From Minwuiaceae bacterium (GTDB lineage Bacteria > Pseudomonadota > Alphaproteobacteria > Minwuiales > Minwuiaceae): a DNA stretch of 64,000 bases. Under the pieces are notes generated by a model. It was not told the origin of the DNA. It saw nothing but the letters and a program-made list of their open reading frames with translations, and did no database searches. A program made the position numbers and the translations under genes. Position 1 is the stretch's first letter. Each line of letters starts with the position of its first letter. Positions 1 to 64,000 of this stretch are shown in pieces. The stretch spans positions 1-64,000 of the forward strand of contig JANQEE010000003.1 in NCBI GenBank assembly GCA_028278525.1. The letters run 5' to 3'.

Positions 1-118
1 CCCAACCACCCGTACAGGGTCCCCTCATGGGTGGTTGGGACGGGTGGTTGGGACGGGGGAGCGGGCCGGCTAGGCGCCCAAAAAGCGTCGCGAGACGCAT
101 TTTTGGACAGACACTAAG
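1..118. repeat. Palindromic repeat family A, copy 1 (left end cut by window)
   Basis: Arms CCCAACCACCC (1-11) and GGGTGGTTGGG (29-39) enclose a 17-nt loop (12-28). The right arm is duplicated in tandem (29-41 and 42-54) and runs on into GGGGGAGCGGGCCGGCTAGGC. A second small hairpin follows (about 84-100: GCGTC, GCGA loop, GACGC, then a T run) and the unit ends near CAGACACTAA (about 118). The same right half recurs at 13934-14008. The loop is the reverse complement of the loop in that copy, with one mismatch. It lies just upstream of the TctC-like gene. Confidence 0.85.
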
Positions 119-159
119 GCGAGGCGGCATAAAACGATAAACGCAGAGGGAATTTGGTA

Positions 160-1104
160 ATGATCAAAAAGATACTCGTAGCCGCCGCGCTTGCGGTCGG
201 TTTCTTTGGCGGCAGCGCTTTCGCCGCCTGGCCGGAAAAACCCATTCAGATCGTCATTCCGTGGCCGGCAACGAACGACCCCTCCACCCTGGTCGCGACG
301 GCCATCGCACCTGTCATGTCCCGGGACCTCGGCGTTCCGGTGAAAGTCGTGAACAAGCCGGGCGGCGGCGCCGTGTTGGCGACGGCCGAACTGGCCGGCT
401 CGCGGCCGGACGGCTACACCGTCGGGCTGATCTCCATCGGCCCTATGATCACCCAGGTCCTGCGCGGCAAGACACCCTACAAGAACCAGGACCTGCGGCC
501 GCTCGGCCTGGTCTGGTCCAGCCCCTTCACCCTGGCCGCCCGCGCCGACGCCCCTTACGACAACCTCACGGAACTGGCCGCATACGCCAAGGACCACGAC
601 CTTCGCCTGGCCCATTGGGGCATTGGCGCGGTGCCGACCCTCATCGCCATGAAGGCCGCCGCGGTCGGCGGCTTCCAGTGGAAGGAGACGGCTTATTCCA
701 AGCTCAATCCGCTGCTTGTCGTGCAGGGCGACGCCGACGTCATCACCTTCTCGACGCCCGGCCTTACCGACTACGTCGACTCCGGCAAGATGAAGCTTCT
801 CGCCGCGATGTTGCCGAACCGCGTGCCGGCCTATCCGGACGTGCCCACGGTCGCCGAACAGGGCTTCGGCGATGCCTATTCCATCTGGTTCGGCGCGTTC
901 GTGCCCAAGGCAACGCAGCCCAAGATCGTTGACGCCCTGTCGGCGTCGCTCTTCTCGGCGATGGAAGATGCCTCCGTGAAGCGGGTCATCGCCAATGTCG
1001 GCGTCGTCGCGCACCCGACCGGGCCGGACGAGGCCCGCAAGCGGATGGACGGCGAGTTGGCGGAGTTCGGCAAACTGATGAAGAGCCTGGGCATCATCGA
1101 ATAG
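160..1104 (+). CDS. Tripartite tricarboxylate transporter substrate-binding protein (TctC/Bug family)
   Basis: This is the periplasmic solute-binding protein of a TTT transporter, which captures a carboxylate-type solute and delivers it to TctA/TctB. The protein has 314 aa. Residues 1-22 form a signal peptide (KK start, hydrophobic core, AFA cleavage site), followed by WPEKPIQIVIPWP, the usual start of a mature Bug protein. The motifs NKPGGG and ELAGSRPDGYT are typical of the family. The ATG at 160 is preferred over an in-frame TTG at 154 because AGAGGG lies about 9 nt upstream and the signal peptide then starts at once. TctB and TctA follow in the same direction. The ligand cannot be deduced; the oxidase at the operon end hints at an amino-acid-like acid. 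Confidence 0.9.
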   Translation: MIKKILVAAALAVGFFGGSAFAAWPEKPIQIVIPWPATNDPSTLVATAIAPVMSRDLGVPVKVVNKPGGGAVLATAELAGSRPDGYTVGLISIGPMITQVLRGKTPYKNQDLRPLGLVWSSPFTLAARADAPYDNLTELAAYAKDHDLRLAHWGIGAVPTLIAMKAAAVGGFQWKETAYSKLNPLLVVQGDADVITFSTPGLTDYVDSGKMKLLAAMLPNRVPAYPDVPTVAEQGFGDAYSIWFGAFVPKATQPKIVDALSASLFSAMEDASVKRVIANVGVVAHPTGPDEARKRMDGELAEFGKLMKSLGIIE

Positions 1105-1130
1105 GACGGGGTCCGGGGGGAACCGCCGCT

Positions 1131-1652
1131 ATGTCTCGAAGCGACGACGCGGCATCGTCGGCGGAAGAACGGCCGCGGGCGCACGATGTGCTCGCGGCCG
1201 TTCTTGGGCTCGCGGCGGTCGCGCTGCTGGCCGGCTCCCCCTGGCTTGTCGACCGGTCCGGCCCGGAGCCGTTTTATAAAGGACCGTTGATATTCCCCCT
1301 GATCGCCCTGGCGATTATGGCGGCCGGGTCGGTACCGGCCGCGGTTCGCCTTTTGCTGTTCAGCGCGCGGACGGCGCAGCCGCTCGACGGCCGCGGTTTT
1401 CCCTGGACGGCCGCCAGGCTGTTCGCCTTGATGTGCTGCTTTCCTTTCGCGCTGGCGTTCATCGGGCTTGAGGCTTCCACCTTCCTGTTCGCCGCCGCCG
1501 GATTGCACTTGACCGGCCACGGCAGGCCGTTGCTCGTGCTTGGCATCGCCGCTTGCATGACGGCGATCCTCCACGTCGCGTTCAAGCTCATCCTCGACGT
1601 GTGGTTTCCGGCGCCGGGTATCCTGGATCTCATCGCGGGGGCCGGCGGGTGA
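1131..1652 (+). CDS. TctB-like small membrane subunit of tripartite tricarboxylate transporter
   Basis: A 173-aa polytopic membrane protein with four hydrophobic segments (about residues 22-37, 50-68, 96-118 and 132-155), the size and layout of TctB, the poorly conserved small membrane subunit of TTT systems. The call rests mainly on topology and position: it follows the substrate-binding protein by 26 nt, and its stop overlaps the GTG start of TctA by 4 nt (GTGA), so the two are probably translationally coupled. Confidence 0.8.
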   Translation: MSRSDDAASSAEERPRAHDVLAAVLGLAAVALLAGSPWLVDRSGPEPFYKGPLIFPLIALAIMAAGSVPAAVRLLLFSARTAQPLDGRGFPWTAARLFALMCCFPFALAFIGLEASTFLFAAAGLHLTGHGRPLLVLGIAACMTAILHVAFKLILDVWFPAPGILDLIAGAGG

Positions 1653-3139
1653 GCGGTCTCGTCGACGGGCTCCAGGCGGCGTTCTCGATCGCCAACATTC
1701 TGGCCCTTTCCATCGGCTCCGTGGTGGGGATCGCCTTCGGCGTCCTGCCCGGGCTTGGACCCATGGTGGGCATGGCCCTGCTGCTGCCGTTTACCTTCTC
1801 GCTGTCGCCGGAGGTCGCGCTGTCGCTGCTGCTCGGCGTGTTCTGCGGCGGCTACTACGGCGGCGGCGTGCCGGCCGTCCTGCTGCGCACGCCCGGCGTT
1901 CCGTCGTCGATGGTCACCAGCTTCGACGGCTTCCCGCTGACGCAGCGCGGCGAAGCGCAGACCGCGCTGTCGTCGGCTCTCGTCGGTTCGCTCGGCGGTG
2001 GGCTGATCAGCATCTTCATCCTGATCTTGCTCGCGCCGCTCTTGTCCCGCGTCGCCGCCAGCTTCGGCTCGCCGGAATACTTCGCTGCCGCCGTCTTCGG
2101 TGTGCTCCTGGTCGTCGTCTCCTTCCGCCAACAATTGGGCCCGAGCCTCATCCTCATCGGTTTCGGCTTCTGGCTGTCGACCGTCGGCATCGACGGGCCG
2201 ACGCTTAGCGCCCGTTACACCTTCGGCATCTGGAGCATTCAGAACGGGCTCGACATCGTGCCCCTGGTGCTCGGCCTGTTCGGGATCGGCCAGTCCCTGC
2301 TGCTGTTGGAACAGGGCATTCTCAAGACCGATCATCTGAACCTGTCCCGCGGCAGCCTCGACTTCTCGAAGATCCTGGGCATGGTCCGCTACTGGCGGAC
2401 GCTGATCCGCTCCGGCGTCATCGGCACCTTCGTCGGCTTGCTGCCCGGTCCCGGCTCCGTGCTCGCCTCCTTCATCTCCTACGACATGGCGAAACGGCGC
2501 TCGCCGCAGCCGGAGATGTTCGGCCGTGGCACGCCGGAGGGCTGCCTGGCGTCGGAGGCCGGCAACAACGCGGTTCCCGCCGGGTCGATGATCCCGCTTC
2601 TGACCCTCGGCATTCCGGGCGAGGCCCTGAGCGCCTTGCTGCTCAGCGTCTTCATCCTGAACGGCATCTATCCTGGGCCGCTGCTGCTGGTGAAGGAACC
2701 GGTGCTGATCTCGACGCTCTATTGGTCGATGTTGTTGATCAACCTAGTCGCCTTCTTCGTGCTGGCGCTCTGGCTGCGTCCCTTCGCCATGATCGTCAGG
2801 GCGCCCGCGAAGGTCCTCGCTGTCGCCATCGTCATCGTATCCCTTGTCGGCATCTACCCGGTCAATCTCCGGCTGTTCGATTGCGGCGTCGCGCTGGCGG
2901 CCGGGCTCTTCGGCTATCTGCTGCTGCGGATGAAATGGCCGATCGTCTCGCTGGTCATGGGAATCGTGATGGGTCCGATCATCGAGAACCGCCTGCGGGA
3001 AACCATGAGCCTCGGCGACGGCAGCCTGGCCATTCTGTTCGAACGGCCGATTACGGTGGTCATTCTCATCCTCAGCCTGGTGATCGTCGCCCTGCCGCTT
3101 TGGCGGCAGGTGAGGGGCTGGAGACAAGCGGATGTCTGA
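1649..3139 (+). CDS. TctA-like large membrane subunit of tripartite tricarboxylate transporter
   Basis: The 496-aa transport subunit, with about 10-12 hydrophobic segments and TctA signatures: a Gly/Pro-rich segment near the N-terminus (GVLPGLGPMVG) and its repeat (GLLPGPGSVLASF), which mark the inverted-repeat halves of the family, plus EAGNNAVPAG and LTLGIPG. The GTG at 1649 is chosen because it overlaps the tctB stop and gives the usual length of about 500 aa; the longer in-frame start at 1553 lies deep inside tctB. The gene overlaps the next one by 8 nt. Confidence 0.92.
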   Translation: MSGLVDGLQAAFSIANILALSIGSVVGIAFGVLPGLGPMVGMALLLPFTFSLSPEVALSLLLGVFCGGYYGGGVPAVLLRTPGVPSSMVTSFDGFPLTQRGEAQTALSSALVGSLGGGLISIFILILLAPLLSRVAASFGSPEYFAAAVFGVLLVVVSFRQQLGPSLILIGFGFWLSTVGIDGPTLSARYTFGIWSIQNGLDIVPLVLGLFGIGQSLLLLEQGILKTDHLNLSRGSLDFSKILGMVRYWRTLIRSGVIGTFVGLLPGPGSVLASFISYDMAKRRSPQPEMFGRGTPEGCLASEAGNNAVPAGSMIPLLTLGIPGEALSALLLSVFILNGIYPGPLLLVKEPVLISTLYWSMLLINLVAFFVLALWLRPFAMIVRAPAKVLAVAIVIVSLVGIYPVNLRLFDCGVALAAGLFGYLLLRMKWPIVSLVMGIVMGPIIENRLRETMSLGDGSLAILFERPITVVILILSLVIVALPLWRQVRGWRQADV

Positions 3140-4265
3140 CAATCTGACCGCCCCGAACTCTTTGACCGCCGATGTGGTCATCGTCGGCGCCGGTATCGCC
3201 GGCGCGGGGCTCGCGGCGGCCTTGGGCGGGCGTCGGCATGTCGTTCTGCTCGAACGGGAGGCGCAGGCCGGCTACCACGCCACCGGCCGCTCGGCCGCCG
3301 TTTTCACGCCCACCTATGGCGATGGCCCGATCCGTATGCTGACGGCGGCCGGCGCCGCGGCCCTGCACGATCCCGATTCCGCATTCTGGCCGCATCCCAT
3401 ATTGAAGCCGCGCGGCATGCTCCGCCTCGTCGCCGCGGACGGCTATGCGGACTACGCCCGGCATATGTACGAAGCCGGGGACGCGCACGATATCTGCCTG
3501 AACGAAGCCCGGGATCTCTTCCCGATCATGGACCCGCAACGTTTCATCACGGCCTCCTACGAGCGCGATGTCTTCGACATCGATGTCGATGGGCTTCTGC
3601 AAGGCTATCTCAGGAAAGCGCGCCGACTGGGCGCCGATGTCTATTTCGGGTGTGAGGTCACGGGCATTGTCAGGGACGGCGGCCGATGGCGGGTCGAGAC
3701 CGACGACGGCGTGTTCGACGCGCCCGTCGTCGTCAATGCGGCCGGCGCCTGGGCCGACGGCCTCGCGGGCCGCGCCGGTGTCCGCCATCTCGGCTTCCGG
3801 CCCCTGCGCCGGAGCATGGCGGTGATCGATCTGCCGGCGGACGCGCCGGCCAGCGAGGCCTGGCCGTTCGTCGTGCGCTTCCCGCTCGACTGGTACGCGA
3901 AGCCCGATTCCGGCTGGCTGATCGTCTCGCCGGGCGATGAAGAACTCATGCTGGCCCACGATGCCTACGCGGACGACATGGTGATCGCCGAAGGCCTCCA
4001 CCGCTTCGAGCAGGATGTGACGATGACGGTCGAAAAGGTTCGCCGCAGCTGGGCCGGGCTGCGCACCCACTCGGCGGACGGCTTCCCCGTGGTCGGCTTC
4101 GATCCGAACGCGGAGGGTTTCTTTTGGCTGGCCGGGCAGGGCGGTTTCGGCGTGCAGGCGGCGCCCGCTCTGTCGGACCTCGCCGCCGCCCTGATCTGCG
4201 GGGATGAACCGTCCTGTCTGCTGCCGCCGGCCTTCGCCGGCCGGTTGGCGCCGGCCCGGTTCTAG
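3132..4265 (+). CDS. FAD-dependent oxidoreductase of the DAO (D-amino-acid/glycine oxidase) family
   Basis: A 377-aa cytosolic flavoenzyme. A Rossmann fold lies at residues 14-40 with the dinucleotide signature GAGIAG (19-24) and an acidic end of the second strand (LLEREA). The segment VVNAAGAWAD is the second FAD-binding motif of the DAO family, and the C-terminal AGQGGFGVQAAPALSDL closes the FAD site. The start overlaps tctA by 8 nt, so it is the last gene of the transporter operon and probably oxidises the imported compound or a product of it. Likely substrates are a D-amino acid, glycine or an N-methylated amine; a 2-hydroxyacid cannot be excluded. Confidence 0.88.
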   Translation: MSDNLTAPNSLTADVVIVGAGIAGAGLAAALGGRRHVVLLEREAQAGYHATGRSAAVFTPTYGDGPIRMLTAAGAAALHDPDSAFWPHPILKPRGMLRLVAADGYADYARHMYEAGDAHDICLNEARDLFPIMDPQRFITASYERDVFDIDVDGLLQGYLRKARRLGADVYFGCEVTGIVRDGGRWRVETDDGVFDAPVVVNAAGAWADGLAGRAGVRHLGFRPLRRSMAVIDLPADAPASEAWPFVVRFPLDWYAKPDSGWLIVSPGDEELMLAHDAYADDMVIAEGLHRFEQDVTMTVEKVRRSWAGLRTHSADGFPVVGFDPNAEGFFWLAGQGGFGVQAAPALSDLAAALICGDEPSCLLPPAFAGRLAPARF

Positions 4266-4325
4266 GCTCGGGACTCATCAGTTGGGCAGCCTCTTGGGGT
4301 CGCTTTCATAAAAAAATTTGCAAAT

Positions 4326-4347
4326 CACATAAGTGTATGCTTATGTG
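4326..4347. promoter_or_regulatory. Probable operator of the ArsR-type repressor
   Basis: A perfect 8-bp inverted repeat, CACATAAG-N6-CTTATGTG, sits 5 nt before the GTG start of the ArsR-type gene in an AT-rich stretch (4310-4347). The size and AAG/CTT dyad fit ArsR/SmtB operators, and the position suggests autorepression of this two-gene unit. Confidence 0.7.
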
Positions 4348-4352
4348 TTGGC

Positions 4353-4667
4353 GTGACTGAGAACGACATATTCAAGGCTCTTGCCGACCCGACCCGCCGC
4401 ACGATCTTCGAGAAGCTGGCGGCCGGCGGCATGAATGCCAGTGCTTTGCGCGACGGTATGGAGATCAGTCAGCCGGCCATGTCCCAGCACCTTTCGGTGC
4501 TGCGCAACGCAAGACTGGTGCGGGAAGAACGGCAGGGACGTTTCGTGAACTATGAGGTCGATCCGGAGGGTTTGGCGCTCATAGCCCGATGGCTCACCAA
4601 ATACCGCGCCTATTGGCCCGCGCGGATCGACGCCCTGAAAATCATGCTGAAGGACATGGACCAATGA
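4353..4667 (+). CDS. ArsR-family winged-helix transcriptional regulator
   Basis: A 104-aa repressor with a winged helix-turn-helix: LADPTRRTIFEKL at residues 10-22, recognition helix around SQPAMSQHLSVLRNARLV (39-56) and wing RQGRFVNYEVD (60-70). There are no cysteines, so it is not a thiol-based arsenic or cadmium sensor. It belongs with the ArsR proteins paired with SRPBCC partners. The start is GTG. Its stop overlaps the ATG of the next gene (ATGA), so the two are coupled. A palindromic operator lies directly upstream. Confidence 0.9.
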   Translation: MTENDIFKALADPTRRTIFEKLAAGGMNASALRDGMEISQPAMSQHLSVLRNARLVREERQGRFVNYEVDPEGLALIARWLTKYRAYWPARIDALKIMLKDMDQ

Positions 4668-5023
4668 ACGAACCGGAGGCCGAGAGCCAGGCGGCGGATT
4701 TGGTGTTTGAGTACGAACTCGATGCGCCGCCCGAAAAAGTCTGGCGAGCAATCAGCATTCCCGAGTTTCGGGAGACGTGGTTGCCGAACGGAGACTTGGC
4801 CGAGGCAGAGCCGATTTCCTCTGCACCGGGCGAGGAGGTCCGCTACAGAATGAGAGACGACGAGCCGCCTTTCCTCGAAAGTACGGTCACGTTTCAGGTC
4901 AGGCCGAACGTCGATGGCGGCACCATCCTTAGAATTGTCCATGGGCTGGTCGACGAACGGCTGGCGAAGCAGCCTCCCATCGCCGCGAACAACAACTGGC
5001 CCTGCCTGATGCGCGCCGCCTGA
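4664..5023 (+). CDS. SRPBCC-domain protein (AHSA1/START-like), ArsR partner
   Basis: A 119-aa protein beginning with the typical SRPBCC pattern (FEYELDAPPEKVWRAIS, then FRETWLPNG). Such proteins form a hydrophobic ligand cavity, and ArsR-SRPBCC pairs are common in proteobacteria; the ligand is unknown. It is somewhat shorter than most AHSA1 proteins (140-160 aa), lacking part of the C-terminal helix. It overlaps the ArsR gene by 4 nt. Confidence 0.75.
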   Translation: MNEPEAESQAADLVFEYELDAPPEKVWRAISIPEFRETWLPNGDLAEAEPISSAPGEEVRYRMRDDEPPFLESTVTFQVRPNVDGGTILRIVHGLVDERLAKQPPIAANNNWPCLMRAA

Positions 5024-5068
5024 CGTTCCGAGCCGGTAACCTAAATTCCAGAAGACAGGAGTTCGCCG

Positions 5069-5701
5069 ATGCGCGAAGCGATGCAACTCGTCCCGATGGT
5101 TGTCGAACAATCGAGTCGCGGAGAACGGTCCTTCGACATCTATTCGCGGCTCCTGCGGGAGCGGATCGTCTTCCTCAACGGAGAGGTCAATGACGCGGTA
5201 TCCGCACTGGTTTGTGCGCAGCTCCTCTTTCTGGAGGCCGAGAACCCGAAAAAGCCGATTCACCTCTACATCAACTCGCCCGGCGGCGTGATTACCAGCG
5301 GCCTCGCCATGTACGACACCATGCGATACATCAAAGCGCCGGTGCAGACGCTCTGCATGGGAACGGCCCGCTCCATGGGATCGTTCCTTTTGATGGCGGG
5401 GGAGCCGGGCGAGCGGGCGGCGCTGCCCAATGCAAGTTTGCACGTCCATCAACCGCTCGGCGGTTTCCAGGGACAGGCGTCGGACATCCTGATCCATGCC
5501 GAGGAAATACAGCAAACCAAACGTCGCATGATCAGGCTTTATGCCGAACATTGCGGGCGCACTTACGAGGAAGTTGAACGCACGCTCGACCGGGACCGCT
5601 TCATGACGGCGGAGGAAGCTTTGGAATGGGGTCTGATCGACCGCATCCTCCAGGTGCGAGACGTCAAAGAAGAACCTGAGAACCCGGAGGCCCCGGCCTA
5701 G
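5069..5701 (+). CDS. clpP: ATP-dependent Clp protease proteolytic subunit (second-type ClpP)
   Basis: A 210-aa serine protease subunit that assembles as a heptameric ring and degrades proteins delivered by a Clp ATPase. The catalytic triad is visible as Ser102 (ARSMGS), His127 (VHQPLGG) and Asp176 (DRDRFM), and the oxyanion region NSPGGV is intact. The nucleophile motif reads GTARSMGS, unlike the GQAASMGA of housekeeping ClpP. There is no clpX or tig next to it. It is therefore probably a second ClpP rather than the main one. The start at 5069 has AGGAG about 7 nt upstream. It ends tail-to-tail with the next gene, overlapping by 4 nt. Confidence 0.9.
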
Positions 5702-6720
5702 TAAGCCCGCTGAATGCAGAAATCGACCACGTCGCCCATCGCCGCCTTGAACGGGCTGTTCGGAAATATTTCCAGCGCCGTGCGGGCCTCGTCGCCATAC
5801 TTCCGGGCACGGTCGATGGTATCGTTCAGCGCGCCGTGTTTGGTCATTAGGCTGAGCGCCCTGTCCAGGTCGCCGTCGCGCTGGTCGGTCTGTTCCAGGC
5901 AGCGCCGCCAGAAGGCCCGTTCCGCGTCGTCGCCGCGGTTGAACGCCAGCACCACCGGCAGCGTGATCTTGCCCTCTTTGAAATCGTCGCCGATCGATTT
6001 GCCCAGCGTTGCCTGCCGCGCCGAATAGTCCAGCGCGTCGTCGACCAGTTGGAACGCGATGCCGAGCGCCCGGCCATACCGGTCTAGCGCGTCGGCTTCG
6101 GCCTCCGGCCGCTCGGCCACCACCGCGCCGACCCGGCAGGCGGCGGCGAACAGGGCCGCCGTCTTGGCGCCGATCACTTCCAGATAGGTCGCTTCCGTCG
6201 TCTCGGTGTCGTTGGTGGTCAGCAGTTGCAGGACTTCGCCCTCGGCGATCACGGCGGACGCGTTGGACAGAATGCCCAGCACGTCCAGCGAACCGTCGGC
6301 GACCATCAGTTGGAACGCCCGGCTGAACAGGAAATCGCCGACCAGCACGCTGGCCTGGTTGCCCCAGACCGTGTTGGCCGTCGCGATGCCGCGCCGCAGG
6401 TCGCTTTCGTCGACCACGTCGTCGTGCAGCAGCGTGGCGGTGTGGATGAATTCGACGCAGGCCGCCAGGTGGACATGGCGCGGGCCGCCGTAGCCGCACA
6501 ACCGGGCCGACGCCAGCGTCAGCATCGGCCTCAGGCGCTTGCCGCCGGCCGCGATGATATGCCCGGCCAATTGCGGGATCAGTTCTACCCGGCTTTCCAT
6601 ATGCTCCAGGATCACCCGGTTGACCTGTTCCAGGTCCGGGCGGACCAGCAGCAGCAGGCTGTCCAGTGATGCCCGATCCAACGGTTCTTGTTCTAGCCCA
6701 ACTGACGCAATAGCTGACAC
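5698..6720 (-). CDS. All-trans polyprenyl diphosphate synthase (octaprenyl/decaprenyl type)
   Basis: A 340-aa enzyme that extends farnesyl or geranylgeranyl diphosphate with isopentenyl diphosphate to make the ubiquinone side chain. Both Asp-rich motifs are present: first DDVVD at residues 100-104, second DDALD at 227-231, with GGKRLRP at 59-65 and the KT and GDDFKEGK motifs. Small residues before the first motif (HTATLLHDD) fit a long-chain product; whether C40 or C50 cannot be decided. The ATG at 6720 is accepted. It is divergent from the DUF2007 gene. Confidence 0.92.
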
Positions 6721-6858
6721 GCGTGACCCCGTTTCGACTGCCTTACCGGCTGTTATAGCCTATTGGAGCATAATTTGCCCTCTTTGCCGGTCAAGGCTAG
6801 GTTGGTTCAACTTAAATCGATCTGGGAGGGCGGTCCGACAAGGGCTGCCGGGCACGGG

Positions 6859-7089
6859 ATGCAGGAACTGCTCAGGTCCAACGACCCGGTTCTGCTATCG
6901 TGGGTAGAGGCCTTGCTGCTCGGGGAAGGCATCGAATCCGTCGTGCTCGACCAGTTTACCAGTGTGATCGAAGGCAGCATCGGCGCCATTCCGCGCCGCC
7001 TCATGGTGCTCGAGGAGGATCTCGTCCGGGCCCGCCGCGCGCTTGCCGCGGCCGGATACGGCGAAGACGGCCAAATTCCCAACGCCTGA
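6859..7089 (+). CDS. DUF2007 small protein (putative signal-transducing)
   Basis: A 76-aa protein with the DUF2007 pattern: MQELLRSNDPVLLSWVEALL at the N-terminus, then VLDQFTSVIEGSIG and RRLMVLEEDLVRARRAL. Members are short alpha/beta proteins of unknown biochemical role that often sit beside a TrmN6-like methyltransferase and a polyprenyl synthase, as here. The ATG at 6859 matches the start usual in the family; a longer in-frame ATG at 6763 would add 32 unconserved residues. It is followed after 6 nt by the methyltransferase. Confidence 0.8.
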   Translation: MQELLRSNDPVLLSWVEALLLGEGIESVVLDQFTSVIEGSIGAIPRRLMVLEEDLVRARRALAAAGYGEDGQIPNA

Positions 7090-7095
7090 GCGGCC

Positions 7096-7833
7096 ATGCG
7101 GATTACCGAAGATCGTTTCCTCGGTGGGCGCCTGTCGGTGCGCCAGCCGGCCAAGGGCTTCCGCGCCGGCTCGGACAGCGTGCTGTTGGCGGCGGCGGTG
7201 CCTGCCGTCTCCGGGGAAACGGCGCTCGACCTCGGCTGCGGCGTCGGCGTCGGCGCTCTCTGTCTGGCGTCTCGGGTGGCCGGCATTCTTGTCACCGGGC
7301 TGGAATTACAATCCGAAATGGTGGAGCTGGCGCGACAAAATGCCGCGCATAACAACCTGGAAATGCAGGCGAATTTCCATGTCGGCGATGTCGCCGACCC
7401 GCCCGCCGCGCTTATCCCGGACAGCTTCGACCACGTCTTCGCCAACCCGCCCTATTTCCAGACGGGCCGCAGCAACCGCCCGGCCGACCCGTCGCGGGCG
7501 CTGGCGCGGACCGATGTCACCGGGCCGCTTGGCGCCTGGGTGCGCTGCATGGTCGCCATGGCCCGCCCCGGCGGCAGCATTACCGTGATCCATCGCAGCG
7601 AGCGGCTGGAGGAACTGACCGATTTGCTGGCCCGTGGCGCCGGCGATGTCGCGATACTGCCGCTTCTGGCCCATGCGGACCGTCCGGCCAAACGGGTCAT
7701 CGTCCAAGCCAGAAAGGGCGCGGATGGGAAGCTTCGCCGTCTACCGGGATTGGTGCTGCACCGCCCGGATGGGCCGTATACCGACGAGTTGGAAGCGATC
7801 CTGAGGGGCGGCGGACCGTTGCGTCTGCCTTAG
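7096..7833 (+). CDS. tRNA1(Val) (adenine37-N6)-methyltransferase-like protein
   Basis: A 245-aa class-I SAM-dependent methyltransferase. The SAM-binding loop is DLGCGVG (residues 45-51), the acidic end of strand 2 is GLELQ, and the catalytic NPPY motif (117-120) marks an N6-adenine or N5-glutamine methyltransferase. The N-terminal FRAGSDSVLLAA is typical of the YfiC/TrmN6 family, which modifies A37 of tRNA-Val. The exact target is inferred from family. It overlaps the 3' end of ppdK by 4 nt (convergent). Confidence 0.82.
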   Translation: MRITEDRFLGGRLSVRQPAKGFRAGSDSVLLAAAVPAVSGETALDLGCGVGVGALCLASRVAGILVTGLELQSEMVELARQNAAHNNLEMQANFHVGDVADPPAALIPDSFDHVFANPPYFQTGRSNRPADPSRALARTDVTGPLGAWVRCMVAMARPGGSITVIHRSERLEELTDLLARGAGDVAILPLLAHADRPAKRVIVQARKGADGKLRRLPGLVLHRPDGPYTDELEAILRGGGPLRLP

Positions 7834-10502
7834 CTTTCGTCCTGCGGCTCCCGCGTCGACGCCTGCGCCGCGGCCAGGCGTGCGATCGGCACCCGGTAGG
7901 GCGAGCAGGAAACGTAGTCCAGCCCGATCTCCTCGCAGAACGTCACGCTCGACGGGTCGCCGCCATGCTCGCCGCAGATGCCGAGCTTGATGCCGGGCTG
8001 GGCCGCGCGGCCGCGTTCGGCGGCGATCCGCACCAGTTCGCCGACACCGTCCTGGTCCAGGCTGACGAACGGGTCTTTTTCGATCACGCCCTGCTGGACG
8101 TAGTCTTCCAGGAAGGTCGCGTCGTCGCGGCTGATGCCGAACGTGGTCTGCGTCAGGTCGTTGGTGCCGAAGCTGAAGAACTCGGCTGTCTGGGCGATCT
8201 CGCCGGCGCGCAACGCCGCGCGCGGCAGTTCGATCATGGTCCCGACCTGATAGTCGAGCTTGGCGCCCGTCTCGCCGGTAACCTCCGCCGCCACGGCGTC
8301 GATCCGTTCTTTAAGGATGTCCAGCTCCTTGCGGGTCGCGACCAGCGGGATCATCAGTTCCGGCACCACGGTCTCGCCGGCTTCGGCGCTGACCGCGAGC
8401 GCGGCCTCGAAGATCGCCCGCGCCTGCATCTCGTAGATCTCGGGGTAGGAGATGCCGAGCCGGCAGCCCCGGTGACCCAGCATCGGGTTGGTCTCGTGCA
8501 GCGCCACCGTCCGCTGGCGCAGCTTCTCCGCGTCCACGCCGGTGGACGCCGCGATCTCCGCGATCTCGTCGTCCGTCTTCGGCAGGAATTCGTGCAGCGG
8601 CGGGTCCAGCAGGCGGATGGTGACCGGCAGGCCGGCCATGATCCGGAACAGGTCGACGAAATCCTGGCGCTGCATCGGCAGCAGCTTGGCCAGCGCCGCG
8701 CGCCGCTCGTCCAGGTTGCCGGCCAGGATCATCTCGCGTACCGCGACGATGCGCTCCGCGTCGAAGAACATATGTTCGGTGCGGCAGAGCCCGATGCCCT
8801 CGGCGCCGAACTTGCGCGCCGTCTCCGCGTCGCCCGGCGTCTCGGCGTTGGTGCGCACTTTCAGACGGCGCAATTCGTCGGCCCAGCCCATCAAGGTCGC
8901 GAAGTCGCCGGACAGTTCCGGGTTCACTGTCGGCACTTCGCCCAGCATCACCTCGCCGCTGGCGCCGTCGATGGTCAGGATGTCGTGCCGGTTCACGGTC
9001 TCGCCCAGCACGGTCATGGTCTGGTTCTTGTAATCGATGCGGAGCGAGCCGGCGCCGGAGACGCAGGGCCGGCCCATGCCGCGCGCCACCACCGCCGCGT
9101 GGCTGGTCATGCCGCCGCGGCTGGTCAGGATGCCCTGCGCCGCATGCATGCCGTGAATGTCCTCGGGACTCGTCTCCAGCCGCACCAGCAGCACTTTCTC
9201 GCCGTCGGCGGCCATCTTCTCCGCCTCGTCGGCGGTGAACACCACCTTGCCGGAGGCCGCGCCCGGGCTCGCCGGCAGGCCGCGCGCGATCACCTGCCGC
9301 TCGGCGTCCGGGTCCAGGGTCGGATGCAGCAACTGGTCCAGCGACGCCGGGTCGATCCGCGCCACCGCCTGGGCCCGGTCGATCAGGCCTTCCGCCGCCA
9401 TGTCGACCGCGATCTTCAGGGCGGCCTTGGCGGTGCGCTTGCCGGACCGGGTCTGCAGCATCCACAGCGTGCCCTTCTGCACGGTGAACTCGATGTCCTG
9501 CATGTCCCGGTAGTGGGCTTCCAGCTTCTGGTAGACGTCGACCAACTCGCCATAGGCCGTTGGCATCGCGCCTTCCATCGACGGCCCGTTGCCGTTGCCG
9601 TTCTCCCGCGCCGCCTCGGTCAGCGGCTGCGGCGTGCGGATGCCGGCGACCACGTCCTCGCCCTGGGCGTTGATCAGGAATTCGCCGAAGAACAGTTTTT
9701 CGCCGGTCGACGGGTCGCGGGTGAAGGCGACGCCGGTCGCCGAGTCGTCGCCCATATTGCCGAACACCATGGCCTGCACGTTGACGGCGGTGCCCCAGCT
9801 TTCCGGGATGTCGTGCAGCCGGCGGTAGGTGATCGCGCGGTTGTTCATCCACGACCCGAACACCGCGCCGACCGCGCCCCAAAGCTGGTCGCCCGCGTCC
9901 TGCGGGAACAGCGCGCCCAGTTCGTCCTGCACCTTGGCCTTGAAGGCGGCGACCAGGTCCTGCAGGTCGTCCGCCGTAAGCTCGGTGTCCAGCGTCAGGC
10001 CCTGGCGCTCTTTATGGGTTTCCAGCAGGTCTTCGAAATGGTGGTGGTCGATGCCCAGCACCACGTCGGAATACATCTGGATGAAGCGCCGGTAGCTGTC
10101 GTAGGCGAAGCGCGGGTCGCCGGCCCGCGCCGCCAGCCCGGCGACCGTCGTATCGTTCAGGCCGAGGTTCAGGACCGTGTCCATCATGCCGGGCATGGAC
10201 GCCCGGCCGCCGGAGCGGACGGAGACCAGCAGCGGATTGTCCGCGTCGCCGAATTTGGCGCCGACGCTCTGCTCGACCGCGGCCAGCGCTTGATCGATCT
10301 GGCCCGCCAGTTCGTCCGGATAATTGCGGTCGTTGGCGTAGAAGGCGGTGCAGACTTCCGTGGTGATGGTGAAGCCCGGCGGCACGGGCAGGCCCAGGTT
10401 GCACATCTCCGCCAGGTTGGCGCCTTTGCCGCCCAGCAGGTTACGCATGTCGGCGCGGCCTTCCGCGGCGCCGCGGCCAAAGCCGTACACCCACTTGGTC
10501 AT
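7830..10502 (-). CDS. ppdK: Pyruvate, phosphate dikinase
   Basis: An 890-aa enzyme that interconverts pyruvate + ATP + Pi and PEP + AMP + PPi. The N-terminal ATP-grasp domain carries GGKGANL (residues 24-30) and SVRSGGRASMPGMMDT (94-109). The central swivelling domain has the phosphohistidine His468 in GGMTSHAAVVARG. The C-terminal TIM-barrel PEP domain contains GTNDLTQTT and the catalytic Cys in GICGEHGG near residue 844. Length matches bacterial PPDKs. It lies 6 nt downstream of glyS, an order common in alphaproteobacteria, so it is probably co-transcribed with glyQS. Confidence 0.97.
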   Translation of the reverse strand: MTKWVYGFGRGAAEGRADMRNLLGGKGANLAEMCNLGLPVPPGFTITTEVCTAFYANDRNYPDELAGQIDQALAAVEQSVGAKFGDADNPLLVSVRSGGRASMPGMMDTVLNLGLNDTTVAGLAARAGDPRFAYDSYRRFIQMYSDVVLGIDHHHFEDLLETHKERQGLTLDTELTADDLQDLVAAFKAKVQDELGALFPQDAGDQLWGAVGAVFGSWMNNRAITYRRLHDIPESWGTAVNVQAMVFGNMGDDSATGVAFTRDPSTGEKLFFGEFLINAQGEDVVAGIRTPQPLTEAARENGNGNGPSMEGAMPTAYGELVDVYQKLEAHYRDMQDIEFTVQKGTLWMLQTRSGKRTAKAALKIAVDMAAEGLIDRAQAVARIDPASLDQLLHPTLDPDAERQVIARGLPASPGAASGKVVFTADEAEKMAADGEKVLLVRLETSPEDIHGMHAAQGILTSRGGMTSHAAVVARGMGRPCVSGAGSLRIDYKNQTMTVLGETVNRHDILTIDGASGEVMLGEVPTVNPELSGDFATLMGWADELRRLKVRTNAETPGDAETARKFGAEGIGLCRTEHMFFDAERIVAVREMILAGNLDERRAALAKLLPMQRQDFVDLFRIMAGLPVTIRLLDPPLHEFLPKTDDEIAEIAASTGVDAEKLRQRTVALHETNPMLGHRGCRLGISYPEIYEMQARAIFEAALAVSAEAGETVVPELMIPLVATRKELDILKERIDAVAAEVTGETGAKLDYQVGTMIELPRAALRAGEIAQTAEFFSFGTNDLTQTTFGISRDDATFLEDYVQQGVIEKDPFVSLDQDGVGELVRIAAERGRAAQPGIKLGICGEHGGDPSSVTFCEEIGLDYVSCSPYRVPIARLAAAQASTREPQDES

Positions 10503-10508
10503 CTGACC

Positions 10509-12581
10509 CTACCCTTCGATCTTGGCGAAGTCGGCCACGTCGTGCAGCGCGCCGCGAATTTGCGACAGCAGCCGTAGCCGGTTTTCGCGCAGTTCAGCTT
10601 CGTCCGCGTTGACCGTGACCCGGTCGAAAAACCCGTCGACCGGTGCGCGCAGGCTGGCCAGGGCGGCCATCGCCGCCGCGTAGTCTTCGCCCGCCACGGC
10701 TTGGCGCGCCTGGTCGCCGATTGTCGCAAGGGACTCGTAAAGGTTCCGTTCCTCGGCCTCGCGCAGCAGTTTCTGGGCCGCGGCGCCGTCATAGGCCGCC
10801 CCGTCCTTCTTCTCCTCGATGCGCAGGATGTTGGCGGCCCGTCGGTAGGCGGTCAGCAGGTTGGCCCCGTCGTCGGACTCCAGGAAGCCGGCCAGGGCGT
10901 CGACGCGGGCCAGCAGCCGCACCAGGTCGTCCTCCCCGCCCAGGTCGAACACGGCCGCGATATGGTCGTGGCGCACGCCCTGCTCGCGCAGATGCACCTT
11001 CAGCCGGTCGGCGAAGAAGGCCAGCAGCTCGGCCGTATCCAGCTCGCTCTTAAAGCCGTCCTGCGATTCCGTGTAAAGCCGCTCGGCCAGCTCGAACAGG
11101 CGCACCAAAGGCAGCCGCAGCTTGTTCTCCAGAATCAGCCGGATCACGCCAAGCGCGGCCCGGCGCAGCGCGAACGGGTCCTTGGACCCGGTCGGCTTTT
11201 CGTCGATGGCGAAGAAGCCGACCAGGGCGTCGATCTTGTCGGCCAGCGCCACCACCACCGATGTCGGCGCGGTCGGGCAGGCATCGCCTGGCCCCTGCGG
11301 CGCGTAGTGCTCGGCGACCGCGGCGGCGACTTCCGGCTTCTCGCCTTCGCCCTCCGCGTAGTACTTGCCCATCAGTCCCTGGAGTTCCGGGAATTCGCCG
11401 ACCATCTCGGTCGTCAGGTCGGCCTTGGCCAGCAGTGCGGCGCTCCGGCAGATGTCGCGGTCGGCGCCCGGCACCATCGGGGCGATTTCCGCCGCCAGGC
11501 TTTGCAGCCGCACGACCTTGTCGCCCAGGCTGCCCAGCTTGGCGTGGTAGATCACCTCGTGCAGGGCCGGCACCCGGCTTTCCAGGGTTTGCTTGCGGTC
11601 CTGGTCCCAGAAGAACTTGGCGTCGGCGAGGCGCGCGCGCAGCACCCGTTCGTTGCCGTCGATAATCGCCGCGCCGCCGTCGTCCGCCTCCATGTTGGAC
11701 ACCACTACGAAGCGTGGCGCCAGCGTGCCGTCGGGGCGGGTCAGCGCCAGGTACTTCTGGTGCGTCCGCATGGCGGTGACCAGCACTTCCGGCGGCACGT
11801 CCATGAACGCTTCGTCGATACTGCCGGCCAGCACCACCGGCCATTCGACCAGGCCGGCGACTTCGTCCAGCAGGCCCGGATCGTCCTTCAGCACAAGCCC
11901 TTCGTCGGCGGCGATCTTGCCTGCGGCGTCGGCGATGGCCGCTTTGCGCGCAGAACCGTCGACGACGACGAAGGCTTCCTTCATACGGCTTATGTATTGG
12001 CCGGCGTCAGCGACACGCAACCGGTCGGGCGCCAGAAAGCGATGGCCGAACGTCATGTCGTCGGTTTTGACATGCCCGAAATTGAACGGAACCACCGTAC
12101 CGTCGAACAGGCAGATCATGGCATGCAGCGGCCGGACCCAGCGCAGGTTGTGCGCGCCCCAGCGCATGGATTTCGGCCAGGGCAGGGCGGCCAGCGCCTC
12201 CGGCAGAATCTCGGCCAGCACCTCCGCCGTCGGCCGCCCTTTCTTATGCACCACCGCGTAATAGAACTTTCCTTTCGGCGTCTCCCGCTGCTCGACCTGA
12301 TCCAGCGTCAGGCCGACGGAACCGAGGAAGCCTTGGATCGCCTTGCCCGGCGCATCGGTGCGTGGGCCGCGCCGTTCCTCGCTTACATCCGGCTGCGCCG
12401 TCGGCAGGCCGCCGACGATCAGCGCCAGCCGCCGCGGCGTGGCATAGCCATCCGCCTGCTCGAAGGTCAGTCCGGCGGCTTTCAGCTTTTCCGTGACCAG
12501 CCGTTTCAGGTCGGCGGCGGCGCGCGCCTGCATGCGCGCCGGGATCTCCTCGGAAAACAATTCAAGCAGCAGGTCCGCCAT
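10509..12581 (-). CDS. glyS: Glycyl-tRNA synthetase beta subunit
   Basis: The 690-aa beta subunit of the alpha2-beta2 glycyl-tRNA synthetase; it binds tRNA-Gly, while the alpha subunit makes glycyl-adenylate. The N-terminal [15 protein letters not shown] is diagnostic, and the central HD-like region and C-terminal anticodon-binding helices follow. Length is usual for the bacterial family. It starts 3 nt after the glyQ stop and ends 6 nt before ppdK, in one minus-strand operon. Confidence 0.97.
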
Positions 12582-12584
12582 CGT

Positions 12585-13484
12585 TCAGGCCGCCCCGACG
12601 TTGCTGCCGCGGCTTTTCAGCCAGGTCTCCGCGCAGGCTCGCGCCAGGGTCCGCACCCGGCCGATATAGGCGGCGCGCTCGGTCACGCTGATCACCCCGC
12701 GCGCGTCCAGCAGGTTGAAGATGTGACTCGCCTTGATGCACTGGTCGTAAGCGGGCAGCGCCAGCCCCGCCTCGACGATGGCCGCGCACTCTTTCTCGGC
12801 GTCTTTGAAATGCTCCAGCAGACGGTCGGTGTCGGCCACTTCGAAATTGTAGGTCGAGTACTCCACCTCGGCCTGATGGAACACGTCGCGATAGGTGTCG
12901 CCGGCTTTGTTCCAGGCCAGGTCGTAGATGCTGTCGACACCCTGGATATACATCGCCAGCCGTTCCAGCCCGTAGGTCAGCTCGCCGGAAATCGGGTTGC
13001 ACTCGAAGCCGCCCACCTGTTGAAAGTACGTGAACTGCGACACTTCCATACCGTCGCACCAGACTTCCCAGCCCAGGCCCCAGGCGCCGATGGTCGGGCT
13101 TTCCCAGTCGTCCTCGACGAAGCGGATGTCGTGCAGCGTCGGCGCGATGCCCAGGGTGTACAGGCTCTCCAGGTAAAGCTGCTGGATGTTGTCGGGCGAC
13201 GGCTTCAGGATCACCTGGAACTGGTAGTAGTGCTGCAGCCGGTTCGGGTTCTCGCCGTAGCGGCCGTCGGTCGGCCGCCTGGACGGCTGCACGTAAGCCG
13301 CGTTCCACGGCTCCGGCCCCAGGGCGCGCAGGGTTGTGGCGGGATGAAACGTGCCGGCCCCGACCTCCATGTCATAGGGCTGCAGCACGATGCAGCCCCG
13401 CTTCGCCCAAAAGCTCTGCAGGGCCAGAATCATGTCCTGGAACGGAAGTCCTAGCCCAGCTTGGGCGCCAACCTGGTCAGCCAT
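12585..13484 (-). CDS. glyQ: Glycyl-tRNA synthetase alpha subunit
   Basis: The 299-aa class-II aminoacyl-tRNA synthetase subunit that activates glycine. The N-terminal segment [32 protein letters not shown]-type signature (about residues 15-47) contains motif 1 of GlyQ, and [18 protein letters not shown] (about 65-82) is motif 2. It is nearly identical in layout to E. coli GlyQ (303 aa). It is the first gene of the glyQ-glyS-ppdK unit. Confidence 0.97.
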
Positions 13485-13570
13485 GGAATGTCTATGCGGG
13501 GTGGGTTTATAAGCGCCGCAACATAGCCAGCGGCCCGAACCCGGTCAAGCAAAGCGCCCGCCGCGGGAGG

Positions 13571-13810
13571 TCACGCTCCCCGCGGGCAGTCGGCGCGGTC
13601 GCAGGCGCCGCCGTCGGCCTGCACGAAGGTCTCGCATACCGGGCATTGCACCAGGTCCTCGACGCTCTTCTTGGAAGAGCGAGCCTTAACCTTTTCCTTG
13701 CCGTCGTCCTTTTCGCCGGCATTCAGGCGTCCAACGAACTTGAACGCATACCAGACGCCGGCGATGATCGCCGCCGTGAACAGCAGTTTGGTCAGGCTGA
13801 AACCGAACAT
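13571..13810 (-). CDS. Small membrane-anchored protein with zinc-ribbon tail
   Basis: A 79-aa hypothetical protein. Residues 6-26 form one transmembrane helix, residues 30-48 are charged and Lys-rich, and the C-terminus carries four cysteines in CPVC...C...C spacing (VQCPVCETFVQADGGAC, then DCPRG), like a small zinc ribbon. Proteins of this layout are often found just upstream of glyQ in alphaproteobacteria. Its function is unknown; it may bind metal on the cytoplasmic side. Confidence 0.7.
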   Translation of the reverse strand: MFGFSLTKLLFTAAIIAGVWYAFKFVGRLNAGEKDDGKEKVKARSSKKSVEDLVQCPVCETFVQADGGACDRADCPRGA

Positions 13811-13872
13811 AAGCCAGTTCTAGGGTATTTCGGGGCGGAAGGGAATTCCGTCGGCGCGTCGCCTAAGAGTCC

Positions 13873-14008
13873 GTTCAAGACTGCCTAGCCGGGCCGCTCC
13901 CCCGTCCCAACCACCCATGAGGGTACCCTGTACGGGTGGTTGGGACGGGGGAGCGGGCCGGCTAGGCAGTCCAAAATGCGTCGCGAGACGCATTTTTGGG
14001 CAGACACT
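13873..14008. repeat. Palindromic repeat family A, copy 2 (complete)
   Basis: Two 38-nt arms (13879-13916 and 13934-13971) are inverted copies with one mismatch, from GACTGCCTAGCC to GGGTGGTTGGGACGGGG and back. The 17-nt loop (13917-13933) has the palindrome AGGGTACCCT at its centre. A second hairpin follows, AATGCGTC-GCGA-GACGCATT with a T run (about 13975-13997), then CAGACACTAA. The stop codon of the S49 peptidase gene (14007-14009) lies within the repeat end. Read on the minus strand, the small hairpin would act as a terminator for that gene. Confidence 0.92.
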
Positions 14009-14900
14009 AAAGGCCGAACCGGGCCCAATGGGCGCGGGCGATCGCCGCGTCGATCAGATTGTCGGCCCAATCGGACGGGTCCGCCGCCGGCCAGCCTTCC
14101 GCCCGCGTCGAGAGGCCGAAGCGCCGCTGCAGCCAGCCCTGGCGCGGGCCGAACACCTTGAACTTCACCTTGTCGCCGAACTTTTCGCGCATCACGCCGC
14201 GAAGGTCGCCGATGCCGTCGATCAGGCCAAGGTCCAGGGCCTTGTTGCCGGTCCAGACATCGCCGTTGAACAACTGCTTGTCCTTGCGCTTCGGCAGCCG
14301 TTCGCCGCGCCGCGTTTTGACCAGCGCCTTGAAGCTCTCGTGCATCTCTTTCTGGATGGCGTGCAGCCGTTCCACGTCCTCCGGCTTTTCCGGCTGGAAC
14401 GGGTCGAGCATGGATTTGTTGTCGCCCTGGGCGTAGAGCCGACGTTCGATGCCCAGCTTCTCGATCAGGCCGGTAAAGCCGAAACCGGCGGAGATCACGC
14501 CGATCGACCCGATGATCGAGTTCCGGTCCGCGTAAACCTGGTCGGCGGCGACGGCCAGCCAGTACCCGCCGGACGCGGCGACGTCCTCGGCGAAGGCATA
14601 GACGGGCACGTTCTTCTCGTCGGCCAGCGCCCGGATCCGCCGGTGGATCAGCGCCGATTGTACCGGCGATCCGCCGGGCGAGTTGATCGCCAGGGCCACC
14701 GCCTTCACGTCGCGCAAGCGGAACGCCGCCTCGATCGGGCCGGCCAGGGCAGTCAGGTTCAGCCCGCCGCGGCCGGGCGACGAGGTGCCGGAGATCACGC
14801 CGGACAGGCGGATCACTGAAACCCGCGGGTGGTCTTGCCGCGCCAGTTTTCGGGCCCGGCCGGCGACGGCATGGATCAGGTCTTTCGGATTGGCAGCCAT
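14007..14900 (-). CDS. S49-family serine peptidase (SppA/SohB-like)
   Basis: A 297-aa protein of the signal-peptide-peptidase A clan, which cleaves peptides in or near the membrane with a Ser-Lys dyad. Ser110 is in AASGGYW and Lys162 in DNKSMLDPF; their 52-residue spacing matches that of single-domain SppA enzymes. NSPGGSP (73-79) and GSIGVI (131-136) are the other family motifs. No clear transmembrane segment is seen at the N-terminus, so it may be cytosolic or peripheral. Its last codon lies in the end of a palindromic repeat. Confidence 0.88.
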   Translation of the reverse strand: MAANPKDLIHAVAGRARKLARQDHPRVSVIRLSGVISGTSSPGRGGLNLTALAGPIEAAFRLRDVKAVALAINSPGGSPVQSALIHRRIRALADEKNVPVYAFAEDVAASGGYWLAVAADQVYADRNSIIGSIGVISAGFGFTGLIEKLGIERRLYAQGDNKSMLDPFQPEKPEDVERLHAIQKEMHESFKALVKTRRGERLPKRKDKQLFNGDVWTGNKALDLGLIDGIGDLRGVMREKFGDKVKFKVFGPRQGWLQRRFGLSTRAEGWPAADPSDWADNLIDAAIARAHWARFGL

Positions 14901-14949
14901 TCCGTCTAGATAGGCCTATCTTCGGTTGCGCACAAGCGCCGTCCGGCGC

Positions 14950-16137
14950 CTACTGAATGACGATTCTCGGACCCTGGTGGCTGCTGTCCTGCAAGGTCGC
15001 ATCGATCTTATCCGCGACCTGTCGGGCGATGGCGATATAGGCCTCCGCATGGCCGCTCTTTGGGTCGCTCACAGTGATCGGATGGCCGCCGTCTGAGGTT
15101 TCGCGGATTGCCATATGCAGCGGCACTTCGCCAAGGAAGTCGCAGCCCATCTTGTTGGCCGTTTCGCGCGCGCCGCCATAGCCGAAGATCTCCGACCGCT
15201 CGCCGCAGCTCGGGCACAGGAAATAGCTCATGTTCTCGACGATGCCGAACACCGGCACGTCGACTTTACGGAACATGTTCAAGCCTTTACGCGCGTCCAG
15301 CAGCGCGATGTCCTGCGGGGTCGAGACGATGACCGCGCCGGTGATCGGCACCCGCTGCGCCATGGTCAGTTGCGCGTCGCCGGTGCCCGGCGGCAGGTCG
15401 ACCACCATGACGTCCACGTCTTCGCCACCGGCGCCCCATTCCACGTCGCGGATCATCTGTTCCAGCGCGCTCATCACCATCGGGCCGCGCCAGATCATCG
15501 GCGTGTCTTCTTCGATCAGGAAGCCGATGGACATGCATTTGATGCCGTAGTTCTGCATCGGCATCAGCCGTTTGCCGTCCGGCGAGGTCGGCTTGCCGCT
15601 GATCCCCATCATGCGCGGGATCGACGGGCCGAAGATGTCGGCGTCCAGCAAAGCCACGCGCTTGCCCAGCGACTTCAGCGCCATCGCCAGGTTGACCGAC
15701 GTGGTGGATTTGCCGACGCCGCCCTTGCCGGAGGCCACTGCGACGATAGAGCGCACGCCGTCGATGCCCGGCTTCGCGCCGGCGGTCGCCTTCGGCGCCA
15801 TTCCCGGCGCCGTACCCGGCGGCGCGCCGGGCGCCGCTCTCGGCGGGGCGCTGGTCGGCGGTGCGGCGGGTCTGTCGCCCGGCGCTTGCCGGTGCGCCGT
15901 TAGCACGGCGGTGACGGAGGTAACGCCCGGCAACTGATGCACTGCCTGCTCGCAGGCTTTACGCAACGGCTCCTTCTGCGCGCCCACGGTCGGGTCGACC
16001 TCGACTGCGAAGCCGATATTGCCCTGTTTGACGACCAATCCGGAAATCATGCCAAGCTGCACGACGTCCCGGCCGCTGTCCGGATCGGTCACACGCCCCA
16101 AGGCATCAAGCACTTGTTGCTCGGTCACCTGCGACAT
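14950..16137 (-). CDS. Mrp/NBP35-family iron-sulfur cluster carrier ATPase
   Basis: A 395-aa protein with an N-terminal MIP18/DUF59 domain (residues 1-82), a Pro/Ala-rich linker (84-125) and a deviant Walker P-loop, GKGGVGKST (137-145). A CxxC (FLCPSCGE, near residue 310) is the probable Fe-S cluster site. Members (ApbC/Mrp) carry Fe-S clusters to apo-proteins. The gene is divergent from hflK, with a 146-bp region between them. Confidence 0.93.
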   Translation of the reverse strand: MSQVTEQQVLDALGRVTDPDSGRDVVQLGMISGLVVKQGNIGFAVEVDPTVGAQKEPLRKACEQAVHQLPGVTSVTAVLTAHRQAPGDRPAAPPTSAPPRAAPGAPPGTAPGMAPKATAGAKPGIDGVRSIVAVASGKGGVGKSTTSVNLAMALKSLGKRVALLDADIFGPSIPRMMGISGKPTSPDGKRLMPMQNYGIKCMSIGFLIEEDTPMIWRGPMVMSALEQMIRDVEWGAGGEDVDVMVVDLPPGTGDAQLTMAQRVPITGAVIVSTPQDIALLDARKGLNMFRKVDVPVFGIVENMSYFLCPSCGERSEIFGYGGARETANKMGCDFLGEVPLHMAIRETSDGGHPITVSDPKSGHAEAYIAIARQVADKIDATLQDSSHQGPRIVIQ

Positions 16138-16283
16138 GCTTGAAAACTCCAGCCTTTACACAATATTGCGCATCACGCCATTCGCGCGGTTCGGTTTGCA
16201 CGCGACGGGCGACTGTCATATAACGCGCGGTACTCGCGTAAGCAAATTCAGCCCATAAACCGACAGGGATAGGGACACGGGAA

Positions 16284-17405
16284 ATGCCGTGGAGCAACAA
16301 TCAAGGCGGAGGGGGCTGGCAGGGCGGCGGTGGCCGCGGCCCCTGGGGTCAGGGACCGACCGGCGGCGGGCCGCAACAGCCGCCCAATCTGGAAGAGATA
16401 CTACGGCAGGGGCAGGAGCGTGTGCGCCGGATGATGCCCGGCAGCACCGGCGGCGGCGTCGGCATCCTGGTCGTCATCCTCGTCGTTCTCGCCATCTGGA
16501 TGGCCAGCGGCTTCTACCGCGTCCAGACGGATGAGCAGGGCGTCGTGCTCCGGTTCGGCGAGTGGATCAAGACCACCCAGCCCGGCCTGAATTATCACCT
16601 GCCCTATCCGATAGAGTCCGTACTGACGCCGAAGGTAACCCGCGTCAACCGGATCGAAGTCGGTTTCCGGTCGGGCGAGGATTTCGGCCGAAGCGTCGCG
16701 ACCCGCGACGTGCCGGAGGAAGGCCTGATGTTGACCGGCGACGAAAACATCGTCGACGTCAACTTCACCGTGTTCTGGGTCATCAAGGACGCCGGCATGT
16801 TCCTGTTCAACATCGACCGTCCCGAAGTGACCGTCAAAGCCGTTGCCGAAAGCGCGATGCGCGAGGTAGTCGGGCGCACGCCGATCCAGGCCGCGCTCAC
16901 CGAGGGCCGGCAAACGATTGAAGACCAGACGCAGGAACTCATCCAGGCGACGCTGGACGAATACGGTGCCGGTATCGAGATCCGTCAAACCAAGATGCAG
17001 CGGGTCGACCCGCCGGCGGCGGTGATCGACGCGTTCCGCGACGTGCAGGCCGCCGAGGCCGACCGCGTGCGGCTGCAGAACGAGGCGGAAGCCTACGCCA
17101 ACGACATCATCCCGCGGGCCCGCGGTGACTCGGCCAGGATCCTTCAGGAGGCCGAAGGCTACAAGCAGCAGAAGATCGCCGAGGCCGAAGGTGAGGCGGC
17201 GCGCTTCCTGTCGATCTATGCGGAGTTCTCGCAGGCGCCCGATGTCACCAGCCGGCGGCTTTACCTGGAAACCATGGAAGAAATCTTGAACGGCATGGAC
17301 AAGGTCATTCTCGACAGCAGCGGTGGCGGCTCGGGTGTGGTTCCGTACTTGCCGCTCAACGAGTTGCGCCGCAACCAGGGCGCCACGCAGGGGAGCCGGC
17401 AATGA
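16284..17405 (+). CDS. hflK: FtsH protease modulator HflK
   Basis: A 373-aa SPFH/prohibitin-domain protein that forms with HflC a membrane cage around the FtsH protease. It has a Gly-rich cytoplasmic N-terminus (residues 1-50), one transmembrane helix (about 53-73) and a band-7 domain starting VQTDEQGVVLRFGE, followed by a coiled-coil rich in Glu, Ala and Arg. The stop overlaps the hflC ATG by 4 nt, and DUF2065 and degP follow, a standard alphaproteobacterial order. Confidence 0.95.
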   Translation: MPWSNNQGGGGWQGGGGRGPWGQGPTGGGPQQPPNLEEILRQGQERVRRMMPGSTGGGVGILVVILVVLAIWMASGFYRVQTDEQGVVLRFGEWIKTTQPGLNYHLPYPIESVLTPKVTRVNRIEVGFRSGEDFGRSVATRDVPEEGLMLTGDENIVDVNFTVFWVIKDAGMFLFNIDRPEVTVKAVAESAMREVVGRTPIQAALTEGRQTIEDQTQELIQATLDEYGAGIEIRQTKMQRVDPPAAVIDAFRDVQAAEADRVRLQNEAEAYANDIIPRARGDSARILQEAEGYKQQKIAEAEGEAARFLSIYAEFSQAPDVTSRRLYLETMEEILNGMDKVILDSSGGGSGVVPYLPLNELRRNQGATQGSRQ

Positions 17406-18289
17406 ACAAACTGCTGCTCGTTCTCGGGATTATCGTCGTCGTGGTCGGCGTCGTCGGCCTGAATACGCTGTTCACCGTTCACCAGACCCAACAGGCCCTC
17501 GTGCTGCAGTTCGGCGAGCCGAAGCGCGTCGTGCAGAATCCGGGCCTGAATGTGAAGCTGCCGTTCATTCAGAACGTCATCTATCTGGATAAACGGATTC
17601 TGTCCCTCGACGCGCCGCCGGAGGAAGTCATCACTTCGGATCAGAAGCGGATCGTCGTCGACGGGTTCTCCCGTTTCCGAATTTCGGACGCGCTTTTGTT
17701 CTACCAAACCGTCGGTAACGAGAACGTCGCCCGCTCGCGTCTCAGCGGCCTGACCAATTCCGCGCTGCGGCGTGTGCTCGGTGAAGTCGAGCTTTTGACC
17801 CTGGTCTCCGGCGAACGGTTTTCGCTGATGCGGCAAATCACCGACTCGGTCAATGCCGGCGCCGGGGGGCTCGGCATCGAGGTCGTCGACGTCCGGATCA
17901 AGCGCGCCGACCTGCCGCCGGAGAACAGCCAGGCGATCTATCGGCGGATGCAGACGGAGCGCGAGCGCGAAGCCAAGGAAGCACGCGCGAGGGGCGCGGA
18001 GGAAGCGCTCCGGATCCGCTCCCGCGCCGACCGCGACCGCACCGTGCTGCTGGCCGAAGCGCAGAAGCAATCGGATATACTGCGCGGCGAGGGCGACGGC
18101 GCCCGCGCCCGCATCTTTAACGAGGCGGCGGCGCAGGACCCGCAGTTCTACGCGTTCTATCGGTCCTTGCAGGCCTATCGCCAGTCGCTGACCGGCGACG
18201 ATACCTCGATGGTGATGTCGCCCGACTCCGACTTCTTCCAGTTCTTCGGCGATATTTCGTCGTTCGGCGGGGCTAAACCGGCGCAATAG
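17402..18289 (+). CDS. hflC: FtsH protease modulator HflC
   Basis: A 295-aa partner of HflK. A single N-terminal transmembrane helix (residues 4-22) is followed by an SPFH domain beginning VHQTQQALVLQFGEPKR, with the HflC-typical LDKRILSLDAPPEEVITSD region and an ERxREAKEARARG coiled coil. It is translationally coupled to hflK by a 4-nt overlap. A cluster of membrane and protease quality-control genes (HflKC, DegP) is thus co-located. Confidence 0.95.
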   Translation: MNKLLLVLGIIVVVVGVVGLNTLFTVHQTQQALVLQFGEPKRVVQNPGLNVKLPFIQNVIYLDKRILSLDAPPEEVITSDQKRIVVDGFSRFRISDALLFYQTVGNENVARSRLSGLTNSALRRVLGEVELLTLVSGERFSLMRQITDSVNAGAGGLGIEVVDVRIKRADLPPENSQAIYRRMQTEREREAKEARARGAEEALRIRSRADRDRTVLLAEAQKQSDILRGEGDGARARIFNEAAAQDPQFYAFYRSLQAYRQSLTGDDTSMVMSPDSDFFQFFGDISSFGGAKPAQ

Positions 18290-18325
18290 GCCCCGGGCCC
18301 TCGATGCGTTCGGGCCGGCTTGGGC

Positions 18326-18511
18326 ATGACCGATCTCCTCGTTGCGCTTGGCCTGGTATTGGCGATAGAGGGCTGTATCTACGCGCTTTTTCCAAGCGCG
18401 ATGCAGCGCATGATGGCCAGTATGCAGGAAATGCCGCCGGAAACCCTGCGCCGCGGCGGCTTGGCGGCGGCGGTTATCGGCGTCTTCATCGTTTGGCTGA
18501 TCCGCTCCTGA
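18326..18511 (+). CDS. DUF2065 small inner-membrane protein
   Basis: A 61-aa protein with two transmembrane helices (about residues 3-20 and 44-60) separated by PSAMQRMMASMQEMP, the DUF2065/YjeT pattern. The ATG at 18326 starts the family-typical MTDLLVALGLVLAIEG. It is consistently found after hflC; its function is unknown. Confidence 0.85.
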   Translation: MTDLLVALGLVLAIEGCIYALFPSAMQRMMASMQEMPPETLRRGGLAAAVIGVFIVWLIRS

Positions 18512-18728
18512 AGCGGTCGCCGCTTGCAAAACAGTGGTTCAAATCTGTGTGAGTTGATGCTAAAGCGGTGCTGTAATCGCGCCGTTATCGTAGTTTGACT
18601 AATTTCCGCCATATTCGGGCGTGAAATACTGAACGGGCCCGATGCTTGAAAGCTCACACCCACGTTTTACATCAAAGAGCACGTCGGCGGCCGATTTTGC
18701 GGCCTGCCGTCAGCAAAGGAGATTGTTG

Positions 18729-20273
18729 GTGAACCGAGATTCCGGGAACACCCGCAGGACGGCCAAGGTGACCGCCGTATCGCGGGGCACTGATTGGTTC
18801 GTTCTGTATGCCGTCGGGTTGGCGTTTTTGTTGGCGCTGCTGTGGGCGGGTTCGGCCCAGGCGCGCGGCGCGCCGGACAGTTTCGCGGATCTCGCCGAAA
18901 AGCTCCTGCCCTCCGTGGTCAACATCCAGGTCACCCAGACCGCCAAGGCTGGCGGCGAACAGGGCCAGCAGCGGCCGCCGGTGATCCCGCAATTGCCGCC
19001 GGGTTCCCCGTTCGAGGATTTCTTCAAGGACTTCTTCGACCGCCAGCAGCGCGAAGGCCGGCGTTCCCGCCCCGTCGCGGCGGTCGGGTCCGGCTTCGTG
19101 ATCGGCGCGGAAGGCCTGGTCGTCACCAACAACCACGTGATCGACGAAGCGGACGAGATCACCGTCATCACCAAGGACGGAACGAAATTGAAGGCCGAAG
19201 TCGTCGGCACCGATCCGGAAACGGATGTCGCGGTGCTGCGGGTCGACCCGGCGTCCGAAGGCATCAAGCTGACGCCGATTTCCTGGGGCGATTCCGACAA
19301 ATCCAGGGTCGGCGATTGGGTTCTGGCGATCGGCAACCCGCTCGGCCTCGGCGGCACGGTGACGGCCGGCATCATCTCGGCCCGCGGACGCGATATCCGC
19401 GCCGGCCGCTACGACGACTTCATTCAGACCGACGCGCCGATCAACAAAGGCAATTCCGGCGGGCCGCTGTTCAACATGGATGGCCAGGTGATCGGCATCA
19501 ACACGGCGATCTTCTCCCAGTCCGGCGGCAGCATCGGCATCGGCTTCTCGGTGCCCGCCAATCTCGCGGTCCACGTCGTCGAGCAGTTGGTCGAATTCGG
19601 CCGCACCAAGCGCGGCTGGCTCGGCGTCAACATTCAGACCGTTACCGAAGAGATCGCCGAAGGCCTCGGGCTTGAAGATCCGTCCGGCGCCCTGGTCGCC
19701 CGGGTGATCGAGGAAGGCCCGGCCCAGAAGGCCGGCATTCAGGCCGGCGACGTGATCCTGAAATTCGACGACAAGAAGATCGGCGAGATGCGGGAACTGC
19801 CGCGCATCGTGGCCGAGACCAAGGTCGGCACCAATGTCGATGTCGAAGTCTGGCGCAAGGGTGAGATCAAGGAGCTGAAGGTCGCCCTCGGCGAGCTGGA
19901 AGCTGCCGAAGAGCAGCTTGCGGCGTTGGACCCGAAGGAACGGGATAAGCCCGTGCCGCAGGCCGACGTGTCGTCGCTCGGCATGACTCTCAGCCAGATG
20001 ACCCCCGAACTGCGCCAGCAGTACAATATCCAGGACGACGTCAAAGGCGTCGTGGTCACGGAAGTCGACGAGGAGTCGGCGGCCGGCGAGAAAGGCATTC
20101 GCCCCGGCGACGTGATCGTCGAGGTCGGTCAGGAGGAAGTCGAGAAACCTGACCAGGTTGCCGAGAAAATCGAGAAGGAACAGGAATCCAGCAAGCGCAA
20201 GACCGTTCTGCTGCTGGTTCAGCGCGCCGGCGACCTGATGTTCGTGGCCGTGCGGCTGACCGACGATTCCTGA
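18729..20273 (+). CDS. degP: Periplasmic serine protease of the DegP/HtrA (Do) family
   Basis: A 514-aa periplasmic protease and chaperone. The start is taken at GTG 18729 because AAGGAG (18716-18721) lies 7 nt upstream; an earlier in-frame start would add 29 residues without a ribosome site. A signal anchor or peptide spans about residues 22-45 (AQA end). The trypsin-like domain has His136 (NNHVID), Asp166 (ETDVAVLR) and Ser243 (GNSGGPLF), followed by two PDZ domains (about 275-365 and 410-505). A rho-independent terminator follows 27 nt after the stop. A sequence resembling CTTG-type heat-shock promoters (CTTGAAA at about 18646) lies upstream, a weak hint only. Confidence 0.94.
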   Translation: MNRDSGNTRRTAKVTAVSRGTDWFVLYAVGLAFLLALLWAGSAQARGAPDSFADLAEKLLPSVVNIQVTQTAKAGGEQGQQRPPVIPQLPPGSPFEDFFKDFFDRQQREGRRSRPVAAVGSGFVIGAEGLVVTNNHVIDEADEITVITKDGTKLKAEVVGTDPETDVAVLRVDPASEGIKLTPISWGDSDKSRVGDWVLAIGNPLGLGGTVTAGIISARGRDIRAGRYDDFIQTDAPINKGNSGGPLFNMDGQVIGINTAIFSQSGGSIGIGFSVPANLAVHVVEQLVEFGRTKRGWLGVNIQTVTEEIAEGLGLEDPSGALVARVIEEGPAQKAGIQAGDVILKFDDKKIGEMRELPRIVAETKVGTNVDVEVWRKGEIKELKVALGELEAAEEQLAALDPKERDKPVPQADVSSLGMTLSQMTPELRQQYNIQDDVKGVVVTEVDEESAAGEKGIRPGDVIVEVGQEEVEKPDQVAEKIEKEQESSKRKTVLLLVQRAGDLMFVAVRLTDDS

Positions 20274-20300
20274 TACGACAATCGCATAGCAATATCCGGA

Positions 20301-20330
20301 ACGGCGGCCTTCGGGCCGCCGTTTCTTTTT
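20301..20330 (+). terminator. Rho-independent terminator of degP
   Basis: A perfect 9-bp stem ACGGCGGCC / GGCCGCCGT around a TTCG tetraloop (20301-20322), followed on the plus strand by TTCTTTTT. It lies between degP and the convergent serB and can serve degP. Confidence 0.92.
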
Positions 20331-20333
20331 GGT

Positions 20334-21233
20334 CTATTCGGCGAACTCGGCCGCGCGGTAGCCCTGCAGATAGAGCAGGGCGGTCAGGTCGCCGTGGTCG
20401 ATCCGGGCGCCCGCGGCCTCGGCCACGATCGGTTTCGCGTGAAAGGCGACGCCCGTTCCCGCCGCGCGGATCATGTCCAGGTCGTTGGCGCCGTCGCCGA
20501 CGGCCAGTGTTGCCGTCGTCGGCAGGCCGTGCTCCGCGATCAGGCGTTTCAGCGTCTCCAGTTTCGCCGTCCGTCCCAGGATCGGCTCGGCGACGCGGCC
20601 GGTCAGCCGGCTGTCGGCGACGTCCAGGCTGTTGGCCTGGTCCATATCGAAGCCCGCCAGTTCCCGCACCCGCGCGGTGAAATAGTCGAACCCGCCCGAA
20701 ACCAGCGCCGTATAAGCGCCCGCCGCGCGCATCGTCATCACCAGGGTCCGGCCGCCCGGGGTCAGCGCCACCCGTTGTTCGAACGCTTCGGCCATCGCCG
20801 CCTCGGGCAGGCCGGTCAGCATCGCGGCGCGCTCCCGCAACGCCGCCTCGAAGTCCAGTTCGCCGCGCATCGCCCGCTCGGTAATCGCCGAGATCTCGGC
20901 TCGTTTCCCGGCGAAGTCGGCCAGTTCGTCGATGCATTCCACGGTGATGAAGGTGGAATCCATGTCCGCGATCAGCAGCTTTTTGCGGCGGTCTTCCAGT
21001 GGCTGGGCGACGATATCGACCGGCCGGCCGGCGAGCGCGCTGCGCGCGGCGGCATCCGCCGTGTCCGGCCCAATCCCGTCGAACGGCAGGTCGCAGGCGA
21101 CGCCGGCCGACAGCCAGTCGGCCGCGGCGGTGGCGGCGCCCGCGGCCTGGAGGGTGTCGGTCGCTTCGGCAACCGCATCCTCGGTGACATCGCGCTTCGC
21201 CGGGTTGCCAATTAGGGTGATGACATATTTCAT
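20334..21233 (-). CDS. serB: Phosphoserine phosphatase
   Basis: A 299-aa HAD-family phosphatase that makes L-serine from phosphoserine. The catalytic DxDST motif appears as ADMDSTFITVECIDELAD, followed by the Ser/Thr motif (LVSGGFDYFT), the Lys of motif III and the GDGANDLDM motif. An ACT-like region of about 75 residues precedes the catalytic domain, as in E. coli SerB. The ATG at 21233 starts MKYVITLIG; an upstream in-frame start would add 14 unlikely residues. It is divergent from miaA with 47 bp between starts. Confidence 0.94.
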   Translation of the reverse strand: MKYVITLIGNPAKRDVTEDAVAEATDTLQAAGAATAAADWLSAGVACDLPFDGIGPDTADAAARSALAGRPVDIVAQPLEDRRKKLLIADMDSTFITVECIDELADFAGKRAEISAITERAMRGELDFEAALRERAAMLTGLPEAAMAEAFEQRVALTPGGRTLVMTMRAAGAYTALVSGGFDYFTARVRELAGFDMDQANSLDVADSRLTGRVAEPILGRTAKLETLKRLIAEHGLPTTATLAVGDGANDLDMIRAAGTGVAFHAKPIVAEAAGARIDHGDLTALLYLQGYRAAEFAE

Positions 21234-21280
21234 GGCGGCTTTATCTATGCGCAACCTGCCGGTCGGTAAAGCCACTCGTT

Positions 21281-22219
21281 ATGTCGGAAGCCGTAATTCT
21301 GCTCGCCGGGCCGACTGCCAGCGGTAAGTCGGCGCTGGCGCTCGCCATCGCCGAGGAATTCGGCGGCGTCATCGTCAATGCGGATTCCATGCAGGTCTAC
21401 CGGGAGCTTCGCGTGCTGACCGCGCGGCCGACGGTGGACGAAGAGACCCGCGTCCCGCACCGCCTGTACGGCGTCCTGTCGGCGGCGGAAGCCTGCTCCG
21501 CCGGCCGTTGGCGCGAAATGGCCGTGCCGGCGATTGCAGCGGCTCACCGGGCCGGGCAGGTGCCCGTCGTGGTCGGCGGCACCGGCCTCTACTTCCGCGC
21601 CCTGACGGAGGGCCTGGCCCCCATTCCGGCGGTTCCGGAAGAGGTGCGCGCCGCCGCCCGCGCGGCCTTCGACCGGCTGGGCCAGGAGCGGTTTCGCACG
21701 GCGTTGGCGGAACGCGATCCCGTCATGGCCGGCCGTCTGGTGCCGGGCGACCGGCAGCGTCTGATCCGCGCCTACGAGGTGATCGAGGCGACCGGCATGT
21801 CGCTTGCCGATTGGCAATCGCTGCCGCCGGACAGCCCCGGCCTGGCCGGCCCCGTGTTTACCCTGGTGATGGAGCCGCCGCGGGAGACGCTCTATGCCCG
21901 ATGCGATGCCAGGTTCGACCGAATGATCGCCGATGGCGCGCTGGAGGAGGTGCGTGGCCTGATGGAATTGGGCCTGGATCCCGACCTGCCGGCCATGAAA
22001 GCGCTCGGCGTTCCCGACCTCAGGCGGCATCTCGCCGGCGAAATCGACCTGGAAACCGCGGTCGACCGGGCCAAAACCCAGACGCGGCGCTATGCGAAAC
22101 GGCAGGGAACCTGGTTTAGGAATCAGATTCGGGATGGATTTGCGGTTTCTGCGCAAGATTTGGAAAGTCTGAAGAAAGAAATCTTTCCAAAAATTTGCGA
22201 ATTTTTGTTGACCGACTAA
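21281..22219 (+). CDS. miaA: tRNA dimethylallyltransferase
   Basis: A 312-aa enzyme adding a dimethylallyl group to N6 of A37 in tRNAs that read UNN codons. It has the P-loop GPTASGKSALA (residues 8-18), the DSMQVYREL motif, GGTGLYFRAL and the C-terminal KTQTRRYAKRQGTWFRNQ. Its 3' end (about 22140-22215) is unusually AT-rich for this genome. It ends 305 bp before ilvB. Confidence 0.96.
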   Translation: MSEAVILLAGPTASGKSALALAIAEEFGGVIVNADSMQVYRELRVLTARPTVDEETRVPHRLYGVLSAAEACSAGRWREMAVPAIAAAHRAGQVPVVVGGTGLYFRALTEGLAPIPAVPEEVRAAARAAFDRLGQERFRTALAERDPVMAGRLVPGDRQRLIRAYEVIEATGMSLADWQSLPPDSPGLAGPVFTLVMEPPRETLYARCDARFDRMIADGALEEVRGLMELGLDPDLPAMKALGVPDLRRHLAGEIDLETAVDRAKTQTRRYAKRQGTWFRNQIRDGFAVSAQDLESLKKEIFPKICEFLLTD

Positions 22220-22245
22220 TGACGACCGACTAGGTTGCGCCCTTC

Positions 22246-22291
22246 GGCAACGCGGGCAAACCCGTCCGGGCATGGGTTTGCATGCGTTGCC
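22246..22291 (+). other. Compound hairpin upstream of the ilv genes
   Basis: Two nested perfect stems, GGCAACG/CGTTGCC (7 bp) and GCAAACCC/GGGTTTGC (8 bp), separated by 3-nt bulges on both sides with a 10-nt loop. No T run follows, so it is not a classical terminator of miaA. It could be an mRNA processing or regulatory structure of the ilv leader. Confidence 0.5.
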
Positions 22292-22389
22292 GTATGTGCT
22301 TCGATAGCTGTCGTTCGGCGTCTTCTGGTAAAGGCGACCGAAAGCGCTATCGTCTTGGGCTAGAGTGTTGTTGTGCTGAAGTAATTCCA

Positions 22390-22462
22390 GGCCACTCACT
22401 CCCCCGTCCCAACCACCTATGGGGATACCCTTGGGGTGGTTGGGACGGGGGAGCGGGTGGCC
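22390..22462. repeat. Palindromic repeat family A, copy 3
   Basis: Arms of 28 nt (22390-22417 and 22435-22462) with two mismatches share the core CCCCCGTCCCAACCACC and its complement with the other copies. The 17-nt loop has TACCC in the orientation of copy 2. The outer parts (GGCCAC/GTGGCC) differ from copies 1 and 2. Confidence 0.85.
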
Positions 22463-22524
22463 CGGCCCAGACCAACATTGAGCTAACTACGCAGGGAACC
22501 TGTTTCGGCAGAAAGGACAGTGCC

Positions 22525-24294
22525 ATGAGCGGCCAGGAAATGAGTGGAGCGGAAATCGTCATTAAAGCCCTGGCGGACCAGGGTGTAGACGTAATTTTCG
22601 GATATCCCGGCGGCGCGGTACTCCCCCTCTACGATGCGCTGTTCAAGCAGAACCGGATCAAGCATGTTCTGGTGCGCCAGGAAGCTGGCGCCGTGCACGC
22701 GGCCGAAGGCTATGCGCGGTCGACCGGCAAGCCGGGCGTGGTTCTGGTGACCTCCGGCCCTGGTGCCACCAACGCCGTCACCGGCCTGACCGACGCGTTG
22801 ATGGATTCCATCCCCGTTGTCTGTCTGACCGGGCAGGTCGCGACCCACATGATCGGCAACGACGCCTTTCAGGAATGCGACACCACGGGCATCACCCGGC
22901 CCTGCACCAAGCACAATTATCTGGTGAAGGACGCGAACGACGTCGCCCGCGTGATGCACGAGGCGTTTTTCGTCGCCAGCAACGGCCGGCCCGGCCCGGT
23001 CGTCGTCGACCTGCCGAAGGACGTGCAGATCAACATCGGCAAATATGTCGGGCCGTCCAACGTCACTCACAAAACCTATCGGCCGCAGGTCAAAGGCGAT
23101 CTCGGCAAGATCAGGCAGGCGGTGGACATGATCGCCCGCGCCCGTCAGCCGATCTTCTATGTCGGCGGCGGCGTCATCAATTCCGGCCCGAAAGCCTCGC
23201 AGTTGCTGACCGAATTCGTCCGCGCGACCGGCTATCCGATCACCAACACCTTGATGGGCCTCGGCTCCTATCCGGCGTCGGACAAGCAGTTCGTCGGCAT
23301 GCTCGGCATGCACGGCACCTACGAGGCCAATCTGTGCATGCATCAGTGCGACGTGATGATCTGCATCGGCGCCCGTTTCGACGACCGCATCACCGGCCGG
23401 CTCGATGCCTTCTCGCCGAATTCGAAGAAGATCCACATCGATATCGACCCCAGTTCGATCAACAAGAACATCGCGGTCGATCTGGCGATCATCGGCGATG
23501 CGGGGCATGTGCTGGAAGACATGATCAAGGTCTGGAAGACCGGGGCGCATCAGCCGGACGCCGATGCGCTGGCGTCCTGGTGGACCCAGATCGAACAGTG
23601 GCGCAAGCGCGACTCGCTGAAATTCGACCGCAAATCGAAGGTGATCAAGCCGCAATACGCGATCGAGCGGCTGTATCAGGCGACCAAGCATCGCGACGAC
23701 GTCTACATCACCACCGAAGTCGGCCAGCATCAGATGTGGGCCGCGCAGCACTTCCATTTCGAAAAGCCGAACCGCTGGATGACCTCGGGCGGCCTCGGCA
23801 CCATGGGCTACGGCCTGCCCGCCGCGATGGGCGTGCAGATGGCGCATCCGGACGCGCTGGTCGTCGACATTGCCGGCGAAGCATCGATCCTGATGAACAT
23901 TCAGGAGATGTCGACCCTCGCGCAGTACAAGCTGCCGGTGAAGGTGTTCATCCTGAACAATCAGTGGATGGGCATGGTCCGCCAGTGGCAGGAACTGCTG
24001 CACGGCGCCCGTTACTCGGAAAGTTATATGGACAGCCTGCCCGACTTCGTCGCCCTGGCGGAGAGTTTTAAGGCGGTAGGCCTGCGCGCCGAAAATCCGG
24101 ACGATCTCGACGGTCTGATCCAGGAGATGCTGGCGACCGACAAGGCGGTAATCGCCGACGTCCGGGTCGATCCCTTGGAGAACTGTTTCCCCATGGTACC
24201 GTCCGGCGCCGCGCACAACGAAATGATCCTGGGCGACGAGGAGAAGCAGGAAGACAAGCCGACCGTCACCGATGACGGCCTGGCTCTCGTCTGA
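22525..24294 (+). CDS. ilvB: Acetolactate synthase large (catalytic) subunit
   Basis: A 589-aa ThDP- and FAD-dependent enzyme that condenses pyruvate to acetolactate or acetohydroxybutyrate in branched-chain amino-acid synthesis. The ThDP glutamate lies in RQEAGAVHAAEGYA (near residue 51). The ThDP/Mg motif reads DIAGEAS...NNQW, the GEA variant being common in alphaproteobacteria. The ATG at 22525 follows GAAAGGA by 7 nt. The small subunit follows after 85 bp and ilvC after a further 86 bp, so the three steps are likely co-transcribed. Confidence 0.96.
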   Translation: MSGQEMSGAEIVIKALADQGVDVIFGYPGGAVLPLYDALFKQNRIKHVLVRQEAGAVHAAEGYARSTGKPGVVLVTSGPGATNAVTGLTDALMDSIPVVCLTGQVATHMIGNDAFQECDTTGITRPCTKHNYLVKDANDVARVMHEAFFVASNGRPGPVVVDLPKDVQINIGKYVGPSNVTHKTYRPQVKGDLGKIRQAVDMIARARQPIFYVGGGVINSGPKASQLLTEFVRATGYPITNTLMGLGSYPASDKQFVGMLGMHGTYEANLCMHQCDVMICIGARFDDRITGRLDAFSPNSKKIHIDIDPSSINKNIAVDLAIIGDAGHVLEDMIKVWKTGAHQPDADALASWWTQIEQWRKRDSLKFDRKSKVIKPQYAIERLYQATKHRDDVYITTEVGQHQMWAAQHFHFEKPNRWMTSGGLGTMGYGLPAAMGVQMAHPDALVVDIAGEASILMNIQEMSTLAQYKLPVKVFILNNQWMGMVRQWQELLHGARYSESYMDSLPDFVALAESFKAVGLRAENPDDLDGLIQEMLATDKAVIADVRVDPLENCFPMVPSGAAHNEMILGDEEKQEDKPTVTDDGLALV

Positions 24295-24379
24295 TTTGTC
24301 CGACCTCGTCCGCCAAGAACAAAAGACATACTGAAAAGGAAACGTCCCGGGCCGCAACGGTCCGGGGCGTTGGCTGAAC

Positions 24380-24901
24380 ATGAAACAGGAAACGACGATC
24401 GAACGGCATATTATCGCCGTCCTGGTCGACAACGAGGCCGGTGTCCTGGCCCGCGTTATCGGCCTGTTCTCCGGTCGCGGCTACAACATCGAAAGCCTGA
24501 CCGTCGCGGAAGTCGAGCATGAAAGCGCACAGTCGCGCATCAACATCGTGACGACGGGCACGCCGATGATCATCGCCCAGATCATCGCGCAGTTGGACCG
24601 TCTGGTGCCGGTGCATCGGGTGACGGATCTGACGGAAGGCCGCCATCTGGAGCGGGAACTGGCCCTGATCAAGGTGCAGGCGACCGGCGAAAAGCGGCTG
24701 GAATCGCTTCGCATCGCCGACATCTTCCGCGCCCGTGCCGTGGATTCCACCGACCGGTCGTTCGTGTTCGAACTGACCGGCAGTACGGAAAAACTCGACG
24801 ATTTCATCAATCTGATGCGGCCCCTCGGCCAGGTCAATGTATCGCGCACCGGCGTGGTGGCGATCAGCCGGGGACCGATACAGTCGGATTCGCTTAAGTA
24901 A
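24380..24901 (+). CDS. ilvN: Acetolactate synthase small (regulatory) subunit
   Basis: A 173-aa regulatory subunit. An N-terminal ACT domain (about residues 8-80: HIIAVLVDNEAGVLARVIGLFSGRG-type segment) binds valine for feedback inhibition, and the C-terminal domain (85-160) contains the usual RELALIKV and IFRARAVD motifs. Size and position match IlvH/IlvN. Confidence 0.95.
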   Translation: MKQETTIERHIIAVLVDNEAGVLARVIGLFSGRGYNIESLTVAEVEHESAQSRINIVTTGTPMIIAQIIAQLDRLVPVHRVTDLTEGRHLERELALIKVQATGEKRLESLRIADIFRARAVDSTDRSFVFELTGSTEKLDDFINLMRPLGQVNVSRTGVVAISRGPIQSDSLK

Positions 24902-24963
24902 CGACAATCGCCTGAACATCGGCGTCGCCGGGCCGGCATCGGGCCGACCGGCGGTGACCGTGA

Positions 24964-27690
<2,727 letters not shown>

Positions 27691-27725
27691 TATGTTCGCC
27701 GCGTGAATAATGGAGGTCTCGGCCG

Positions 27726-28586
27726 GTGAGACCGCTGCGGGGTAGAGTGACGCGACTGGCCATGCCCATCCGGGTGATGGCCCACCGGTTCGCTTTTGTC
27801 CTGCTGGTGTTCGCCGCCGTTGCGATGCTGATCGCCGGCAAGGCCGACCTCGCCCTCATCGAACGGTTCCGCACCCAGGTCGTCGACATCGCAGCGCCGG
27901 TGCTCGACGCCGCCTCCCACCCGATCGCCGCTTTCCACCGCGGCCTCGACAAGATCGGCGAACTGGCTTTCCTCTATAGCGAGAACCAGCGTCTGACCCT
28001 GGAGAACGAGCGGCTGCGCCATTGGCAGGACGTGGCGCGGCAGTTGGCGCGGGACAATGCGCAATACCGGCATCTCTTGAACGTCAAGTCGGGGCCCGAC
28101 GTCTCTTACGTGTCCGCGCGGGTGATCGGCGATTCCGGCGGCCCGTTCGTTCGCACCCTGCTGCTCGGCGCCGGCGAGGCGGACGGGGTCACTAAGGGCC
28201 AGGCGGTGATCAGCGCCAACGGACTCGTCGGCCGCATCGCCGAGCTCGGTCAGCGCACCTCGCGGGTCCTGCTGCTGACCGACCTCAACTCGCGCATACC
28301 GGTGTTGCTCGAAGGCGCCAGCTATCGGGCGATCCTCGCGGGCGACAACACCGACCAGCCGCGCCTGGAATTCCTGCCGGTGGGTGCCGAGGTGAAGCCC
28401 GGCGACCGCATCGTCACGTCCGGCCATGGCGGCCTGTTCCCGCCGGGCCGCCCGGTCGGCGTGATTTCGTCTCTGGCCGACGGCATCGCCCGGGTCCAGC
28501 CGTTCACCGACTGGCAGCGGCTGGAACAGGTCAGCGTTCTCCGCTTCGACATGCCGCGGCTCGAGGCCAGCGCCCAGGATCAGTGA
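27726..28586 (+). CDS. mreC: Rod shape-determining protein MreC
   Basis: A 286-aa periplasmic scaffold of the elongasome. One transmembrane helix (about residues 20-40), a coiled coil (about 75-115, with ENQRLTLENERLRH) and the beta-rich MreC domain with GLVGRI and DLNSRIPV follow. It starts with GTG 35 nt after mreB and is followed by mreD after 12 nt. Confidence 0.93.
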   Translation: MRPLRGRVTRLAMPIRVMAHRFAFVLLVFAAVAMLIAGKADLALIERFRTQVVDIAAPVLDAASHPIAAFHRGLDKIGELAFLYSENQRLTLENERLRHWQDVARQLARDNAQYRHLLNVKSGPDVSYVSARVIGDSGGPFVRTLLLGAGEADGVTKGQAVISANGLVGRIAELGQRTSRVLLLTDLNSRIPVLLEGASYRAILAGDNTDQPRLEFLPVGAEVKPGDRIVTSGHGGLFPPGRPVGVISSLADGIARVQPFTDWQRLEQVSVLRFDMPRLEASAQDQ

Positions 28587-28598
28587 GGGCCGTATGCG

Positions 28599-29120
28599 AT
28601 GCGGCCTAGTCTGACGTCTCAGGTAAACCATTGGGTGCGGGTGACCGTGCCGGGCTTGATGGCGCTCGGTCTGCTGTTGATCGGCGTGCTGCCGCTCGGC
28701 CTGCCGGATTTCGGCCCCATCGCGCCGGTCCTCACATTGCCCGCTGTCTACTTTTGGAGCATCTACCGCCCCGACCTGATGCCGGCGCCGCTCGCCTTTT
28801 CGCTCGGCCTGCTGCACGACATCCTGAACGGCGGGCCGCCCGGTCTGATGGCCCTGGTGCTGTTGTTGGTTCAGGGCGCCTGCGTCAGCCAGTCCAAGGT
28901 CGTGGTCGGCAAATCGTTCGTGGTCGGCTGGTTCGGCTTCCTGATAATCTCTGGGGCCGCCCATCTCGCGGCATGGCTGCTGGCCTGCATCTACCATTTT
29001 CAGGCGTTGGCCTTCACGCCCGTGTTGATGCAGTTTGCGGTGACCATGCTGCTTTACCCGTTCATAGCGCGGCTGTTCAGTCTGACCCAGGCCTGGATCG
29101 CGCGGGTCGAAATCGAATGA
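28599..29120 (+). CDS. mreD: Rod shape-determining protein MreD
   Basis: A 173-aa inner-membrane protein with five or six hydrophobic segments and the MreD signature PDLMPAPLAFSLGLLHDILNG (the PxxxxxxxGLLxD pattern). It links MreC to the elongasome. Its stop overlaps the mrdA start by 4 nt (ATGA). Confidence 0.9.
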   Translation: MRPSLTSQVNHWVRVTVPGLMALGLLLIGVLPLGLPDFGPIAPVLTLPAVYFWSIYRPDLMPAPLAFSLGLLHDILNGGPPGLMALVLLLVQGACVSQSKVVVGKSFVVGWFGFLIISGAAHLAAWLLACIYHFQALAFTPVLMQFAVTMLLYPFIARLFSLTQAWIARVEIE

Positions 29121-31048
29121 GAGAACGGCGCGATACCGGCCGCTACAAGAACTTCACCCGCCGCGCCGCGATGCTCGGCGGCGCCAAGTTCGTGCTGCTG
29201 TCGTCGCTCGCCGGCCGCATGTATTACCTGCAGGTCGTCGAATCCGACCAGTACCGGATGCTCGCCGACGAGAACCGGATCAATATCCGCCTGCTCGCGC
29301 CGCCGCGCGGGCAGGTGTTCGACCGCTTCGGCGTGGAGCTGGCGTCGAACCGCAGCAACTATCAGATCGTGCTGGTGCCGGAACAGACCGACAGCGTCGA
29401 AAGCACGCTCGACGTCCTGGCCAAGGTGATCGAGATCGACGAGCGCGAGCGCGCCCGGGTCATCCGCGAGGCGAAGCGCAAGCGCGGCTTCGTGCCCATC
29501 GCCGTGGCCGATAACCTGAGCTGGGACGAATTCGCCCGCGTCAACGTCAATATTCTCGACCTGCCGGGCATCAACCTGGATGTGGGCGAGACCCGCGATT
29601 ATCCGTTCGGCGATGTGATGTCGCACGTCGTCGGCTATGTCGCCGCCGTGTCGGAACGCGACCTGATCACCCAGGAAGCCGATCCCTTGCTGGAACTGCC
29701 GGGCTTTCGCATCGGCAAATCAGGCATCGAACGCACCTACGACCGCCGCGTGCGCGGCAGCGCCGGCAGCAGCCGGGTCGAGGTCAACGCCTTCGGCCGG
29801 GTGATCCGCGAACTCAGCCGCCAGGACGGCGAGCCCGGCGACGACCTCATGCTGACCATCGATGCGTCGCTGCAGCGCTTCACGATGGAGCGCATGGGGC
29901 AGGAGAGCGCCGCCGCCGTCGTGGTCGATATCCATACCGGCGACGTTCTGGCCCTCGCCTCGACGCCCAGCTTCGATCCGAACGCCTTCAATCTCGGCCT
30001 GTCCACCGAGCAATGGCGCGCCTTGATCGACAACGAGCGCAAGCCGCTCAACAACAAGGCCGTCGCCGGCCAGTTCCCGCCGGGCTCGACCTTCAAGATG
30101 ATTGTGGCGCTGGCCGCGCTGGAGGCCGGCGTGGTGACGCCGGATCATGTGGTGCATTGCCCCGGGTCGGTCACGCTGGGGCGCAACAAGTTCCATTGCT
30201 GGAAGCGCGGCGGCCACGGCTGGCTCGGCATGATCGAAGCGATCTATAAATCCTGCGACGTCTACTTCTACGACATCGCCAAGAAGACCGGGATCGAGCG
30301 GATCGCCGCGATGGCGCGCCGTTTCGGCTTGGGCGAGGTGCTCGACCTCGACCTGCCGGGGGAGAAGCCGGGCCTGGTGCCCAGCAAGGAATGGAAGCTG
30401 GCGATCGACGGCGTGCCCTGGCAGCAGGGCGAGACCCTGATTGCCGGTATCGGCCAGGGCTATCTGTTGGCGACGCCGCTGCAGCTGGCGATCATGACGG
30501 CGCGCCTGGCCAACGGCGGCAGGGCGGTCAAACCCAGGATGGTCAAGCGCGTGGTCCCGGCCGAGCCCGACCCGGACGCCGACGAAGCCGCCGCGGAGGA
30601 GATCGCGGAGGAGCTTCCCTCGCTCGACATCTCGCGCGGCTCGCTTGCCGTCGTCAAGAAGGGCATGGACCTCGTCACCAATCACGAGCGCGGCACCGCT
30701 TACGCCGCCCGTATCAGGGAAAAGGGGATGGAGATGGCCGGCAAGACCGGCACGGCGCAGGTCCGCCGTATCTCCAAGGCGGAACGCCGCACCCGCGTCC
30801 TGAAGAACGAGGAGCGGCCGTGGGAGGAGCGCGACCACGCGCTTTTCGTCGCTTACGCGCCGGTGTCCAGGCCCCGCTACGCCATATCGGTTCTGGTCGA
30901 ACATGGCGGCAGCGGTTCCAAGGCCGCCGCGCCGCTCGCCCGCGATATCCTTGCCGAAGCCCAGCGTCTCGATCCGCTCGGCAAGCCGGTCGGCACGCTT
31001 GCCGGCGCCGCGGCCCGCCGCCGTCCGGCGGACGCGGACGAAGGCTGA
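29117..31048 (+). CDS. mrdA: Penicillin-binding protein 2 (elongasome transpeptidase)
   Basis: A 643-aa class-B PBP. An N-terminal membrane anchor (about residues 19-35) is followed by the pedestal domain (APPRGQVFDRFG) and the transpeptidase domain. The SxxK motif is at Ser324-Lys327 (PPGSTFK), the SxN-type motif reads SCD as usual for PBP2, and KTG lies in GKTGTAQ. It cross-links peptidoglycan during side-wall growth together with RodA, encoded 4 nt downstream. It starts within the mreD stop. Confidence 0.96.
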   Translation: MRERRDTGRYKNFTRRAAMLGGAKFVLLSSLAGRMYYLQVVESDQYRMLADENRINIRLLAPPRGQVFDRFGVELASNRSNYQIVLVPEQTDSVESTLDVLAKVIEIDERERARVIREAKRKRGFVPIAVADNLSWDEFARVNVNILDLPGINLDVGETRDYPFGDVMSHVVGYVAAVSERDLITQEADPLLELPGFRIGKSGIERTYDRRVRGSAGSSRVEVNAFGRVIRELSRQDGEPGDDLMLTIDASLQRFTMERMGQESAAAVVVDIHTGDVLALASTPSFDPNAFNLGLSTEQWRALIDNERKPLNNKAVAGQFPPGSTFKMIVALAALEAGVVTPDHVVHCPGSVTLGRNKFHCWKRGGHGWLGMIEAIYKSCDVYFYDIAKKTGIERIAAMARRFGLGEVLDLDLPGEKPGLVPSKEWKLAIDGVPWQQGETLIAGIGQGYLLATPLQLAIMTARLANGGRAVKPRMVKRVVPAEPDPDADEAAAEEIAEELPSLDISRGSLAVVKKGMDLVTNHERGTAYAARIREKGMEMAGKTGTAQVRRISKAERRTRVLKNEERPWEERDHALFVAYAPVSRPRYAISVLVEHGGSGSKAAAPLARDILAEAQRLDPLGKPVGTLAGAAARRRPADADEG

Positions 31049-31052
31049 CCGC

Positions 31053-32210
31053 ATGTCTATCCTCAGCACCATAGACGACGACCGTAGAAGCCTGCCGCTT
31101 CGGCGCAAGATCATCGAGGTGAACTGGGGCCTGGTGTTCGTCATCTGCCTGGTCGCCGGCGTCGGCTTCGCCATGCTCTATTCCGCGGCCGGCGGCAACT
31201 TAAGCCCCTGGGCCTCGCGCCAGATGATCCGGTTCAGCGCCGGCCTCGGCGTCATGCTGGTGATCGCGCTGATCGATATCCGGTTCTGGCTGCGCTACGC
31301 CTATCTGTTCTACGGCATCGGCCTGGCGTTGCTGGTCTCCGTCGAATTCTTCGGCGTGGTCGGCATGGGCGCGCAGCGCTGGGTCGATCTTGGCCTGTTC
31401 CAGTTGCAGCCGTCGGAAGTGATGAAGGTCGCCATCGTGCTGGCTCTGGCCCGTTATTTCCATGCCCTTTCCATGGAGGAAGTCGGCCAGTTCCGCTGGT
31501 TGCTGCTGCCGACCATCCTCATCGTCGCCCCGGTCACCCTGGTGCTGCGCCAGCCGGACCTCGGCACCGCCATCCTGCTCGGCGTCGTCGGCTTCGGCAT
31601 CTTCTTCGTCGCCGGCGTCCGGCTCTGGAAGTTCGCCGCCGCCGGCGCCCTCGCCCTCGGCGGCCTGCCGATCGTCTGGCAGTACCTGCACGACTACCAG
31701 AAGGCCCGCATCCTCACTTTCATCAATCCGGAGCAGGATCCGCTCGGCTCCGGCTACCACATCATGCAGTCGAAAATCGCGCTCGGCTCCGGCGGCGTGT
31801 TCGGCAAGGGCTTCCTGCAGGGCACGCAAAGCCATCTCGACTTCCTGCCGGAAATGCGGACCGACTTCATCTTCACCATGCTGGCGGAAGAATTCGGCAT
31901 GGCCGGCGGCCTCGCGCTGCTCACGCTTTACGCCCTGCTGCTGGCTTACGGCTTCGCCATCGCCCTCCGCGCCCGCAACCATTTCGGCCGCATCGTCGCG
32001 CTCGGCGTCACCGGCGGCTTCTTCCTCTACGTCTTTATCAACATCGCCATGGTCATGGGCCTCGTCCCCGTCGTCGGCGTGCCGCTTCCGCTCATCTCCT
32101 ACGGCGGCACCTCGATGATGACCCTCCTGGTCGGCTTCGGCCTGCTGATGAGCGTCTGGATCCACCGCGACGTAGAAATCCCCCGCCGCCCCGGCTTCGT
32201 GGGGCTCTGA
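31053..32210 (+). CDS. rodA: Peptidoglycan glycosyltransferase RodA
   Basis: A 385-aa SEDS-family membrane protein with about ten transmembrane helices. It has the SEDS motifs QPSEVMK, RQPDLGTA (with the catalytic-region Asp), NPEQDPLGSGYHIMQSKIALGSGG and GVPLPLISYGG. It polymerises glycan strands for the elongasome. The ATG at 31053 follows the mrdA stop by 4 nt; longer in-frame starts lie inside mrdA. Confidence 0.96.
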   Translation: MSILSTIDDDRRSLPLRRKIIEVNWGLVFVICLVAGVGFAMLYSAAGGNLSPWASRQMIRFSAGLGVMLVIALIDIRFWLRYAYLFYGIGLALLVSVEFFGVVGMGAQRWVDLGLFQLQPSEVMKVAIVLALARYFHALSMEEVGQFRWLLLPTILIVAPVTLVLRQPDLGTAILLGVVGFGIFFVAGVRLWKFAAAGALALGGLPIVWQYLHDYQKARILTFINPEQDPLGSGYHIMQSKIALGSGGVFGKGFLQGTQSHLDFLPEMRTDFIFTMLAEEFGMAGGLALLTLYALLLAYGFAIALRARNHFGRIVALGVTGGFFLYVFINIAMVMGLVPVVGVPLPLISYGGTSMMTLLVGFGLLMSVWIHRDVEIPRRPGFVGL

Positions 32211-32231
32211 CGGCGCCAATCACCGCCGTAT

Positions 32232-32412
32232 TTCCCCTCTCCCCACGCTAGCGGGGGGAGAGGGTAGGGTGAGGGGGGTGTCGATGAAAGTCGATTTCTC
32301 TGCCGAGATTAGCTTCGCTAGCGAGGCGAACGCTTCCGCGTGCTGATCCAAATCGACGACTGTTTCGGGCACCCCCTCACCCAACCCTCTCCCCCTAAAA
32401 AGGGGGCGAGGG
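32232..32412. repeat. Repeat family B, copy 1 (CCCTCTCCCC...GGGTGAGGGGG)
   Basis: A small hairpin CCCTCTCCCC/GGGGGAGAGGG (about 32235-32264) continues into AGGGTAGGGTGAGGGGGGTGTCGA, and about 70 bp later the inverted counterpart CACCCCCTCACCCAACCCTCT appears (about 32370-32391), then another G-rich stretch. The region lies after rodA and before tRNA-Lys and contains no gene. Related units occur at 40311-40355 and 41131-41205. Confidence 0.75.
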
Positions 32413-32477
32413 CCAACCGCGCGTGCCCCAACGCCGAACCCATGGACAAGAATCACCCCCTGCGCTATAGAGCCCGT

Positions 32478-32553
<76 letters not shown>

Positions 32554-32676
32554 TCCCGCGCCGCATCGATTTTCTGAAGGGGGCTCCGTTCGACAATGAT
32601 CGAACCCGTTTGCCGCGGCGTCGGCGTGCGTGTCTCAAGTAAAGGCTGGATGGACCGTAGGGGATTGGCCTAAGCC

Positions 32677-33210
32677 ATGGCAGAAGAATGGGACCCGTCG
32701 GACGTCAAAGCGCTTCGATCGGCAGCGGAATCTGGTGACCCATGGGCCCAGTATAGTCTGGCGGCGGCCTGCGCTACCGGCGAGTTCGGCAAGGTGGATC
32801 TTGAAGAGGCGGCCCGCTGGTATTCCAGGTCTGCGGAACAAGGATACCCACCAGCGCAGTACGAAATTGGATTGATGTACCTTCAGGCAGAAGGTGTTCC
32901 AAAGAATACCGAAAAGGGTCAAAACTGGCTCAAAACTGCCGCGCGTAATGGTGATATCGGCGCGATGGAGGTGCTTGGCGAATGCTACGCGGAGGGGCTG
33001 CTCAATTTTCCTCGGGACATAAAAGAAGCCATCACTTGGTATGAGGCGTCGATTGCCAAGGGCAGTCCTCGTGCCAAATGTCTCCTGGGTTTGATTTACC
33101 TGGAAGGCAAGCTTGACGAAACAAACACAGCTAAGGGCTTTCAACTGGTTCAAGAATCCCACGATGAAGGCTATGTATATGCGCGAGATGTTCTAGAAAA
33201 ATATCAATGA
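32677..33210 (+). CDS. Sel1-like repeat protein
   Basis: A 177-aa protein made almost wholly of Sel1/TPR-like helical repeats of about 36 residues: AAESGDPWAQYSLA, SAEQGYPPAQYEIGLMY, AARNGDIGAMEVLGECY and SIAKGSPRAKCLLGLIY mark four units. There is no signal peptide, so it is likely cytoplasmic, and it may act as a protein-binding scaffold. Base composition is lower in GC than all neighbours. It is the only gene between tRNA-Lys and the duplicated tRNA end. Confidence 0.85.
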   Translation: MAEEWDPSDVKALRSAAESGDPWAQYSLAAACATGEFGKVDLEEAARWYSRSAEQGYPPAQYEIGLMYLQAEGVPKNTEKGQNWLKTAARNGDIGAMEVLGECYAEGLLNFPRDIKEAITWYEASIAKGSPRAKCLLGLIYLEGKLDETNTAKGFQLVQESHDEGYVYARDVLEKYQ

Positions 33211-33271
33211 GTGGTCGAGCCGCTAAAAGGGATCTTCTCTTTATCTCCACAAGCATTGCTAACTAGTGCGC

Positions 33272-33296
33272 GGTTCGAATCCCCGTGCACCCACCA
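33272..33296 (+). other. Duplicated 3' end of tRNA-Lys (attachment-site repeat)
   Basis: Twenty-five nucleotides, from GGTTCGAAT to CCCACCA, are identical to 32529-32553 of tRNA-Lys. No other part of a tRNA precedes it, so it is not a second gene but the distal attachment repeat. Confidence 0.88.
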
Positions 33297-33410
33297 CTTG
33301 CCGCATAGACAGCCTGTTTTCGATCACGCCTTCGTGGGCTTGGCGGCGTTGTGGCTGCAGGCTAGCCTGCCGGTGACAGATTAAGGCACCGCATCGAAAG
33401 GAACGCCGCC

Positions 33411-34841
33411 ATGCCGGAAAACGGATTGGTCGCCGTCGTCAAACGAGACTGCCCGACCTGCGTGATGGTCGCGCCGGTGCTCGAGCGGCTGGCGCGCGAG
33501 ACCGGTTTGACGGTCTATTCCCAGGACGATCCGGGCTTTCCGGAAACCATCGCCGATGTCGCCGACGATACCGCTCTCGACGAGTCCTACCGCCTCGGCG
33601 TCGAGATTGTGCCGACCATCGTCCGTTTCGAGGGTGGCGCGGAAGCGGCGCGCACCTACGGCTGGGACCGGGCCGCATGGGAAGGCATCACCGGCCTCGC
33701 CGATCTCGGGCCGGACCTGCCGGCGGTCAAGCCCGGCTGCGGCGGCCTGAACCAGGAGCCCGATCGGCTCGCCGAACTGCGCATTCGTCATGGCGATACC
33801 GGCATCGGCTCCCGCCGGGTCGAGATCGGCGTCAAGGAAGACCCGATCGAGGCCTGCTACGAGCGCGGCTGGACCGACGGCCTGCCCGTGGTGCCGCCGA
33901 CCGAGGCGCGGGTACTGGCCATGCTCGACGGCACGTCGCGTAAGCCCGACGAGGTGCTCGGCGCCATGCCGCCCAACCTCGACCCCTGCACCGTGGAGAA
34001 GGTCGCGATCAACGCCGTCATGGCCGGCTGCAAGCCGGACTACATGCCGGTCCTGCTGGCCGCCATGGAGGCGGTGCTGGACGACGATTTCTGCCTGCAC
34101 GGCGTGCTGGCGACCACCCGCTATGTCGGCCCGGTGGTCATCGTCAACGGCCCGGTCGCGCGCCGCATCGGCATGAATTCCGGCGTCAATGCGCTCGGCC
34201 AGGGCAACCGCGCCAACGCCACCATCGGCCGTGCCGTGCAGCTTGCGATCCGCAACATCGGCGGCGGCAAGCCCGGCGAGATCGACCGTGCCACCCTCGG
34301 CACGCCGGGCAAGTACACCTTCTGCTTCGCCGAGGACGAGGAGAACTCCGCCTGGACGCCGTTCACCGTCGACCGTGGCCTGAAGGCCGGGACCGACGCG
34401 GTCACCGTCTTCGCCGGCAACGGGCTGCAGGGCACCTCGGACGAACGGGCGCGCACGCCCGAGGAACTGGCCGCCACCTTCGCCACCAGCATCCGCGCGG
34501 TCGACAACATCAACAAGTTCCCCGCGCCGGACGTAATCCTGGTGATCTGCCCTGAACATCAGCGCACCATTGCCGAGGGCGGCTGGGACAAGGCCCGTCT
34601 GCACGCCGAGCTGCTGGAGCGTTTGACCGTGCCGGCCGACAGCGTGATGCCGGGGGCCCACGGCATCGCCGAAGGCGTCAGCCGCAAACTCGCCGGCAAG
34701 ACGGTGTGCAAAGTCCCGCCGGAAGGCCTTATGATCGTTCGTGCCGGCGGTGGCGCCGGCAAATTCTCCGGCATCATCTCGGGCTGGACCCCGTCCAACC
34801 CGAACTACAGCCGGGCCGTAACCAAGGAGGTGACGTTTTGA
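33411..34841 (+). CDS. Thioredoxin-like domain fused to an uncharacterised domain; partner of the UGSC selenoprotein
   Basis: A 476-aa protein. Residues 1-95 look like a thioredoxin fold: strand VAVVK, redox motif CPTC (14-17) and the cis-proline context EIVPT (Pro68). From about residue 120 a long domain begins (YERGWTDGLPVVPPT, then TVEKVAINAVMAGCKPDYMPV and HGIAEGVSRKLAG); I recognise it only as a conserved uncharacterised domain. There is no signal peptide. The stop overlaps the TTG start of the selenoprotein gene, so the two are translationally coupled and probably form one redox system: the CPTC site could reduce the Sec/Cys centre of the partner. The C-terminal function is unknown. Confidence 0.75.
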   Translation: MPENGLVAVVKRDCPTCVMVAPVLERLARETGLTVYSQDDPGFPETIADVADDTALDESYRLGVEIVPTIVRFEGGAEAARTYGWDRAAWEGITGLADLGPDLPAVKPGCGGLNQEPDRLAELRIRHGDTGIGSRRVEIGVKEDPIEACYERGWTDGLPVVPPTEARVLAMLDGTSRKPDEVLGAMPPNLDPCTVEKVAINAVMAGCKPDYMPVLLAAMEAVLDDDFCLHGVLATTRYVGPVVIVNGPVARRIGMNSGVNALGQGNRANATIGRAVQLAIRNIGGGKPGEIDRATLGTPGKYTFCFAEDEENSAWTPFTVDRGLKAGTDAVTVFAGNGLQGTSDERARTPEELAATFATSIRAVDNINKFPAPDVILVICPEHQRTIAEGGWDKARLHAELLERLTVPADSVMPGAHGIAEGVSRKLAGKTVCKVPPEGLMIVRAGGGAGKFSGIISGWTPSNPNYSRAVTKEVTF

Positions 34842-35365
34842 CGTCAGACAACATCCTGCTCGATCCGACCTCGGAACGGCAGGCGCCCCATCGCGAGCGC
34901 CTGGGCCGGCCGAAGTCGCTCGAGGGATTGACCGTCGCGGTGCTCGACATCTCGAAGCCGCGCGGCGATGTGTTTCTCGACCGTGTCGCCGACCGCCTGG
35001 GCGAGCACGGCATCGCGGTCAAACGCTACCGCAAGCCGACCGTCGCGCGCCCGGCGCCGCTGGACATCCAGCAGGCGATCACGGACGAATGCGACGTCGT
35101 GGTCGAAGGCCTGGCCGACTGAGGTTCCTGCACGTCGTGCTGTACGCATGACCTGGTGAACCTCGAAGGCCGCGGCCTGCCGTCCGTCGGCGTCGCCACG
35201 ACCGAATTCGTCCAGGCCGCCGCCGTGCAGGCGGAGGCGTTGGGCGCCGATCCGGCCTATGTCTGGGTGCCGCACCCGATTCAGGACCGCACCGACGAGG
35301 AACTCAAGGCCCTCGCCGACCGCCACCTGGACGAGATCCTGGCGGCGATTACCGCGAAGGCCTGA
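34838..35365 (+). CDS. UGSC-family selenoprotein (in-frame UGA read as selenocysteine)
   Basis: A 175-aa protein when UGA at 35120-35122 is read as selenocysteine (residue 95). The reading frame continues without loss of coding character: before it DVVVEGLAD, after it GSCTSCCTHDLVNLEGRGLPSVGV, giving the motif U-G-S-C that names the known UGSC selenoprotein family. Start is TTG 34838, 7 nt after GGAGG and overlapping the upstream stop. Several cysteines follow the Sec (C98, C101, C102). A hairpin begins 11 nt after the UGA. Function is unknown; a thiol/selenol redox role with the upstream thioredoxin-like protein is inferred. A normal gene finder would split it into two fragments. No selA, selB, selC or selD lies in the window. 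Confidence 0.88.
35134..35152 (+). promoter_or_regulatory. Candidate bacterial SECIS hairpin
   Basis: A 7-bp stem GTCGTGC/GCATGAC (one G-U pair) with a 5-nt loop TGTAC starts exactly 11 nt after the UGA at 35120. The distance and minimal stem-loop size match the SelB-binding upper hairpin of E. coli fdhF. The loop carries a GU. Confidence 0.65.
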
Positions 35366-35374
35366 TCGATACAA

Positions 35375-35402
35375 TACCGGCGGCGCCGAAGCGCCGCCGG
35401 TA
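35375..35402. terminator. Bidirectional hairpin between selenoprotein gene and CTERM array
   Basis: A perfect 12-bp stem TACCGGCGGCGC / GCGCCGCCGGTA with a CGAA loop (TTCG on the minus strand) lies between two convergent genes. The following T content is poor on both strands, so termination efficiency is uncertain. Confidence 0.65.
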
Positions 35403-35430
35403 AGTAGAAACTTCCGACAGTCCCGGCTTC

Positions 35431-36255
35431 TTAAGGCGAGATGTGCCGCCGCCGGTTCGCCAGGCCGAGCCCGACAACGGCCAGACCCAGCAGGCCGAGC
35501 GCCGCCGGCGCCGGCACCGCGTCCGCGGGCTCGAACCGGGTCGTGCCCTGAAGGCCGATCAGCAGGAGGAGGTGGGCACCCTGAGTGGCCCCGATTTCGA
35601 CGGACGTCGGCGTGTTCAGGCCCTGGCATCCGGTCGAATCGAAACTCGAGACCCTGCAGGACAGCAGCAGCTCGCCGGGCTCGAACAGGTCGGCCGGATT
35701 CAAGGGTATGGTCGAGAAGTCGAGCCCCGAAAGAATCTCGCGGCCTCCGTCCAACACCAGCCCGAGTGCGACATCCATGAACACGGCCCCGCCGTCAGCG
35801 GCGGCGACCGAGAAAGTCGAGCCGGAAAACGAGAGGTCGATGGTGGTTGGCTCGGTCTCGAGCGCCACTCCGGCGACGGCGAACCCGGCCGCTTCGGCGA
35901 AATCCGCATTGGCGGCGCCACTGATCGCAGCGCCCAAATCGATCTTGTTGACGCCGTCGAGATTGATGCTCCCGTTTGCGTTGGCGCTCGCCTGGTCGGC
36001 CGGCGTGCCTTTCAGGGCGTGTGCCTTGGCGTCGGCGAATGCGGGGCCGAGATCTGTAACGCCGGTAAACTTGAATTCGAGCGAAATGTTCGCCGTGCCG
36101 TTGAACGATGGCACCGCCCAGGCGCTGCCAGCCATGAAAACCGGCGCCAGGCCGACCGCCAACGCTATCGCGGCCAAATGGCGACCCGGTCCTCGAATTC
36201 TTTGGGTGAACGCCGCTTTCAATGCGGCTGGATTGAGAGATGAGTATTCATGCAT
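35431..36255 (-). CDS. Secreted protein with VPxP-type C-terminal sorting signal (array member 1)
   Basis: A 274-aa exported protein. The start MHEYSS at 36255 parallels MHE starts in the three paralogues upstream. The signal peptide ends near AWAVPSF (about residue 47). The body is beta-rich and low in charge, with a conserved Cys pair (LLSCRVSSFDSTGC). The C-terminus has the sorting pattern VPAP, a hydrophobic helix (ALGLLGLAVVGLGLA) and RRR, as in PEP-CTERM or VPLPA-CTERM proteins processed by exosortases. It is the most divergent of four tandem paralogues. Own sigma-54 promoter (36310-36323) and upstream box (36390-36407). Confidence 0.82.
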   Translation of the reverse strand: MHEYSSLNPAALKAAFTQRIRGPGRHLAAIALAVGLAPVFMAGSAWAVPSFNGTANISLEFKFTGVTDLGPAFADAKAHALKGTPADQASANANGSINLDGVNKIDLGAAISGAANADFAEAAGFAVAGVALETEPTTIDLSFSGSTFSVAAADGGAVFMDVALGLVLDGGREILSGLDFSTIPLNPADLFEPGELLLSCRVSSFDSTGCQGLNTPTSVEIGATQGAHLLLLIGLQGTTRFEPADAVPAPAALGLLGLAVVGLGLANRRRHISP

Positions 36256-36309
36256 GACCCCTGCCTTTCTCAGCAAACGGGGCCCAACCTCATCCGCGAC
36301 ATTTACCAA

Positions 36310-36323
36310 GCAAGATACGTACC
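36310..36323 (-). promoter_or_regulatory. Sigma-54 (-24/-12) promoter of CTERM array member 1
   Basis: Minus-strand TGGTACGTATCTTGCT has GG and GC separated by exactly 10 nt, matching the TGGCACG-N4-TTGCW consensus except for one base. The -12 GC lies 55 nt before the ATG at 36255. Confidence 0.75.
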
Positions 36324-36389
36324 AAGTATGGCAACATTCAATTGATTCAGCGCCTTGGAGCGGAATCATCGTTGACTGGAATGATTGTT

Positions 36390-36407
36390 CTGTAAAATGT
36401 ACCGACA
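36390..36407 (-). promoter_or_regulatory. Conserved upstream box, array member 1
   Basis: Minus-strand TGTCGG-TACA-TTTTACAG, an imperfect dyad (TGTCGG versus TGTAAA), lies 80 bp upstream of the -12 element, the usual distance for a sigma-54 enhancer-binding protein site. Confidence 0.72.
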
Positions 36408-36450
36408 CAAACGGCCCGGCTTTGGAGGATGTCGCCGCTCCGACGCCGAC

Positions 36451-36481
36451 AAAAAAGACGGCGGCGCCGAAGCGCCGCCGT
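36451..36481 (-). terminator. Rho-independent terminator of array member 2
   Basis: On the minus strand a perfect 10-bp stem ACGGCGGCGC/GCGCCGCCGT with a TTCG loop (36458-36481) is followed by CTTTTTT. It lies 31 nt after the stop of the gene at 36512-37378. Confidence 0.92.
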
Positions 36482-36511
36482 TTAGGCCCCCGTAGTCGAC
36501 GGCCCGGCTTG

Positions 36512-37378
36512 TTACGCCGCGACCCGCCGCCGCCGGCTCGCCACGCCCAGGCCGACGACCGCCAGACCGAACAGGCCGAGCGCCGAAGGCGCCGGCACGG
36601 CGTCTGCCGTTTCGCCGGCCGGATCGAACAGGGTACTGCCCCGAATGACGAGCAACGCCGTCAGGGTCAGGTCACTGTTCGGCTCGATACCGACTACTAC
36701 GCCCGTCGTCGATCCGAAGCAGCCGGTCGGGTCCAGCGTCGAGGCGGAGCAGGAATACAGCACGTCTTCCGGCGCGAAGGCATTGGCCGGGTCGAAGAGG
36801 GGGCTGGTGAAAACCACGCCCGACGACGGGGTGTCGTTCCCGTTGCTGCCTGTCGGGCCGGCGTCGTTTGGCGCCAGGGCATTGGTTGCGGTTTCCAGCG
36901 CGAGCAGGAAATCGACCGCCACGAACGCGCCGTCCGTGACGCCGAGCGCGATGCTCGGTCCGCTGATCGACAGGCTGAGAACCGCGCCGTCAGCTGGGCT
37001 TGTCCTGATGCCGATATCGGCGGCCGAGATCGATGCCGCTTCGGCAAAGCTGAGCGGCGCCATCCCGCCGATCGTACCGCCGAGCGACATGCCGCCGGGT
37101 ATCCCGGTCGCCGTCGTCGCCGTTGCGCTTGCGTTGGCGGCATCCGGCGGGGTTCCGGCGTCGGTATAGGTTTGCCTGGCGTAATAGCCTGGGACGACGA
37201 TCCCGCCGAAGCCCAGCAGATCGATTTCAACGTTCGCCGCGCCGGTGAACGACGGCACTGCCTTTGCAGTTCCGGAAACGGCGGTTGATGCCAGGAATGC
37301 CGCCAGCACCACGGCGGGCAGGTGGCGAAGCCTTCGGTATTTGCGCTTGATTGTTTCAGGAGATGGGCGTTCATGCAT
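36512..37378 (-). CDS. Secreted protein with VPxP-type C-terminal sorting signal (array member 2)
   Basis: A 288-aa paralogue of the neighbouring genes. MHERPSPETIKRKYRRLRHLP is followed by a hydrophobic signal peptide ending at TAKAVPSF (about residue 40). Mature start VPSFTGAANVEIDLLGFGG is shared across the array. A Cys pair (YSCSASTLDPTGCFG) precedes the C-terminal signal VPAP, a hydrophobic helix and SRRRRVAA. The tail suggests export, exosortase cleavage and release or attachment to cell-surface polysaccharide. Own terminator, sigma-54 promoter and upstream box show an independent transcription unit produced by segmental duplication. Confidence 0.85.
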   Translation of the reverse strand: MHERPSPETIKRKYRRLRHLPAVVLAAFLASTAVSGTAKAVPSFTGAANVEIDLLGFGGIVVPGYYARQTYTDAGTPPDAANASATATTATGIPGGMSLGGTIGGMAPLSFAEAASISAADIGIRTSPADGAVLSLSISGPSIALGVTDGAFVAVDFLLALETATNALAPNDAGPTGSNGNDTPSSGVVFTSPLFDPANAFAPEDVLYSCSASTLDPTGCFGSTTGVVVGIEPNSDLTLTALLVIRGSTLFDPAGETADAVPAPSALGLFGLAVVGLGVASRRRRVAA

Positions 37379-37431
37379 GTCTTACGCATCCTCATCAATA
37401 AAGACGCGCACCTCCCATGCGCTCCCACTTA

Positions 37432-37445
37432 GCAAAATGCGTGCC
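37432..37445 (-). promoter_or_regulatory. Sigma-54 (-24/-12) promoter of CTERM array member 2
   Basis: Minus-strand CGGCACGCATTTTGCTA has GG-N10-GC and matches GGCACG-N4-TTGCT fully. The -12 GC is 54 nt before the ATG at 37378. Confidence 0.85.
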
Positions 37446-37511
37446 GAGTGAGCAATTGTTGAATCGCATCAATGTGTTGAGGTCTGATGCCGGTTACCGC
37501 GAACCGCGAAC

Positions 37512-37529
37512 CTGTAAAATCCACCGACA
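37512..37529 (-). promoter_or_regulatory. Conserved upstream box, array member 2
   Basis: Minus-strand TGTCGG-TGGA-TTTTACAG, 80 bp upstream of the -12 element; same sequence and spacing in the other array members. Confidence 0.75.
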
Positions 37530-37588
37530 CCGAACCGGTATGCGCGACGGATACCCTGCGCGTCACAAGTTTGCGCCGTCGGAAAGAG

Positions 37589-37612
37589 ACGGCGGCGCCG
37601 AAGCGCCGCCGT
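37589..37612 (-). terminator. Rho-independent terminator of array member 3
   Basis: The same perfect stem ACGGCGGCGC/GCGCCGCCGT with TTCG loop on the minus strand, followed by CTCTTTCC. It lies 31 nt after the stop of the gene at 37644-38474. Confidence 0.85.
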
Positions 37613-37643
37613 TCAGGCCCTCGCGGTCGGACGGCCCGGCTCG

Positions 37644-38474
37644 TTATGCCGCGATCCGCCGCCGGCTCGCCACGCCCAACCCGACGACCGCCAAACCAAG
37701 CAGGCCGAGCGCCGACGGCGTCGGCACGGCGGCGGCCTGGTCGGTCCGCGTCGTGCCCCGAACGGTGAGCACCGCCAGCACGTACTCGTCCGCCTCCCCC
37801 GAAACCGGAACTTTGACCACGTCTGTGGGGCCAAAGCAGCCAGATGCATCCAGATTAGAGGCGGAGCAGGAATAGAGCAGTCGATCCGGTTCGAAGTTGC
37901 TGGCCGGATCGAATACGATGCCTGACAAATCCGGAACAAGCATGGTGGAGGCGCTGCTGCCGTCAGGTGCCAGGGCATCGGGGATGGGTATGGTTCCAAT
38001 CTGGACGTCGACGATGACGAATGCCCCATCCGTGACGCTCAATGCGACGGTCGGAATGTCGATCGAGAAGACCAACAGACCTGCTTGCCCCGATGCGGCT
38101 CGTGGTATGATCCCGCTGTAGGCTTGTATGCCGGCCTGGGCGAAGCTCACCGGCGCCGTTCCATTGATTGTGCCGCTTAAGGAAATGGTCCCGTGCACGC
38201 CGTCTGCCCGGGTGGCCGCGGACTCTGTGGCGGCGGCGTCGGGCGGAGTGCCGATGTCGATGACGCTATCCGAGTCCGCGAAGCTGCCGTTGCTGGTAGC
38301 GTTGAAGCCTTTCAGGTCGATGGTGACATTGGCCGCGCCGGTGAACGATGGCACCGCCATGGCGTTGCCCGGCGCGAAGGCCGGCGCCAGGAAGGCGGTG
38401 AGCATCACCGCCGGCAGGTGGCGAAGCCTTCGATATTTACGCTTGGTTGTTTCAGGAGATGGGCGTTCATGCAT
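37644..38474 (-). CDS. Secreted protein with VPxP-type C-terminal sorting signal (array member 3)
   Basis: A 276-aa paralogue. Its leader MHERPSPETTKRKYRRLRHLP is almost the same as that of member 2, ending NAMAVPSF, and the mature start is VPSFTGAANVTIDL. The Cys pair is in LYSCSASNLDASGCFG. The C-terminal signal reads VPTP, hydrophobic helix and SRRRIAA. The upstream 150 bp are nearly identical to those of member 2, showing a recent duplication that included promoter and terminator. No catalytic motif is visible; a structural or matrix role is inferred. Confidence 0.85.
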   Translation of the reverse strand: MHERPSPETTKRKYRRLRHLPAVMLTAFLAPAFAPGNAMAVPSFTGAANVTIDLKGFNATSNGSFADSDSVIDIGTPPDAAATESAATRADGVHGTISLSGTINGTAPVSFAQAGIQAYSGIIPRAASGQAGLLVFSIDIPTVALSVTDGAFVIVDVQIGTIPIPDALAPDGSSASTMLVPDLSGIVFDPASNFEPDRLLYSCSASNLDASGCFGPTDVVKVPVSGEADEYVLAVLTVRGTTRTDQAAAVPTPSALGLLGLAVVGLGVASRRRIAA

Positions 38475-38527
38475 GTCTTACGCATCCTCATCAACAAAGA
38501 CGCGCACCTCCCATGCGCTCCCACATA

Positions 38528-38541
38528 GCAAAATGCGTGCC
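38528..38541 (-). promoter_or_regulatory. Sigma-54 (-24/-12) promoter of CTERM array member 3
   Basis: Minus-strand GGCACGCATTTTGC (GG-N10-GC), identical to member 2; -12 GC 54 nt before the ATG at 38474. Confidence 0.85.
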
Positions 38542-38607
38542 GAGTCAGCAATTGCTGAATCGCATCAACGATTTGAGACCGAACGCCCGTTGCCGCGAAC
38601 TGCGAAC

Positions 38608-38625
38608 CTGTAAAATCCACCGACA
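38608..38625 (-). promoter_or_regulatory. Conserved upstream box, array member 3
   Basis: Minus-strand TGTCGG-TGGA-TTTTACAG, 80 bp upstream of the -12 element. Confidence 0.75.
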
Positions 38626-38684
38626 CCGAACCGGTATGCGTGACGGACAGCCTATGCGTCACAAACTTGCGCCGTCGGAAAGAG

Positions 38685-38708
38685 ACGGCGGCGCCGAAGC
38701 GCCGCCGT
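38685..38708 (-). terminator. Rho-independent terminator of array member 4
   Basis: Same 10-bp stem with TTCG loop on the minus strand, followed by CTCTTTCC, 28 nt after the stop of the gene at 38737-39564. Confidence 0.85.
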
Positions 38709-38736
38709 TTAGGCCCTCGGTCGACGGCCCGGCTCG

Positions 38737-39564
38737 TTACGCCGCGATCCCCCTCCGGCTCGCCACGCCCAGGCCGACGATCGCCAGACCGAGCAGGCCG
38801 AGCGCCGAAGGCGCCGGCACGGCGGCGGCCTGCTCGGTCCGCGTGGTGCCCCGAACGGTGAGTACCGCAACCAATGTGTTGTTCGCGTTCGGCTCGACGG
38901 AAATTTCCTCGACGTTCGTCGGCCCGAAGCAGCCGGTCGGATCGAGTATCGAGGCCGAACAGGAGAACAACAGGTCGCCCTGATCGAAATAGTCGGCCGG
39001 GCCGAACGGGAACGCCGAGAAGTCCGGTACCAGGGAGGCGGCGGGCCTTTCGTCGCCGGATGCCAGGGCCGGGATGACAGGCAAGATGCCGATCTGGAAT
39101 TCGACGGTCACAAACGCGCCGTCCGCGCTGCTGAGCGCGATCGACGGACCGCTGAACGAGAGGAGCAGGAGGTCTTGTTCGGCTGTGGTCCGAAGCGGAA
39201 CGATGGCTTCGGCATACGATGCCGCCTCGGCAAAACCGACCGGCGCCGAACCGCTGATCGCGCCGCCCAGCGTTATGGTGCCGGGCACGGTTCCCGGAAG
39301 GGCGGCCGAGCCGCTTGCGGTGGCGGCGTCGGACGGGGTGCCGGCATTCTCGAATGTAGAGACACTGTCGAAGTTGGGCGCAACCGACCCGCCGAAGCTC
39401 AGCAGATCGATTGTAACGTTCGCCGCGCCGGTAAACGACGGCACCGCCATGGCGCTGCCCGGCGCGAAGGCGGGCGCCAGAAACGCCGCCAGCAGAATTG
39501 CCGGCAGGCGGCGGCTCTTTCGAACCGTCGCTTTCGTAATGCTTGGAAATGGGAGTTCATGCAT
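38737..39564 (-). CDS. Secreted protein with VPxP-type C-terminal sorting signal (array member 4)
   Basis: A 275-aa paralogue. The leader MHELPFPSITKATVRKSRRLP ends SAMAVPSF, and the mature start is VPSFTGAANVTIDLLSFGG. The Cys pair lies in FSCSASILDPTGCFG, and the C-terminal signal is VPAP, hydrophobic helix and SRRGIAA. It has its own sigma-54 promoter (39615-39628), upstream box (39696-39713) and terminator. It is presumably the same kind of surface protein as the other three, with sequence divergence concentrated in the middle of the protein. Confidence 0.85.
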   Translation of the reverse strand: MHELPFPSITKATVRKSRRLPAILLAAFLAPAFAPGSAMAVPSFTGAANVTIDLLSFGGSVAPNFDSVSTFENAGTPSDAATASGSAALPGTVPGTITLGGAISGSAPVGFAEAASYAEAIVPLRTTAEQDLLLLSFSGPSIALSSADGAFVTVEFQIGILPVIPALASGDERPAASLVPDFSAFPFGPADYFDQGDLLFSCSASILDPTGCFGPTNVEEISVEPNANNTLVAVLTVRGTTRTEQAAAVPAPSALGLLGLAIVGLGVASRRGIAA

Positions 39565-39614
39565 GCTTTACGCATCCTCATCTGCAAAGACGCGCACCTC
39601 CCACGCCAGATAGA

Positions 39615-39628
39615 GCAAAAAACATGCC
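39615..39628 (-). promoter_or_regulatory. Sigma-54 (-24/-12) promoter of CTERM array member 4
   Basis: Minus-strand CGGCATGTTTTTTGCTC shows GG-N10-GC with a T tract before the -12 GC, which lies 51 nt before the ATG at 39564. Confidence 0.8.
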
Positions 39629-39695
39629 GCGCGCGCAAACACTAAATTGAAACAGTCTGTTGAACGCCAAAGGGTCGTTGTTGCCGAAAGCGGTT

Positions 39696-39713
39696 CTGTA
39701 AAAGAATCCGACA
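39696..39713 (-). promoter_or_regulatory. Conserved upstream box, array member 4
   Basis: Minus-strand TGTCGG-ATTC-TTTTACAG, 81 bp upstream of the -12 element. Only the central four bases differ from the other members. Confidence 0.75.
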
Positions 39714-39794
39714 CTGGGTTGGCGCTCGTCTCACGCTTGCCGGTTTGAACAACCGGCCTAGTATTCAAAACCTAACCGATTGAGGGAGACCGCC

Positions 39795-40292
39795 ATGCTT
39801 CGCGTTCTGTCCGTTGCTTTCGCGTTTGTCTTTTCCGCCGCCGTTACCGCCCAGGCCGACAGCGTCTACAACAACGTCGCCAGCGAGATCGAAGGCTACA
39901 AGGAGATCGACGTCCTGTTCTCCGAGGAGGCCGCCAAGTGCAAGCTCGCGGACGCCGCCGTCTACGAACAGCGCGTGCGCGACAAGTTCGCTGATATGGG
40001 CGTCAAGGACAATCCCGACAGCATCGCCTTCATCACGCTCGGCGTGACCGCGTTCCCCTATACGGCAAGCACCTGCGTCGCCAATGTCGACTTGCAGTTC
40101 CGCGTCTGGATGACGCCGGCTGACATGGGCCAGGCGGCGGCGGTTCAGTACGTCGACGCCTACGAAAGGTTCCCGGTCATCATCTACCGGCAAGCCCTGC
40201 TGCTGGCCCGCCCGATCGACGTGATGGGCCACTTCGTCGGCACCACCATCGACCGATTGGCCGACGACTTCAAAACCAAGCGGGCCCGCTAG
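39795..40292 (+). CDS. Hypothetical secreted protein
   Basis: A 165-aa protein of unknown function. Residues 1-21 form a signal peptide (AQA site). The mature part is about 145 residues, mixed alpha/beta, with two cysteines (AAKCKL and ASTCVA) that could form a disulfide in the periplasm. The ATG at 39795 has GGGAG about 8 nt upstream. It is transcribed away from the CTERM array and ends at a family-B repeat. Confidence 0.7.
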   Translation: MLRVLSVAFAFVFSAAVTAQADSVYNNVASEIEGYKEIDVLFSEEAAKCKLADAAVYEQRVRDKFADMGVKDNPDSIAFITLGVTAFPYTASTCVANVDLQFRVWMTPADMGQAAAVQYVDAYERFPVIIYRQALLLARPIDVMGHFVGTTIDRLADDFKTKRAR

Positions 40293-40310
40293 GCCAACGC
40301 GCAAGACTAT

Positions 40311-40355
40311 CCCTCTCCCCCCAATCGGGGGGAGAGGTTAGGTGAGGGGGGTGTC
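40311..40355. repeat. Repeat family B, copy 2
   Basis: CCCTCTCCCC-CCAATC-GGGGGGAGAGG hairpin followed by TTAGGTGAGGGGGGTGTC, as in the unit at 32232. It lies between the secreted protein and the convergent oxidase gene and may serve as terminator. Confidence 0.75.
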
Positions 40356-40387
40356 AATCGAAGGGCGCTTCCTGCAACGGCCCGCCG

Positions 40388-41035
40388 CTACGCCGCCGCC
40401 CGCCGGTCGTCGCTGGCCGCCGCCACCGCCTGCCCGGCCAGTTCGTCGGCGAACCCGTGGTTCACGTCCCGGTGTCCGGCTTCGTCCGCCCGCACCGCCA
40501 GCACCACGTCGCGCAGCCGGGCGTCCGGCTTCAGGCCCCAGTACGCAACGGCAATCTCCGGCGCCGGCACGTTATCGTGATGCCCGGCGTCGATCTCCTG
40601 CAGATACCGGGTGTAGGAAACGACGGCCTCCTCCTCCAGATAGCCGACCACCCGATGCGCCGTCTTCGGCGACAGCAGGTAGAGCAGGAAATAGGCGTTG
40701 TAGAACAGGCCCTGGGCGACCAGGATCAGCAGCCGCTCGAACCGGCTCGGCCTCGCCACATGCACGAAGGTCATCAGGTGCATCCGCTCGTTCTCCGCCT
40801 CGTCCAGCAGGGTGCGGATCCAGCCCCGGTCGTCCTCGATCCGCCGCAGGCACTTCAGGTGCTGCAAAGCGCCGCCCACCATGCCTGGCACCGCCGCCAC
40901 GGTCTCCAGCATCACCGCGCGATGGCCGTAGCGTTTCCGAAAAAACAGATCCATCAGCCCGCGCAGCGCCTTCACTGTGGTAAGCGCCAACCGGTCCGAC
41001 AGGCCCTGCGGCGTATGATGGCTAACAAGCTGCAT
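40388..41035 (-). CDS. Alternative oxidase (di-iron ubiquinol oxidase)
   Basis: A 215-aa AOX-family protein that oxidises ubiquinol and reduces oxygen to water without proton pumping, bound to one membrane leaflet. Di-iron ligands are visible: [12 protein letters not shown] (E and ExxH), [10 protein letters not shown] (E) and [12 protein letters not shown] (ExxH), with [11 protein letters not shown] before the second. It lacks the plant N-terminal regulatory Cys region. The start ATG 41035 is chosen because GGAGG lies 5 nt upstream; longer in-frame starts would run into a repeat region. AOX is scattered among alphaproteobacteria and often serves under respiratory inhibition (for example by NO). 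Confidence 0.9.
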
Positions 41036-41130
41036 CGTCGCCTCCGTAAGCAGTATCTTTCCGACATCTTTCAAATGGTGATGCAACCCCGCCGATCGGA
41101 GTGGCATCTTGCCGCATCGCCGATCGATCC

Positions 41131-41205
41131 CTCTCCCGGCGGAAGAGGGCTGCGAAGGCTTGGCGAGGCGAAGGCCGAGCCTTAGCCGGCGCCGGGTGAG
41201 GGGCG
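41131..41205. repeat. Repeat family B-like, degenerate copy 3
   Basis: CCCTCTCCCGGCGGAAGAGGG hairpin, then GGCTTGGCGAGGCGAAGGCC and GCCGGGTGAGGGGCGAG. It resembles the other family-B units with an internal insertion. It lies between the yggS-like stop and the oxidase start. Confidence 0.5.
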
Positions 41206-41240
41206 AGCCTTTCCGCGCGAAAACACTCTGGAGGCTTCGC

Positions 41241-41999
41241 TCACATGCCCGGCCAATACTGGGCGTCGCCGGTCGGCCGCGCCCCAAAAATCGCCTGCCC
41301 CACCCGCACCACGGTCGCGCCTTCTTCGATGGCGATCTCGAAGTCGCCGGACATGCCCATGGAGAGGTCGTCGAACGACAGGCCGTCCGGCGCCTCCTGG
41401 CGCAGCCGGTCGCGCAGCGCGCGGGTCAGAACGAAGCAGCGCCGCACCCGGTCCGTATCGTCGGAAAAGACGGCCAGCGTCATCACGCCTTTCACCCGCA
41501 GCGCGGAGAACGCCGCCAGCTCCCGCGCGAACGGCAGCACGGCGTCGGGGGCGAGGCCGTACTTGCTGGCCTCGCCGGAGCTGTTGACCTGGACGAACAC
41601 GTCCATCGCCCGGCCCTCGATCTGCAGCCGCCGGTCCAGTGCCTCGGCGACGCGCAGGCTGTCCAGCGCCTGGAACTCGTGGGCGAAGCGCGCGACGTAT
41701 TTCGCCTTGTTGGTCTGCAGATGCCCGATCACCGACCAGCGGATGTCCAGGTCGGCCATCGCCGCGGCCTTGGCGCGCGCCTCCTGCACCTTGTTCTCGC
41801 CGAAGTCGCGGCAGTCCGCCTCGTAGGCGAGCCGGATACGATGCTCTTCCACCGTCTTGCTCACCGGCAGCAGCCGGACCTCTGCCGGGTCGCGGCCGGC
41901 CCGCGCGCAGGCTTGCGTGATCCTTAGCTGGACCACATTCAGATTGCGGCGAATGTCGTCGAGCGTCGCCGCTTCCGGAAAAGCGGTGTCGGGCGTCAT
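41241..41999 (-). CDS. YggS/PLPBP-family pyridoxal-phosphate homeostasis protein
   Basis: A 252-aa single-domain TIM-barrel protein that binds pyridoxal phosphate and buffers its level; no catalytic activity is known for the family. PLP-lysine motif LLPVSKTVE, then [34 protein letters not shown] and [28 protein letters not shown] are all present. The start ATG at 41999 is 2 nt after the stop of the upstream amidotransferase-like gene, suggesting an operon. Confidence 0.92.
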
Positions 42000-42001
42000 G
42001 G

Positions 42002-42703
42002 CTACCGGTCCAGCCCGGCCAGCCAGTCCGCCGCCGTCGCCAGGGCCTTGCGCGTCAGTTCCGCCCGATAGCGGGCGGCGTCGGCCCTGACCGTCCGCGG
42101 GTCGATGCCGGCCGCCGCGAGCTCGACGGTATGGCCGATCAACCAGTGTTCGATATCGCGGCCCGTCGCCTCCGGGTGGAACTGGAAACCGATGGCGTGC
42201 GGGCCCATGGCGAACGCTTGGTTCTCGCAGACGGGGCTGGAGGCCAGCAGCGTCGCGCCGTCCGGCAGGTCGAAGGTATCGCCGTGCCAATGCAGGGTAA
42301 TGGGCTCTGCCTCGAAGGGCTTAAGGCAGCTTTCCCGCCCCGCGTCGGTCAACGCGATCGGCGCGAAGCCGATCTCCTTCGCGCCGCTTGGGAAAACCCT
42401 GGCCCCGGCGGCCAGCGCGATCAGCTGCGCGCCGAGGCAGACGCCCATCAACGGCCTCTGGTTCTTGATCCGCCGTTCGATCGCCGCGATCTCGTGCCGC
42501 AGGAATGGATAGGCGTCGGTTTCGTAGGCCCCGATCGGGCCGCCCAGCACGATCAGCAGATCGGCGTGGTCGAGGGCGTCGGCGGAAAGCGTGCCGTCGC
42601 CGGACTCGATGTAACCGATGACGTAGCCTGCCTCCCGCAAAGCCGGTTCGAAGCCGTCCAGGCCTTCGAACCCGACATGGCGAATCGCGATGGCGGTTTT
42701 CAT
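42002..42703 (-). CDS. Class-I glutamine amidotransferase-like protein (stand-alone)
   Basis: A 233-aa GATase1 domain protein. The nucleophile elbow is GVCLGAQLIA and the His-Glu pair lies in FQFHPEAT, so the triad is intact. Similar free-standing proteins act as GMP-synthase-like amidotransferases or gamma-glutamyl hydrolases; the real substrate is unknown. The ATG at 42703 starts MKTAIAIRHVGF; a longer start would overlap the upstream gene. The yggS-like gene follows after 2 nt. Confidence 0.82.
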   Translation of the reverse strand: MKTAIAIRHVGFEGLDGFEPALREAGYVIGYIESGDGTLSADALDHADLLIVLGGPIGAYETDAYPFLRHEIAAIERRIKNQRPLMGVCLGAQLIALAAGARVFPSGAKEIGFAPIALTDAGRESCLKPFEAEPITLHWHGDTFDLPDGATLLASSPVCENQAFAMGPHAIGFQFHPEATGRDIEHWLIGHTVELAAAGIDPRTVRADAARYRAELTRKALATAADWLAGLDR

Positions 42704-42746
42704 GACCCGATTCCTAGCGCATGGGCGCTGGCGAGAACAGGCCGGC

Positions 42747-42998
42747 TCATCGGCCGGTTTCCTCGCCGGCACGGTCCCGCCAATAGCCGTTCGCGGCCGC
42801 GACGGTGGCGAAGTGGGTCGCGACCACGTGGCTCGCCGCGACCAGGCCGTTGGCGTCCGTCGCGTAATGGTCCCGCAGCACGGCGCGCACGTTGTCGTCC
42901 GGCTGGGTCTTCTTCACGGCCATGCGGGCCAGCTTGATCGCCAGGTCGTAGCCCTGTTCCGGCGTCTCGGTTTCCAGGGTGGGCAGCCAGGATTCCAT
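42747..42998 (-). CDS. Hypothetical 83-aa protein
   Basis: A short acidic protein, mostly helical, with no recognisable motif, signal peptide or transmembrane segment. GGAG lies 5-8 nt before the ATG (minus strand AAAGGAGAAGAC). It sits between the secreted calcium-site protein and the amidotransferase in the same direction. Function unknown. Confidence 0.6.
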   Translation of the reverse strand: MESWLPTLETETPEQGYDLAIKLARMAVKKTQPDDNVRAVLRDHYATDANGLVAASHVVATHFATVAAANGYWRDRAGEETGR

Positions 42999-43061
42999 CT
43001 GTCTTCTCCTTTATGGGCGGTGTCGGCGGCGGATCGGTGCCGCCGCCCGACCGCTCGTTTG

Positions 43062-43826
43062 CTATTGGTTGACCTTGCCGGGCAGGCTCAGGTCGCCCGA
43101 CGCCACGTCGAACACGTCCACCACGCAAAGCAGCGGCGAATGGATGTTGGCGTTGACGCGAAGCCCCGACGTCACCCCGTCGTAGGTGGCGTCCTCGACC
43201 ACGGCGATCCGCTCGAATGGCACGCGCACTTCGACCGTCTCCTGGTTGAACACCGGGTCCCAGCCGGGGCTGTCCAGCAGGATCGGGAAGCCCGGCCAGG
43301 TCTTCGGCAGGCGCGGCCTCGCCCCCTCGGGGATGTCGATCACCTTCAGCGCGCCGGGTCCGCAGGCCTCGTCCGGCCCCAGCACCACCCAGTGGCTGTG
43401 CCAGACGTTGCCGTCGTTGCCCAGGTCGCCGTCGCCGTTTTCGTCGTAAAGCGGCGTATCGTCGAAGTCCGGATGCGCGGTGACCGCCATCGCCAGGATG
43501 CCGGCCTTCGGCTCGAAGCCGACTTCCGCCGGGTCGATGCTGGTCGGCCAGACGTAGGCGAAGACGTCCGAGCCGGCGACCGTGCCGACCGGCGTCGGTA
43601 TCCGCTCGCCGGCGCGCCCGGAAACGGCCATGTGGAACACGGCGACGCCGCCGTCGGTCGAGATCTTGGCGTGGATCACGTCGAACGGCGCCAGTTCGGC
43701 ATTGCCTTTTTCGGCCTGGATCCCGCCCGAATGCTTGGATTTGTCGTGCGCCAGAGCCGATGTGGCCAGGGACACGGCCAGTACCGCCGCGAGACCGGCG
43801 TAGTGGAAGGGGGATTTTCGTGACAT
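43062..43826 (-). CDS. Secreted protein with EF-hand-like calcium loop
   Basis: A 254-aa exported protein of unknown function. Residues 1-26 are a signal peptide (ALA-H). A loop DENGDGDLGNDGN (residues 128-140) has the D-x-N-x-D-G-D spacing of calcium-binding EF-hand or dockerin loops, followed by HSHW. The remainder is beta-rich. The start MSRKSPFH at 43826 is preferred, since the in-frame upstream start would put 13 charged residues before the signal peptide. The MarR-type gene lies 78 nt upstream in the same direction and could regulate it. Confidence 0.72.
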   Translation of the reverse strand: MSRKSPFHYAGLAAVLAVSLATSALAHDKSKHSGGIQAEKGNAELAPFDVIHAKISTDGGVAVFHMAVSGRAGERIPTPVGTVAGSDVFAYVWPTSIDPAEVGFEPKAGILAMAVTAHPDFDDTPLYDENGDGDLGNDGNVWHSHWVVLGPDEACGPGALKVIDIPEGARPRLPKTWPGFPILLDSPGWDPVFNQETVEVRVPFERIAVVEDATYDGVTSGLRVNANIHSPLLCVVDVFDVASGDLSLPGKVNQ

Positions 43827-43904
43827 AGTGATACCGTTCCTTTCTTTGCGAAGAGAGAGTGACAACCAGAGCGCCTCGTTCGTTGCCGCGAGCGAGGCGC
43901 TCGC

Positions 43905-44537
43905 CTATTCGGCCGATGCATGCGACGTAAACCGCCGCCAGTTTCGGTCTCCTTCCTCCGTATCGGCCTCGACATGGTCGCCGCAGTAGAGACGCAGGGA
44001 TGCGTCGCCGAAGGCGGCGTCCACGAACGCGCAGTGATGCGGCTTCGCCGGATCGGCGTGGACGTTCGGCCGAAAGAAGCTGCAGGTCGCGCACATGCGT
44101 TGCACCGGAATGGCGCCGTCGCTTTGCAGCGTCCGGATCATCTTGGTCAGGCCCTTCAGGAACGCGGCCTGCTCCTCCGGCGCCAGCGTGTCCGCGGCGG
44201 CGAGCAGCGCGTCCGGCCAGAGCGTCAGAGCGTCGGCCGCGCGCTTGCCTTTCCGCGTCGGGTGCAGGCTGACGGCGCGCGCGTCGTCCGGGTCGGGCCG
44301 CTTCTCGATCAGTCCTTTGCGCACCAGCGCCGCGACCGAGTCGCTCGCTGTCGGCTGGGTGACGGCGATTTCTTCCGCCACCGCCGTCACCCGGGCCGGC
44401 CCGCGCTGGGCCAGATGGATCAGGATCTGCGCCTGGGTCGGCGTCAGCCCGGACACGTCCGAATCCCGCCACTGCTCGGCCCGGATGAAGCTGCCGATCC
44501 TGGCCAGTCCCGTCGCGATGTTGGTCGGTGCCGTCAT
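43905..44537 (-). CDS. MarR-family regulator with Cys4 C-terminal extension
   Basis: A 210-aa regulator. Residues 20-140 form a MarR winged helix (LTPTQAQILIHLA, then VTQPTASDSVAALVRKGLIEKR and DPDDARAVSLHPTRKGK with the wing). The unusual part is residues 141-210, with four cysteines (C149, C152, C169, C185; CATC and HHC) that could bind zinc or an Fe-S cluster, making it a possible metal or redox sensor. It precedes the secreted calcium-site protein on the same strand. Confidence 0.82.
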   Translation of the reverse strand: MTAPTNIATGLARIGSFIRAEQWRDSDVSGLTPTQAQILIHLAQRGPARVTAVAEEIAVTQPTASDSVAALVRKGLIEKRPDPDDARAVSLHPTRKGKRAADALTLWPDALLAAADTLAPEEQAAFLKGLTKMIRTLQSDGAIPVQRMCATCSFFRPNVHADPAKPHHCAFVDAAFGDASLRLYCGDHVEADTEEGDRNWRRFTSHASAE

Positions 44538-44606
44538 GGTGCTTATATATAGGATTCCTATGTAATTGCAACAGGCCTGAGCAAGAAAACCTATCCCGTT
44601 GATTCT

Positions 44607-45332
44607 TCAGATAATGCCGCTGCCGCGCAGGAAGTTGACCAGCAGCTTCGGCGCGTCGGGCAGGGGACGGTAGTTGGCCATGTGCTCGGGCTTGCTGTCC
44701 CGCCAATAACGGACCAGGAAGTCGTGGCGCATCTCCGGGTGGAACTGCACGCCGATCCAGTTGCCGCCGTAGTCCAGCCCCTCGGCCGGCGAATCCGTGC
44801 CGTAGGACAGCAGTGTCGCGCCCGCCGGCACGTCGATCACGTGGTCGGAATTGCCGAAGTGGAACGCCGGCCGGTCGGCGAACCCGTCGAACAGGTAATG
44901 CGCGCGGCCGGTCTCCGTCAGGTCGATTTCGAACGATCCGGGCTTCGGCCCGTTCGGGCGAGGCTCGACCGTCATGCCGGCCATCACCGCCATCATCTGG
45001 TGCCCGCCGCACAGGCCCAGCAGCGGCCGGCCCAGCCGGCGGTAGCGTTCCAGCCATGCCATGGTGTCGCGCTGCCAGGGCCGGTTCTCGTTGATCGAAT
45101 GGAAGCTGCCGCCCAGGATCACCGCGTCCAGCGCCTCCGGTTCCGGCAGGCTCTCGCCGTCGGTGACGACGGTGCCGTCGTAGTCGACCGCGTCCGCCAA
45201 TCCCTGTTCGTCCAGCCGCCGGGCAACCCAGTCGCGGTCGTCCGGGCCGTCCTCCACGTCCGCGAACTTGGTCCGGTCGTAGACGTCCGGCGTGCCTTTG
45301 ATGGAGATGTAGTGAACGCGTGGCTTGGTCAT
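44607..45332 (-). CDS. Second class-I glutamine amidotransferase-like protein
   Basis: A 241-aa GATase1 protein, not closely similar to the one at 42002. The nucleophile elbow is GLCGGHQMMA and the His-Glu motif is VQFHPEMRHDF, so the active site is intact. It has an N-terminal stretch of about 75 residues before the usual domain core (DAVILGGS). ATG 45332 is used; a GTG three codons upstream (45341) is possible. Function unknown. Confidence 0.78.
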   Translation of the reverse strand: MTKPRVHYISIKGTPDVYDRTKFADVEDGPDDRDWVARRLDEQGLADAVDYDGTVVTDGESLPEPEALDAVILGGSFHSINENRPWQRDTMAWLERYRRLGRPLLGLCGGHQMMAVMAGMTVEPRPNGPKPGSFEIDLTETGRAHYLFDGFADRPAFHFGNSDHVIDVPAGATLLSYGTDSPAEGLDYGGNWIGVQFHPEMRHDFLVRYWRDSKPEHMANYRPLPDAPKLLVNFLRGSGII

Positions 45333-45454
45333 GTCGGGCACCGATCATGTTGGTCGCGGACAGTATAGCGCGGCCGCCAGACTGCGGAAAAAGTCGTCGC
45401 GCGGTGGCCCGCAGGGCCGTCTCGAAGGGTGGGCAAACGCTCGGCGGCGGCCCT

Positions 45455-45937
45455 TCAGGCGGTTTGCAGGCCGCCGTTTCGCCGCCGCGACGTCCGGCGG
45501 CGGGCCCGTCTTGCAGACCGCCGCCAGAGCGCGAGGCTCAGGCCCAGCAGGCCGGCCCCGCCGAACGCCAAGGCCGCCATGCTGACGGAATCGGCGGAAC
45601 CCGGCGGTTGCAATGCGGCGATTTTGGTCGAAGCCGCGTGGGGAGTGAGCCCGGCCATCAGCGGATTATTGCTGCCGAGATCGATGGGGAGAGTGAGGAC
45701 GACCTCCCCGCCGAGCTTCAATTCGGAAAGCAGCGCCAGCGGATCGTCCGGCTCCAGCAGCGGAAGCAGGGAGAAACCGTTCAGAATGGCAGGGCCGATG
45801 CTCTGGACGGCGTCGGCCTCAAGCACCGACCGCGGGCCGTATTCCGCATTGTCCTGAACCGGCGTAATCGTGCCGGCCGCCGCGCCGGTACAGGCAAGCG
45901 CCGCTGCCAAGAAGGCCAATACCCAAACTCTGACCAT
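45455..45937 (-). CDS. Small secreted protein with C-terminal membrane anchor and Arg-rich tail
   Basis: A 160-aa protein. A signal peptide (residues 1-21) is followed by a mature region of about 95 residues, then a hydrophobic helix (MAALAFGGAGLLGLSLALW) and a long basic tail (RRSARRARRRTSRRR). This three-part layout resembles exosortase or rhombosortase substrates, but no VPEP-like motif precedes the helix (the sequence is SADSVS). No sigma-54 promoter was found upstream, unlike the array at 35-40 kb. Confidence 0.6.
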   Translation of the reverse strand: MVRVWVLAFLAAALACTGAAAGTITPVQDNAEYGPRSVLEADAVQSIGPAILNGFSLLPLLEPDDPLALLSELKLGGEVVLTLPIDLGSNNPLMAGLTPHAASTKIAALQPPGSADSVSMAALAFGGAGLLGLSLALWRRSARRARRRTSRRRNGGLQTA

Positions 45938-46034
45938 GTTTTCGCCGAATCAATCGATGGTCGACCACCGCCTGATACAACATGCCGCCGCAGGGTGGCA
46001 AACATATGAATTACAACGAAATAGCGATACGCGA

Positions 46035-47063
46035 TCAGACCGTCAGGTCGCCGAACTGGATCTCCTCGATCCGTTCCAACCCCTGTTTCATATGGGTCAT
46101 GATGAAATCCGCGCGTCGGTAGGGTCCGCCCACGTCCTCGCCGGTGAAGACCTCGGACCAGATGTTCATCTTGACGTGCACGGCGCAGAGGCCGCCGCCG
46201 ATCTTGCTCTGGTAGGACAGGATCATGTCCTTGATCGCCTTGAACCGGTCCGGCGAGATATCGGCCCACATGTCGTCGGTATGCAGCTTGAACATGTCCA
46301 GCACGCCGTAGATCTGCGAGACGATGGTGCGGATCTTGTCCTCGACGAAGTCGCAGGTATCCACCAGCGCCATGTTCTCCTTCAGCGCCCGGTTTTCCCG
46401 GATTTCCGGCAGCCCGTCCAGGAAGGCGGTAACCTTGCCGATATCCCGGTCCAGGCATTGCCGGTAGAAGGCCAGCGACAGGTAGATGTCGCCGTAGTCC
46501 TGGATGAATTTGGGGATCTCGCTGCGCTCGATCCTCAGCTTCTTGGCCAGCAGGCCGAGATTCTTCTTGGCTGCCTCGACATTCGGGTCCTGGAACAGGG
46601 CGATCAGGGAATCGTAGTCTTTCGCGTTGCTGGCCGGCTTGCCGTAGATCTGCGTTACCAGCGGCAGGGTGAAGGCGTACATGTATTCGCTGAGCTGCGT
46701 CAGCTTTTCCGCCGACAGGCGCAGCCCGTCCGTATCCTTCATCGATACGCCAAGCTTTCGAAGTTCCACCCGCAGGCTGTAGACGTCGTAGCTGGGCAGG
46801 GGCCCCAGCCGCTGGATCAGTTCGATGTCGTTCTGGGTCTCGACGGTCTTCGATTCGTAGACCTTGTTCAGGTCGCGCGGCTGGATATAGCCGGAGCCCG
46901 AGGCTTCGCCGGTGAACAGCTCGACCACGCCTTCCAGCGCCGCGTTCTTGATCAGCCGGGCGCGGCGCAGTCCCTCGGTGTTGATCGGCACCGCCGACAG
47001 CGGCAGGACGTGCAGCGCGTCGCTGTCGCTTTCGCGTCCCTGATCCATCTCCGGCGTCAGCAT
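46035..47063 (-). CDS. Hypothetical protein, mostly alpha-helical, 342 aa
   Basis: I do not recognise the family. The protein has no signal peptide or transmembrane helix and is predicted mainly helical, with a short Ser/Asp-rich N-terminus and conserved-looking segments ELFTGEASGSGYIQPRDLNKVYESK and GGGLCAVHVKMNIWSEVFTGED. The start ATG 47063 has GGGGGA just upstream; ATG 47096 lies 0-1 nt from its AAGG and is less likely. An AT-rich 125-bp stretch upstream probably holds its promoter. Neighbours are the two ATP-grasp-like genes. Confidence 0.6.
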   Translation of the reverse strand: MLTPEMDQGRESDSDALHVLPLSAVPINTEGLRRARLIKNAALEGVVELFTGEASGSGYIQPRDLNKVYESKTVETQNDIELIQRLGPLPSYDVYSLRVELRKLGVSMKDTDGLRLSAEKLTQLSEYMYAFTLPLVTQIYGKPASNAKDYDSLIALFQDPNVEAAKKNLGLLAKKLRIERSEIPKFIQDYGDIYLSLAFYRQCLDRDIGKVTAFLDGLPEIRENRALKENMALVDTCDFVEDKIRTIVSQIYGVLDMFKLHTDDMWADISPDRFKAIKDMILSYQSKIGGGLCAVHVKMNIWSEVFTGEDVGGPYRRADFIMTHMKQGLERIEEIQFGDLTV

Positions 47064-47100
47064 GCATCCCCCATTCGGTCCTGGCCTGGGCGCCATCCTT

Positions 47101-47230
47101 GGGGTAATATTTATAGTATAGTCTAGTAAAATTTCTATTAGTCGTAGAATCTCAAATATTTATATTAATCCAATAATGATATTTCCCTTATGTTCGCTAA
47201 AGTTGCTAATTTATCCCTGTTATGTACCTA
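47101..47230. other. AT-rich island
   Basis: About 130 bp composed mostly of A and T in an otherwise very GC-rich sequence, with runs such as ATATTTATAGTATAG and CAAATATTTATATTAAT. No open frame is present. It lies upstream of the helical protein gene (minus) and downstream of the ATP-grasp-like gene. It may be a promoter with a nucleoid-protein site or a trace of acquired DNA. Confidence 0.6.
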
Positions 47231-47299
47231 TTTTTTACCGTGTTGGGTGGCGGCCTGTTCCGGTGCGAAAGGCGCCGGCGACACTTGGCGGTAGTGGAG

Positions 47300-48652
47300 T
47301 CAGTGGCCCGTGCAAGGGTCGCTCGGCGGTGCGGTTTCGAAACGCCGCCTGACGGCGATATCCAGAATCTGGCCGAACTCGTCTGCAACGGCCGCCATCT
47401 CCTGTTCCTCCTCTTCGTTGAGACGGGCGTAGTGGGCGCCCCGCGAATAGTTGACCACGAATGTTTTGTCGTCCTCGATCAGGCCGAACGGAAGCGTCTC
47501 GGGCGCCGGCCGGCTCGAGATGACTTTGTGCGCGGAAAGGAAGCGATGGGTGGTCGGCGAGACGAACACATGCAGCCGCACGATCTGCGGATGGCCGTTC
47601 GGGTCCAGTTCCGGCGGGATGAACGGCTGATAGACGGCCTGTCTCGTCCCAAACACCGCCTCCCCAAGCCTGTCGTGCCATCGCAGCCGAAATGCCTTGG
47701 GCAGTTCCCCGCGATCGGACAGGCCTAAGGCGGCGCGCGCCTCCGCGTCGTTGCGGAAGCGGCCGGTCAGTATGTCTCGGCTTTGCGCGGACGGCGAAAC
47801 CTTGACCACAAGGTTGGGCCACCGTCCCGTTTCGTCCAGCGGCGGCACGGTGAGTTCGCGATGGTTGGGGATCGCGGCCAGGCAGCCGCCGGGAATGTTG
47901 AGGTCGCCGATGGTTTGTTCCAGCCACTGTCCGGTAATCCGCTTTTCTTCGACGAAATAGTCCAGCGGCCCGCCCCGATAGGGAAAGACGGCGTACATCG
48001 TATCGGGCGTCTGCTTGCTCGGCAGGGCCGCCGTTGGATGCAGTCCGGTCCGCCGTCGATACCGTCGGCTGGCGGGGCGGATCTCGATGCCGAATTCCCG
48101 GCCGGCCAGGCTGAATTCCCTGAGATACTGCTCCGACCAGGCACTCGCGTAGGGCACCAGGACTTTGAAACCGCCTGCTTTTGCGATCGACGCCAGCCCC
48201 GACACGATCGGGTCCAGCGCATCGGGATAGATTTGCCGCCGCGTTTCCCTGATCGCAGCGTCCAGGTTGTTTTCCAGCACATAGAACTTGCCGTTGTTCC
48301 GTATCAGGTCGACGCCCAGATGCATGCCGATCAGGGTGTGCGCCGCGTCGTCGTACCAATAGCCTCGATAACGCGGGTGCTGCTTCACCGGCGGCGTCAG
48401 GTCCAGCACGCTCATATGCGGCTTTCCGATATTCGGCACGATTCGTCCCGTCCGAGCGCACTCGACCAGATCGAACACAAGCTTGGCCGCCAGTTCGAAC
48501 GGGTAGGTCAATGGCGGCCGCGGATAGGCCGTGCCCGGTATGTGCTTCAGTAAGGCGGTGCTTGCTAGGGATTCGAGCGCGAGTTTGAGCTCATCGGAGA
48601 ATTTTAGCCGGCGCCGAAGCGACAGTTCGGCTGCATCGTAAACGCTACTCAC
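47300..48652 (-). CDS. Putative ATP-grasp-like protein A
   Basis: A 450-aa cytosolic protein without a firm family. The segment GMHLGVDLIRNNGKFYVLENNLD (about residues 120-142) followed by VLVPYASAWSEQYLREFSLAGREFGIEIRP resembles circularly permuted ATP-grasp proteins (ENNL, then a Rossmann-like half). The C-terminal half has LVVKV, QPFIPP, RLHVFVSP and NYSRGAHY, which fit the ATP-binding and metal-binding strands of ATP-grasp ligases. ATP-grasp enzymes form carboxylate-amine or thiol bonds; the substrate is unknown. It is clearly paralogous to the next upstream gene (shared DPIV, LVPYA, REF, AG.EFG motifs), 75 bp away. Confidence 0.55.
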   Translation of the reverse strand: MSSVYDAAELSLRRRLKFSDELKLALESLASTALLKHIPGTAYPRPPLTYPFELAAKLVFDLVECARTGRIVPNIGKPHMSVLDLTPPVKQHPRYRGYWYDDAAHTLIGMHLGVDLIRNNGKFYVLENNLDAAIRETRRQIYPDALDPIVSGLASIAKAGGFKVLVPYASAWSEQYLREFSLAGREFGIEIRPASRRYRRRTGLHPTAALPSKQTPDTMYAVFPYRGGPLDYFVEEKRITGQWLEQTIGDLNIPGGCLAAIPNHRELTVPPLDETGRWPNLVVKVSPSAQSRDILTGRFRNDAEARAALGLSDRGELPKAFRLRWHDRLGEAVFGTRQAVYQPFIPPELDPNGHPQIVRLHVFVSPTTHRFLSAHKVISSRPAPETLPFGLIEDDKTFVVNYSRGAHYARLNEEEEQEMAAVADEFGQILDIAVRRRFETAPPSDPCTGH

Positions 48653-48727
48653 GGGACCTCACATGACTAAGAACGCTACGCCAATCCGGGCAGCTTAGCC
48701 GATGTGGCCGCATTGGTGCATCTGCTC

Positions 48728-50098
48728 CTACGAAATATGTAAGGGCTGCATTGTACCAGGTTGTGAGGGTTTGGCGCTGACGGGCCCGGTCTCGAATCTC
48801 TCGGTTATGGCGGCGTTGAGAATAGACCCGAACTCATCCGCCACGGTCTCAAGCTGTGATTCCAATTCCGGCATCAACCGGGTGTACCGCGCGCCCTTTC
48901 TGAAGCTCAACACGAACGTGCCGTCTTTTCGGACCTCGCCGGGTCGCATCGTCTCGGTCGGCGCATCCGGCGCCACCATGGCGTGGGCGGAGAGGTAGCG
49001 GTCGAACAGCGGCGACAGGAAAGCGTGCAATCGAATCTTGTTCGGATGGCCGTCGGCGTCGCAGTCGGGTGCGATGAATTCCTGATAGACCGGCTCGCCC
49101 TTGTCGAACAACCATACGGACAGGCGCTTGCCGATGCCGAGGTGGAACACGCGGGGTCGGTCGGTATCGCGCCGCAGGCCGAGCGCTTCGCGCGCCTGCG
49201 CCTCCGATTCGAAGCGGCCGACCGCCACGAATTCGCCCTTGTCCCAGCCATCCAGTTTGATCGCCAGGTTGGGCCAGCGTTCGTCCGGGTCCGCCGGCGG
49301 CACGAACAGTCGGGGCTCCGAGCGGATCGGGCCGAGCAAGCCCTCCGGCCCCTTGCGGCTCGCCATGCCGTGCCACAGCCAGTCGGCACTGATTGTCTTG
49401 CTGTGCACGAAGTAGTCGACCGCTGTGTGCCTGGTGTTGAAGAAGGCGTACATCGTGCTCTCGGGCAGCGGGGTCGGCATTCCGGCCAGGGGATGCCGTC
49501 CGTCCGGTTGCATGCAGGGCGAACAGGCCGGTCGGACGTCGACCCCGAATTCTTCGCCGGCCTGCTGAAACTCCCGGACGTAAGTGTCCTCCCATCGGTG
49601 CGCATACGGGACCAGGTTCCGAAATCCGGCGTCGCGCGCCGTGGCAACGAGTCCCTGGACGATCGGATCGAACGGCGTGTCGTAAAGTCGCCGCCGCTCC
49701 GGTCTCAGCGCGGCGCCCAGGTTGTTCTCGATGACATAGAACTTGTCGCCGCGCTTTAAGATGTCGATGCCGAGATGGAGGCCGGCCAGAACGTGCCGGT
49801 CCGGGTCGTACCAATAGCTCAGGTGGCGCGGATGTTGCGGTACGCGCCAGGTGGCGCCTGCCGCGGCTTTCTGGGGAGCGCCCATGGACGGCACCCGCCG
49901 TCCCGTTCTCAGGCACTCCACGACGTCGAAGCAGGCGGCCATCGCCTTGACGGCCATGCTCCGCTGGTCGACGACCGCCGGCGAGACCGGCAGCCGGCTC
50001 TTGAGCGCGGCGCCGGTCAGCCGTTCCATCAAAATCCAGCCATTGGCGGCGAACGTGATCCGCCGCCGCAGTGACTTCGCCGCCTTATTCGCTTCCAT
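48728..50098 (-). CDS. Putative ATP-grasp-like protein B (paralogue of A)
   Basis: A 456-aa protein with the same order of motifs as protein A: LHLGIDILKRGDKFYVIENNLG, DPIVQGLVATARDAGFRNLVPYAHRW, REFQQAGEEFGVDVRP, LAIKLDGW, QEFIAP, IRLHAFLSP, SFRKGARY. In the last motif Ser replaces the Asn of protein A, so metal binding may differ. It contains a Cys pair (ACSPCMQ) absent from A. The two genes probably arose by tandem duplication and may act as a heteromer or on successive substrates. First gene of a minus-strand unit; divergent from the acyltransferase-like gene. Confidence 0.55.
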   Translation of the reverse strand: MEANKAAKSLRRRITFAANGWILMERLTGAALKSRLPVSPAVVDQRSMAVKAMAACFDVVECLRTGRRVPSMGAPQKAAAGATWRVPQHPRHLSYWYDPDRHVLAGLHLGIDILKRGDKFYVIENNLGAALRPERRRLYDTPFDPIVQGLVATARDAGFRNLVPYAHRWEDTYVREFQQAGEEFGVDVRPACSPCMQPDGRHPLAGMPTPLPESTMYAFFNTRHTAVDYFVHSKTISADWLWHGMASRKGPEGLLGPIRSEPRLFVPPADPDERWPNLAIKLDGWDKGEFVAVGRFESEAQAREALGLRRDTDRPRVFHLGIGKRLSVWLFDKGEPVYQEFIAPDCDADGHPNKIRLHAFLSPLFDRYLSAHAMVAPDAPTETMRPGEVRKDGTFVLSFRKGARYTRLMPELESQLETVADEFGSILNAAITERFETGPVSAKPSQPGTMQPLHIS

Positions 50099-50518
50099 CT
50101 GCCGGTCGCTTCCTCAAGCGGTTTCGAAACGCTCCCGGACCGCGCGGTCCGGCAGGCGTCCGCACGCGTCCGCTGCGGCTTCCAACGCCCGTTCCTCGTC
50201 GGTGCTGCTGCGCGGTGATGTATCGCGACGGCCTGCCGAGGTCTATCCGCCCGGGCCTCGAATCGGTCGGGCGGACGGTTTTCTTGCCGACTCGTCTAAA
50301 GCATTTGATACGATTGTCCCCTGCGAATCGGATTGAACCGATTGCCGACCATTTTAGCATTTTTGGATGATTCCAGCCGTATCGGTGTTTCCCGTACCGA
50401 GGCAGCTTGCGGAGGGCCGGTTTGTGCAGCCATTTGTTCGCGTGTTGTTGAGGTCATCGAAGCTGCGGCCTGAGACAGCGGACGGCCCGTCGATGCCGTC
50501 GGCGGCCGGTCGTCATTG
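50099..50518. other. Divergent intergenic region
   Basis: About 420 bp without a convincing gene. It holds a perfect 18-bp palindrome CCGGACCGCGCGGTCCGG (50135-50152) close to the start of ATP-grasp-like protein B, and a smaller dyad AATCGG-N6-CCGATT (about 50327-50344). Either could be a regulator site for the divergent genes. Confidence 0.5.
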
Positions 50519-51505
50519 ATGACGAAACCCAAGTCCGCGAAGGCGGGCCGTCCGGAAAACCAGGCCCCGCTGTTCGAGTCCGGCGATCGATCGGTCGTAC
50601 CGCGCGATATCCTGCTTTTCCCGATGCTGCTTTCCTTCGGTGTCGTCACGTGGCTCCTGCCGGAGCGCTGGTGGCGCGGCGTCGCGCGCGGTCTGGCGGC
50701 GATCCTCGTTGTCTCGCTCGCTCGGCGTACGAAGACGCAGATGGCGCGAACAGCCCGCGTCATGGACGCCCGGACGATTGCGCACTCGCCGCGCGAACTG
50801 GAGGTTGCGAGGACGGCGTTCTATCTCGAAGACCGAATGCAGGTCGTCGCGGCGTACCGCCCCGGAGCATGGGAGCCGAAAATCGAGCTGTCGGGGCGGG
50901 AACACCTGGATCGGTCCCTTGCCGAAGGACGGGGCGCGATACTTTGGATAAGCGATTTCACCTCCAGCAGCCTGGTCACCAAGTTGGCGTTTCATCGCGC
51001 CGGAATCCCGGTCAGCCATCTCAGCCGGCCGACCCATGGCTTCTCGTCGTCGCGGTTCGGTATTCGGTTCATCAACCCGATCCGCACCCGCATCGAGGAT
51101 CGGTACGTCGGCGAGCGGGTCACCATGCCCAACGACACTGCGGTCGCGCCGTTTCGGGTTCTGCGCAAACGGCTGAAGGCAAACCGGGTCGTCTCCATCA
51201 CGGTCGGTTTGCAGGCGCGCAAGACGCGTGCCGTCCCGTTTCTGTCGGGTTGCATGCAGCTTGCCACCGGGCCGATCAACTTGGCGAGATCCGCCAGGGC
51301 GCCTTTGCTGCCGATCTTCACCGTGCGCAATGAATCCGGCGCCTACGAAGTCCATATCGGCGAAGCGCTGCACGTCGGGGTGGATGGCGGCCGCGATGAC
51401 GCATTCGACAATGCGATCGGGCAATATGCCCGGAGCCTTGAACGGTTCGTTGTTCGGTTCCCGGCGCAGTGGCGGGGCTGGCCGCATGTTCGTGAGGTGC
51501 GCTAG
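50519..51505 (+). CDS. LpxL/HtrB-like lysophospholipid acyltransferase homologue, catalytic motif altered
   Basis: A 328-aa protein of the lipid A/phospholipid acyltransferase type. One hydrophobic segment lies near residues 30-65, then the acyltransferase domain with GRGAILWISDFTSSSL where active enzymes have G-H-x4-D/E (as in GHFGNWE). The His is replaced by Asp and the acidic partner by Ser. Later motifs (SRPTHG, RFINPIR, AVPFLSGCMQLATGPINLARSARAPLLPIF) are conserved. It may be a non-catalytic homologue or use another chemistry. The stop codon lies at the edge of an intergenic palindrome. Confidence 0.75.
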   Translation: MTKPKSAKAGRPENQAPLFESGDRSVVPRDILLFPMLLSFGVVTWLLPERWWRGVARGLAAILVVSLARRTKTQMARTARVMDARTIAHSPRELEVARTAFYLEDRMQVVAAYRPGAWEPKIELSGREHLDRSLAEGRGAILWISDFTSSSLVTKLAFHRAGIPVSHLSRPTHGFSSSRFGIRFINPIRTRIEDRYVGERVTMPNDTAVAPFRVLRKRLKANRVVSITVGLQARKTRAVPFLSGCMQLATGPINLARSARAPLLPIFTVRNESGAYEVHIGEALHVGVDGGRDDAFDNAIGQYARSLERFVVRFPAQWRGWPHVREVR

Positions 51506-51639
51506 AGCAATATCCGAACGGATTGAACCAAGGGGTTCAATCCGTTCGGATGAAATTGCTCTACATCTTAAAGAGTTAGAGCATCTTTATCCGATCAATC
51601 GGATCGTCGAAGCGATCCCGTTTGATCGGATGATGCTCT
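51504..51639. repeat. Repeat family C: two adjacent extragenic palindromes
   Basis: Hairpin 1 (51504-51562): AGAGCAATATCCGAACGG and its complement around an AAGG loop, about 26 paired bases. Hairpin 2 (51578-51639): AGAGCATC...ATCCGATCAATCGG and its complement ending GATGCTCT. Both start AGAGCA and end TGCTCT, the pattern of extragenic palindromes widespread in alphaproteobacteria. They separate two convergent genes and probably also terminate transcription. Confidence 0.85.
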
Positions 51640-51662
51640 AGGGCGGCGTTGGATCCGGCGGG

Positions 51663-53168
51663 CTACCTGCCTCTGAATGCGGCCATCTGGCCGGCGCCCT
51701 GCCGCAGCATCGTCATCAGATGCCGCTCGGACGAATTCGGAAAACCGCTCAGCGCCCACAGCGCCAACAGCACCGCGCCGTAACAGGCCGCGGCAACCGC
51801 GACCACCACCGTCAATTGACCGGCCTGGCTTAGCAGCGTTTCGGCCGGCGGCAGGTAGAACCGCATGACGAGGACCGTCGAGGCCATGGCCAGCGCGGCG
51901 GCTGCGGTTCGCCAGATAGCGGACACCAGGTCTGTAAGCCGCAGCTGCAGGACGCGCGACAGGACGGAGATATTGAGGATCGAGCGGATGGCGGCGGCGG
52001 CCACCACGGCCCATGCCGCCCCGTGGGCGCCGTTCGCGTTGACGCCCCACAACAGCAGCGGCAGCAGCACGGCCAGTTGGATGGCTTCGAGGACCGTATT
52101 GGTCTTCAGCTTGCCCATGGCCATAAGCGCCCTGGACGCGCTGCCGAACGTGATCCGGGCAAGACCGTACAAAGCCAGGATTTCGACGAACGGCACCGCC
52201 GCCTGCCAGCCGGCTCCGAACAGGATGCCGACCAGCAGGTCGGCGGTGCAGATCACACCCACGACCATCGGTATCCCGACCATGGCCAGCATCGACAAGG
52301 CCTTGAGATACATATCCGCCAACAGCGGCCGGTTGTCGGCAATTTTGGCGAAGCCGGCGAACAGCGGCTGCGTGGTCGGTTCGGTAATGGCGATCGACGC
52401 CAGGGTCGAGACCTGCCGGGCGACGGTATAGAAGCCCAGGATCTCCAGGCCGACCAGCTTGCTCACGACGAAATAGTCGCTTCGGTCGTTGAAGAAAGCG
52501 ATCACGTTGCTGGCGAGATACCACTTGGAAAAGCCAAGGATCTCGCGCCAGGCGCGAAGGCTGAGCCGTGGCCGGTAGTCGTGCATGACGTAGCTCAGGA
52601 CCGTCAGCAGGACGAACTCGGCGCAGATGCCGGCAATCAGCGCCCAATAGCTGTGCCACGCCAGGCCCAGGATCACAGCGGCCACGAAGTAGCCCGCCCG
52701 GGCGATCAGCCGGAATTTGAGGTCCTGTCCGAACCAGAGCTGCTTGTGAAAGTCTATGACGCCGATGTTCTGCAGGCCGCGGACGAAGCACAACGCCGCC
52801 AGCACGAGCATGACGTCGTAAAGCCTCGGATCCTCGAAGAAATCCGCGGCGAACCCGGCGCACAGGGCGATGCCGCCGCCGCTGACCACGCCGCGTGCGA
52901 TCGACAGGGTCCAGGCGGTGTCGTATTCGTCGCGCCCGGCGTTCTGATTGCGGATCAGCGCCTGGTTGAAGCCGAAATGGCTCAGCGCGTCGACGACCCC
53001 GAAAATCGTGGTCGCGACGGCGACCAGCCCGAAATCCTCGGGCACCAGCAGTCGCGCCAGGATGATTGTGGTCGCCAGTCCCGCGCCGCGCCAGGCCACC
53101 CGTTGCAGGATCATCCACAGGCCGGCGCGGGCCATGCGCTTGCCGATGGCGGGTTCGGCGTCGCTCAT
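51663..53168 (-). CDS. Lipopolysaccharide/exopolysaccharide flippase (MOP superfamily, WzxC-like)
   Basis: A 501-aa polytopic protein with about 12-14 transmembrane helices. The N-terminal motif ILARLLVPEDFGLVAVATTIFGVVDALSHFGFNQALIR matches the WzxC/RfbX type, which flips undecaprenyl-linked oligosaccharides across the inner membrane. It overlaps the upstream ligase gene by 4 nt and is the last gene of a three-gene minus-strand operon. A second flippase is encoded at 61447, so two export routes may exist. Confidence 0.9.
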   Translation of the reverse strand: MSDAEPAIGKRMARAGLWMILQRVAWRGAGLATTIILARLLVPEDFGLVAVATTIFGVVDALSHFGFNQALIRNQNAGRDEYDTAWTLSIARGVVSGGGIALCAGFAADFFEDPRLYDVMLVLAALCFVRGLQNIGVIDFHKQLWFGQDLKFRLIARAGYFVAAVILGLAWHSYWALIAGICAEFVLLTVLSYVMHDYRPRLSLRAWREILGFSKWYLASNVIAFFNDRSDYFVVSKLVGLEILGFYTVARQVSTLASIAITEPTTQPLFAGFAKIADNRPLLADMYLKALSMLAMVGIPMVVGVICTADLLVGILFGAGWQAAVPFVEILALYGLARITFGSASRALMAMGKLKTNTVLEAIQLAVLLPLLLWGVNANGAHGAAWAVVAAAAIRSILNISVLSRVLQLRLTDLVSAIWRTAAAALAMASTVLVMRFYLPPAETLLSQAGQLTVVVAVAAACYGAVLLALWALSGFPNSSERHLMTMLRQGAGQMAAFRGR

Positions 53169-54427
53169 GCCGAGACTGTCCGCGCCAGGCGGCTTTCCAC
53201 CACCCGGAACTTCCGGCCGGCGGGCGGGTCGAGATCGTCCTCGTAGCGGATTTCGACGGTCGCGTTCGGCCCCGCCAGGTCGGCGATGATCGCGGTCAGG
53301 CGGGCGCTTGTCTCCGTGTGGTCTCCATAGTCGCTCTGCGCACGCACGACGAACCGGTCGATGTCGTCCTGCAGAACCTGATAGCGGCTGATGCCGGGCA
53401 CCTGTTCGATCGCCAGCGTAAACCGATAGGGGGAGATGGTGCGGCCGTCGGCCAGCAACACGCTATCCAGCAGCCGTCCCTCGACGCGGCTCAACCGCTT
53501 GAGGCTGCGGCCGCAGCCGCATGTCCCGGTCGGTCCGGGCACGCCCAGGTCGCCTGTCTGGTACCGGATCAACGGCATCCCCATCAGTTCCAGGTTGGTC
53601 ATCACCAGGCTATGGTGTTGGCCGTCGTCGGTGGGCGTGAATTCGACGATCGTCGTGTCCTCGGCCAGGTGGTAGCCCTCGTGTTGCGCGCATTCCCAGG
53701 CAACCAGGCCCATTTCGGTCAAACCGTAGACGTCGTAGATATCGGCGCCGAACGCCTGCTTCAGCAAGCGCCGCGTCCGGTCATCCAGGGCCTCCGCGGT
53801 CGAGATCACCGCGCCGGGCCGGTGCGCGTCGGCGCCGCTTTCCACAATCAGGCTGGCCAGCTGGCGAAGCGGTGTCATGCACCCATACAGCACGTTGGGC
53901 CGGAATGCATTCAGTTGGCCAAGCAGCCGCTCCGGCGCGTCCTCGATCGACGCATAGCGCCAGCCGAGCCAGCGTCGCGACGGCTTTCCCGCATCGGCGG
54001 TGATCAGCATCAGCCGTTTTCCCAGGCGGTAGCCGGCGGTGGTCAGCGCGCGCATGAACAGGGCGTTCCGCGCGCGTTGGAAGGGCTTGTCGAAGCGCAT
54101 CGTGAAGGGCCGGCCGGTCGACCCGCTGGTCGTTTCCGATATCAGGCTGCCCGGCGGAAAGGCGCTGCTGACGATTTGGTCCGGCGGCAGATCAAGCAAC
54201 GTTGCCTTGGTTGTAACCGGCAGCCGTGTCAGGTCTTCGGGCGACCGTATGTCATCGGGTGTCAGGCCCGTATCGTCGAACAGCGTCCGATAGTAGGGGA
54301 CGGTTGCGTAAGCATGGTTCAGCAAGTCTTTCAACTTGCGGGTCTGCAGCGCTCTTATGCTGTCGGCGTCCAGCCATTGCGACCGGTTTAGCCGGTGCAT
54401 GGTCCGGGCGGTGGCGACGATGCTCAT
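53165..54427 (-). CDS. Adenylate-forming enzyme, phenylacetate-CoA ligase/CapK-like
   Basis: A 420-aa AMP-binding enzyme. P-loop SETTSGSTGRPF (about residues 116-127), then YGLTEMGLVAWEC (adenine motif) and YQTGDLG near the hinge. CapK-like members activate an acid as acyl-AMP in polysaccharide gene clusters, possibly to decorate the glycan with an acyl or amino-acyl group. Overlaps of 4 nt with both neighbours show tight coupling to the flippase and the pyruvyl-transferase-like gene. The activated acid is unknown. Confidence 0.85.
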   Translation of the reverse strand: MSIVATARTMHRLNRSQWLDADSIRALQTRKLKDLLNHAYATVPYYRTLFDDTGLTPDDIRSPEDLTRLPVTTKATLLDLPPDQIVSSAFPPGSLISETTSGSTGRPFTMRFDKPFQRARNALFMRALTTAGYRLGKRLMLITADAGKPSRRWLGWRYASIEDAPERLLGQLNAFRPNVLYGCMTPLRQLASLIVESGADAHRPGAVISTAEALDDRTRRLLKQAFGADIYDVYGLTEMGLVAWECAQHEGYHLAEDTTIVEFTPTDDGQHHSLVMTNLELMGMPLIRYQTGDLGVPGPTGTCGCGRSLKRLSRVEGRLLDSVLLADGRTISPYRFTLAIEQVPGISRYQVLQDDIDRFVVRAQSDYGDHTETSARLTAIIADLAGPNATVEIRYEDDLDPPAGRKFRVVESRLARTVSA

Positions 54428-55593
54428 GCCACCAGGCTTCGGTTGAACGCATGCACCTGCTCTCGCAGGACCGCGCTGCTCTGGCCAAGCTTCTCCCCGT
54501 CGTTCAACGCCTGTTCGATCAGCGCCGCCAACTCTTCGGTTCTGCCTTGCCGGACGAACGCTTCCACGTCCATAACGCGGTCCGGAATGCCAAGCAGTTC
54601 GAAGAAACCATGGAATTTGGGATTGTAGGCCAGTCCGACAATGGACGTCGCCATGCCGGCAGCGAAAATGGTTGGGTGCATTCGGCCGCCCAACAGCAGC
54701 GACAGTTGGCCGGTGACGCCTTTATACAGTGCCGGGTCGTCGATATGCAGGACCCTGGCGGCCCCCGACGGCAACCTGTTTTGGATATCCAGGCACAGCC
54801 GGTCGTCGCCTTCGTGCTCCGCGTTGTAGGTCGGTAGCAGCAATATCTTTGCGCCGTGGTGCTCGATCACCTGGCTTAGCACGGTGGCAAGCGCGTCGAT
54901 CAACGGGCCGGACCGGCGGCCCGGCGACGCGCTGAGCGGCGCGAATTTCGCCGCCACGCGCTGCGGTATGATGCGGTTCCCCGGCGGGAACCAGCGCCTG
55001 ACGGCGACGCCGATCAGCGGCTTGTCGTCCACGGCAACGCCTTGCTCGTTCAGCCAGCGTCGGGTTGCCTCGGCCGTCGTCGGTTCAACCAGGATCGCGG
55101 GGTCGGGAATCACCTCGACCGTCTTTCCGGTAACCGGCTGCGCCACGCGCTGTGCGTGGGGGTCCCGGACCGTAACGTGTTCCATACAGGCGAACGCCAG
55201 CCGGGCGAAAAACCGGCTGCTTGCCGCGCGCAACGGACCGACGCCCAGTGCGTATCCGACGACACGGCGGCAAAGCAGCCGCATCAGCAGGCATCGCGCT
55301 GCCCAATACGGCATCTTGATCAGGCTGTCATCGTCCTGAAACAGGCCGCCGCCGCCAACCAGGACAAGATCGCTTCGTGCGGCGGCGACGCATTGGCCGG
55401 GCAATCCGGCCAGACCTGGCCGCAAGATATTGGCGTCGGCGTAGCGTTCCGATCGGCTTGCATCCGCCGACACGACGTTTAACTCCGCGTCCGGATGAAG
55501 CCGGCGCAGCTCTTGGCACATGGACGACAGGATTGCCTGGTCGCCCAGGTTGTGGTCCGCGTCTCCGCCAAGCAGGAGTATTTTGGGTGGCAT
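54424..55593 (-). CDS. Polysaccharide pyruvyl transferase family protein
   Basis: A 389-aa protein of the CsaB/ExoV-type family (PF04230), which transfers pyruvate from PEP to sugars as ketals. N-terminal motif LLLGGDADHNLGDQAILSSMCQEL (with the GD..NLGD pattern), then VLVGGGGLFQDD and, near the C-terminus, SLLLGGRMHPTIFAAGMATSIVGLAYNPK are typical. First gene of the operon with ligase and flippase. It would add a negative charge to the exported glycan. A 306-bp divergent region separates it from the exopolysaccharide export genes. Confidence 0.88.
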   Translation of the reverse strand: MPPKILLLGGDADHNLGDQAILSSMCQELRRLHPDAELNVVSADASRSERYADANILRPGLAGLPGQCVAAARSDLVLVGGGGLFQDDDSLIKMPYWAARCLLMRLLCRRVVGYALGVGPLRAASSRFFARLAFACMEHVTVRDPHAQRVAQPVTGKTVEVIPDPAILVEPTTAEATRRWLNEQGVAVDDKPLIGVAVRRWFPPGNRIIPQRVAAKFAPLSASPGRRSGPLIDALATVLSQVIEHHGAKILLLPTYNAEHEGDDRLCLDIQNRLPSGAARVLHIDDPALYKGVTGQLSLLLGGRMHPTIFAAGMATSIVGLAYNPKFHGFFELLGIPDRVMDVEAFVRQGRTEELAALIEQALNDGEKLGQSSAVLREQVHAFNRSLVA

Positions 55594-55899
55594 GTCGAAA
55601 GACGTTCGGCAGTTTGGTACTCATACTAAGCGGTATCGCGCCGCAAAACTGTCCAGCATTTATGACCAGGATACTGTCAACGGAATGTAAACGTCTTTTG
55701 GCGCCGCTCACAGGAATTTCGGCGTACGGACGGCGGCAATCGCAGCCCCTTGGCTTTTGTGCAATGCAACAGAAATGCCACAAGGCGCCGCTTACCTGGG
55801 TGTTAAGTTGTATTTCCAGAGTTTTGCTGGCGGCTCGCCGAAGCGTGGATGGGCGCCCGGCTTTGGTCGTCGTTGCGTGGTCTGGTGGGCGAACAACGC
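55594..55899. other. Divergent promoter region between two polysaccharide operons
   Basis: About 300 bp without a gene. On the minus strand TTGACAGTATCCTGGTCATAAAT (about 55652-55674) resembles a sigma-70 promoter for the pyruvyl-transferase-like gene with imperfect -10. No sigma-54 promoter like those of the CTERM array was found on either strand. Confidence 0.4.
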
Positions 55900-57183
55900 A
55901 TGCAAACGGTCGGAATGGTTGGGCGTGCGGCAGGCCGTCGGTTGCTTGCCGCGGGTTTTGCGATCGCGCTTTGCGGGGTGGACTGGTCGATGGTTCACGC
56001 GCAGGAGGTCAGCGGGGACGACTTCGTCCTGACCCGGGAGAGGCCGGAATACGACCCGCTCGGAATTCGTGCCGGCGCGTTCATATTTCGCCCGAAACTA
56101 GCCAATAAGGTGCGTTACAACGATAACGTGCTGGCCCGCGAGGACGACGAGGAGGACGATGTCAGCTTTCTCGTTTCGCCCCAGGCGCGTCTGGAATCCG
56201 ACTGGAACAATCATGCCCTCAATCTGGAGGCCGGCGCCGATATCGCCCGCTTCGTCGACCGAAGCGACGAGGATCACGTGGATTACTACGGCGGTCTGGA
56301 CGGGCGCCTGGATATCAACCGAGACACCAGCCTGAGCGGCGGCGTCAACTACTCAAGGTTGAATGAGCCGCGCCGCAACCCCGACGAGGCAGACGGTCAG
56401 GAGCGGACGGAGTTCGACCTGATCCAGGGCGACCTCGCGTTTATCCGCGCGCTCAACCGATTCTCGCTTCGCGTCGACGGCGCCGCCACGCGATTCGATT
56501 TCGACGACGCCGATATCGCGGGCGGCAGCATCAACAACGACGATCGGGACCGCACGGAAGTGCGCGCCGGCGCCCGCGGCGGTTATCGGATCCAGGGTGC
56601 TTACGAGTTGTTTGTCCAGGGCTACGGCAATCAGCGGATTTACGACGCGGCGCGCGACGACAACGGATTGGACCGGGATTCCCGCGGCTTCGAAGTCGCC
56701 GTCGGCGCGGCCGCGGATTTCTCCGGGGTGACCTTCGGCGAGGTGTTCTTCGGCTGGCTGTCGCAGGACTTCGACGACGGCGGTCTGGACAGCATCGACG
56801 GTCCCTTGGTCGGGGCCAGCGTGACATGGAACCCCAGTGGCCTGACCGCGGTCGTCGGCTCGGTCGAATGCACCGTTGAAGAGACGACGTTCACCGGCGC
56901 CTCCGGCTACGTCTCCACCGCTGTCGACCTGACCGTGACCCACGAACTCTTGCGCAACGTCATCCTGGAAGCCGGCGGCAGCTTCGCCCGCAACGACTAC
57001 GAAGGCATCGGCCGCGACGACGATGTGTACGAGGCGGAAGTCGGCGCCCGCTACCTGCTGAACCGCAACGCCTATCTCACCGCCACCTACAATTTCTTCA
57101 AGCGCGATTCCGATCAGGACGTGGGTCAGAACCTGGATTACGACCAGAACGTTTTCGCCATCGGTCTGGAGTTGCAGCTATGA
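55900..57183 (+). CDS. Outer-membrane beta-barrel protein of the exopolysaccharide cluster (BBP2-type)
   Basis: A 427-aa exported protein. A signal peptide spans about residues 10-35 (ending MVHAQEV). The mature protein is made of amphipathic beta strands with many Asp, Asn, Arg and aromatic residues (for example VRYNDNVLARED, YYGGLDGRLDINRD, RYLLNRNAYLTATYNF) and ends in a hydrophobic strand with C-terminal Leu, typical of outer-membrane barrels. Such proteins precede wza/wzc-like genes and are related to EpsL of exosortase-linked EPS clusters. The ATG at 55900 is used; ATG 55849 would add 17 residues. Overlaps the next gene by 4 nt. Confidence 0.82.
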   Translation: MQTVGMVGRAAGRRLLAAGFAIALCGVDWSMVHAQEVSGDDFVLTRERPEYDPLGIRAGAFIFRPKLANKVRYNDNVLAREDDEEDDVSFLVSPQARLESDWNNHALNLEAGADIARFVDRSDEDHVDYYGGLDGRLDINRDTSLSGGVNYSRLNEPRRNPDEADGQERTEFDLIQGDLAFIRALNRFSLRVDGAATRFDFDDADIAGGSINNDDRDRTEVRAGARGGYRIQGAYELFVQGYGNQRIYDAARDDNGLDRDSRGFEVAVGAAADFSGVTFGEVFFGWLSQDFDDGGLDSIDGPLVGASVTWNPSGLTAVVGSVECTVEETTFTGASGYVSTAVDLTVTHELLRNVILEAGGSFARNDYEGIGRDDDVYEAEVGARYLLNRNAYLTATYNFFKRDSDQDVGQNLDYDQNVFAIGLELQL

Positions 57184-57716
57184 ACGTCCGGCCGCTGCTG
57201 CTGGCGGCGGTGCTCGCGGTCGCATCCGCCGCTGCGCTCGCGGCCGACAGCGCCGACCTGGAATATCGCCTCGGCCCCGGCGACCGCATCAAGGTCACGG
57301 TGTTCGGCCACCCGGACCTGTCCGGCGAGTTCGAACTGGACGGCGAGGGCCGGTTCTCCCTGCCGCTGGTCCAGAACGTCGACGCCGCCGGCCTGTCGCT
57401 GCACGAGCTGCAGCAGCGGGTCACCGAAAAGCTGCGCCCCGACTACCTGCGCAACCCGCGCGTCAGTGCCGAAGTGCTGAACTACCGCCCGTTCTTCATC
57501 ATCGGCGAGGTCAAGACGCCCGGCAGTTATGCGTTCGCCAGCGGCATGACCGTGATCAGGGCGGTCGCGCTGGCCGGCGGTTTTACCTATCGCGCCAAAC
57601 AAAAAAAGATGCTGATCACCCGGGCGCGCGACCCGGAGCGGCGTAAGCAGCCGGCCCGGCAGGACACGGTGGTGATGCCGGGCGACGTCATCGAGGTTCC
57701 GGAACGGTTGTTCTAA
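57180..57716 (+). CDS. Wza-type polysaccharide export protein (short form)
   Basis: A 178-aa periplasmic/outer-membrane export protein. A signal peptide (residues 1-21, ALAA) is followed by a poly-export domain LEYRLGPGDRIKVTVFGHPDLSGEFELDG and a SLBB domain (PFFIIGEVKTPGSYAFASGMTVIRAVALAGGF). No lipobox Cys is seen, and the C-terminal barrel helix of full Wza is missing, as in short alphaproteobacterial forms. The ATG overlaps the barrel gene's stop (ATGA). Confidence 0.9.
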   Translation: MNVRPLLLAAVLAVASAAALAADSADLEYRLGPGDRIKVTVFGHPDLSGEFELDGEGRFSLPLVQNVDAAGLSLHELQQRVTEKLRPDYLRNPRVSAEVLNYRPFFIIGEVKTPGSYAFASGMTVIRAVALAGGFTYRAKQKKMLITRARDPERRKQPARQDTVVMPGDVIEVPERLF

Positions 57717-57723
57717 GAGGTTT

Positions 57724-57748
57724 GTTCAAGAATGCCTAGCCGGCCCGC
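57724..57748. repeat. Palindromic repeat family A, half copy 5
   Basis: GTTCAAGAATGCCTAGCCGG-CCCGC matches the left arm and left flank of copy 2 (13873-13897) with two mismatches. It lies in the 53-bp gap between the export and tyrosine-kinase genes. Confidence 0.7.
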
Positions 57749-57769
57749 GCCAAAACGGACGAGGTGCGT

Positions 57770-60046
57770 ATGACAATGGGTACCCACGTATTGGTTCCGC
57801 GCCGCGATCCCGGCGGCGCCATGCTCGAAACCCCGCCTTACGTCCGGCCCGCCTTTGCGCCGCACCAGGGCGACGCGGTCGGCGACCTGCGCGAATTCTT
57901 CCGCACGATCTGGCGCTGGAAGTGGACGATCCTCGGGCTCACGTTCGGGCTGACCATGCTTTGCACGCTGGTCCTTTTCCAGATCACGCCGCTCTACAAA
58001 AGCGATGCGATGGTCATGCTGGAGGCCCGGGAATCGAAGGTCGTCGATCTGGAAGCCGTGGTCGCCGGCCTGCCGCCGGACGTGGAGATCCTGCAAAGCG
58101 AGATCGAGGTGATGCGTTCCCGTGACCTGATGGCCAAGGTCGTCGACCATCTCGGGCTCGCGCAACTGCCCGAATTCAACCGCGCCCTGCGCCCGCCGAA
58201 CCGGCTTGGCGCCCTGCTCGGCCTCGACCGTTGGCTGTTTCCCCTGATCGCAGGCGAAGCGACGGAACTCTCGGCGGACGAACGCCGCATGGCCGAACGC
58301 AACCGCGTCGTGTCCGAGTTGCTGAAGCGGGTCAGCGTCTCGGCGAAAGGCCGCTCGCGGGTGGTCGCGATTGTCGCCACGTCGGAGGACCCCAGGCTCG
58401 CCGCCACCATCGCCAACACCGTCGCCGACCTCTATATCGTCGAGCAGCTGGAGGGCAAGTTCGAGGCGACCCGCCGCGCCACCGCCTGGCTCAACGAACG
58501 GATCGGCGACCTGCGCGAAAGCGTCGCCGTCTCGGAGGAGGCGGTCGAGGATTTCCGCCGCAAATCCGGCCTGATCAAGGGCCGCAGCGTCAACCTGACG
58601 TCGGAACAGGCGTCGGAACTGAATACCCAGCTCATCCTGGCCAGCACGTCGCGGGCCGAGGCGGAAGCGCGGCTCGCCCAGGCGCGCAAGCTGATGGCCT
58701 CGCCCGGCCGCGGCGCCTCGACCACCGAGGTGCTCAACTCGCCGCTGATCCAAAGCCTCAAGCAGCAGCAGGCGGAGGTCGAGCGCCGCGCCGCGGAGCT
58801 TTCCGTCGAGCACGGCGAGAAGCATCCGAAGATGATCAATATCCGCGCCGAACAGAGTGACATCGGCCGCAAGATCCGCGCCGAGATCGGCAAGATCGTT
58901 CAGGGCCTGGAGAACGAGGTGCGCGTTGCCCGCGTCCGCGAGTCGTCGCTCAAGGAAAGCCTCAACAGCATCAAGTCGACCGTGGCCTCCTCGAACCAGG
59001 CGGAGGTCCAGCTGCGGGCGCTGGAACGGGAAGCGAATGCCGACCGCATGCTGCTGGAAACTTTTCTGGCCCGCTATAAGGAGACCAGCGCCCAGCAGGA
59101 CATCAAGTTCCAGCAGCCGGATGCGCGGCTGATTTCCCGCGGCGCCGTGCCGGAGTTTCCGTCCTCTCCGAAGAAGAAGTTGATCGTGCCCCTGGTCGCC
59201 GTCGGTTCCGCGATCATCGGCGTGCTGCTCGCCTTTTTGATCGAGCATCTCAATCCCGGCTTCCGCAGCGCCCAGGAGCTGGAAGCCTATACTGGCCATC
59301 CCGTGCTCGGCCTGCTGCCGAAGCATCGCGGCCGCGTGCTGCGCGGCCGCCGGTTGCACGATCGGGTCGCCAACGAGCCGTCGTCCGAGATCGGCGAGGC
59401 GATCCGAACCATCCACACCTCGATCCACCTCACCAATATGGAGCGCCGGCCCCGCAGCATCCTGGTCACCTCGTCGGAGCCGGGCGAAGGCAAGACCACG
59501 CTCTCCATCGGCCTCGCGCGCACCGCCGCGCGCTCGTTCGACCGGGTCGTGCTGGTCGACGCCGATCTCCGCCGCCCCGCCGTGCATCGTCTCGCCGGCG
59601 TGCGTGCCGGCCCAGGGCTCACCGAGCTGTTGACCGGCGAGGCCGACCTGCGCGAGGTAATCCAGACCGACCCGCTGTCCGGCGCCCATATCATCGCCGC
59701 CGGCGCGACCGACCCCAACCCGCCGGCGCTCTTCACCTCCAGCCAGATGCGCCGCCAGTTGATGAAGCTGGCCGAGCAGTACGACCTGGTGATCCTGGAT
59801 TCGCCGCCGGTGCTCGCCGTCTCCGACACCCGCATCCTGGCCCAGTTGGTCGACGGCACCCTGTTCGCCGTGCGTTGGTACGACACCAAGCGGGAGGCCG
59901 CCGGCATGGGCCTCCGCCAGATCGTCACCTCCGGCGGCGCGGTCATGGGCACGGTGCTCTCGATGGTGGTCCCAAAGAAATACGCCCGCTACGGCGGCTA
60001 TGGCGGCTACGGCATCCCCGGCGCCCGGACGCGCCGGCGGGCCTAG
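57770..60046 (+). CDS. Wzc-type chain-length determinant with tyrosine autokinase domain
   Basis: A 758-aa inner-membrane protein that controls polysaccharide length and polymerisation. Wzz domain between two transmembrane helices (about residues 49-70 and 465-488), with a long periplasmic coiled coil (residues 190-420). The C-terminal bacterial tyrosine kinase has Walker A TSSEPGEGKTTLS, Walker A' VLVDADLRRP and Walker B LVILDSPPV, and a Tyr-rich tail (YARYGGYGGYG) as autophosphorylation sites. ATG 57770 is used; an in-frame GTG at 57764 would add two residues. It forms a cluster with the wza-like and barrel genes. Confidence 0.93.
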   Translation: MTMGTHVLVPRRDPGGAMLETPPYVRPAFAPHQGDAVGDLREFFRTIWRWKWTILGLTFGLTMLCTLVLFQITPLYKSDAMVMLEARESKVVDLEAVVAGLPPDVEILQSEIEVMRSRDLMAKVVDHLGLAQLPEFNRALRPPNRLGALLGLDRWLFPLIAGEATELSADERRMAERNRVVSELLKRVSVSAKGRSRVVAIVATSEDPRLAATIANTVADLYIVEQLEGKFEATRRATAWLNERIGDLRESVAVSEEAVEDFRRKSGLIKGRSVNLTSEQASELNTQLILASTSRAEAEARLAQARKLMASPGRGASTTEVLNSPLIQSLKQQQAEVERRAAELSVEHGEKHPKMINIRAEQSDIGRKIRAEIGKIVQGLENEVRVARVRESSLKESLNSIKSTVASSNQAEVQLRALEREANADRMLLETFLARYKETSAQQDIKFQQPDARLISRGAVPEFPSSPKKKLIVPLVAVGSAIIGVLLAFLIEHLNPGFRSAQELEAYTGHPVLGLLPKHRGRVLRGRRLHDRVANEPSSEIGEAIRTIHTSIHLTNMERRPRSILVTSSEPGEGKTTLSIGLARTAARSFDRVVLVDADLRRPAVHRLAGVRAGPGLTELLTGEADLREVIQTDPLSGAHIIAAGATDPNPPALFTSSQMRRQLMKLAEQYDLVILDSPPVLAVSDTRILAQLVDGTLFAVRWYDTKREAAGMGLRQIVTSGGAVMGTVLSMVVPKKYARYGGYGGYGIPGARTRRRA

Positions 60047-61350
60047 CCGGACTTCTCCTGCCGCACCCCCGTCGTCGCCGGCCGGCGTTTGTCCACCGTC
60101 GCGAAGGCGGCGTCGTAGGCGGCCAGCAATTGCTGCGCCGACAGGTCCCAACGGAACTCTTCCTCCGCCCGCCGCCGGCCGGTCGCCGACATCGCTGTCC
60201 GCAGCGCAGGATCGTCGATCAGCCGAAGCAGCTTGTCCGCCATGTCCGCCGGCTCGTTCGGCATCGCGTACAGCGCGGCGTCCGCCGCGGTCGCCCGGCT
60301 TTCCTCCAGGTCGAACTGCACGAACGGGATGCCCAGCGCCATGTATTCGAACGTCTTGTTCATGGAGATCTGGTTGTTGTAGGCGTTGCGCGGGTCCGGG
60401 ATGACGCCGATGTCGATGCTGGAATAAGCGGTCAGCAGCGCGCTTCCGGTCAGATACCCGGTAAAGGTCACCCGGTCCGCCAGCCCCAGCTCGCCGGCCA
60501 GCCGTTTCAGCGCCGCAAGCTCGGTGCCGTCGCCGATGATCAGGAACTGCACGCTGGCGTCGCCCCGTTTGCTCAGCAAAGCCGCCGCCGCTTGCAGCAT
60601 CAGGTCGACGCCGTCCTGCTGGCCCATGATGCCGACATAGCCGATCACCGTGTCGCGCCCGGCTTTCAGCGCCGGGTCCGGCGCGACGCGCTTCAGCTTG
60701 TTCAGGTCCGGCGTGCTCTGCACCACGAACACCCGCTCCGGCGCCATGCCGTTCCGCTCGATGGCGATGCGGCGGAAGCTGTTATTGGTGGCGATGGAGA
60801 TGTCCGCCGTTCGAAAGGTCAAGCGCTCCAGCCACAGCATCAGCCGATGTCCAAAGCCGCGCCGGCCGAACTTGGCCTCGTACAGTTCCGGGTTGATGTC
60901 GTGGTGGTCGAAGACGAACCGCTTGCCCAGCAGTTTGAAGAAGCCGCCGATCAGGAAGATCGTATCCGGCGGGTTGCAGGCCTGGATCACGTCGAAGCCG
61001 CGCGCGAACAGCACCCGCCAGGCCAACACGAACTCCCAGAACAAAGCCAGCGAATATTCGACGGCGTAGCCGGCCGGCCCGCGCGCCTCCAGCGGCAGCG
61101 GATGGCGAAAGATCTCGATGCCGTCGATTATCTCGCGGCTCCGGTCGAAACCGCGCCCTTTCGGGCAGATCACGCTGACCGTATAGCCGTTGGCGGCCAG
61201 CGTCGTCGCCTCCTGCCAGACCCGCCGGTCGAACGGCACCGGCAGGTTTTCGACGATGATCAGCACGCGCCGCTTTCGTCCGGTATCGCCAACCAAATCC
61301 GCCAACTCCGTGGATGTGACAAGGACCCGCTGCCCGAAGCGGCGCGCCAC
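60043..61350 (-). CDS. Glycosyltransferase family 4 protein
   Basis: A 435-aa GT-B-fold glycosyltransferase for polysaccharide assembly. N-terminal half: VLIIVENLPVPFDRRVWQEATTLAANGYTVSVICP, then FDVIQACNPPDTIFLIG and FDHHDINPELYEAKFG. C-terminal half: VIGYVGIMGQQDGVDLML, IIGDGTEL, and the GT4 acidic motif region EYMALGIPFVQFDLEESR (E-x7-E type). The GTG at 61350 is uncertain; a TTG about 54 nt downstream with GGAG 8 nt before it is an alternative. It overlaps the stop of the Wzc gene (convergent, 4 nt). Confidence 0.88.
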   Translation of the reverse strand: MARRFGQRVLVTSTELADLVGDTGRKRRVLIIVENLPVPFDRRVWQEATTLAANGYTVSVICPKGRGFDRSREIIDGIEIFRHPLPLEARGPAGYAVEYSLALFWEFVLAWRVLFARGFDVIQACNPPDTIFLIGGFFKLLGKRFVFDHHDINPELYEAKFGRRGFGHRLMLWLERLTFRTADISIATNNSFRRIAIERNGMAPERVFVVQSTPDLNKLKRVAPDPALKAGRDTVIGYVGIMGQQDGVDLMLQAAAALLSKRGDASVQFLIIGDGTELAALKRLAGELGLADRVTFTGYLTGSALLTAYSSIDIGVIPDPRNAYNNQISMNKTFEYMALGIPFVQFDLEESRATAADAALYAMPNEPADMADKLLRLIDDPALRTAMSATGRRRAEEEFRWDLSAQQLLAAYDAAFATVDKRRPATTGVRQEKSG

Positions 61351-61446
61351 TGTATCGTTCCGCTTGGGCCGTCGGCCGTGTCAAATCCGGGGCAACCGGC
61401 CGCGGCGGTGGGATCGCCGTCCCGCTGCCGATAGAGTGCGCGCCGT

Positions 61447-62709
61447 ATGACGCGAGCAGATGCATCGAAACGCCATGCCGGCCGGGCGGCGTCGTTCGTC
61501 GAACAGGGCTGCCTGTCCGGTTTCAACTTCCTGAACCTGGTGTTCTGGGCGCGCTACCTCACGCCCGAGGACTACGGCAGCCTGGCGCTTGCCTACGGGG
61601 TGCTCTGGTTCGTGCAGAGCATGCACCGCTCCACCGTCTCGCTGCCGCTGGTCGTCTACAATCCGAACCGCGCAGCGCTTTATTCGGAGGCCCAGAACTG
61701 GCACAGCCTGCAGCTCGCCGCCGGCGGCGCGGTTCTCGCGGTGATGATCGTGGCCCTGCTGCTGACCTGGGCCATCGCCGGGATCAACTGGTTCGCCCAG
61801 TCGCTCGCCATGGCCGTCGCCTTCGTCCTGCCGGTCCTCTACTACGACTTCTTCCGCCGCTGGCTGATCATCGAACGCGGCATCGGCGCCGTGGTGCCGG
61901 TGGCGGTGGTCTACGCCGCCGTGTTGGCGGCGGGCATGGCGGTCGGCCTGCTCGTCGCGGCGGAGCTCTGGGTGGCGGCGCTGTCGTTTTCCCTGGCCAA
62001 CGCGGTGGCGGCGGGCTTCGGCTTCCTGCGCGCGTCGGCGCCGGGTCTCAGGGCGCGCCCGTTCGGCGAATTCGTCGCCGGGCTCCGCGCCTTCGGGTTC
62101 TGGGCTTTGCTCGGCAACCTCGCCTATAACGGCTACAACCACGCGCATCAGATCCTGCTCGGCGCGCTGGCCGGCCCCGCCGCCGTCGCCGCGTTCCAGG
62201 CGACCCGAAACCTGGTGCAGCCGATCTTCACACTGCTGACGACCGTCGACAATCTGGACAAGCCGCGCTTAAGCGGCGCCCTGCATGACGGCGGCGAGCC
62301 CGGCCTGGTCCGGCAATTGAAAGCGACCTCCCGCTTCCTGGCGCCGGTCGCCCTGGTCTACTTGGCGCTGATGTCCGGCTTCGCCACCGACATCCTCACC
62401 TTGCTCTACGGCGATAAATACGCCGATGCCGGCGGTCTTGCCTATTGGTGGGCGGTGGTCGCGGCGCTGATGGTCGCCACCTATCCGTTCGAAACCGGCC
62501 TGTTCGTTATGAAACTGCCGGAACGGCTGATCCTCGGCCGCTGCCTCGCCGCCGCGGTCAGCATCGGTCTGGCGCTGCTGCTGGTGCCCCGCCTCGGCGC
62601 CCACGGCGCGATGATCGCGGCCGCCGCCGGCTGGGCCATCGCGCTCGGCGCCTCGGTGCTGCGGCTGCCGCGCGCGCTCCGACGCCGGGTCGGGCAGGGG
62701 GCCGCGTGA
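61447..62709 (+). CDS. Polysaccharide flippase (MOP superfamily, Wzx-like)
   Basis: A 420-aa membrane protein with 10-12 hydrophobic segments. The start SFVEQGCLSGFNFLNLVFWARYLTPEDYGSLALAYG is typical of the oligosaccharide flippases that feed Wzy polymerases. Its stop overlaps the ATG of the next gene by 1 nt (TGATG). It differs from the flippase at 51663 and probably serves the polymer exported by the adjacent Wza/Wzc-like proteins. Confidence 0.85.
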   Translation: MTRADASKRHAGRAASFVEQGCLSGFNFLNLVFWARYLTPEDYGSLALAYGVLWFVQSMHRSTVSLPLVVYNPNRAALYSEAQNWHSLQLAAGGAVLAVMIVALLLTWAIAGINWFAQSLAMAVAFVLPVLYYDFFRRWLIIERGIGAVVPVAVVYAAVLAAGMAVGLLVAAELWVAALSFSLANAVAAGFGFLRASAPGLRARPFGEFVAGLRAFGFWALLGNLAYNGYNHAHQILLGALAGPAAVAAFQATRNLVQPIFTLLTTVDNLDKPRLSGALHDGGEPGLVRQLKATSRFLAPVALVYLALMSGFATDILTLLYGDKYADAGGLAYWWAVVAALMVATYPFETGLFVMKLPERLILGRCLAAAVSIGLALLLVPRLGAHGAMIAAAAGWAIALGASVLRLPRALRRRVGQGAA

Positions 62710-64000
62710 TGGCCGGCGGCATCGCGGTCCTGTCGATCTCCGCGTTCTTCCTCGCCGCGTTCGTCGCCGTCGGCGTCGCCACCGAATTCCATCCGGTCAC
62801 CGGCATCGCCCCGGCGGCCGTCGCGCTCGGCGGCGTCGCCGCGCTCTGGAGCCTGCGCGGCCTCGGCATCGGCGACCGGCGTTTCCTCGGCGGCTTCCTG
62901 GTCGTGCTCGTCTTCATCACCGAAGGCAACTTCCGGGTCCGCGAGTGGGACGACTTCTCCCTCGACTGGCAGATCCTGATGAAGCTGTTCACCTGGGTCG
63001 CGGCGGGTGGTCTCATCCTGCTCTATCCTGCCAGCCTGAAACGCCTGTTGCTCTACAAGCGCTCATTGCCGTTGCTGCTGCTCGCGCTGCTGGTGCTCGT
63101 CTCCTGCGTCTATTCGCCGACCCCGTTCTACAGCCTCGCCGCCGCCGTCTCGTTCCTGTCGCTGGTCGCCTTCGCCCAGGTGATCGTCGACCATCTGACG
63201 GAAGCGGAGATCGTCGACCACATGGCCGTCGGCCTCGGCGTCATCGTGTTCGTCTCGCTCGCCATCGCGCCGTTCGCCTCGGGCCTGGTCGATCCCGGCA
63301 CGCTCAGCATCGCCGAATCCGACCGGCTGCACGGCCTGGTCGGCCACCCGAACCAGCTGGCCATGGTCTCCGGCCTGTTCATCGGCGCCATGATCCACCG
63401 CCTGTCGCGCACCGGCTTCCGCTTCTGGCTGCTGGCCGCCATCGCCGGGGCGGTGGTCGTGCTTTTACTCACCCAGTCGCGCACCCCGGCGCTGGCCCTC
63501 ATCCTCTCGCTGGCCGCCGCCGGCGTCATCTATTCCCGCCAGCGCCTGGTCCTGATCCTCGCCGGCGTCAGCCTGGTTTTCCTCCTCGCGATGCTCCTGC
63601 TGATCCTGCCGGATGTCATCCGCACCAGCGGCGTCGCCGCCCTGCTCAGCCGCTCCGGCGACCCGACCGAGGTGCTGACCTTGACCGGCCGCAACCAGAT
63701 CTGGCTGTTCGTCCTGGCCCGCATCGCCGAGGCGCCGATCCTCGGTTACGGCTTCGCCTCCGGCCGTGTGGTGCTGCTCGGCGAGTTCGGCGGCTGGTCG
63801 CTGGTCCATGCCCACAACATGTTCTTACAGCTTGGCCTCTATCTCGGCCTCTCCGGCATCGGCCTGTTCCTCGCCATCGTCGTCACGCAACTGCACGCCT
63901 TCCTGTTCCGCCACCGACTCGCGGTCGGCTTCATGACCGTTTACGTGCTGGTGATCGGCATGACCGAGCAATCGGTATGGGCCAACACCCCCACCGCCCT
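62709..64000 (+). CDS. O-antigen ligase/polymerase family membrane protein (3' end outside window)
   Basis: An open frame of 430 codons without stop at the window edge. It encodes a polytopic membrane protein with at least ten hydrophobic segments and the O-antigen ligase (Wzy_C) features: LHGLVGHPNQLAMVSGLF, then TQSRTPALALILSLAA, LTGRNQIWLFVLARIAEAPILGYGF and VHAHNMFLQLGLYLGL. It likely polymerises or ligates the repeat units moved by the upstream flippase. It begins with ATG 62709 overlapping the flippase stop. Confidence 0.87.
   Translation, partial: MAGGIAVLSISAFFLAAFVAVGVATEFHPVTGIAPAAVALGGVAALWSLRGLGIGDRRFLGGFLVVLVFITEGNFRVREWDDFSLDWQILMKLFTWVAAGGLILLYPASLKRLLLYKRSLPLLLLALLVLVSCVYSPTPFYSLAAAVSFLSLVAFAQVIVDHLTEAEIVDHMAVGLGVIVFVSLAIAPFASGLVDPGTLSIAESDRLHGLVGHPNQLAMVSGLFIGAMIHRLSRTGFRFWLLAAIAGAVVVLLLTQSRTPALALILSLAAAGVIYSRQRLVLILAGVSLVFLLAMLLLILPDVIRTSGVAALLSRSGDPTEVLTLTGRNQIWLFVLARIAEAPILGYGFASGRVVLLGEFGGWSLVHAHNMFLQLGLYLGLSGIGLFLAIVVTQLHAFLFRHRLAVGFMTVYVLVIGMTEQSVWANTPTA

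Follow-up and report, generated by a model that had tools for sequence, protein, structure and literature searches.

An overlapping gene pair

The two genes described here lie side by side on the forward strand of a 64,000-nucleotide stretch of Minwuiaceae bacterium DNA (the window). The upstream gene, at positions 33411 to 34841 in the list of open reading frames, encodes a 476 amino acid protein (the partner; AF2 model with pLDDT 91.8) that has a thioredoxin-like N-terminal domain and an uncharacterised C-terminal domain. Its first ~96 residues resemble the thioredoxin family in their fold and in having a CPTC redox motif (residues 14-17 of the domain, positions 33450 to 33461) as follows: residues 3-73 match PF13728 TraF with 25.8 bits (cut-off 23), residues 1-96 of the model align with solved thioredoxin structures (VIA Z 9.2, rmsd 1.9 over 82 residues), and C14, T16 and C17 of the motif are at least 90% conserved among 63 relatives. 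The partner differs from that family in that its thioredoxin domain is followed in the same chain by a large domain that has no known relatives, and in that the thioredoxin domain is absent from many paralogous partners.

The large C-terminal domain (about 340-346 amino acids, positions 33801 to 34838) has invariant residues that include C207, H230, N246-G247-P248, R267 and H383. A preliminary description of this DNA had stated that this domain (there about 350 amino acids) is without known function, and our searches agree with it: a Pfam and NCBIfam scan of 54 partner C-terminal domains gave no family and only scattered singletons, and comparison with PDB sequences gave zero matches. The matches in a structure search with the whole partner model were dominated by the thioredoxin domain; the best match outside it, fumarate hydratase (E 1.4e-3, TM 0.24), and the cyclic amide hydrolases that came next were set aside as too weak.

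The downstream gene (positions 34838 to 35365) is preceded by a Shine-Dalgarno sequence, AAGGAGGT, at 34824 to 34831, and its TTG start codon (34838-34840) overlaps the TGA stop codon of the partner gene (34839-34841) in the sequence TTGA, just as first described. When its in-frame TGA at 35120-35122 is translated as U, this gene gives a single 175 amino acid protein with U95 in ...GLADUGSCTSCCTHD..., and the three more cysteines that had been pointed out are present in the translation C-terminal of Sec95 (C98, C101 and C102).

The UGA at position 35120 and its reading as selenocysteine

The preliminary description had taken the frames on the two sides of the UGA to be one protein of the UGSC selenoprotein family. 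Both parts of this claim hold: PF24696 covers residues 7-172 in one alignment that runs through the UGA (E 1.5e-44, 152.6 bits with a cut-off of 25), and NF041046, which also spans both sides, matches with 147 bits (cut-off 125). The window protein thus resembles the known family in being above the cut-offs of both models, in its U-G-S-C motif and in exchange of Sec and Cys at residue 95. Among 158 scored homologous codons at this residue 151 are UGA, 2 are UAG and 5 encode Cys, counts that come from a motif filter which required a stop or Cys, so that other residues would escape it. The two UAG cases are from Blastococcus and Geodermatophilus (Geodermatophilaceae), where the tRNA-Sec anticodon is CUA; in the available part of PMC5330540, UAG variants of UGSC in the Geodermatophilaceae are already published.

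A search of the window's own genome for selA, selB, selC and selD found all of them in one cluster on contig C34, as selA, a tRNA-Sec with anticodon UCA, selB and a SelD fusion, and a second UGSC gene, likewise with one UGA, lies inside the same cluster. In a class sample of 385 genomes, selA is over its cut-off in 35 of the 38 that have UGSC; the other three are 77%-complete (G011), have a Cys codon in place of the UGA (G326) or have a UGSC match without an in-frame stop (G363). The C34 cluster also holds a third selenoprotein gene (C34:36060-37247; 16061-17251 in locus L012), which is PrdB-like with its UGA at residue 154 and matches TIGR04483 with an E value of 1.8e-24, below the cut-off for that model. 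Two further PrdB-like genes with a UGA are present in this genome on contigs C3 and C31.

A 7-bp hairpin 11 nt after the UGA, noted earlier, was found again as the apical stem (35134-35152, loop UGUAC) of a SECIS-like hairpin at 35121 to 35164, in which it is closed by an outer 7-bp stem. The predicted fold of 35120-35165 has a stability of -22.4 kcal/mol (z -4.48), which none of 200 dinucleotide shuffles equalled, and relative to synonymous recodings of the same peptide its z is -4.0 (0/100 as stable). Across the UGSC family the mean z against synonymous recodings is -1.71 directly 3' of the stop and +0.11 and -0.14 further downstream, and by the same measure it is -0.36 in five UGSC genes with a Cys codon. 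The stability of the hairpin therefore exceeds what coding needs, at this locus and across the family.

Is the UGA at 35120 nevertheless a true stop, in a pseudogene or between two ORFs? Standard gene callers do end there, and the record of Paracoccus ferrooxidans plasmid pFER4 (L249 7396-7965) splits UGSC at the UGA into two annotated CDS for hypothetical proteins. We regard the chance of this as negligible and termination as ruled out by the conservation of the protein on both flanks of the codon in 150+ homologues, the UGA/UAG/Cys exchange, the matched tRNA-Sec anticodon, the hairpin and the Sec machinery. From the sel cluster, the codon exchange, the CUA tRNA-Sec of the UAG genomes, the hairpin and the co-occurrence with selA we conclude that 34838-35365 encodes a UGSC-family selenoprotein whose UGA is read as Sec, and we consider this confirmed at the level of sequence comparison. 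The Paracoccus pFER4 UGSC gene lies about 4 kb from selB.

The partner domain and the likely source of electrons

The UGSC family, of which the window gene is a member, is already known; what is new is its partnership. When PF24696 and a profile built from the partner C-terminal domain were searched separately against the class sample, as had been suggested, they picked out the identical 38 of the 385 genomes, which span 25 genera and among which kinship inflates the co-occurrence. The partner domain is present in 92 of the 95 loci that were fetched through UGSC, and in the remaining three (L061, L078 and L089) it is found elsewhere in the genome, on a different contig. Conversely, when public genomes were searched with the partner profile, 80 loci were recovered, in Proteobacteria, Actinomycetota, Acidobacteriota, Chloroflexota, Myxococcota and other groups; this sample, being picked via the partner, favours the window's subfamily. 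UGSC is present in 77 of the 80 loci, two of the other three are at a contig end, and L191 has none in the 1.3 kb downstream. The partner gene, with or without a Trx domain, may precede UGSC, UGSC may be followed by one or two partner genes, or the two may be fused in a single ORF, and the order tracks the tree (13 changes compared to 58 in shuffles). Up to eight UGSC genes are found in one genome. Since the arrangement recurs in more than 100 loci it is not due to chance, and the gene pattern supports well the view that UGSC and the ~340 amino acid partner C-terminal domain, its constant companion, form an obligate pair.

A haloarchaeal pair, on a plasmid of Natrinema zhouii (L248 7315-9011), has Cys for Sec (CGSCTSWC) and clusters with CoA-transferase, amidohydrolase and PEP mutase-family genes.

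In the Global Ocean Sampling selenoproteome of 2008, UGSC was seen fused to a conserved unnamed domain, UGSC/Unknown_1 (PMC2398784). Compared by description only, that protein resembles the single-ORF fusion in joining UGSC to a conserved unknown domain, and Unknown_1 may be the partner C-terminal domain; the available part of that paper proposes neither obligate pairing nor a function. In the accessible text of open-access papers that mention UGSC, we found no obligate partner domain, no link to thioredoxin reductase and no kinship with GrdB or PrdB, and the published account differs from ours in these points as well as in the thioredoxin-like fold that it assigns.

The preliminary description had further proposed a dedicated redox pair in which the CPTC domain reduces the Sec/Cys centre. 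The dedicated pair stands on the above counts, but the thioredoxin domain does not always belong to it: in the class sample it is fused to the partner at 29 loci and missing from 62. The loci with the fused domain form one clade (support 100/99), and an Arthrobacter plasmid locus carries the thioredoxin label in the tree only through its separate trxA gene. A TrxB-like gene lies within 2.5 kb of none of the 29 fused loci and of 14 of the 62 unfused ones (p 0.004, not corrected for kinship), and the other 48 unfused pairs have no trxB within that distance. Those of the TrxB-like genes that were compared with the TIGR01292 thioredoxin reductase model gave strong matches, below its cut-off. On annotated plasmids of Variovorax, Roseovarius and Arthrobacter trxB adjoins the pair, accompanied in Arthrobacter by trxA. 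The occurrence of fused thioredoxin domains at some loci and of adjacent thioredoxin-reductase-like genes at others supports the idea that thioredoxin reduces the UGSC-partner pair, and CPTC might reduce the Sec/Cys centre directly.

Fold, possible relatives and possible function

The available portions of two papers (PMC2398784, PMC13188914) place UGSC among thioredoxin-like proteins, and this assignment, with the UxxC motif, would fit a thiol oxidoreductase of thioredoxin fold that acts in general redox defence. The confident model of the window protein (AF2, pLDDT 94.1) has alternating strands and helices and best matches flavodoxins, receiver domains and similar folds, and no thioredoxin is among the matches listed for it, although absence from the list is not proof. 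Sec95 sits in this model between a strand (87-93) and a helix (96-111). The best structural match, 8s7v_H of the Mcr activation complex (Z 12.7, 131 residues, rmsd 2.9), scores little above a de novo protein (11.1), and we took it as a sign of a common fold only. As modelled, UGSC is flavodoxin-like, whereas the literature takes it to have a thioredoxin fold. A role in redox defence is improbable in our estimate, given this model, the obligate partner, and the paralogues, which number up to eight per genome and have catabolic genes alongside.

Comparison of the UGSC profile with PDB sequences gave chance hits only (E >0.4), and the family models point faintly to the selenoproteins of glycine and D-proline reductase. 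Sixteen of the 38 UGSC members match the TIGR01917 GrdB model, at best with E 1.6e-4 and 14.5 bits compared to a cut-off of 602.2, and individual members also match the GrdF and PrdB models weakly. An hhalign comparison of UGSC with a PrdB-like profile, headed by the PrdB-like selenoprotein of the window's own genome, placed Sec on Sec (P 3.9e-4, score 31.9, where 100 column shuffles reached at most 21.8), and its probability was 35% with a diverse alignment and 3% with a narrow one. These values are suggestive of a distant relationship between the Sec region of UGSC and GrdB/PrdB. The likeness to GrdB/GrdF/GrdH and PrdB (PF07355) consists of this weak match, which extends over the Sec and over the helix and strand that come after it, and of the UxxC motif; in addition, glycine reductase has thioredoxin reductase and thioredoxin as its electron source, according to the available part of PMC3091704. 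The differences are that UGSC is far below the family cut-offs, that its carriers in our samples are for the most part Proteobacteria, Actinomycetota and other lineages outside the clostridia, and that its partner domain is a different one: the 54 partner domains have no Pfam or NCBIfam match to a pyruvoyl partner of the GrdE/PrdA type at E<=0.5, and the partner C-terminal domain has no similarity to the PrdB-like profile.

What, then, might the pair do? The explanation we favour, to which we give about an even chance, is a selenoenzyme of two components that depends on thioredoxin, with UGSC bearing the catalytic selenol and being distantly related to GrdB/PrdB. Both gene products would be subunits of one enzyme. 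The selenol would be that of Sec95, positioned where a strand leads into the N-terminus of a helix in a flavodoxin-like domain remotely akin to the Sec domain of GrdB/PrdB, with Cys98 as the resolving thiol, and the partner domain would complete the active site and bind the substrate. Sec would attack or reduce a small organic substrate, an Se-S bond would then form between Sec95 and Cys98, and electrons passed from NADPH through thioredoxin reductase to thioredoxin would regenerate the two residues. In the window's subfamily the reductant would be built in, as the CPTC domain fused to the partner.

The roles could also be divided the other way, with UGSC as an electron relay between thioredoxin and a partner domain that is itself the catalytic enzyme. 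The obligate pairing suits this as well, the window clade has its thioredoxin domain on the partner and not on UGSC, and the partner domain is large and has many invariant residues, including one Cys and two His. Against it, the Sec region of UGSC resembles the selenocysteine of GrdB/PrdB, which meets the substrate and is not a carrier, and besides Sec and Cys the residues K40, K66, D105 and H146 are conserved in UGSC, as expected of a substrate pocket. We judge the relay to be rather unlikely.

The neighbours of UGSC-partner pairs include transporters and genes for CoA-transferases, acyl-CoA dehydrogenases, thiolases, enoyl-CoA hydratases, luciferase-like proteins and amidohydrolases, which are the mark of catabolic clusters, and no constant pathway is found among them. 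A role in metal resistance has been proposed for some selenoproteins, and a pair that handles toxic metals or organometals, with Sec-Cys as a soft-metal site and thioredoxin as the reductant, would make use of the UxxC motif and the extra cysteines of UGSC. We think this very improbable, as we recognised no gene for metal resistance in the recurrent neighbour clusters that could be identified (selA/selB/selD, trxB-like, transporters, CoA-transferase, acyl-CoA dehydrogenase, thiolase, enoyl-CoA hydratase and luciferase-like). For the selenoenzyme that we favour, the expansion to eight paralogues and the proximity to transporters and CoA-linked catabolic genes suggest that each paralogue might have a different substrate. 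The wider claim, that the pair is an undescribed class of thioredoxin-dependent selenoenzyme, a non-clostridial counterpart of glycine and proline reductase with a new partner domain and paralogue-specific substrates, we make tentatively and hold at somewhat less than an even chance. With its obligate partner, a likely source of electrons and GrdB/PrdB as a plausible relative, UGSC would become a concrete two-subunit enzyme for co-expression, reduction with thioredoxin and substrate screening.

The pair stands alone in the window, and its substrate therefore cannot be read from there. On its upstream side the last 25 bases of a tRNA-Lys gene (32478-32553), i.e. 32529-32553, are exactly repeated at 33272-33296, and the repeats flank a Sel1-like ORF (32677-33210) in a stretch whose GC content is lower, 0.54-0.59 compared to mostly 0.64-0.70; the region 32529-33296 looks like a small element that integrated at the tRNA-Lys gene and ends just before the partner gene. 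Downstream, on the minus strand at 35431-39564, are four tandem related ORFs with a tail of the type VPxPxALGLLGLAVVGLGxASRRR, and their predicted products resemble PEP-CTERM surface proteins.

Follow-up and report, generated by a model that had tools for sequence, protein, structure and literature searches.

The array and its proteins

How are four tandem genes for predicted secreted proteins, lying on the minus strand of the 64,000-nt stretch of DNA analysed here (the window), switched on, and is their control of a known kind? The genes are paralogues occupying positions 35431-39564 and encoding products of 274-288 residues (Table 1), and all four reading frames are open. The proteins align throughout, with 43-55% identity to the gene 1 product in the four-protein alignment. 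An earlier note on this DNA, made from the sequence alone, had ascribed to each of them a signal peptide, a VPSF mature start, a cysteine pair and a VPxP-helix-Arg tail, and this description is borne out by the open reading frames and the alignment. The predicted signal peptides, recognized by eye and from the alignment, display a basic start, a hydrophobic stretch and an AxA preceding VPSF, while AVPSF at the predicted mature start and the pair C202/C212 (gene 1 numbering) are invariant across the four paralogues.

The C-terminal pattern common to all four, VPxP-LG-helix-RR, has the VPxP, the hydrophobic helix and the terminal arginine cluster of the PEP-CTERM tail (TIGR02595/PF07589). It differs from the latter in showing Pro-Ala-Pro or Pro-Thr-Pro against Pro-Glu-Pro, and the scores straddle the cut-offs: two of the four tails exceed that of TIGR02595 (16.9 in gene 3 and 16.5 in gene 4, against 16), and with PF07589 in a genome-wide search genes 3 and 4 lie above the cut-off and genes 1 and 2 just below it. 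A blastp comparison with the other PEP-CTERM proteins compared recovered no similar ectodomain, and a reverse-translated profile search of 84,980 genomes recovered no relatives of the four-protein alignment. An AlphaFold2 model built from the four array sequences has a β-rich fold of low confidence (mean pLDDT 66), with which Foldseek gave no confident match; the best structural match, to Bdellovibrio Bd1399 (8okh; VIA-align Z 8.4), might reflect merely a common arrangement.

Table 1. Features of the array in window coordinates; promoters, boxes and hairpin functions are predictions
Feature	Positions	Strand	Basis
Gene 1, PEP-CTERM-type protein, 275 aa	38737..39564	-	ORF; PF07589/TIGR02595 tail matches below cut-off
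Gene 2, PEP-CTERM-type protein, 276 aa	37644..38474	-	ORF; PF07589/TIGR02595 tail matches below cut-off
Gene 3, PEP-CTERM-type protein, 288 aa	36512..37378	-	ORF; TIGR02595 above cut-off; PF07589 above cut-off in genome search
Gene 4, PEP-CTERM-type protein, 274 aa	35431..36255	-	ORF; TIGR02595 above cut-off; PF07589 above cut-off in genome search
Sorting tail gene 1, VPAP-helix-RR	38740..38820	-	profile match, alignment
Sorting tail gene 2, VPTP-helix-RRR	37647..37727	-	profile match, alignment
Sorting tail gene 3, VPAP-helix-RRRR	36515..36598	-	profile match, alignment
Sorting tail gene 4, VPAP-helix-RRR	35434..35517	-	profile match, alignment
Box gene 1, TGTCGGATTCTTTTACAG, putative enhancer	39696..39713	-	pattern search
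Box gene 2, TGTCGGTGGATTTTACAG, putative enhancer	38608..38625	-	pattern search
Box gene 3, TGTCGGTGGATTTTACAG, putative enhancer	37512..37529	-	pattern search
Box gene 4, TGTCGGTACATTTTACAG, putative enhancer	36390..36407	-	pattern search
Sigma-54 promoter gene 1, CGGCATGTTTTTTGCT, predicted	39614..39629	-	best-scoring site
Sigma-54 promoter gene 2, CGGCACGCATTTTGCT, predicted	38527..38542	-	best-scoring site
Sigma-54 promoter gene 3, CGGCACGCATTTTGCT, predicted	37431..37446	-	best-scoring site
Sigma-54 promoter gene 4, TGGTACGTATCTTGCT, predicted	36309..36324	-	best-scoring site
TTCG hairpin after gene 1, terminator-like	38687..38706	-	fold
TTCG hairpin after gene 2	37591..37610	-	fold
TTCG hairpin after gene 3, then T-run	36460..36479	-	fold
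TTCG hairpin after gene 4	35379..35398	-	fold

Promoters, boxes and hairpins

Upstream of each array gene lies a box of the form TGTCGG-N4-TTTTACAG, followed by a predicted sigma-54 promoter of the form GG-N10-GC. The GG begins 64, 67, 67 and 68 nt ahead of the ATG in genes 1-4 respectively, which places the -12 GC 51-55 nt ahead of the ATG, just as the earlier note had it for all four genes. The interval from TTTACA, at the end of the box, to the GG is 68, 67, 67 and 67 nt, in agreement with its claim of a box at a fixed distance from the promoter. The TTCG hairpin that it had noticed after the genes is the identical 20 nt (GGCGGCGCTTCGGCGCCGCC) in all four cases, and the 113-nt stretch that contains it is predicted to fold with -52 to -59 kcal/mol. 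The core of that reading, separate sigma-54 transcription units each with its own putative activator box, holds.

Relationship to the known PEP-CTERM regulatory element

Haft et al. 2006 (PMC1569441) described PEP-CTERM genes of proteobacteria as being preceded by a 17-nt motif 1 ending in TTTACA and, after a mean spacer of 62.8 nt, by a motif 2 corresponding to sigma-54, and tied this element to the kinase PrsK, the activator PrsR and PrsT. The arrangement found here shares with that element the TTTACA-ending box, the spacer of about 63 nt, the -24/-12 site, the single-gene units and the occasional repetition of the box further upstream, with spacers of 67-68 nt in the array and 63-68 nt at most other sites of the genome against the approximately 63 nt of Haft 2006. 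It departs from that element in that PrsK and PrsR were not found in the present assembly. By its sequence anatomy, the array is a case of this already known kind of cis-element. Its occurrence in an alphaproteobacterium is hence not the new extension that the earlier note had seen in it, given that Rhodospirillum rubrum, also an alphaproteobacterium, was already listed with the motif, PrsK and PrsR by Haft et al. 2006 (PMC1569441), and that two relatives sampled here (G001, of the same family, and G009) also have it.

For an Aquincola PEP-CTERM gene, RpoN dependence and the GG/GC start site have been mapped (PMC9850573). Aquincola tertiaricarbonis pepA (PMC9850573) resembles the array genes in being a PEP-CTERM gene with a GG/GC promoter, an enhancer-like box and a downstream hairpin, but is a lone gene adjoining prsT as opposed to part of a four-gene tandem array.

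Recurrence in the genome and its relatives

In the whole genome (5.95 Mb in 71 contigs, 98.5% complete) the exact box occurs eight times, and with up to two mismatches 54 times, as against 12 for the reversed pattern. When the box is combined with GG-N10-GC at 52-82 nt, 22 matches with 21 distinct boxes remain, against none for the reversed control, and 17 of the 21 boxes precede PEP-CTERM genes. Viewed from the tails, 63 PEP-CTERM-like sequences were examined, with box and sigma-54 site present in 29 under loose scores and about 22 under strict ones. Most boxes and -24/-12 sites fit the consensus, and the genome encodes RpoN (C31:33102; PF04552, E 5.5e-71). The earlier note had named a genome lacking rpoN and a box absent from other sorting-tail genes as two of three outcomes that would speak against it; the gene is present, and the box precedes many such genes.

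The combined pattern has seven matches each in G001 and G009, both of which possess PrsR and an exosortase, one or two in each of seven other genomes and none in the rest of the set. The spacing from box to GG has its mode at 63-68 nt in all three genomes, and at 63-65 nt in the two relatives, so that one spacing class is common to the three. Three further PrsR-bearing genomes (G020, G022 and G059) returned no match to the strict pattern, and the box or its spacing may therefore differ there. With approximately 22 strictly matched genes, the present genome adds a clear alphaproteobacterial case of a PEP-CTERM sigma-54 regulon.

Some sites have either an additional box, lying roughly 110 nt above the first, or a longer spacer (75-87 nt). 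Helical phasing of these spacers was considered, and the sites outside the 63-68 class were too few for a claim. In one box-promoter-hairpin unit, at C27:77420, promoter and hairpin no longer enclose a PEP-CTERM gene.

The missing regulator and sorting enzyme

One point about this genome is odd: the regulator and the sorting enzyme that usually accompany such genes, both predicted by the earlier note and both present in the same-family relative, are missing from the assembly. No exosortase was detected with PF09721 in the 98.5%-complete assembly, and sub-threshold matches to TIGR04178 (best E 0.07) are ORFs unlike exosortases by inspection. The best score for PrsR (TIGR02915) is 378 bits against a cut-off of 502.6, and PrsK (TIGR02916) yields only generic kinase-domain matches here, as opposed to full-length ones in G001 and G009. 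The same contrast holds for XrtA and the XrtA chain-length protein, absent here and full-length in both relatives, and the TIGR03016-type protein, FemAB, the neighboring glycosyltransferase, the deacetylase and PrsT of the G001 clusters were likewise not found here. Of the exosortase A (XrtA) system (TIGR03109), with XrtA itself in G001, the present assembly retains the TIGR03013 glycosyltransferase (C28:94336-95718; 561 bits, cut-off 393) and lacks the exosortase. The PrsK/PrsR-type control suggested in the earlier note thus fits as regards box, spacing and rpoN, though not as regards PrsK and PrsR themselves.

Seven AAA+ activators were detected in the genome, which, from HMM matches or gene context and partly by inference, look like DctD, a LuxO-like protein, NtrC, NtrX, FlbD, PspF and one further member on C53. 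In a tree of six of these (the presumed NtrX, which lacked a match to the GAFTGA pattern used for selection, being left out) with seven PrsR proteins, the latter form a clade with support of 1.0 that includes none of the six, and the SRPTLY recognition helix common to the seven PrsR proteins is likewise found in none of the six. The idea that the LuxO-like activator of C28 might be a PrsR in disguise was rejected by HMM and by tree. The PrsR of the same-family relative has its best matches among alphaproteobacterial proteins, which, along with the earlier note, is the basis for placing the present genome in that class.

Proposed mechanism and alternatives

Taken together, we consider it highly probable that these genes form a genome-wide PEP-CTERM sigma-54 regulon under a PrsR-type activator, with PrsK, PrsR and the exosortase most likely present in the organism and missing from its assembly. 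Under the mechanism we propose, RpoN holoenzyme would bind the -24/-12 site of each gene, and a phosphorylated PrsR-type activator, bound to the 17-nt TTTACA-ending box that lies some 65 nt upstream of the GG, would drive open-complex formation, so that each array gene would behave as an on/off unit closed by its own hairpin. The products would be exported via the signal peptide and the VPxP-helix-Arg tail would hold the β-rich ectodomain until cleavage by the exosortase, which might free it to the cell surface or the exopolysaccharide matrix.

A block missing from the assembly is the most likely explanation of the absences, being favored by the intact boxes and tails and by the TIGR03013 gene left over. 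In G009 a single contig carries both the XrtA cluster and PrsK/R/T, all inside about 35 kb, and one missing block could thus account for the absences here. Among the contig ends examined, several stop at short repeats; for a whole block of about 25 kb to be lost, a binning or filtering step would hence be needed, and the joining of contig ends is uninformative on account of these repeats.

The foremost alternative is that PrsK/PrsR and the exosortase were truly lost, another enhancer-binding protein reading the box and another protease handling the tails. Every component of the XrtA cluster tested other than TIGR03013 is absent, and the assembled DNA beyond the TIGR03013 gene carries a GGDEF/EAL gene in place of prsK; a prsKR remnant was sought beside that gene and not found. 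The LuxO-like activator, with its hybrid kinase, would be the least assigned candidate for such a substitute. Against this, some 20 genes retain intact boxes, promoters and tails, as for a working system, no aligned activator joins the PrsR clade or bears its helix, and an exosortase is present in six of the other seven PEP-CTERM-bearing genomes sampled, the exception being only 77% complete. We regard a true loss as unlikely, and its full form, in which box recognition and tail processing across a large regulon have passed to another activator and another membrane protease, as a little less probable again. Were the absence of exosortase and PrsR nevertheless true, it would break a co-occurrence to which no exception in proteobacteria was reported in 2006, and would imply a processing enzyme of a new kind.

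It is very improbable that the regulon is a relic, silent and decaying after a recent loss of regulator and exosortase: the absences of PrsR, PrsK and exosortase and the gene-less unit on C27 would agree with decay, whereas the consensus fit of most sites and the open frames of the array speak against it.

Common descent and divergence within the array

The earlier note had taken the fixed spacing, together with the varying center of the box, as a sign of selection. Within the array this argument is weak. Genes 2 and 3 share 89% identity over the 200 bp upstream, against 66% for their coding regions, and even their box centers are identical; on account of this upstream identity, the two are not independent cases of fixed spacing. 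Part of the spacing is, judging from these alignments, common descent. Genes 1 and 4, whose upstream stretches match the others at only 44-59% identity, nevertheless keep box, promoter and spacing. Stronger support for the spacing comes from its recurrence ahead of unrelated PEP-CTERM genes, both in this genome and in the two relatives. The close similarity of genes 2 and 3 upstream might suggest that recent tandem duplication simply carried promoters and boxes along, devoid of regulatory meaning, but this is scarcely credible in view of the elements kept at the divergent genes 1 and 4 and of the same arrangement preceding unrelated genes elsewhere, both on further contigs and in different genomes. 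Between genes 2 and 3, identity is 79-90% in promoter, signal peptide and tail and about 59% in the ectodomain, the array being one in which the first three stay alike while the exposed part diverges.

Sequence divergence and genomic context of the PEP-CTERM paralogues

The second and third genes of the array of four tandem PEP-CTERM-type paralogues (window 36512-38474) share 79-90% identity across the promoter, signal peptide and tail, as against approximately 59% in the ectodomain. This mosaic divergence suggests either that the flanks have undergone conversion or that the exposed part changes fast. Two further PEP-CTERM genes lie at C69:65-66 kb, past the window and after the exopolysaccharide cluster, and the contig end comes after them.

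The 18-bp enhancer-like box with its sigma-54 site also precedes genes of other kinds (Table). The small membrane protein at L236 resembles Flp pilins by eye and has no matches in Pfam or NCBIfam, and the L012 protein has none in NCBIfam. At L057, the box is spaced 65 nt from the sigma-54 site and a GGCGGCGGCTCTTCGAAGCCGCC hairpin follows about 220 nt past them, with no PEP-CTERM ORF in between; this unit is a candidate small RNA or, on another reading, a promoter-terminator remnant.

Immediately downstream of the array, on the opposite strand, lies a UGSC family selenoprotein gene, which matches NF041046 at 147 bits (cut-off 125) with TGA as Sec and has a stable hairpin 3' of the UGA (z -4.05).

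Table. Features of the window and of other contigs of its genome (G000)
Feature	Location	Strand	Details
UGSC family selenoprotein	window 34835-35362	+	in-frame TGA 35120-35122 read as Sec
Alternative oxidase	window 40388-41287	-	PF01786, E 1.5e-85
Exopolysaccharide cluster	window 54424-63998		pyruvyl transferase, BBP2_2 barrel, export protein, Wzz/tyrosine kinase, flippase
L236, box and sigma-54 site	G000:C3:25301-25396		61-aa small membrane protein downstream, non-PEP-CTERM
L012, box and sigma-54 site	G000:C14:1100-1196		288-aa protein downstream, non-PEP-CTERM
L057, box, sigma-54 site and hairpin	G000:C27:77420-77760
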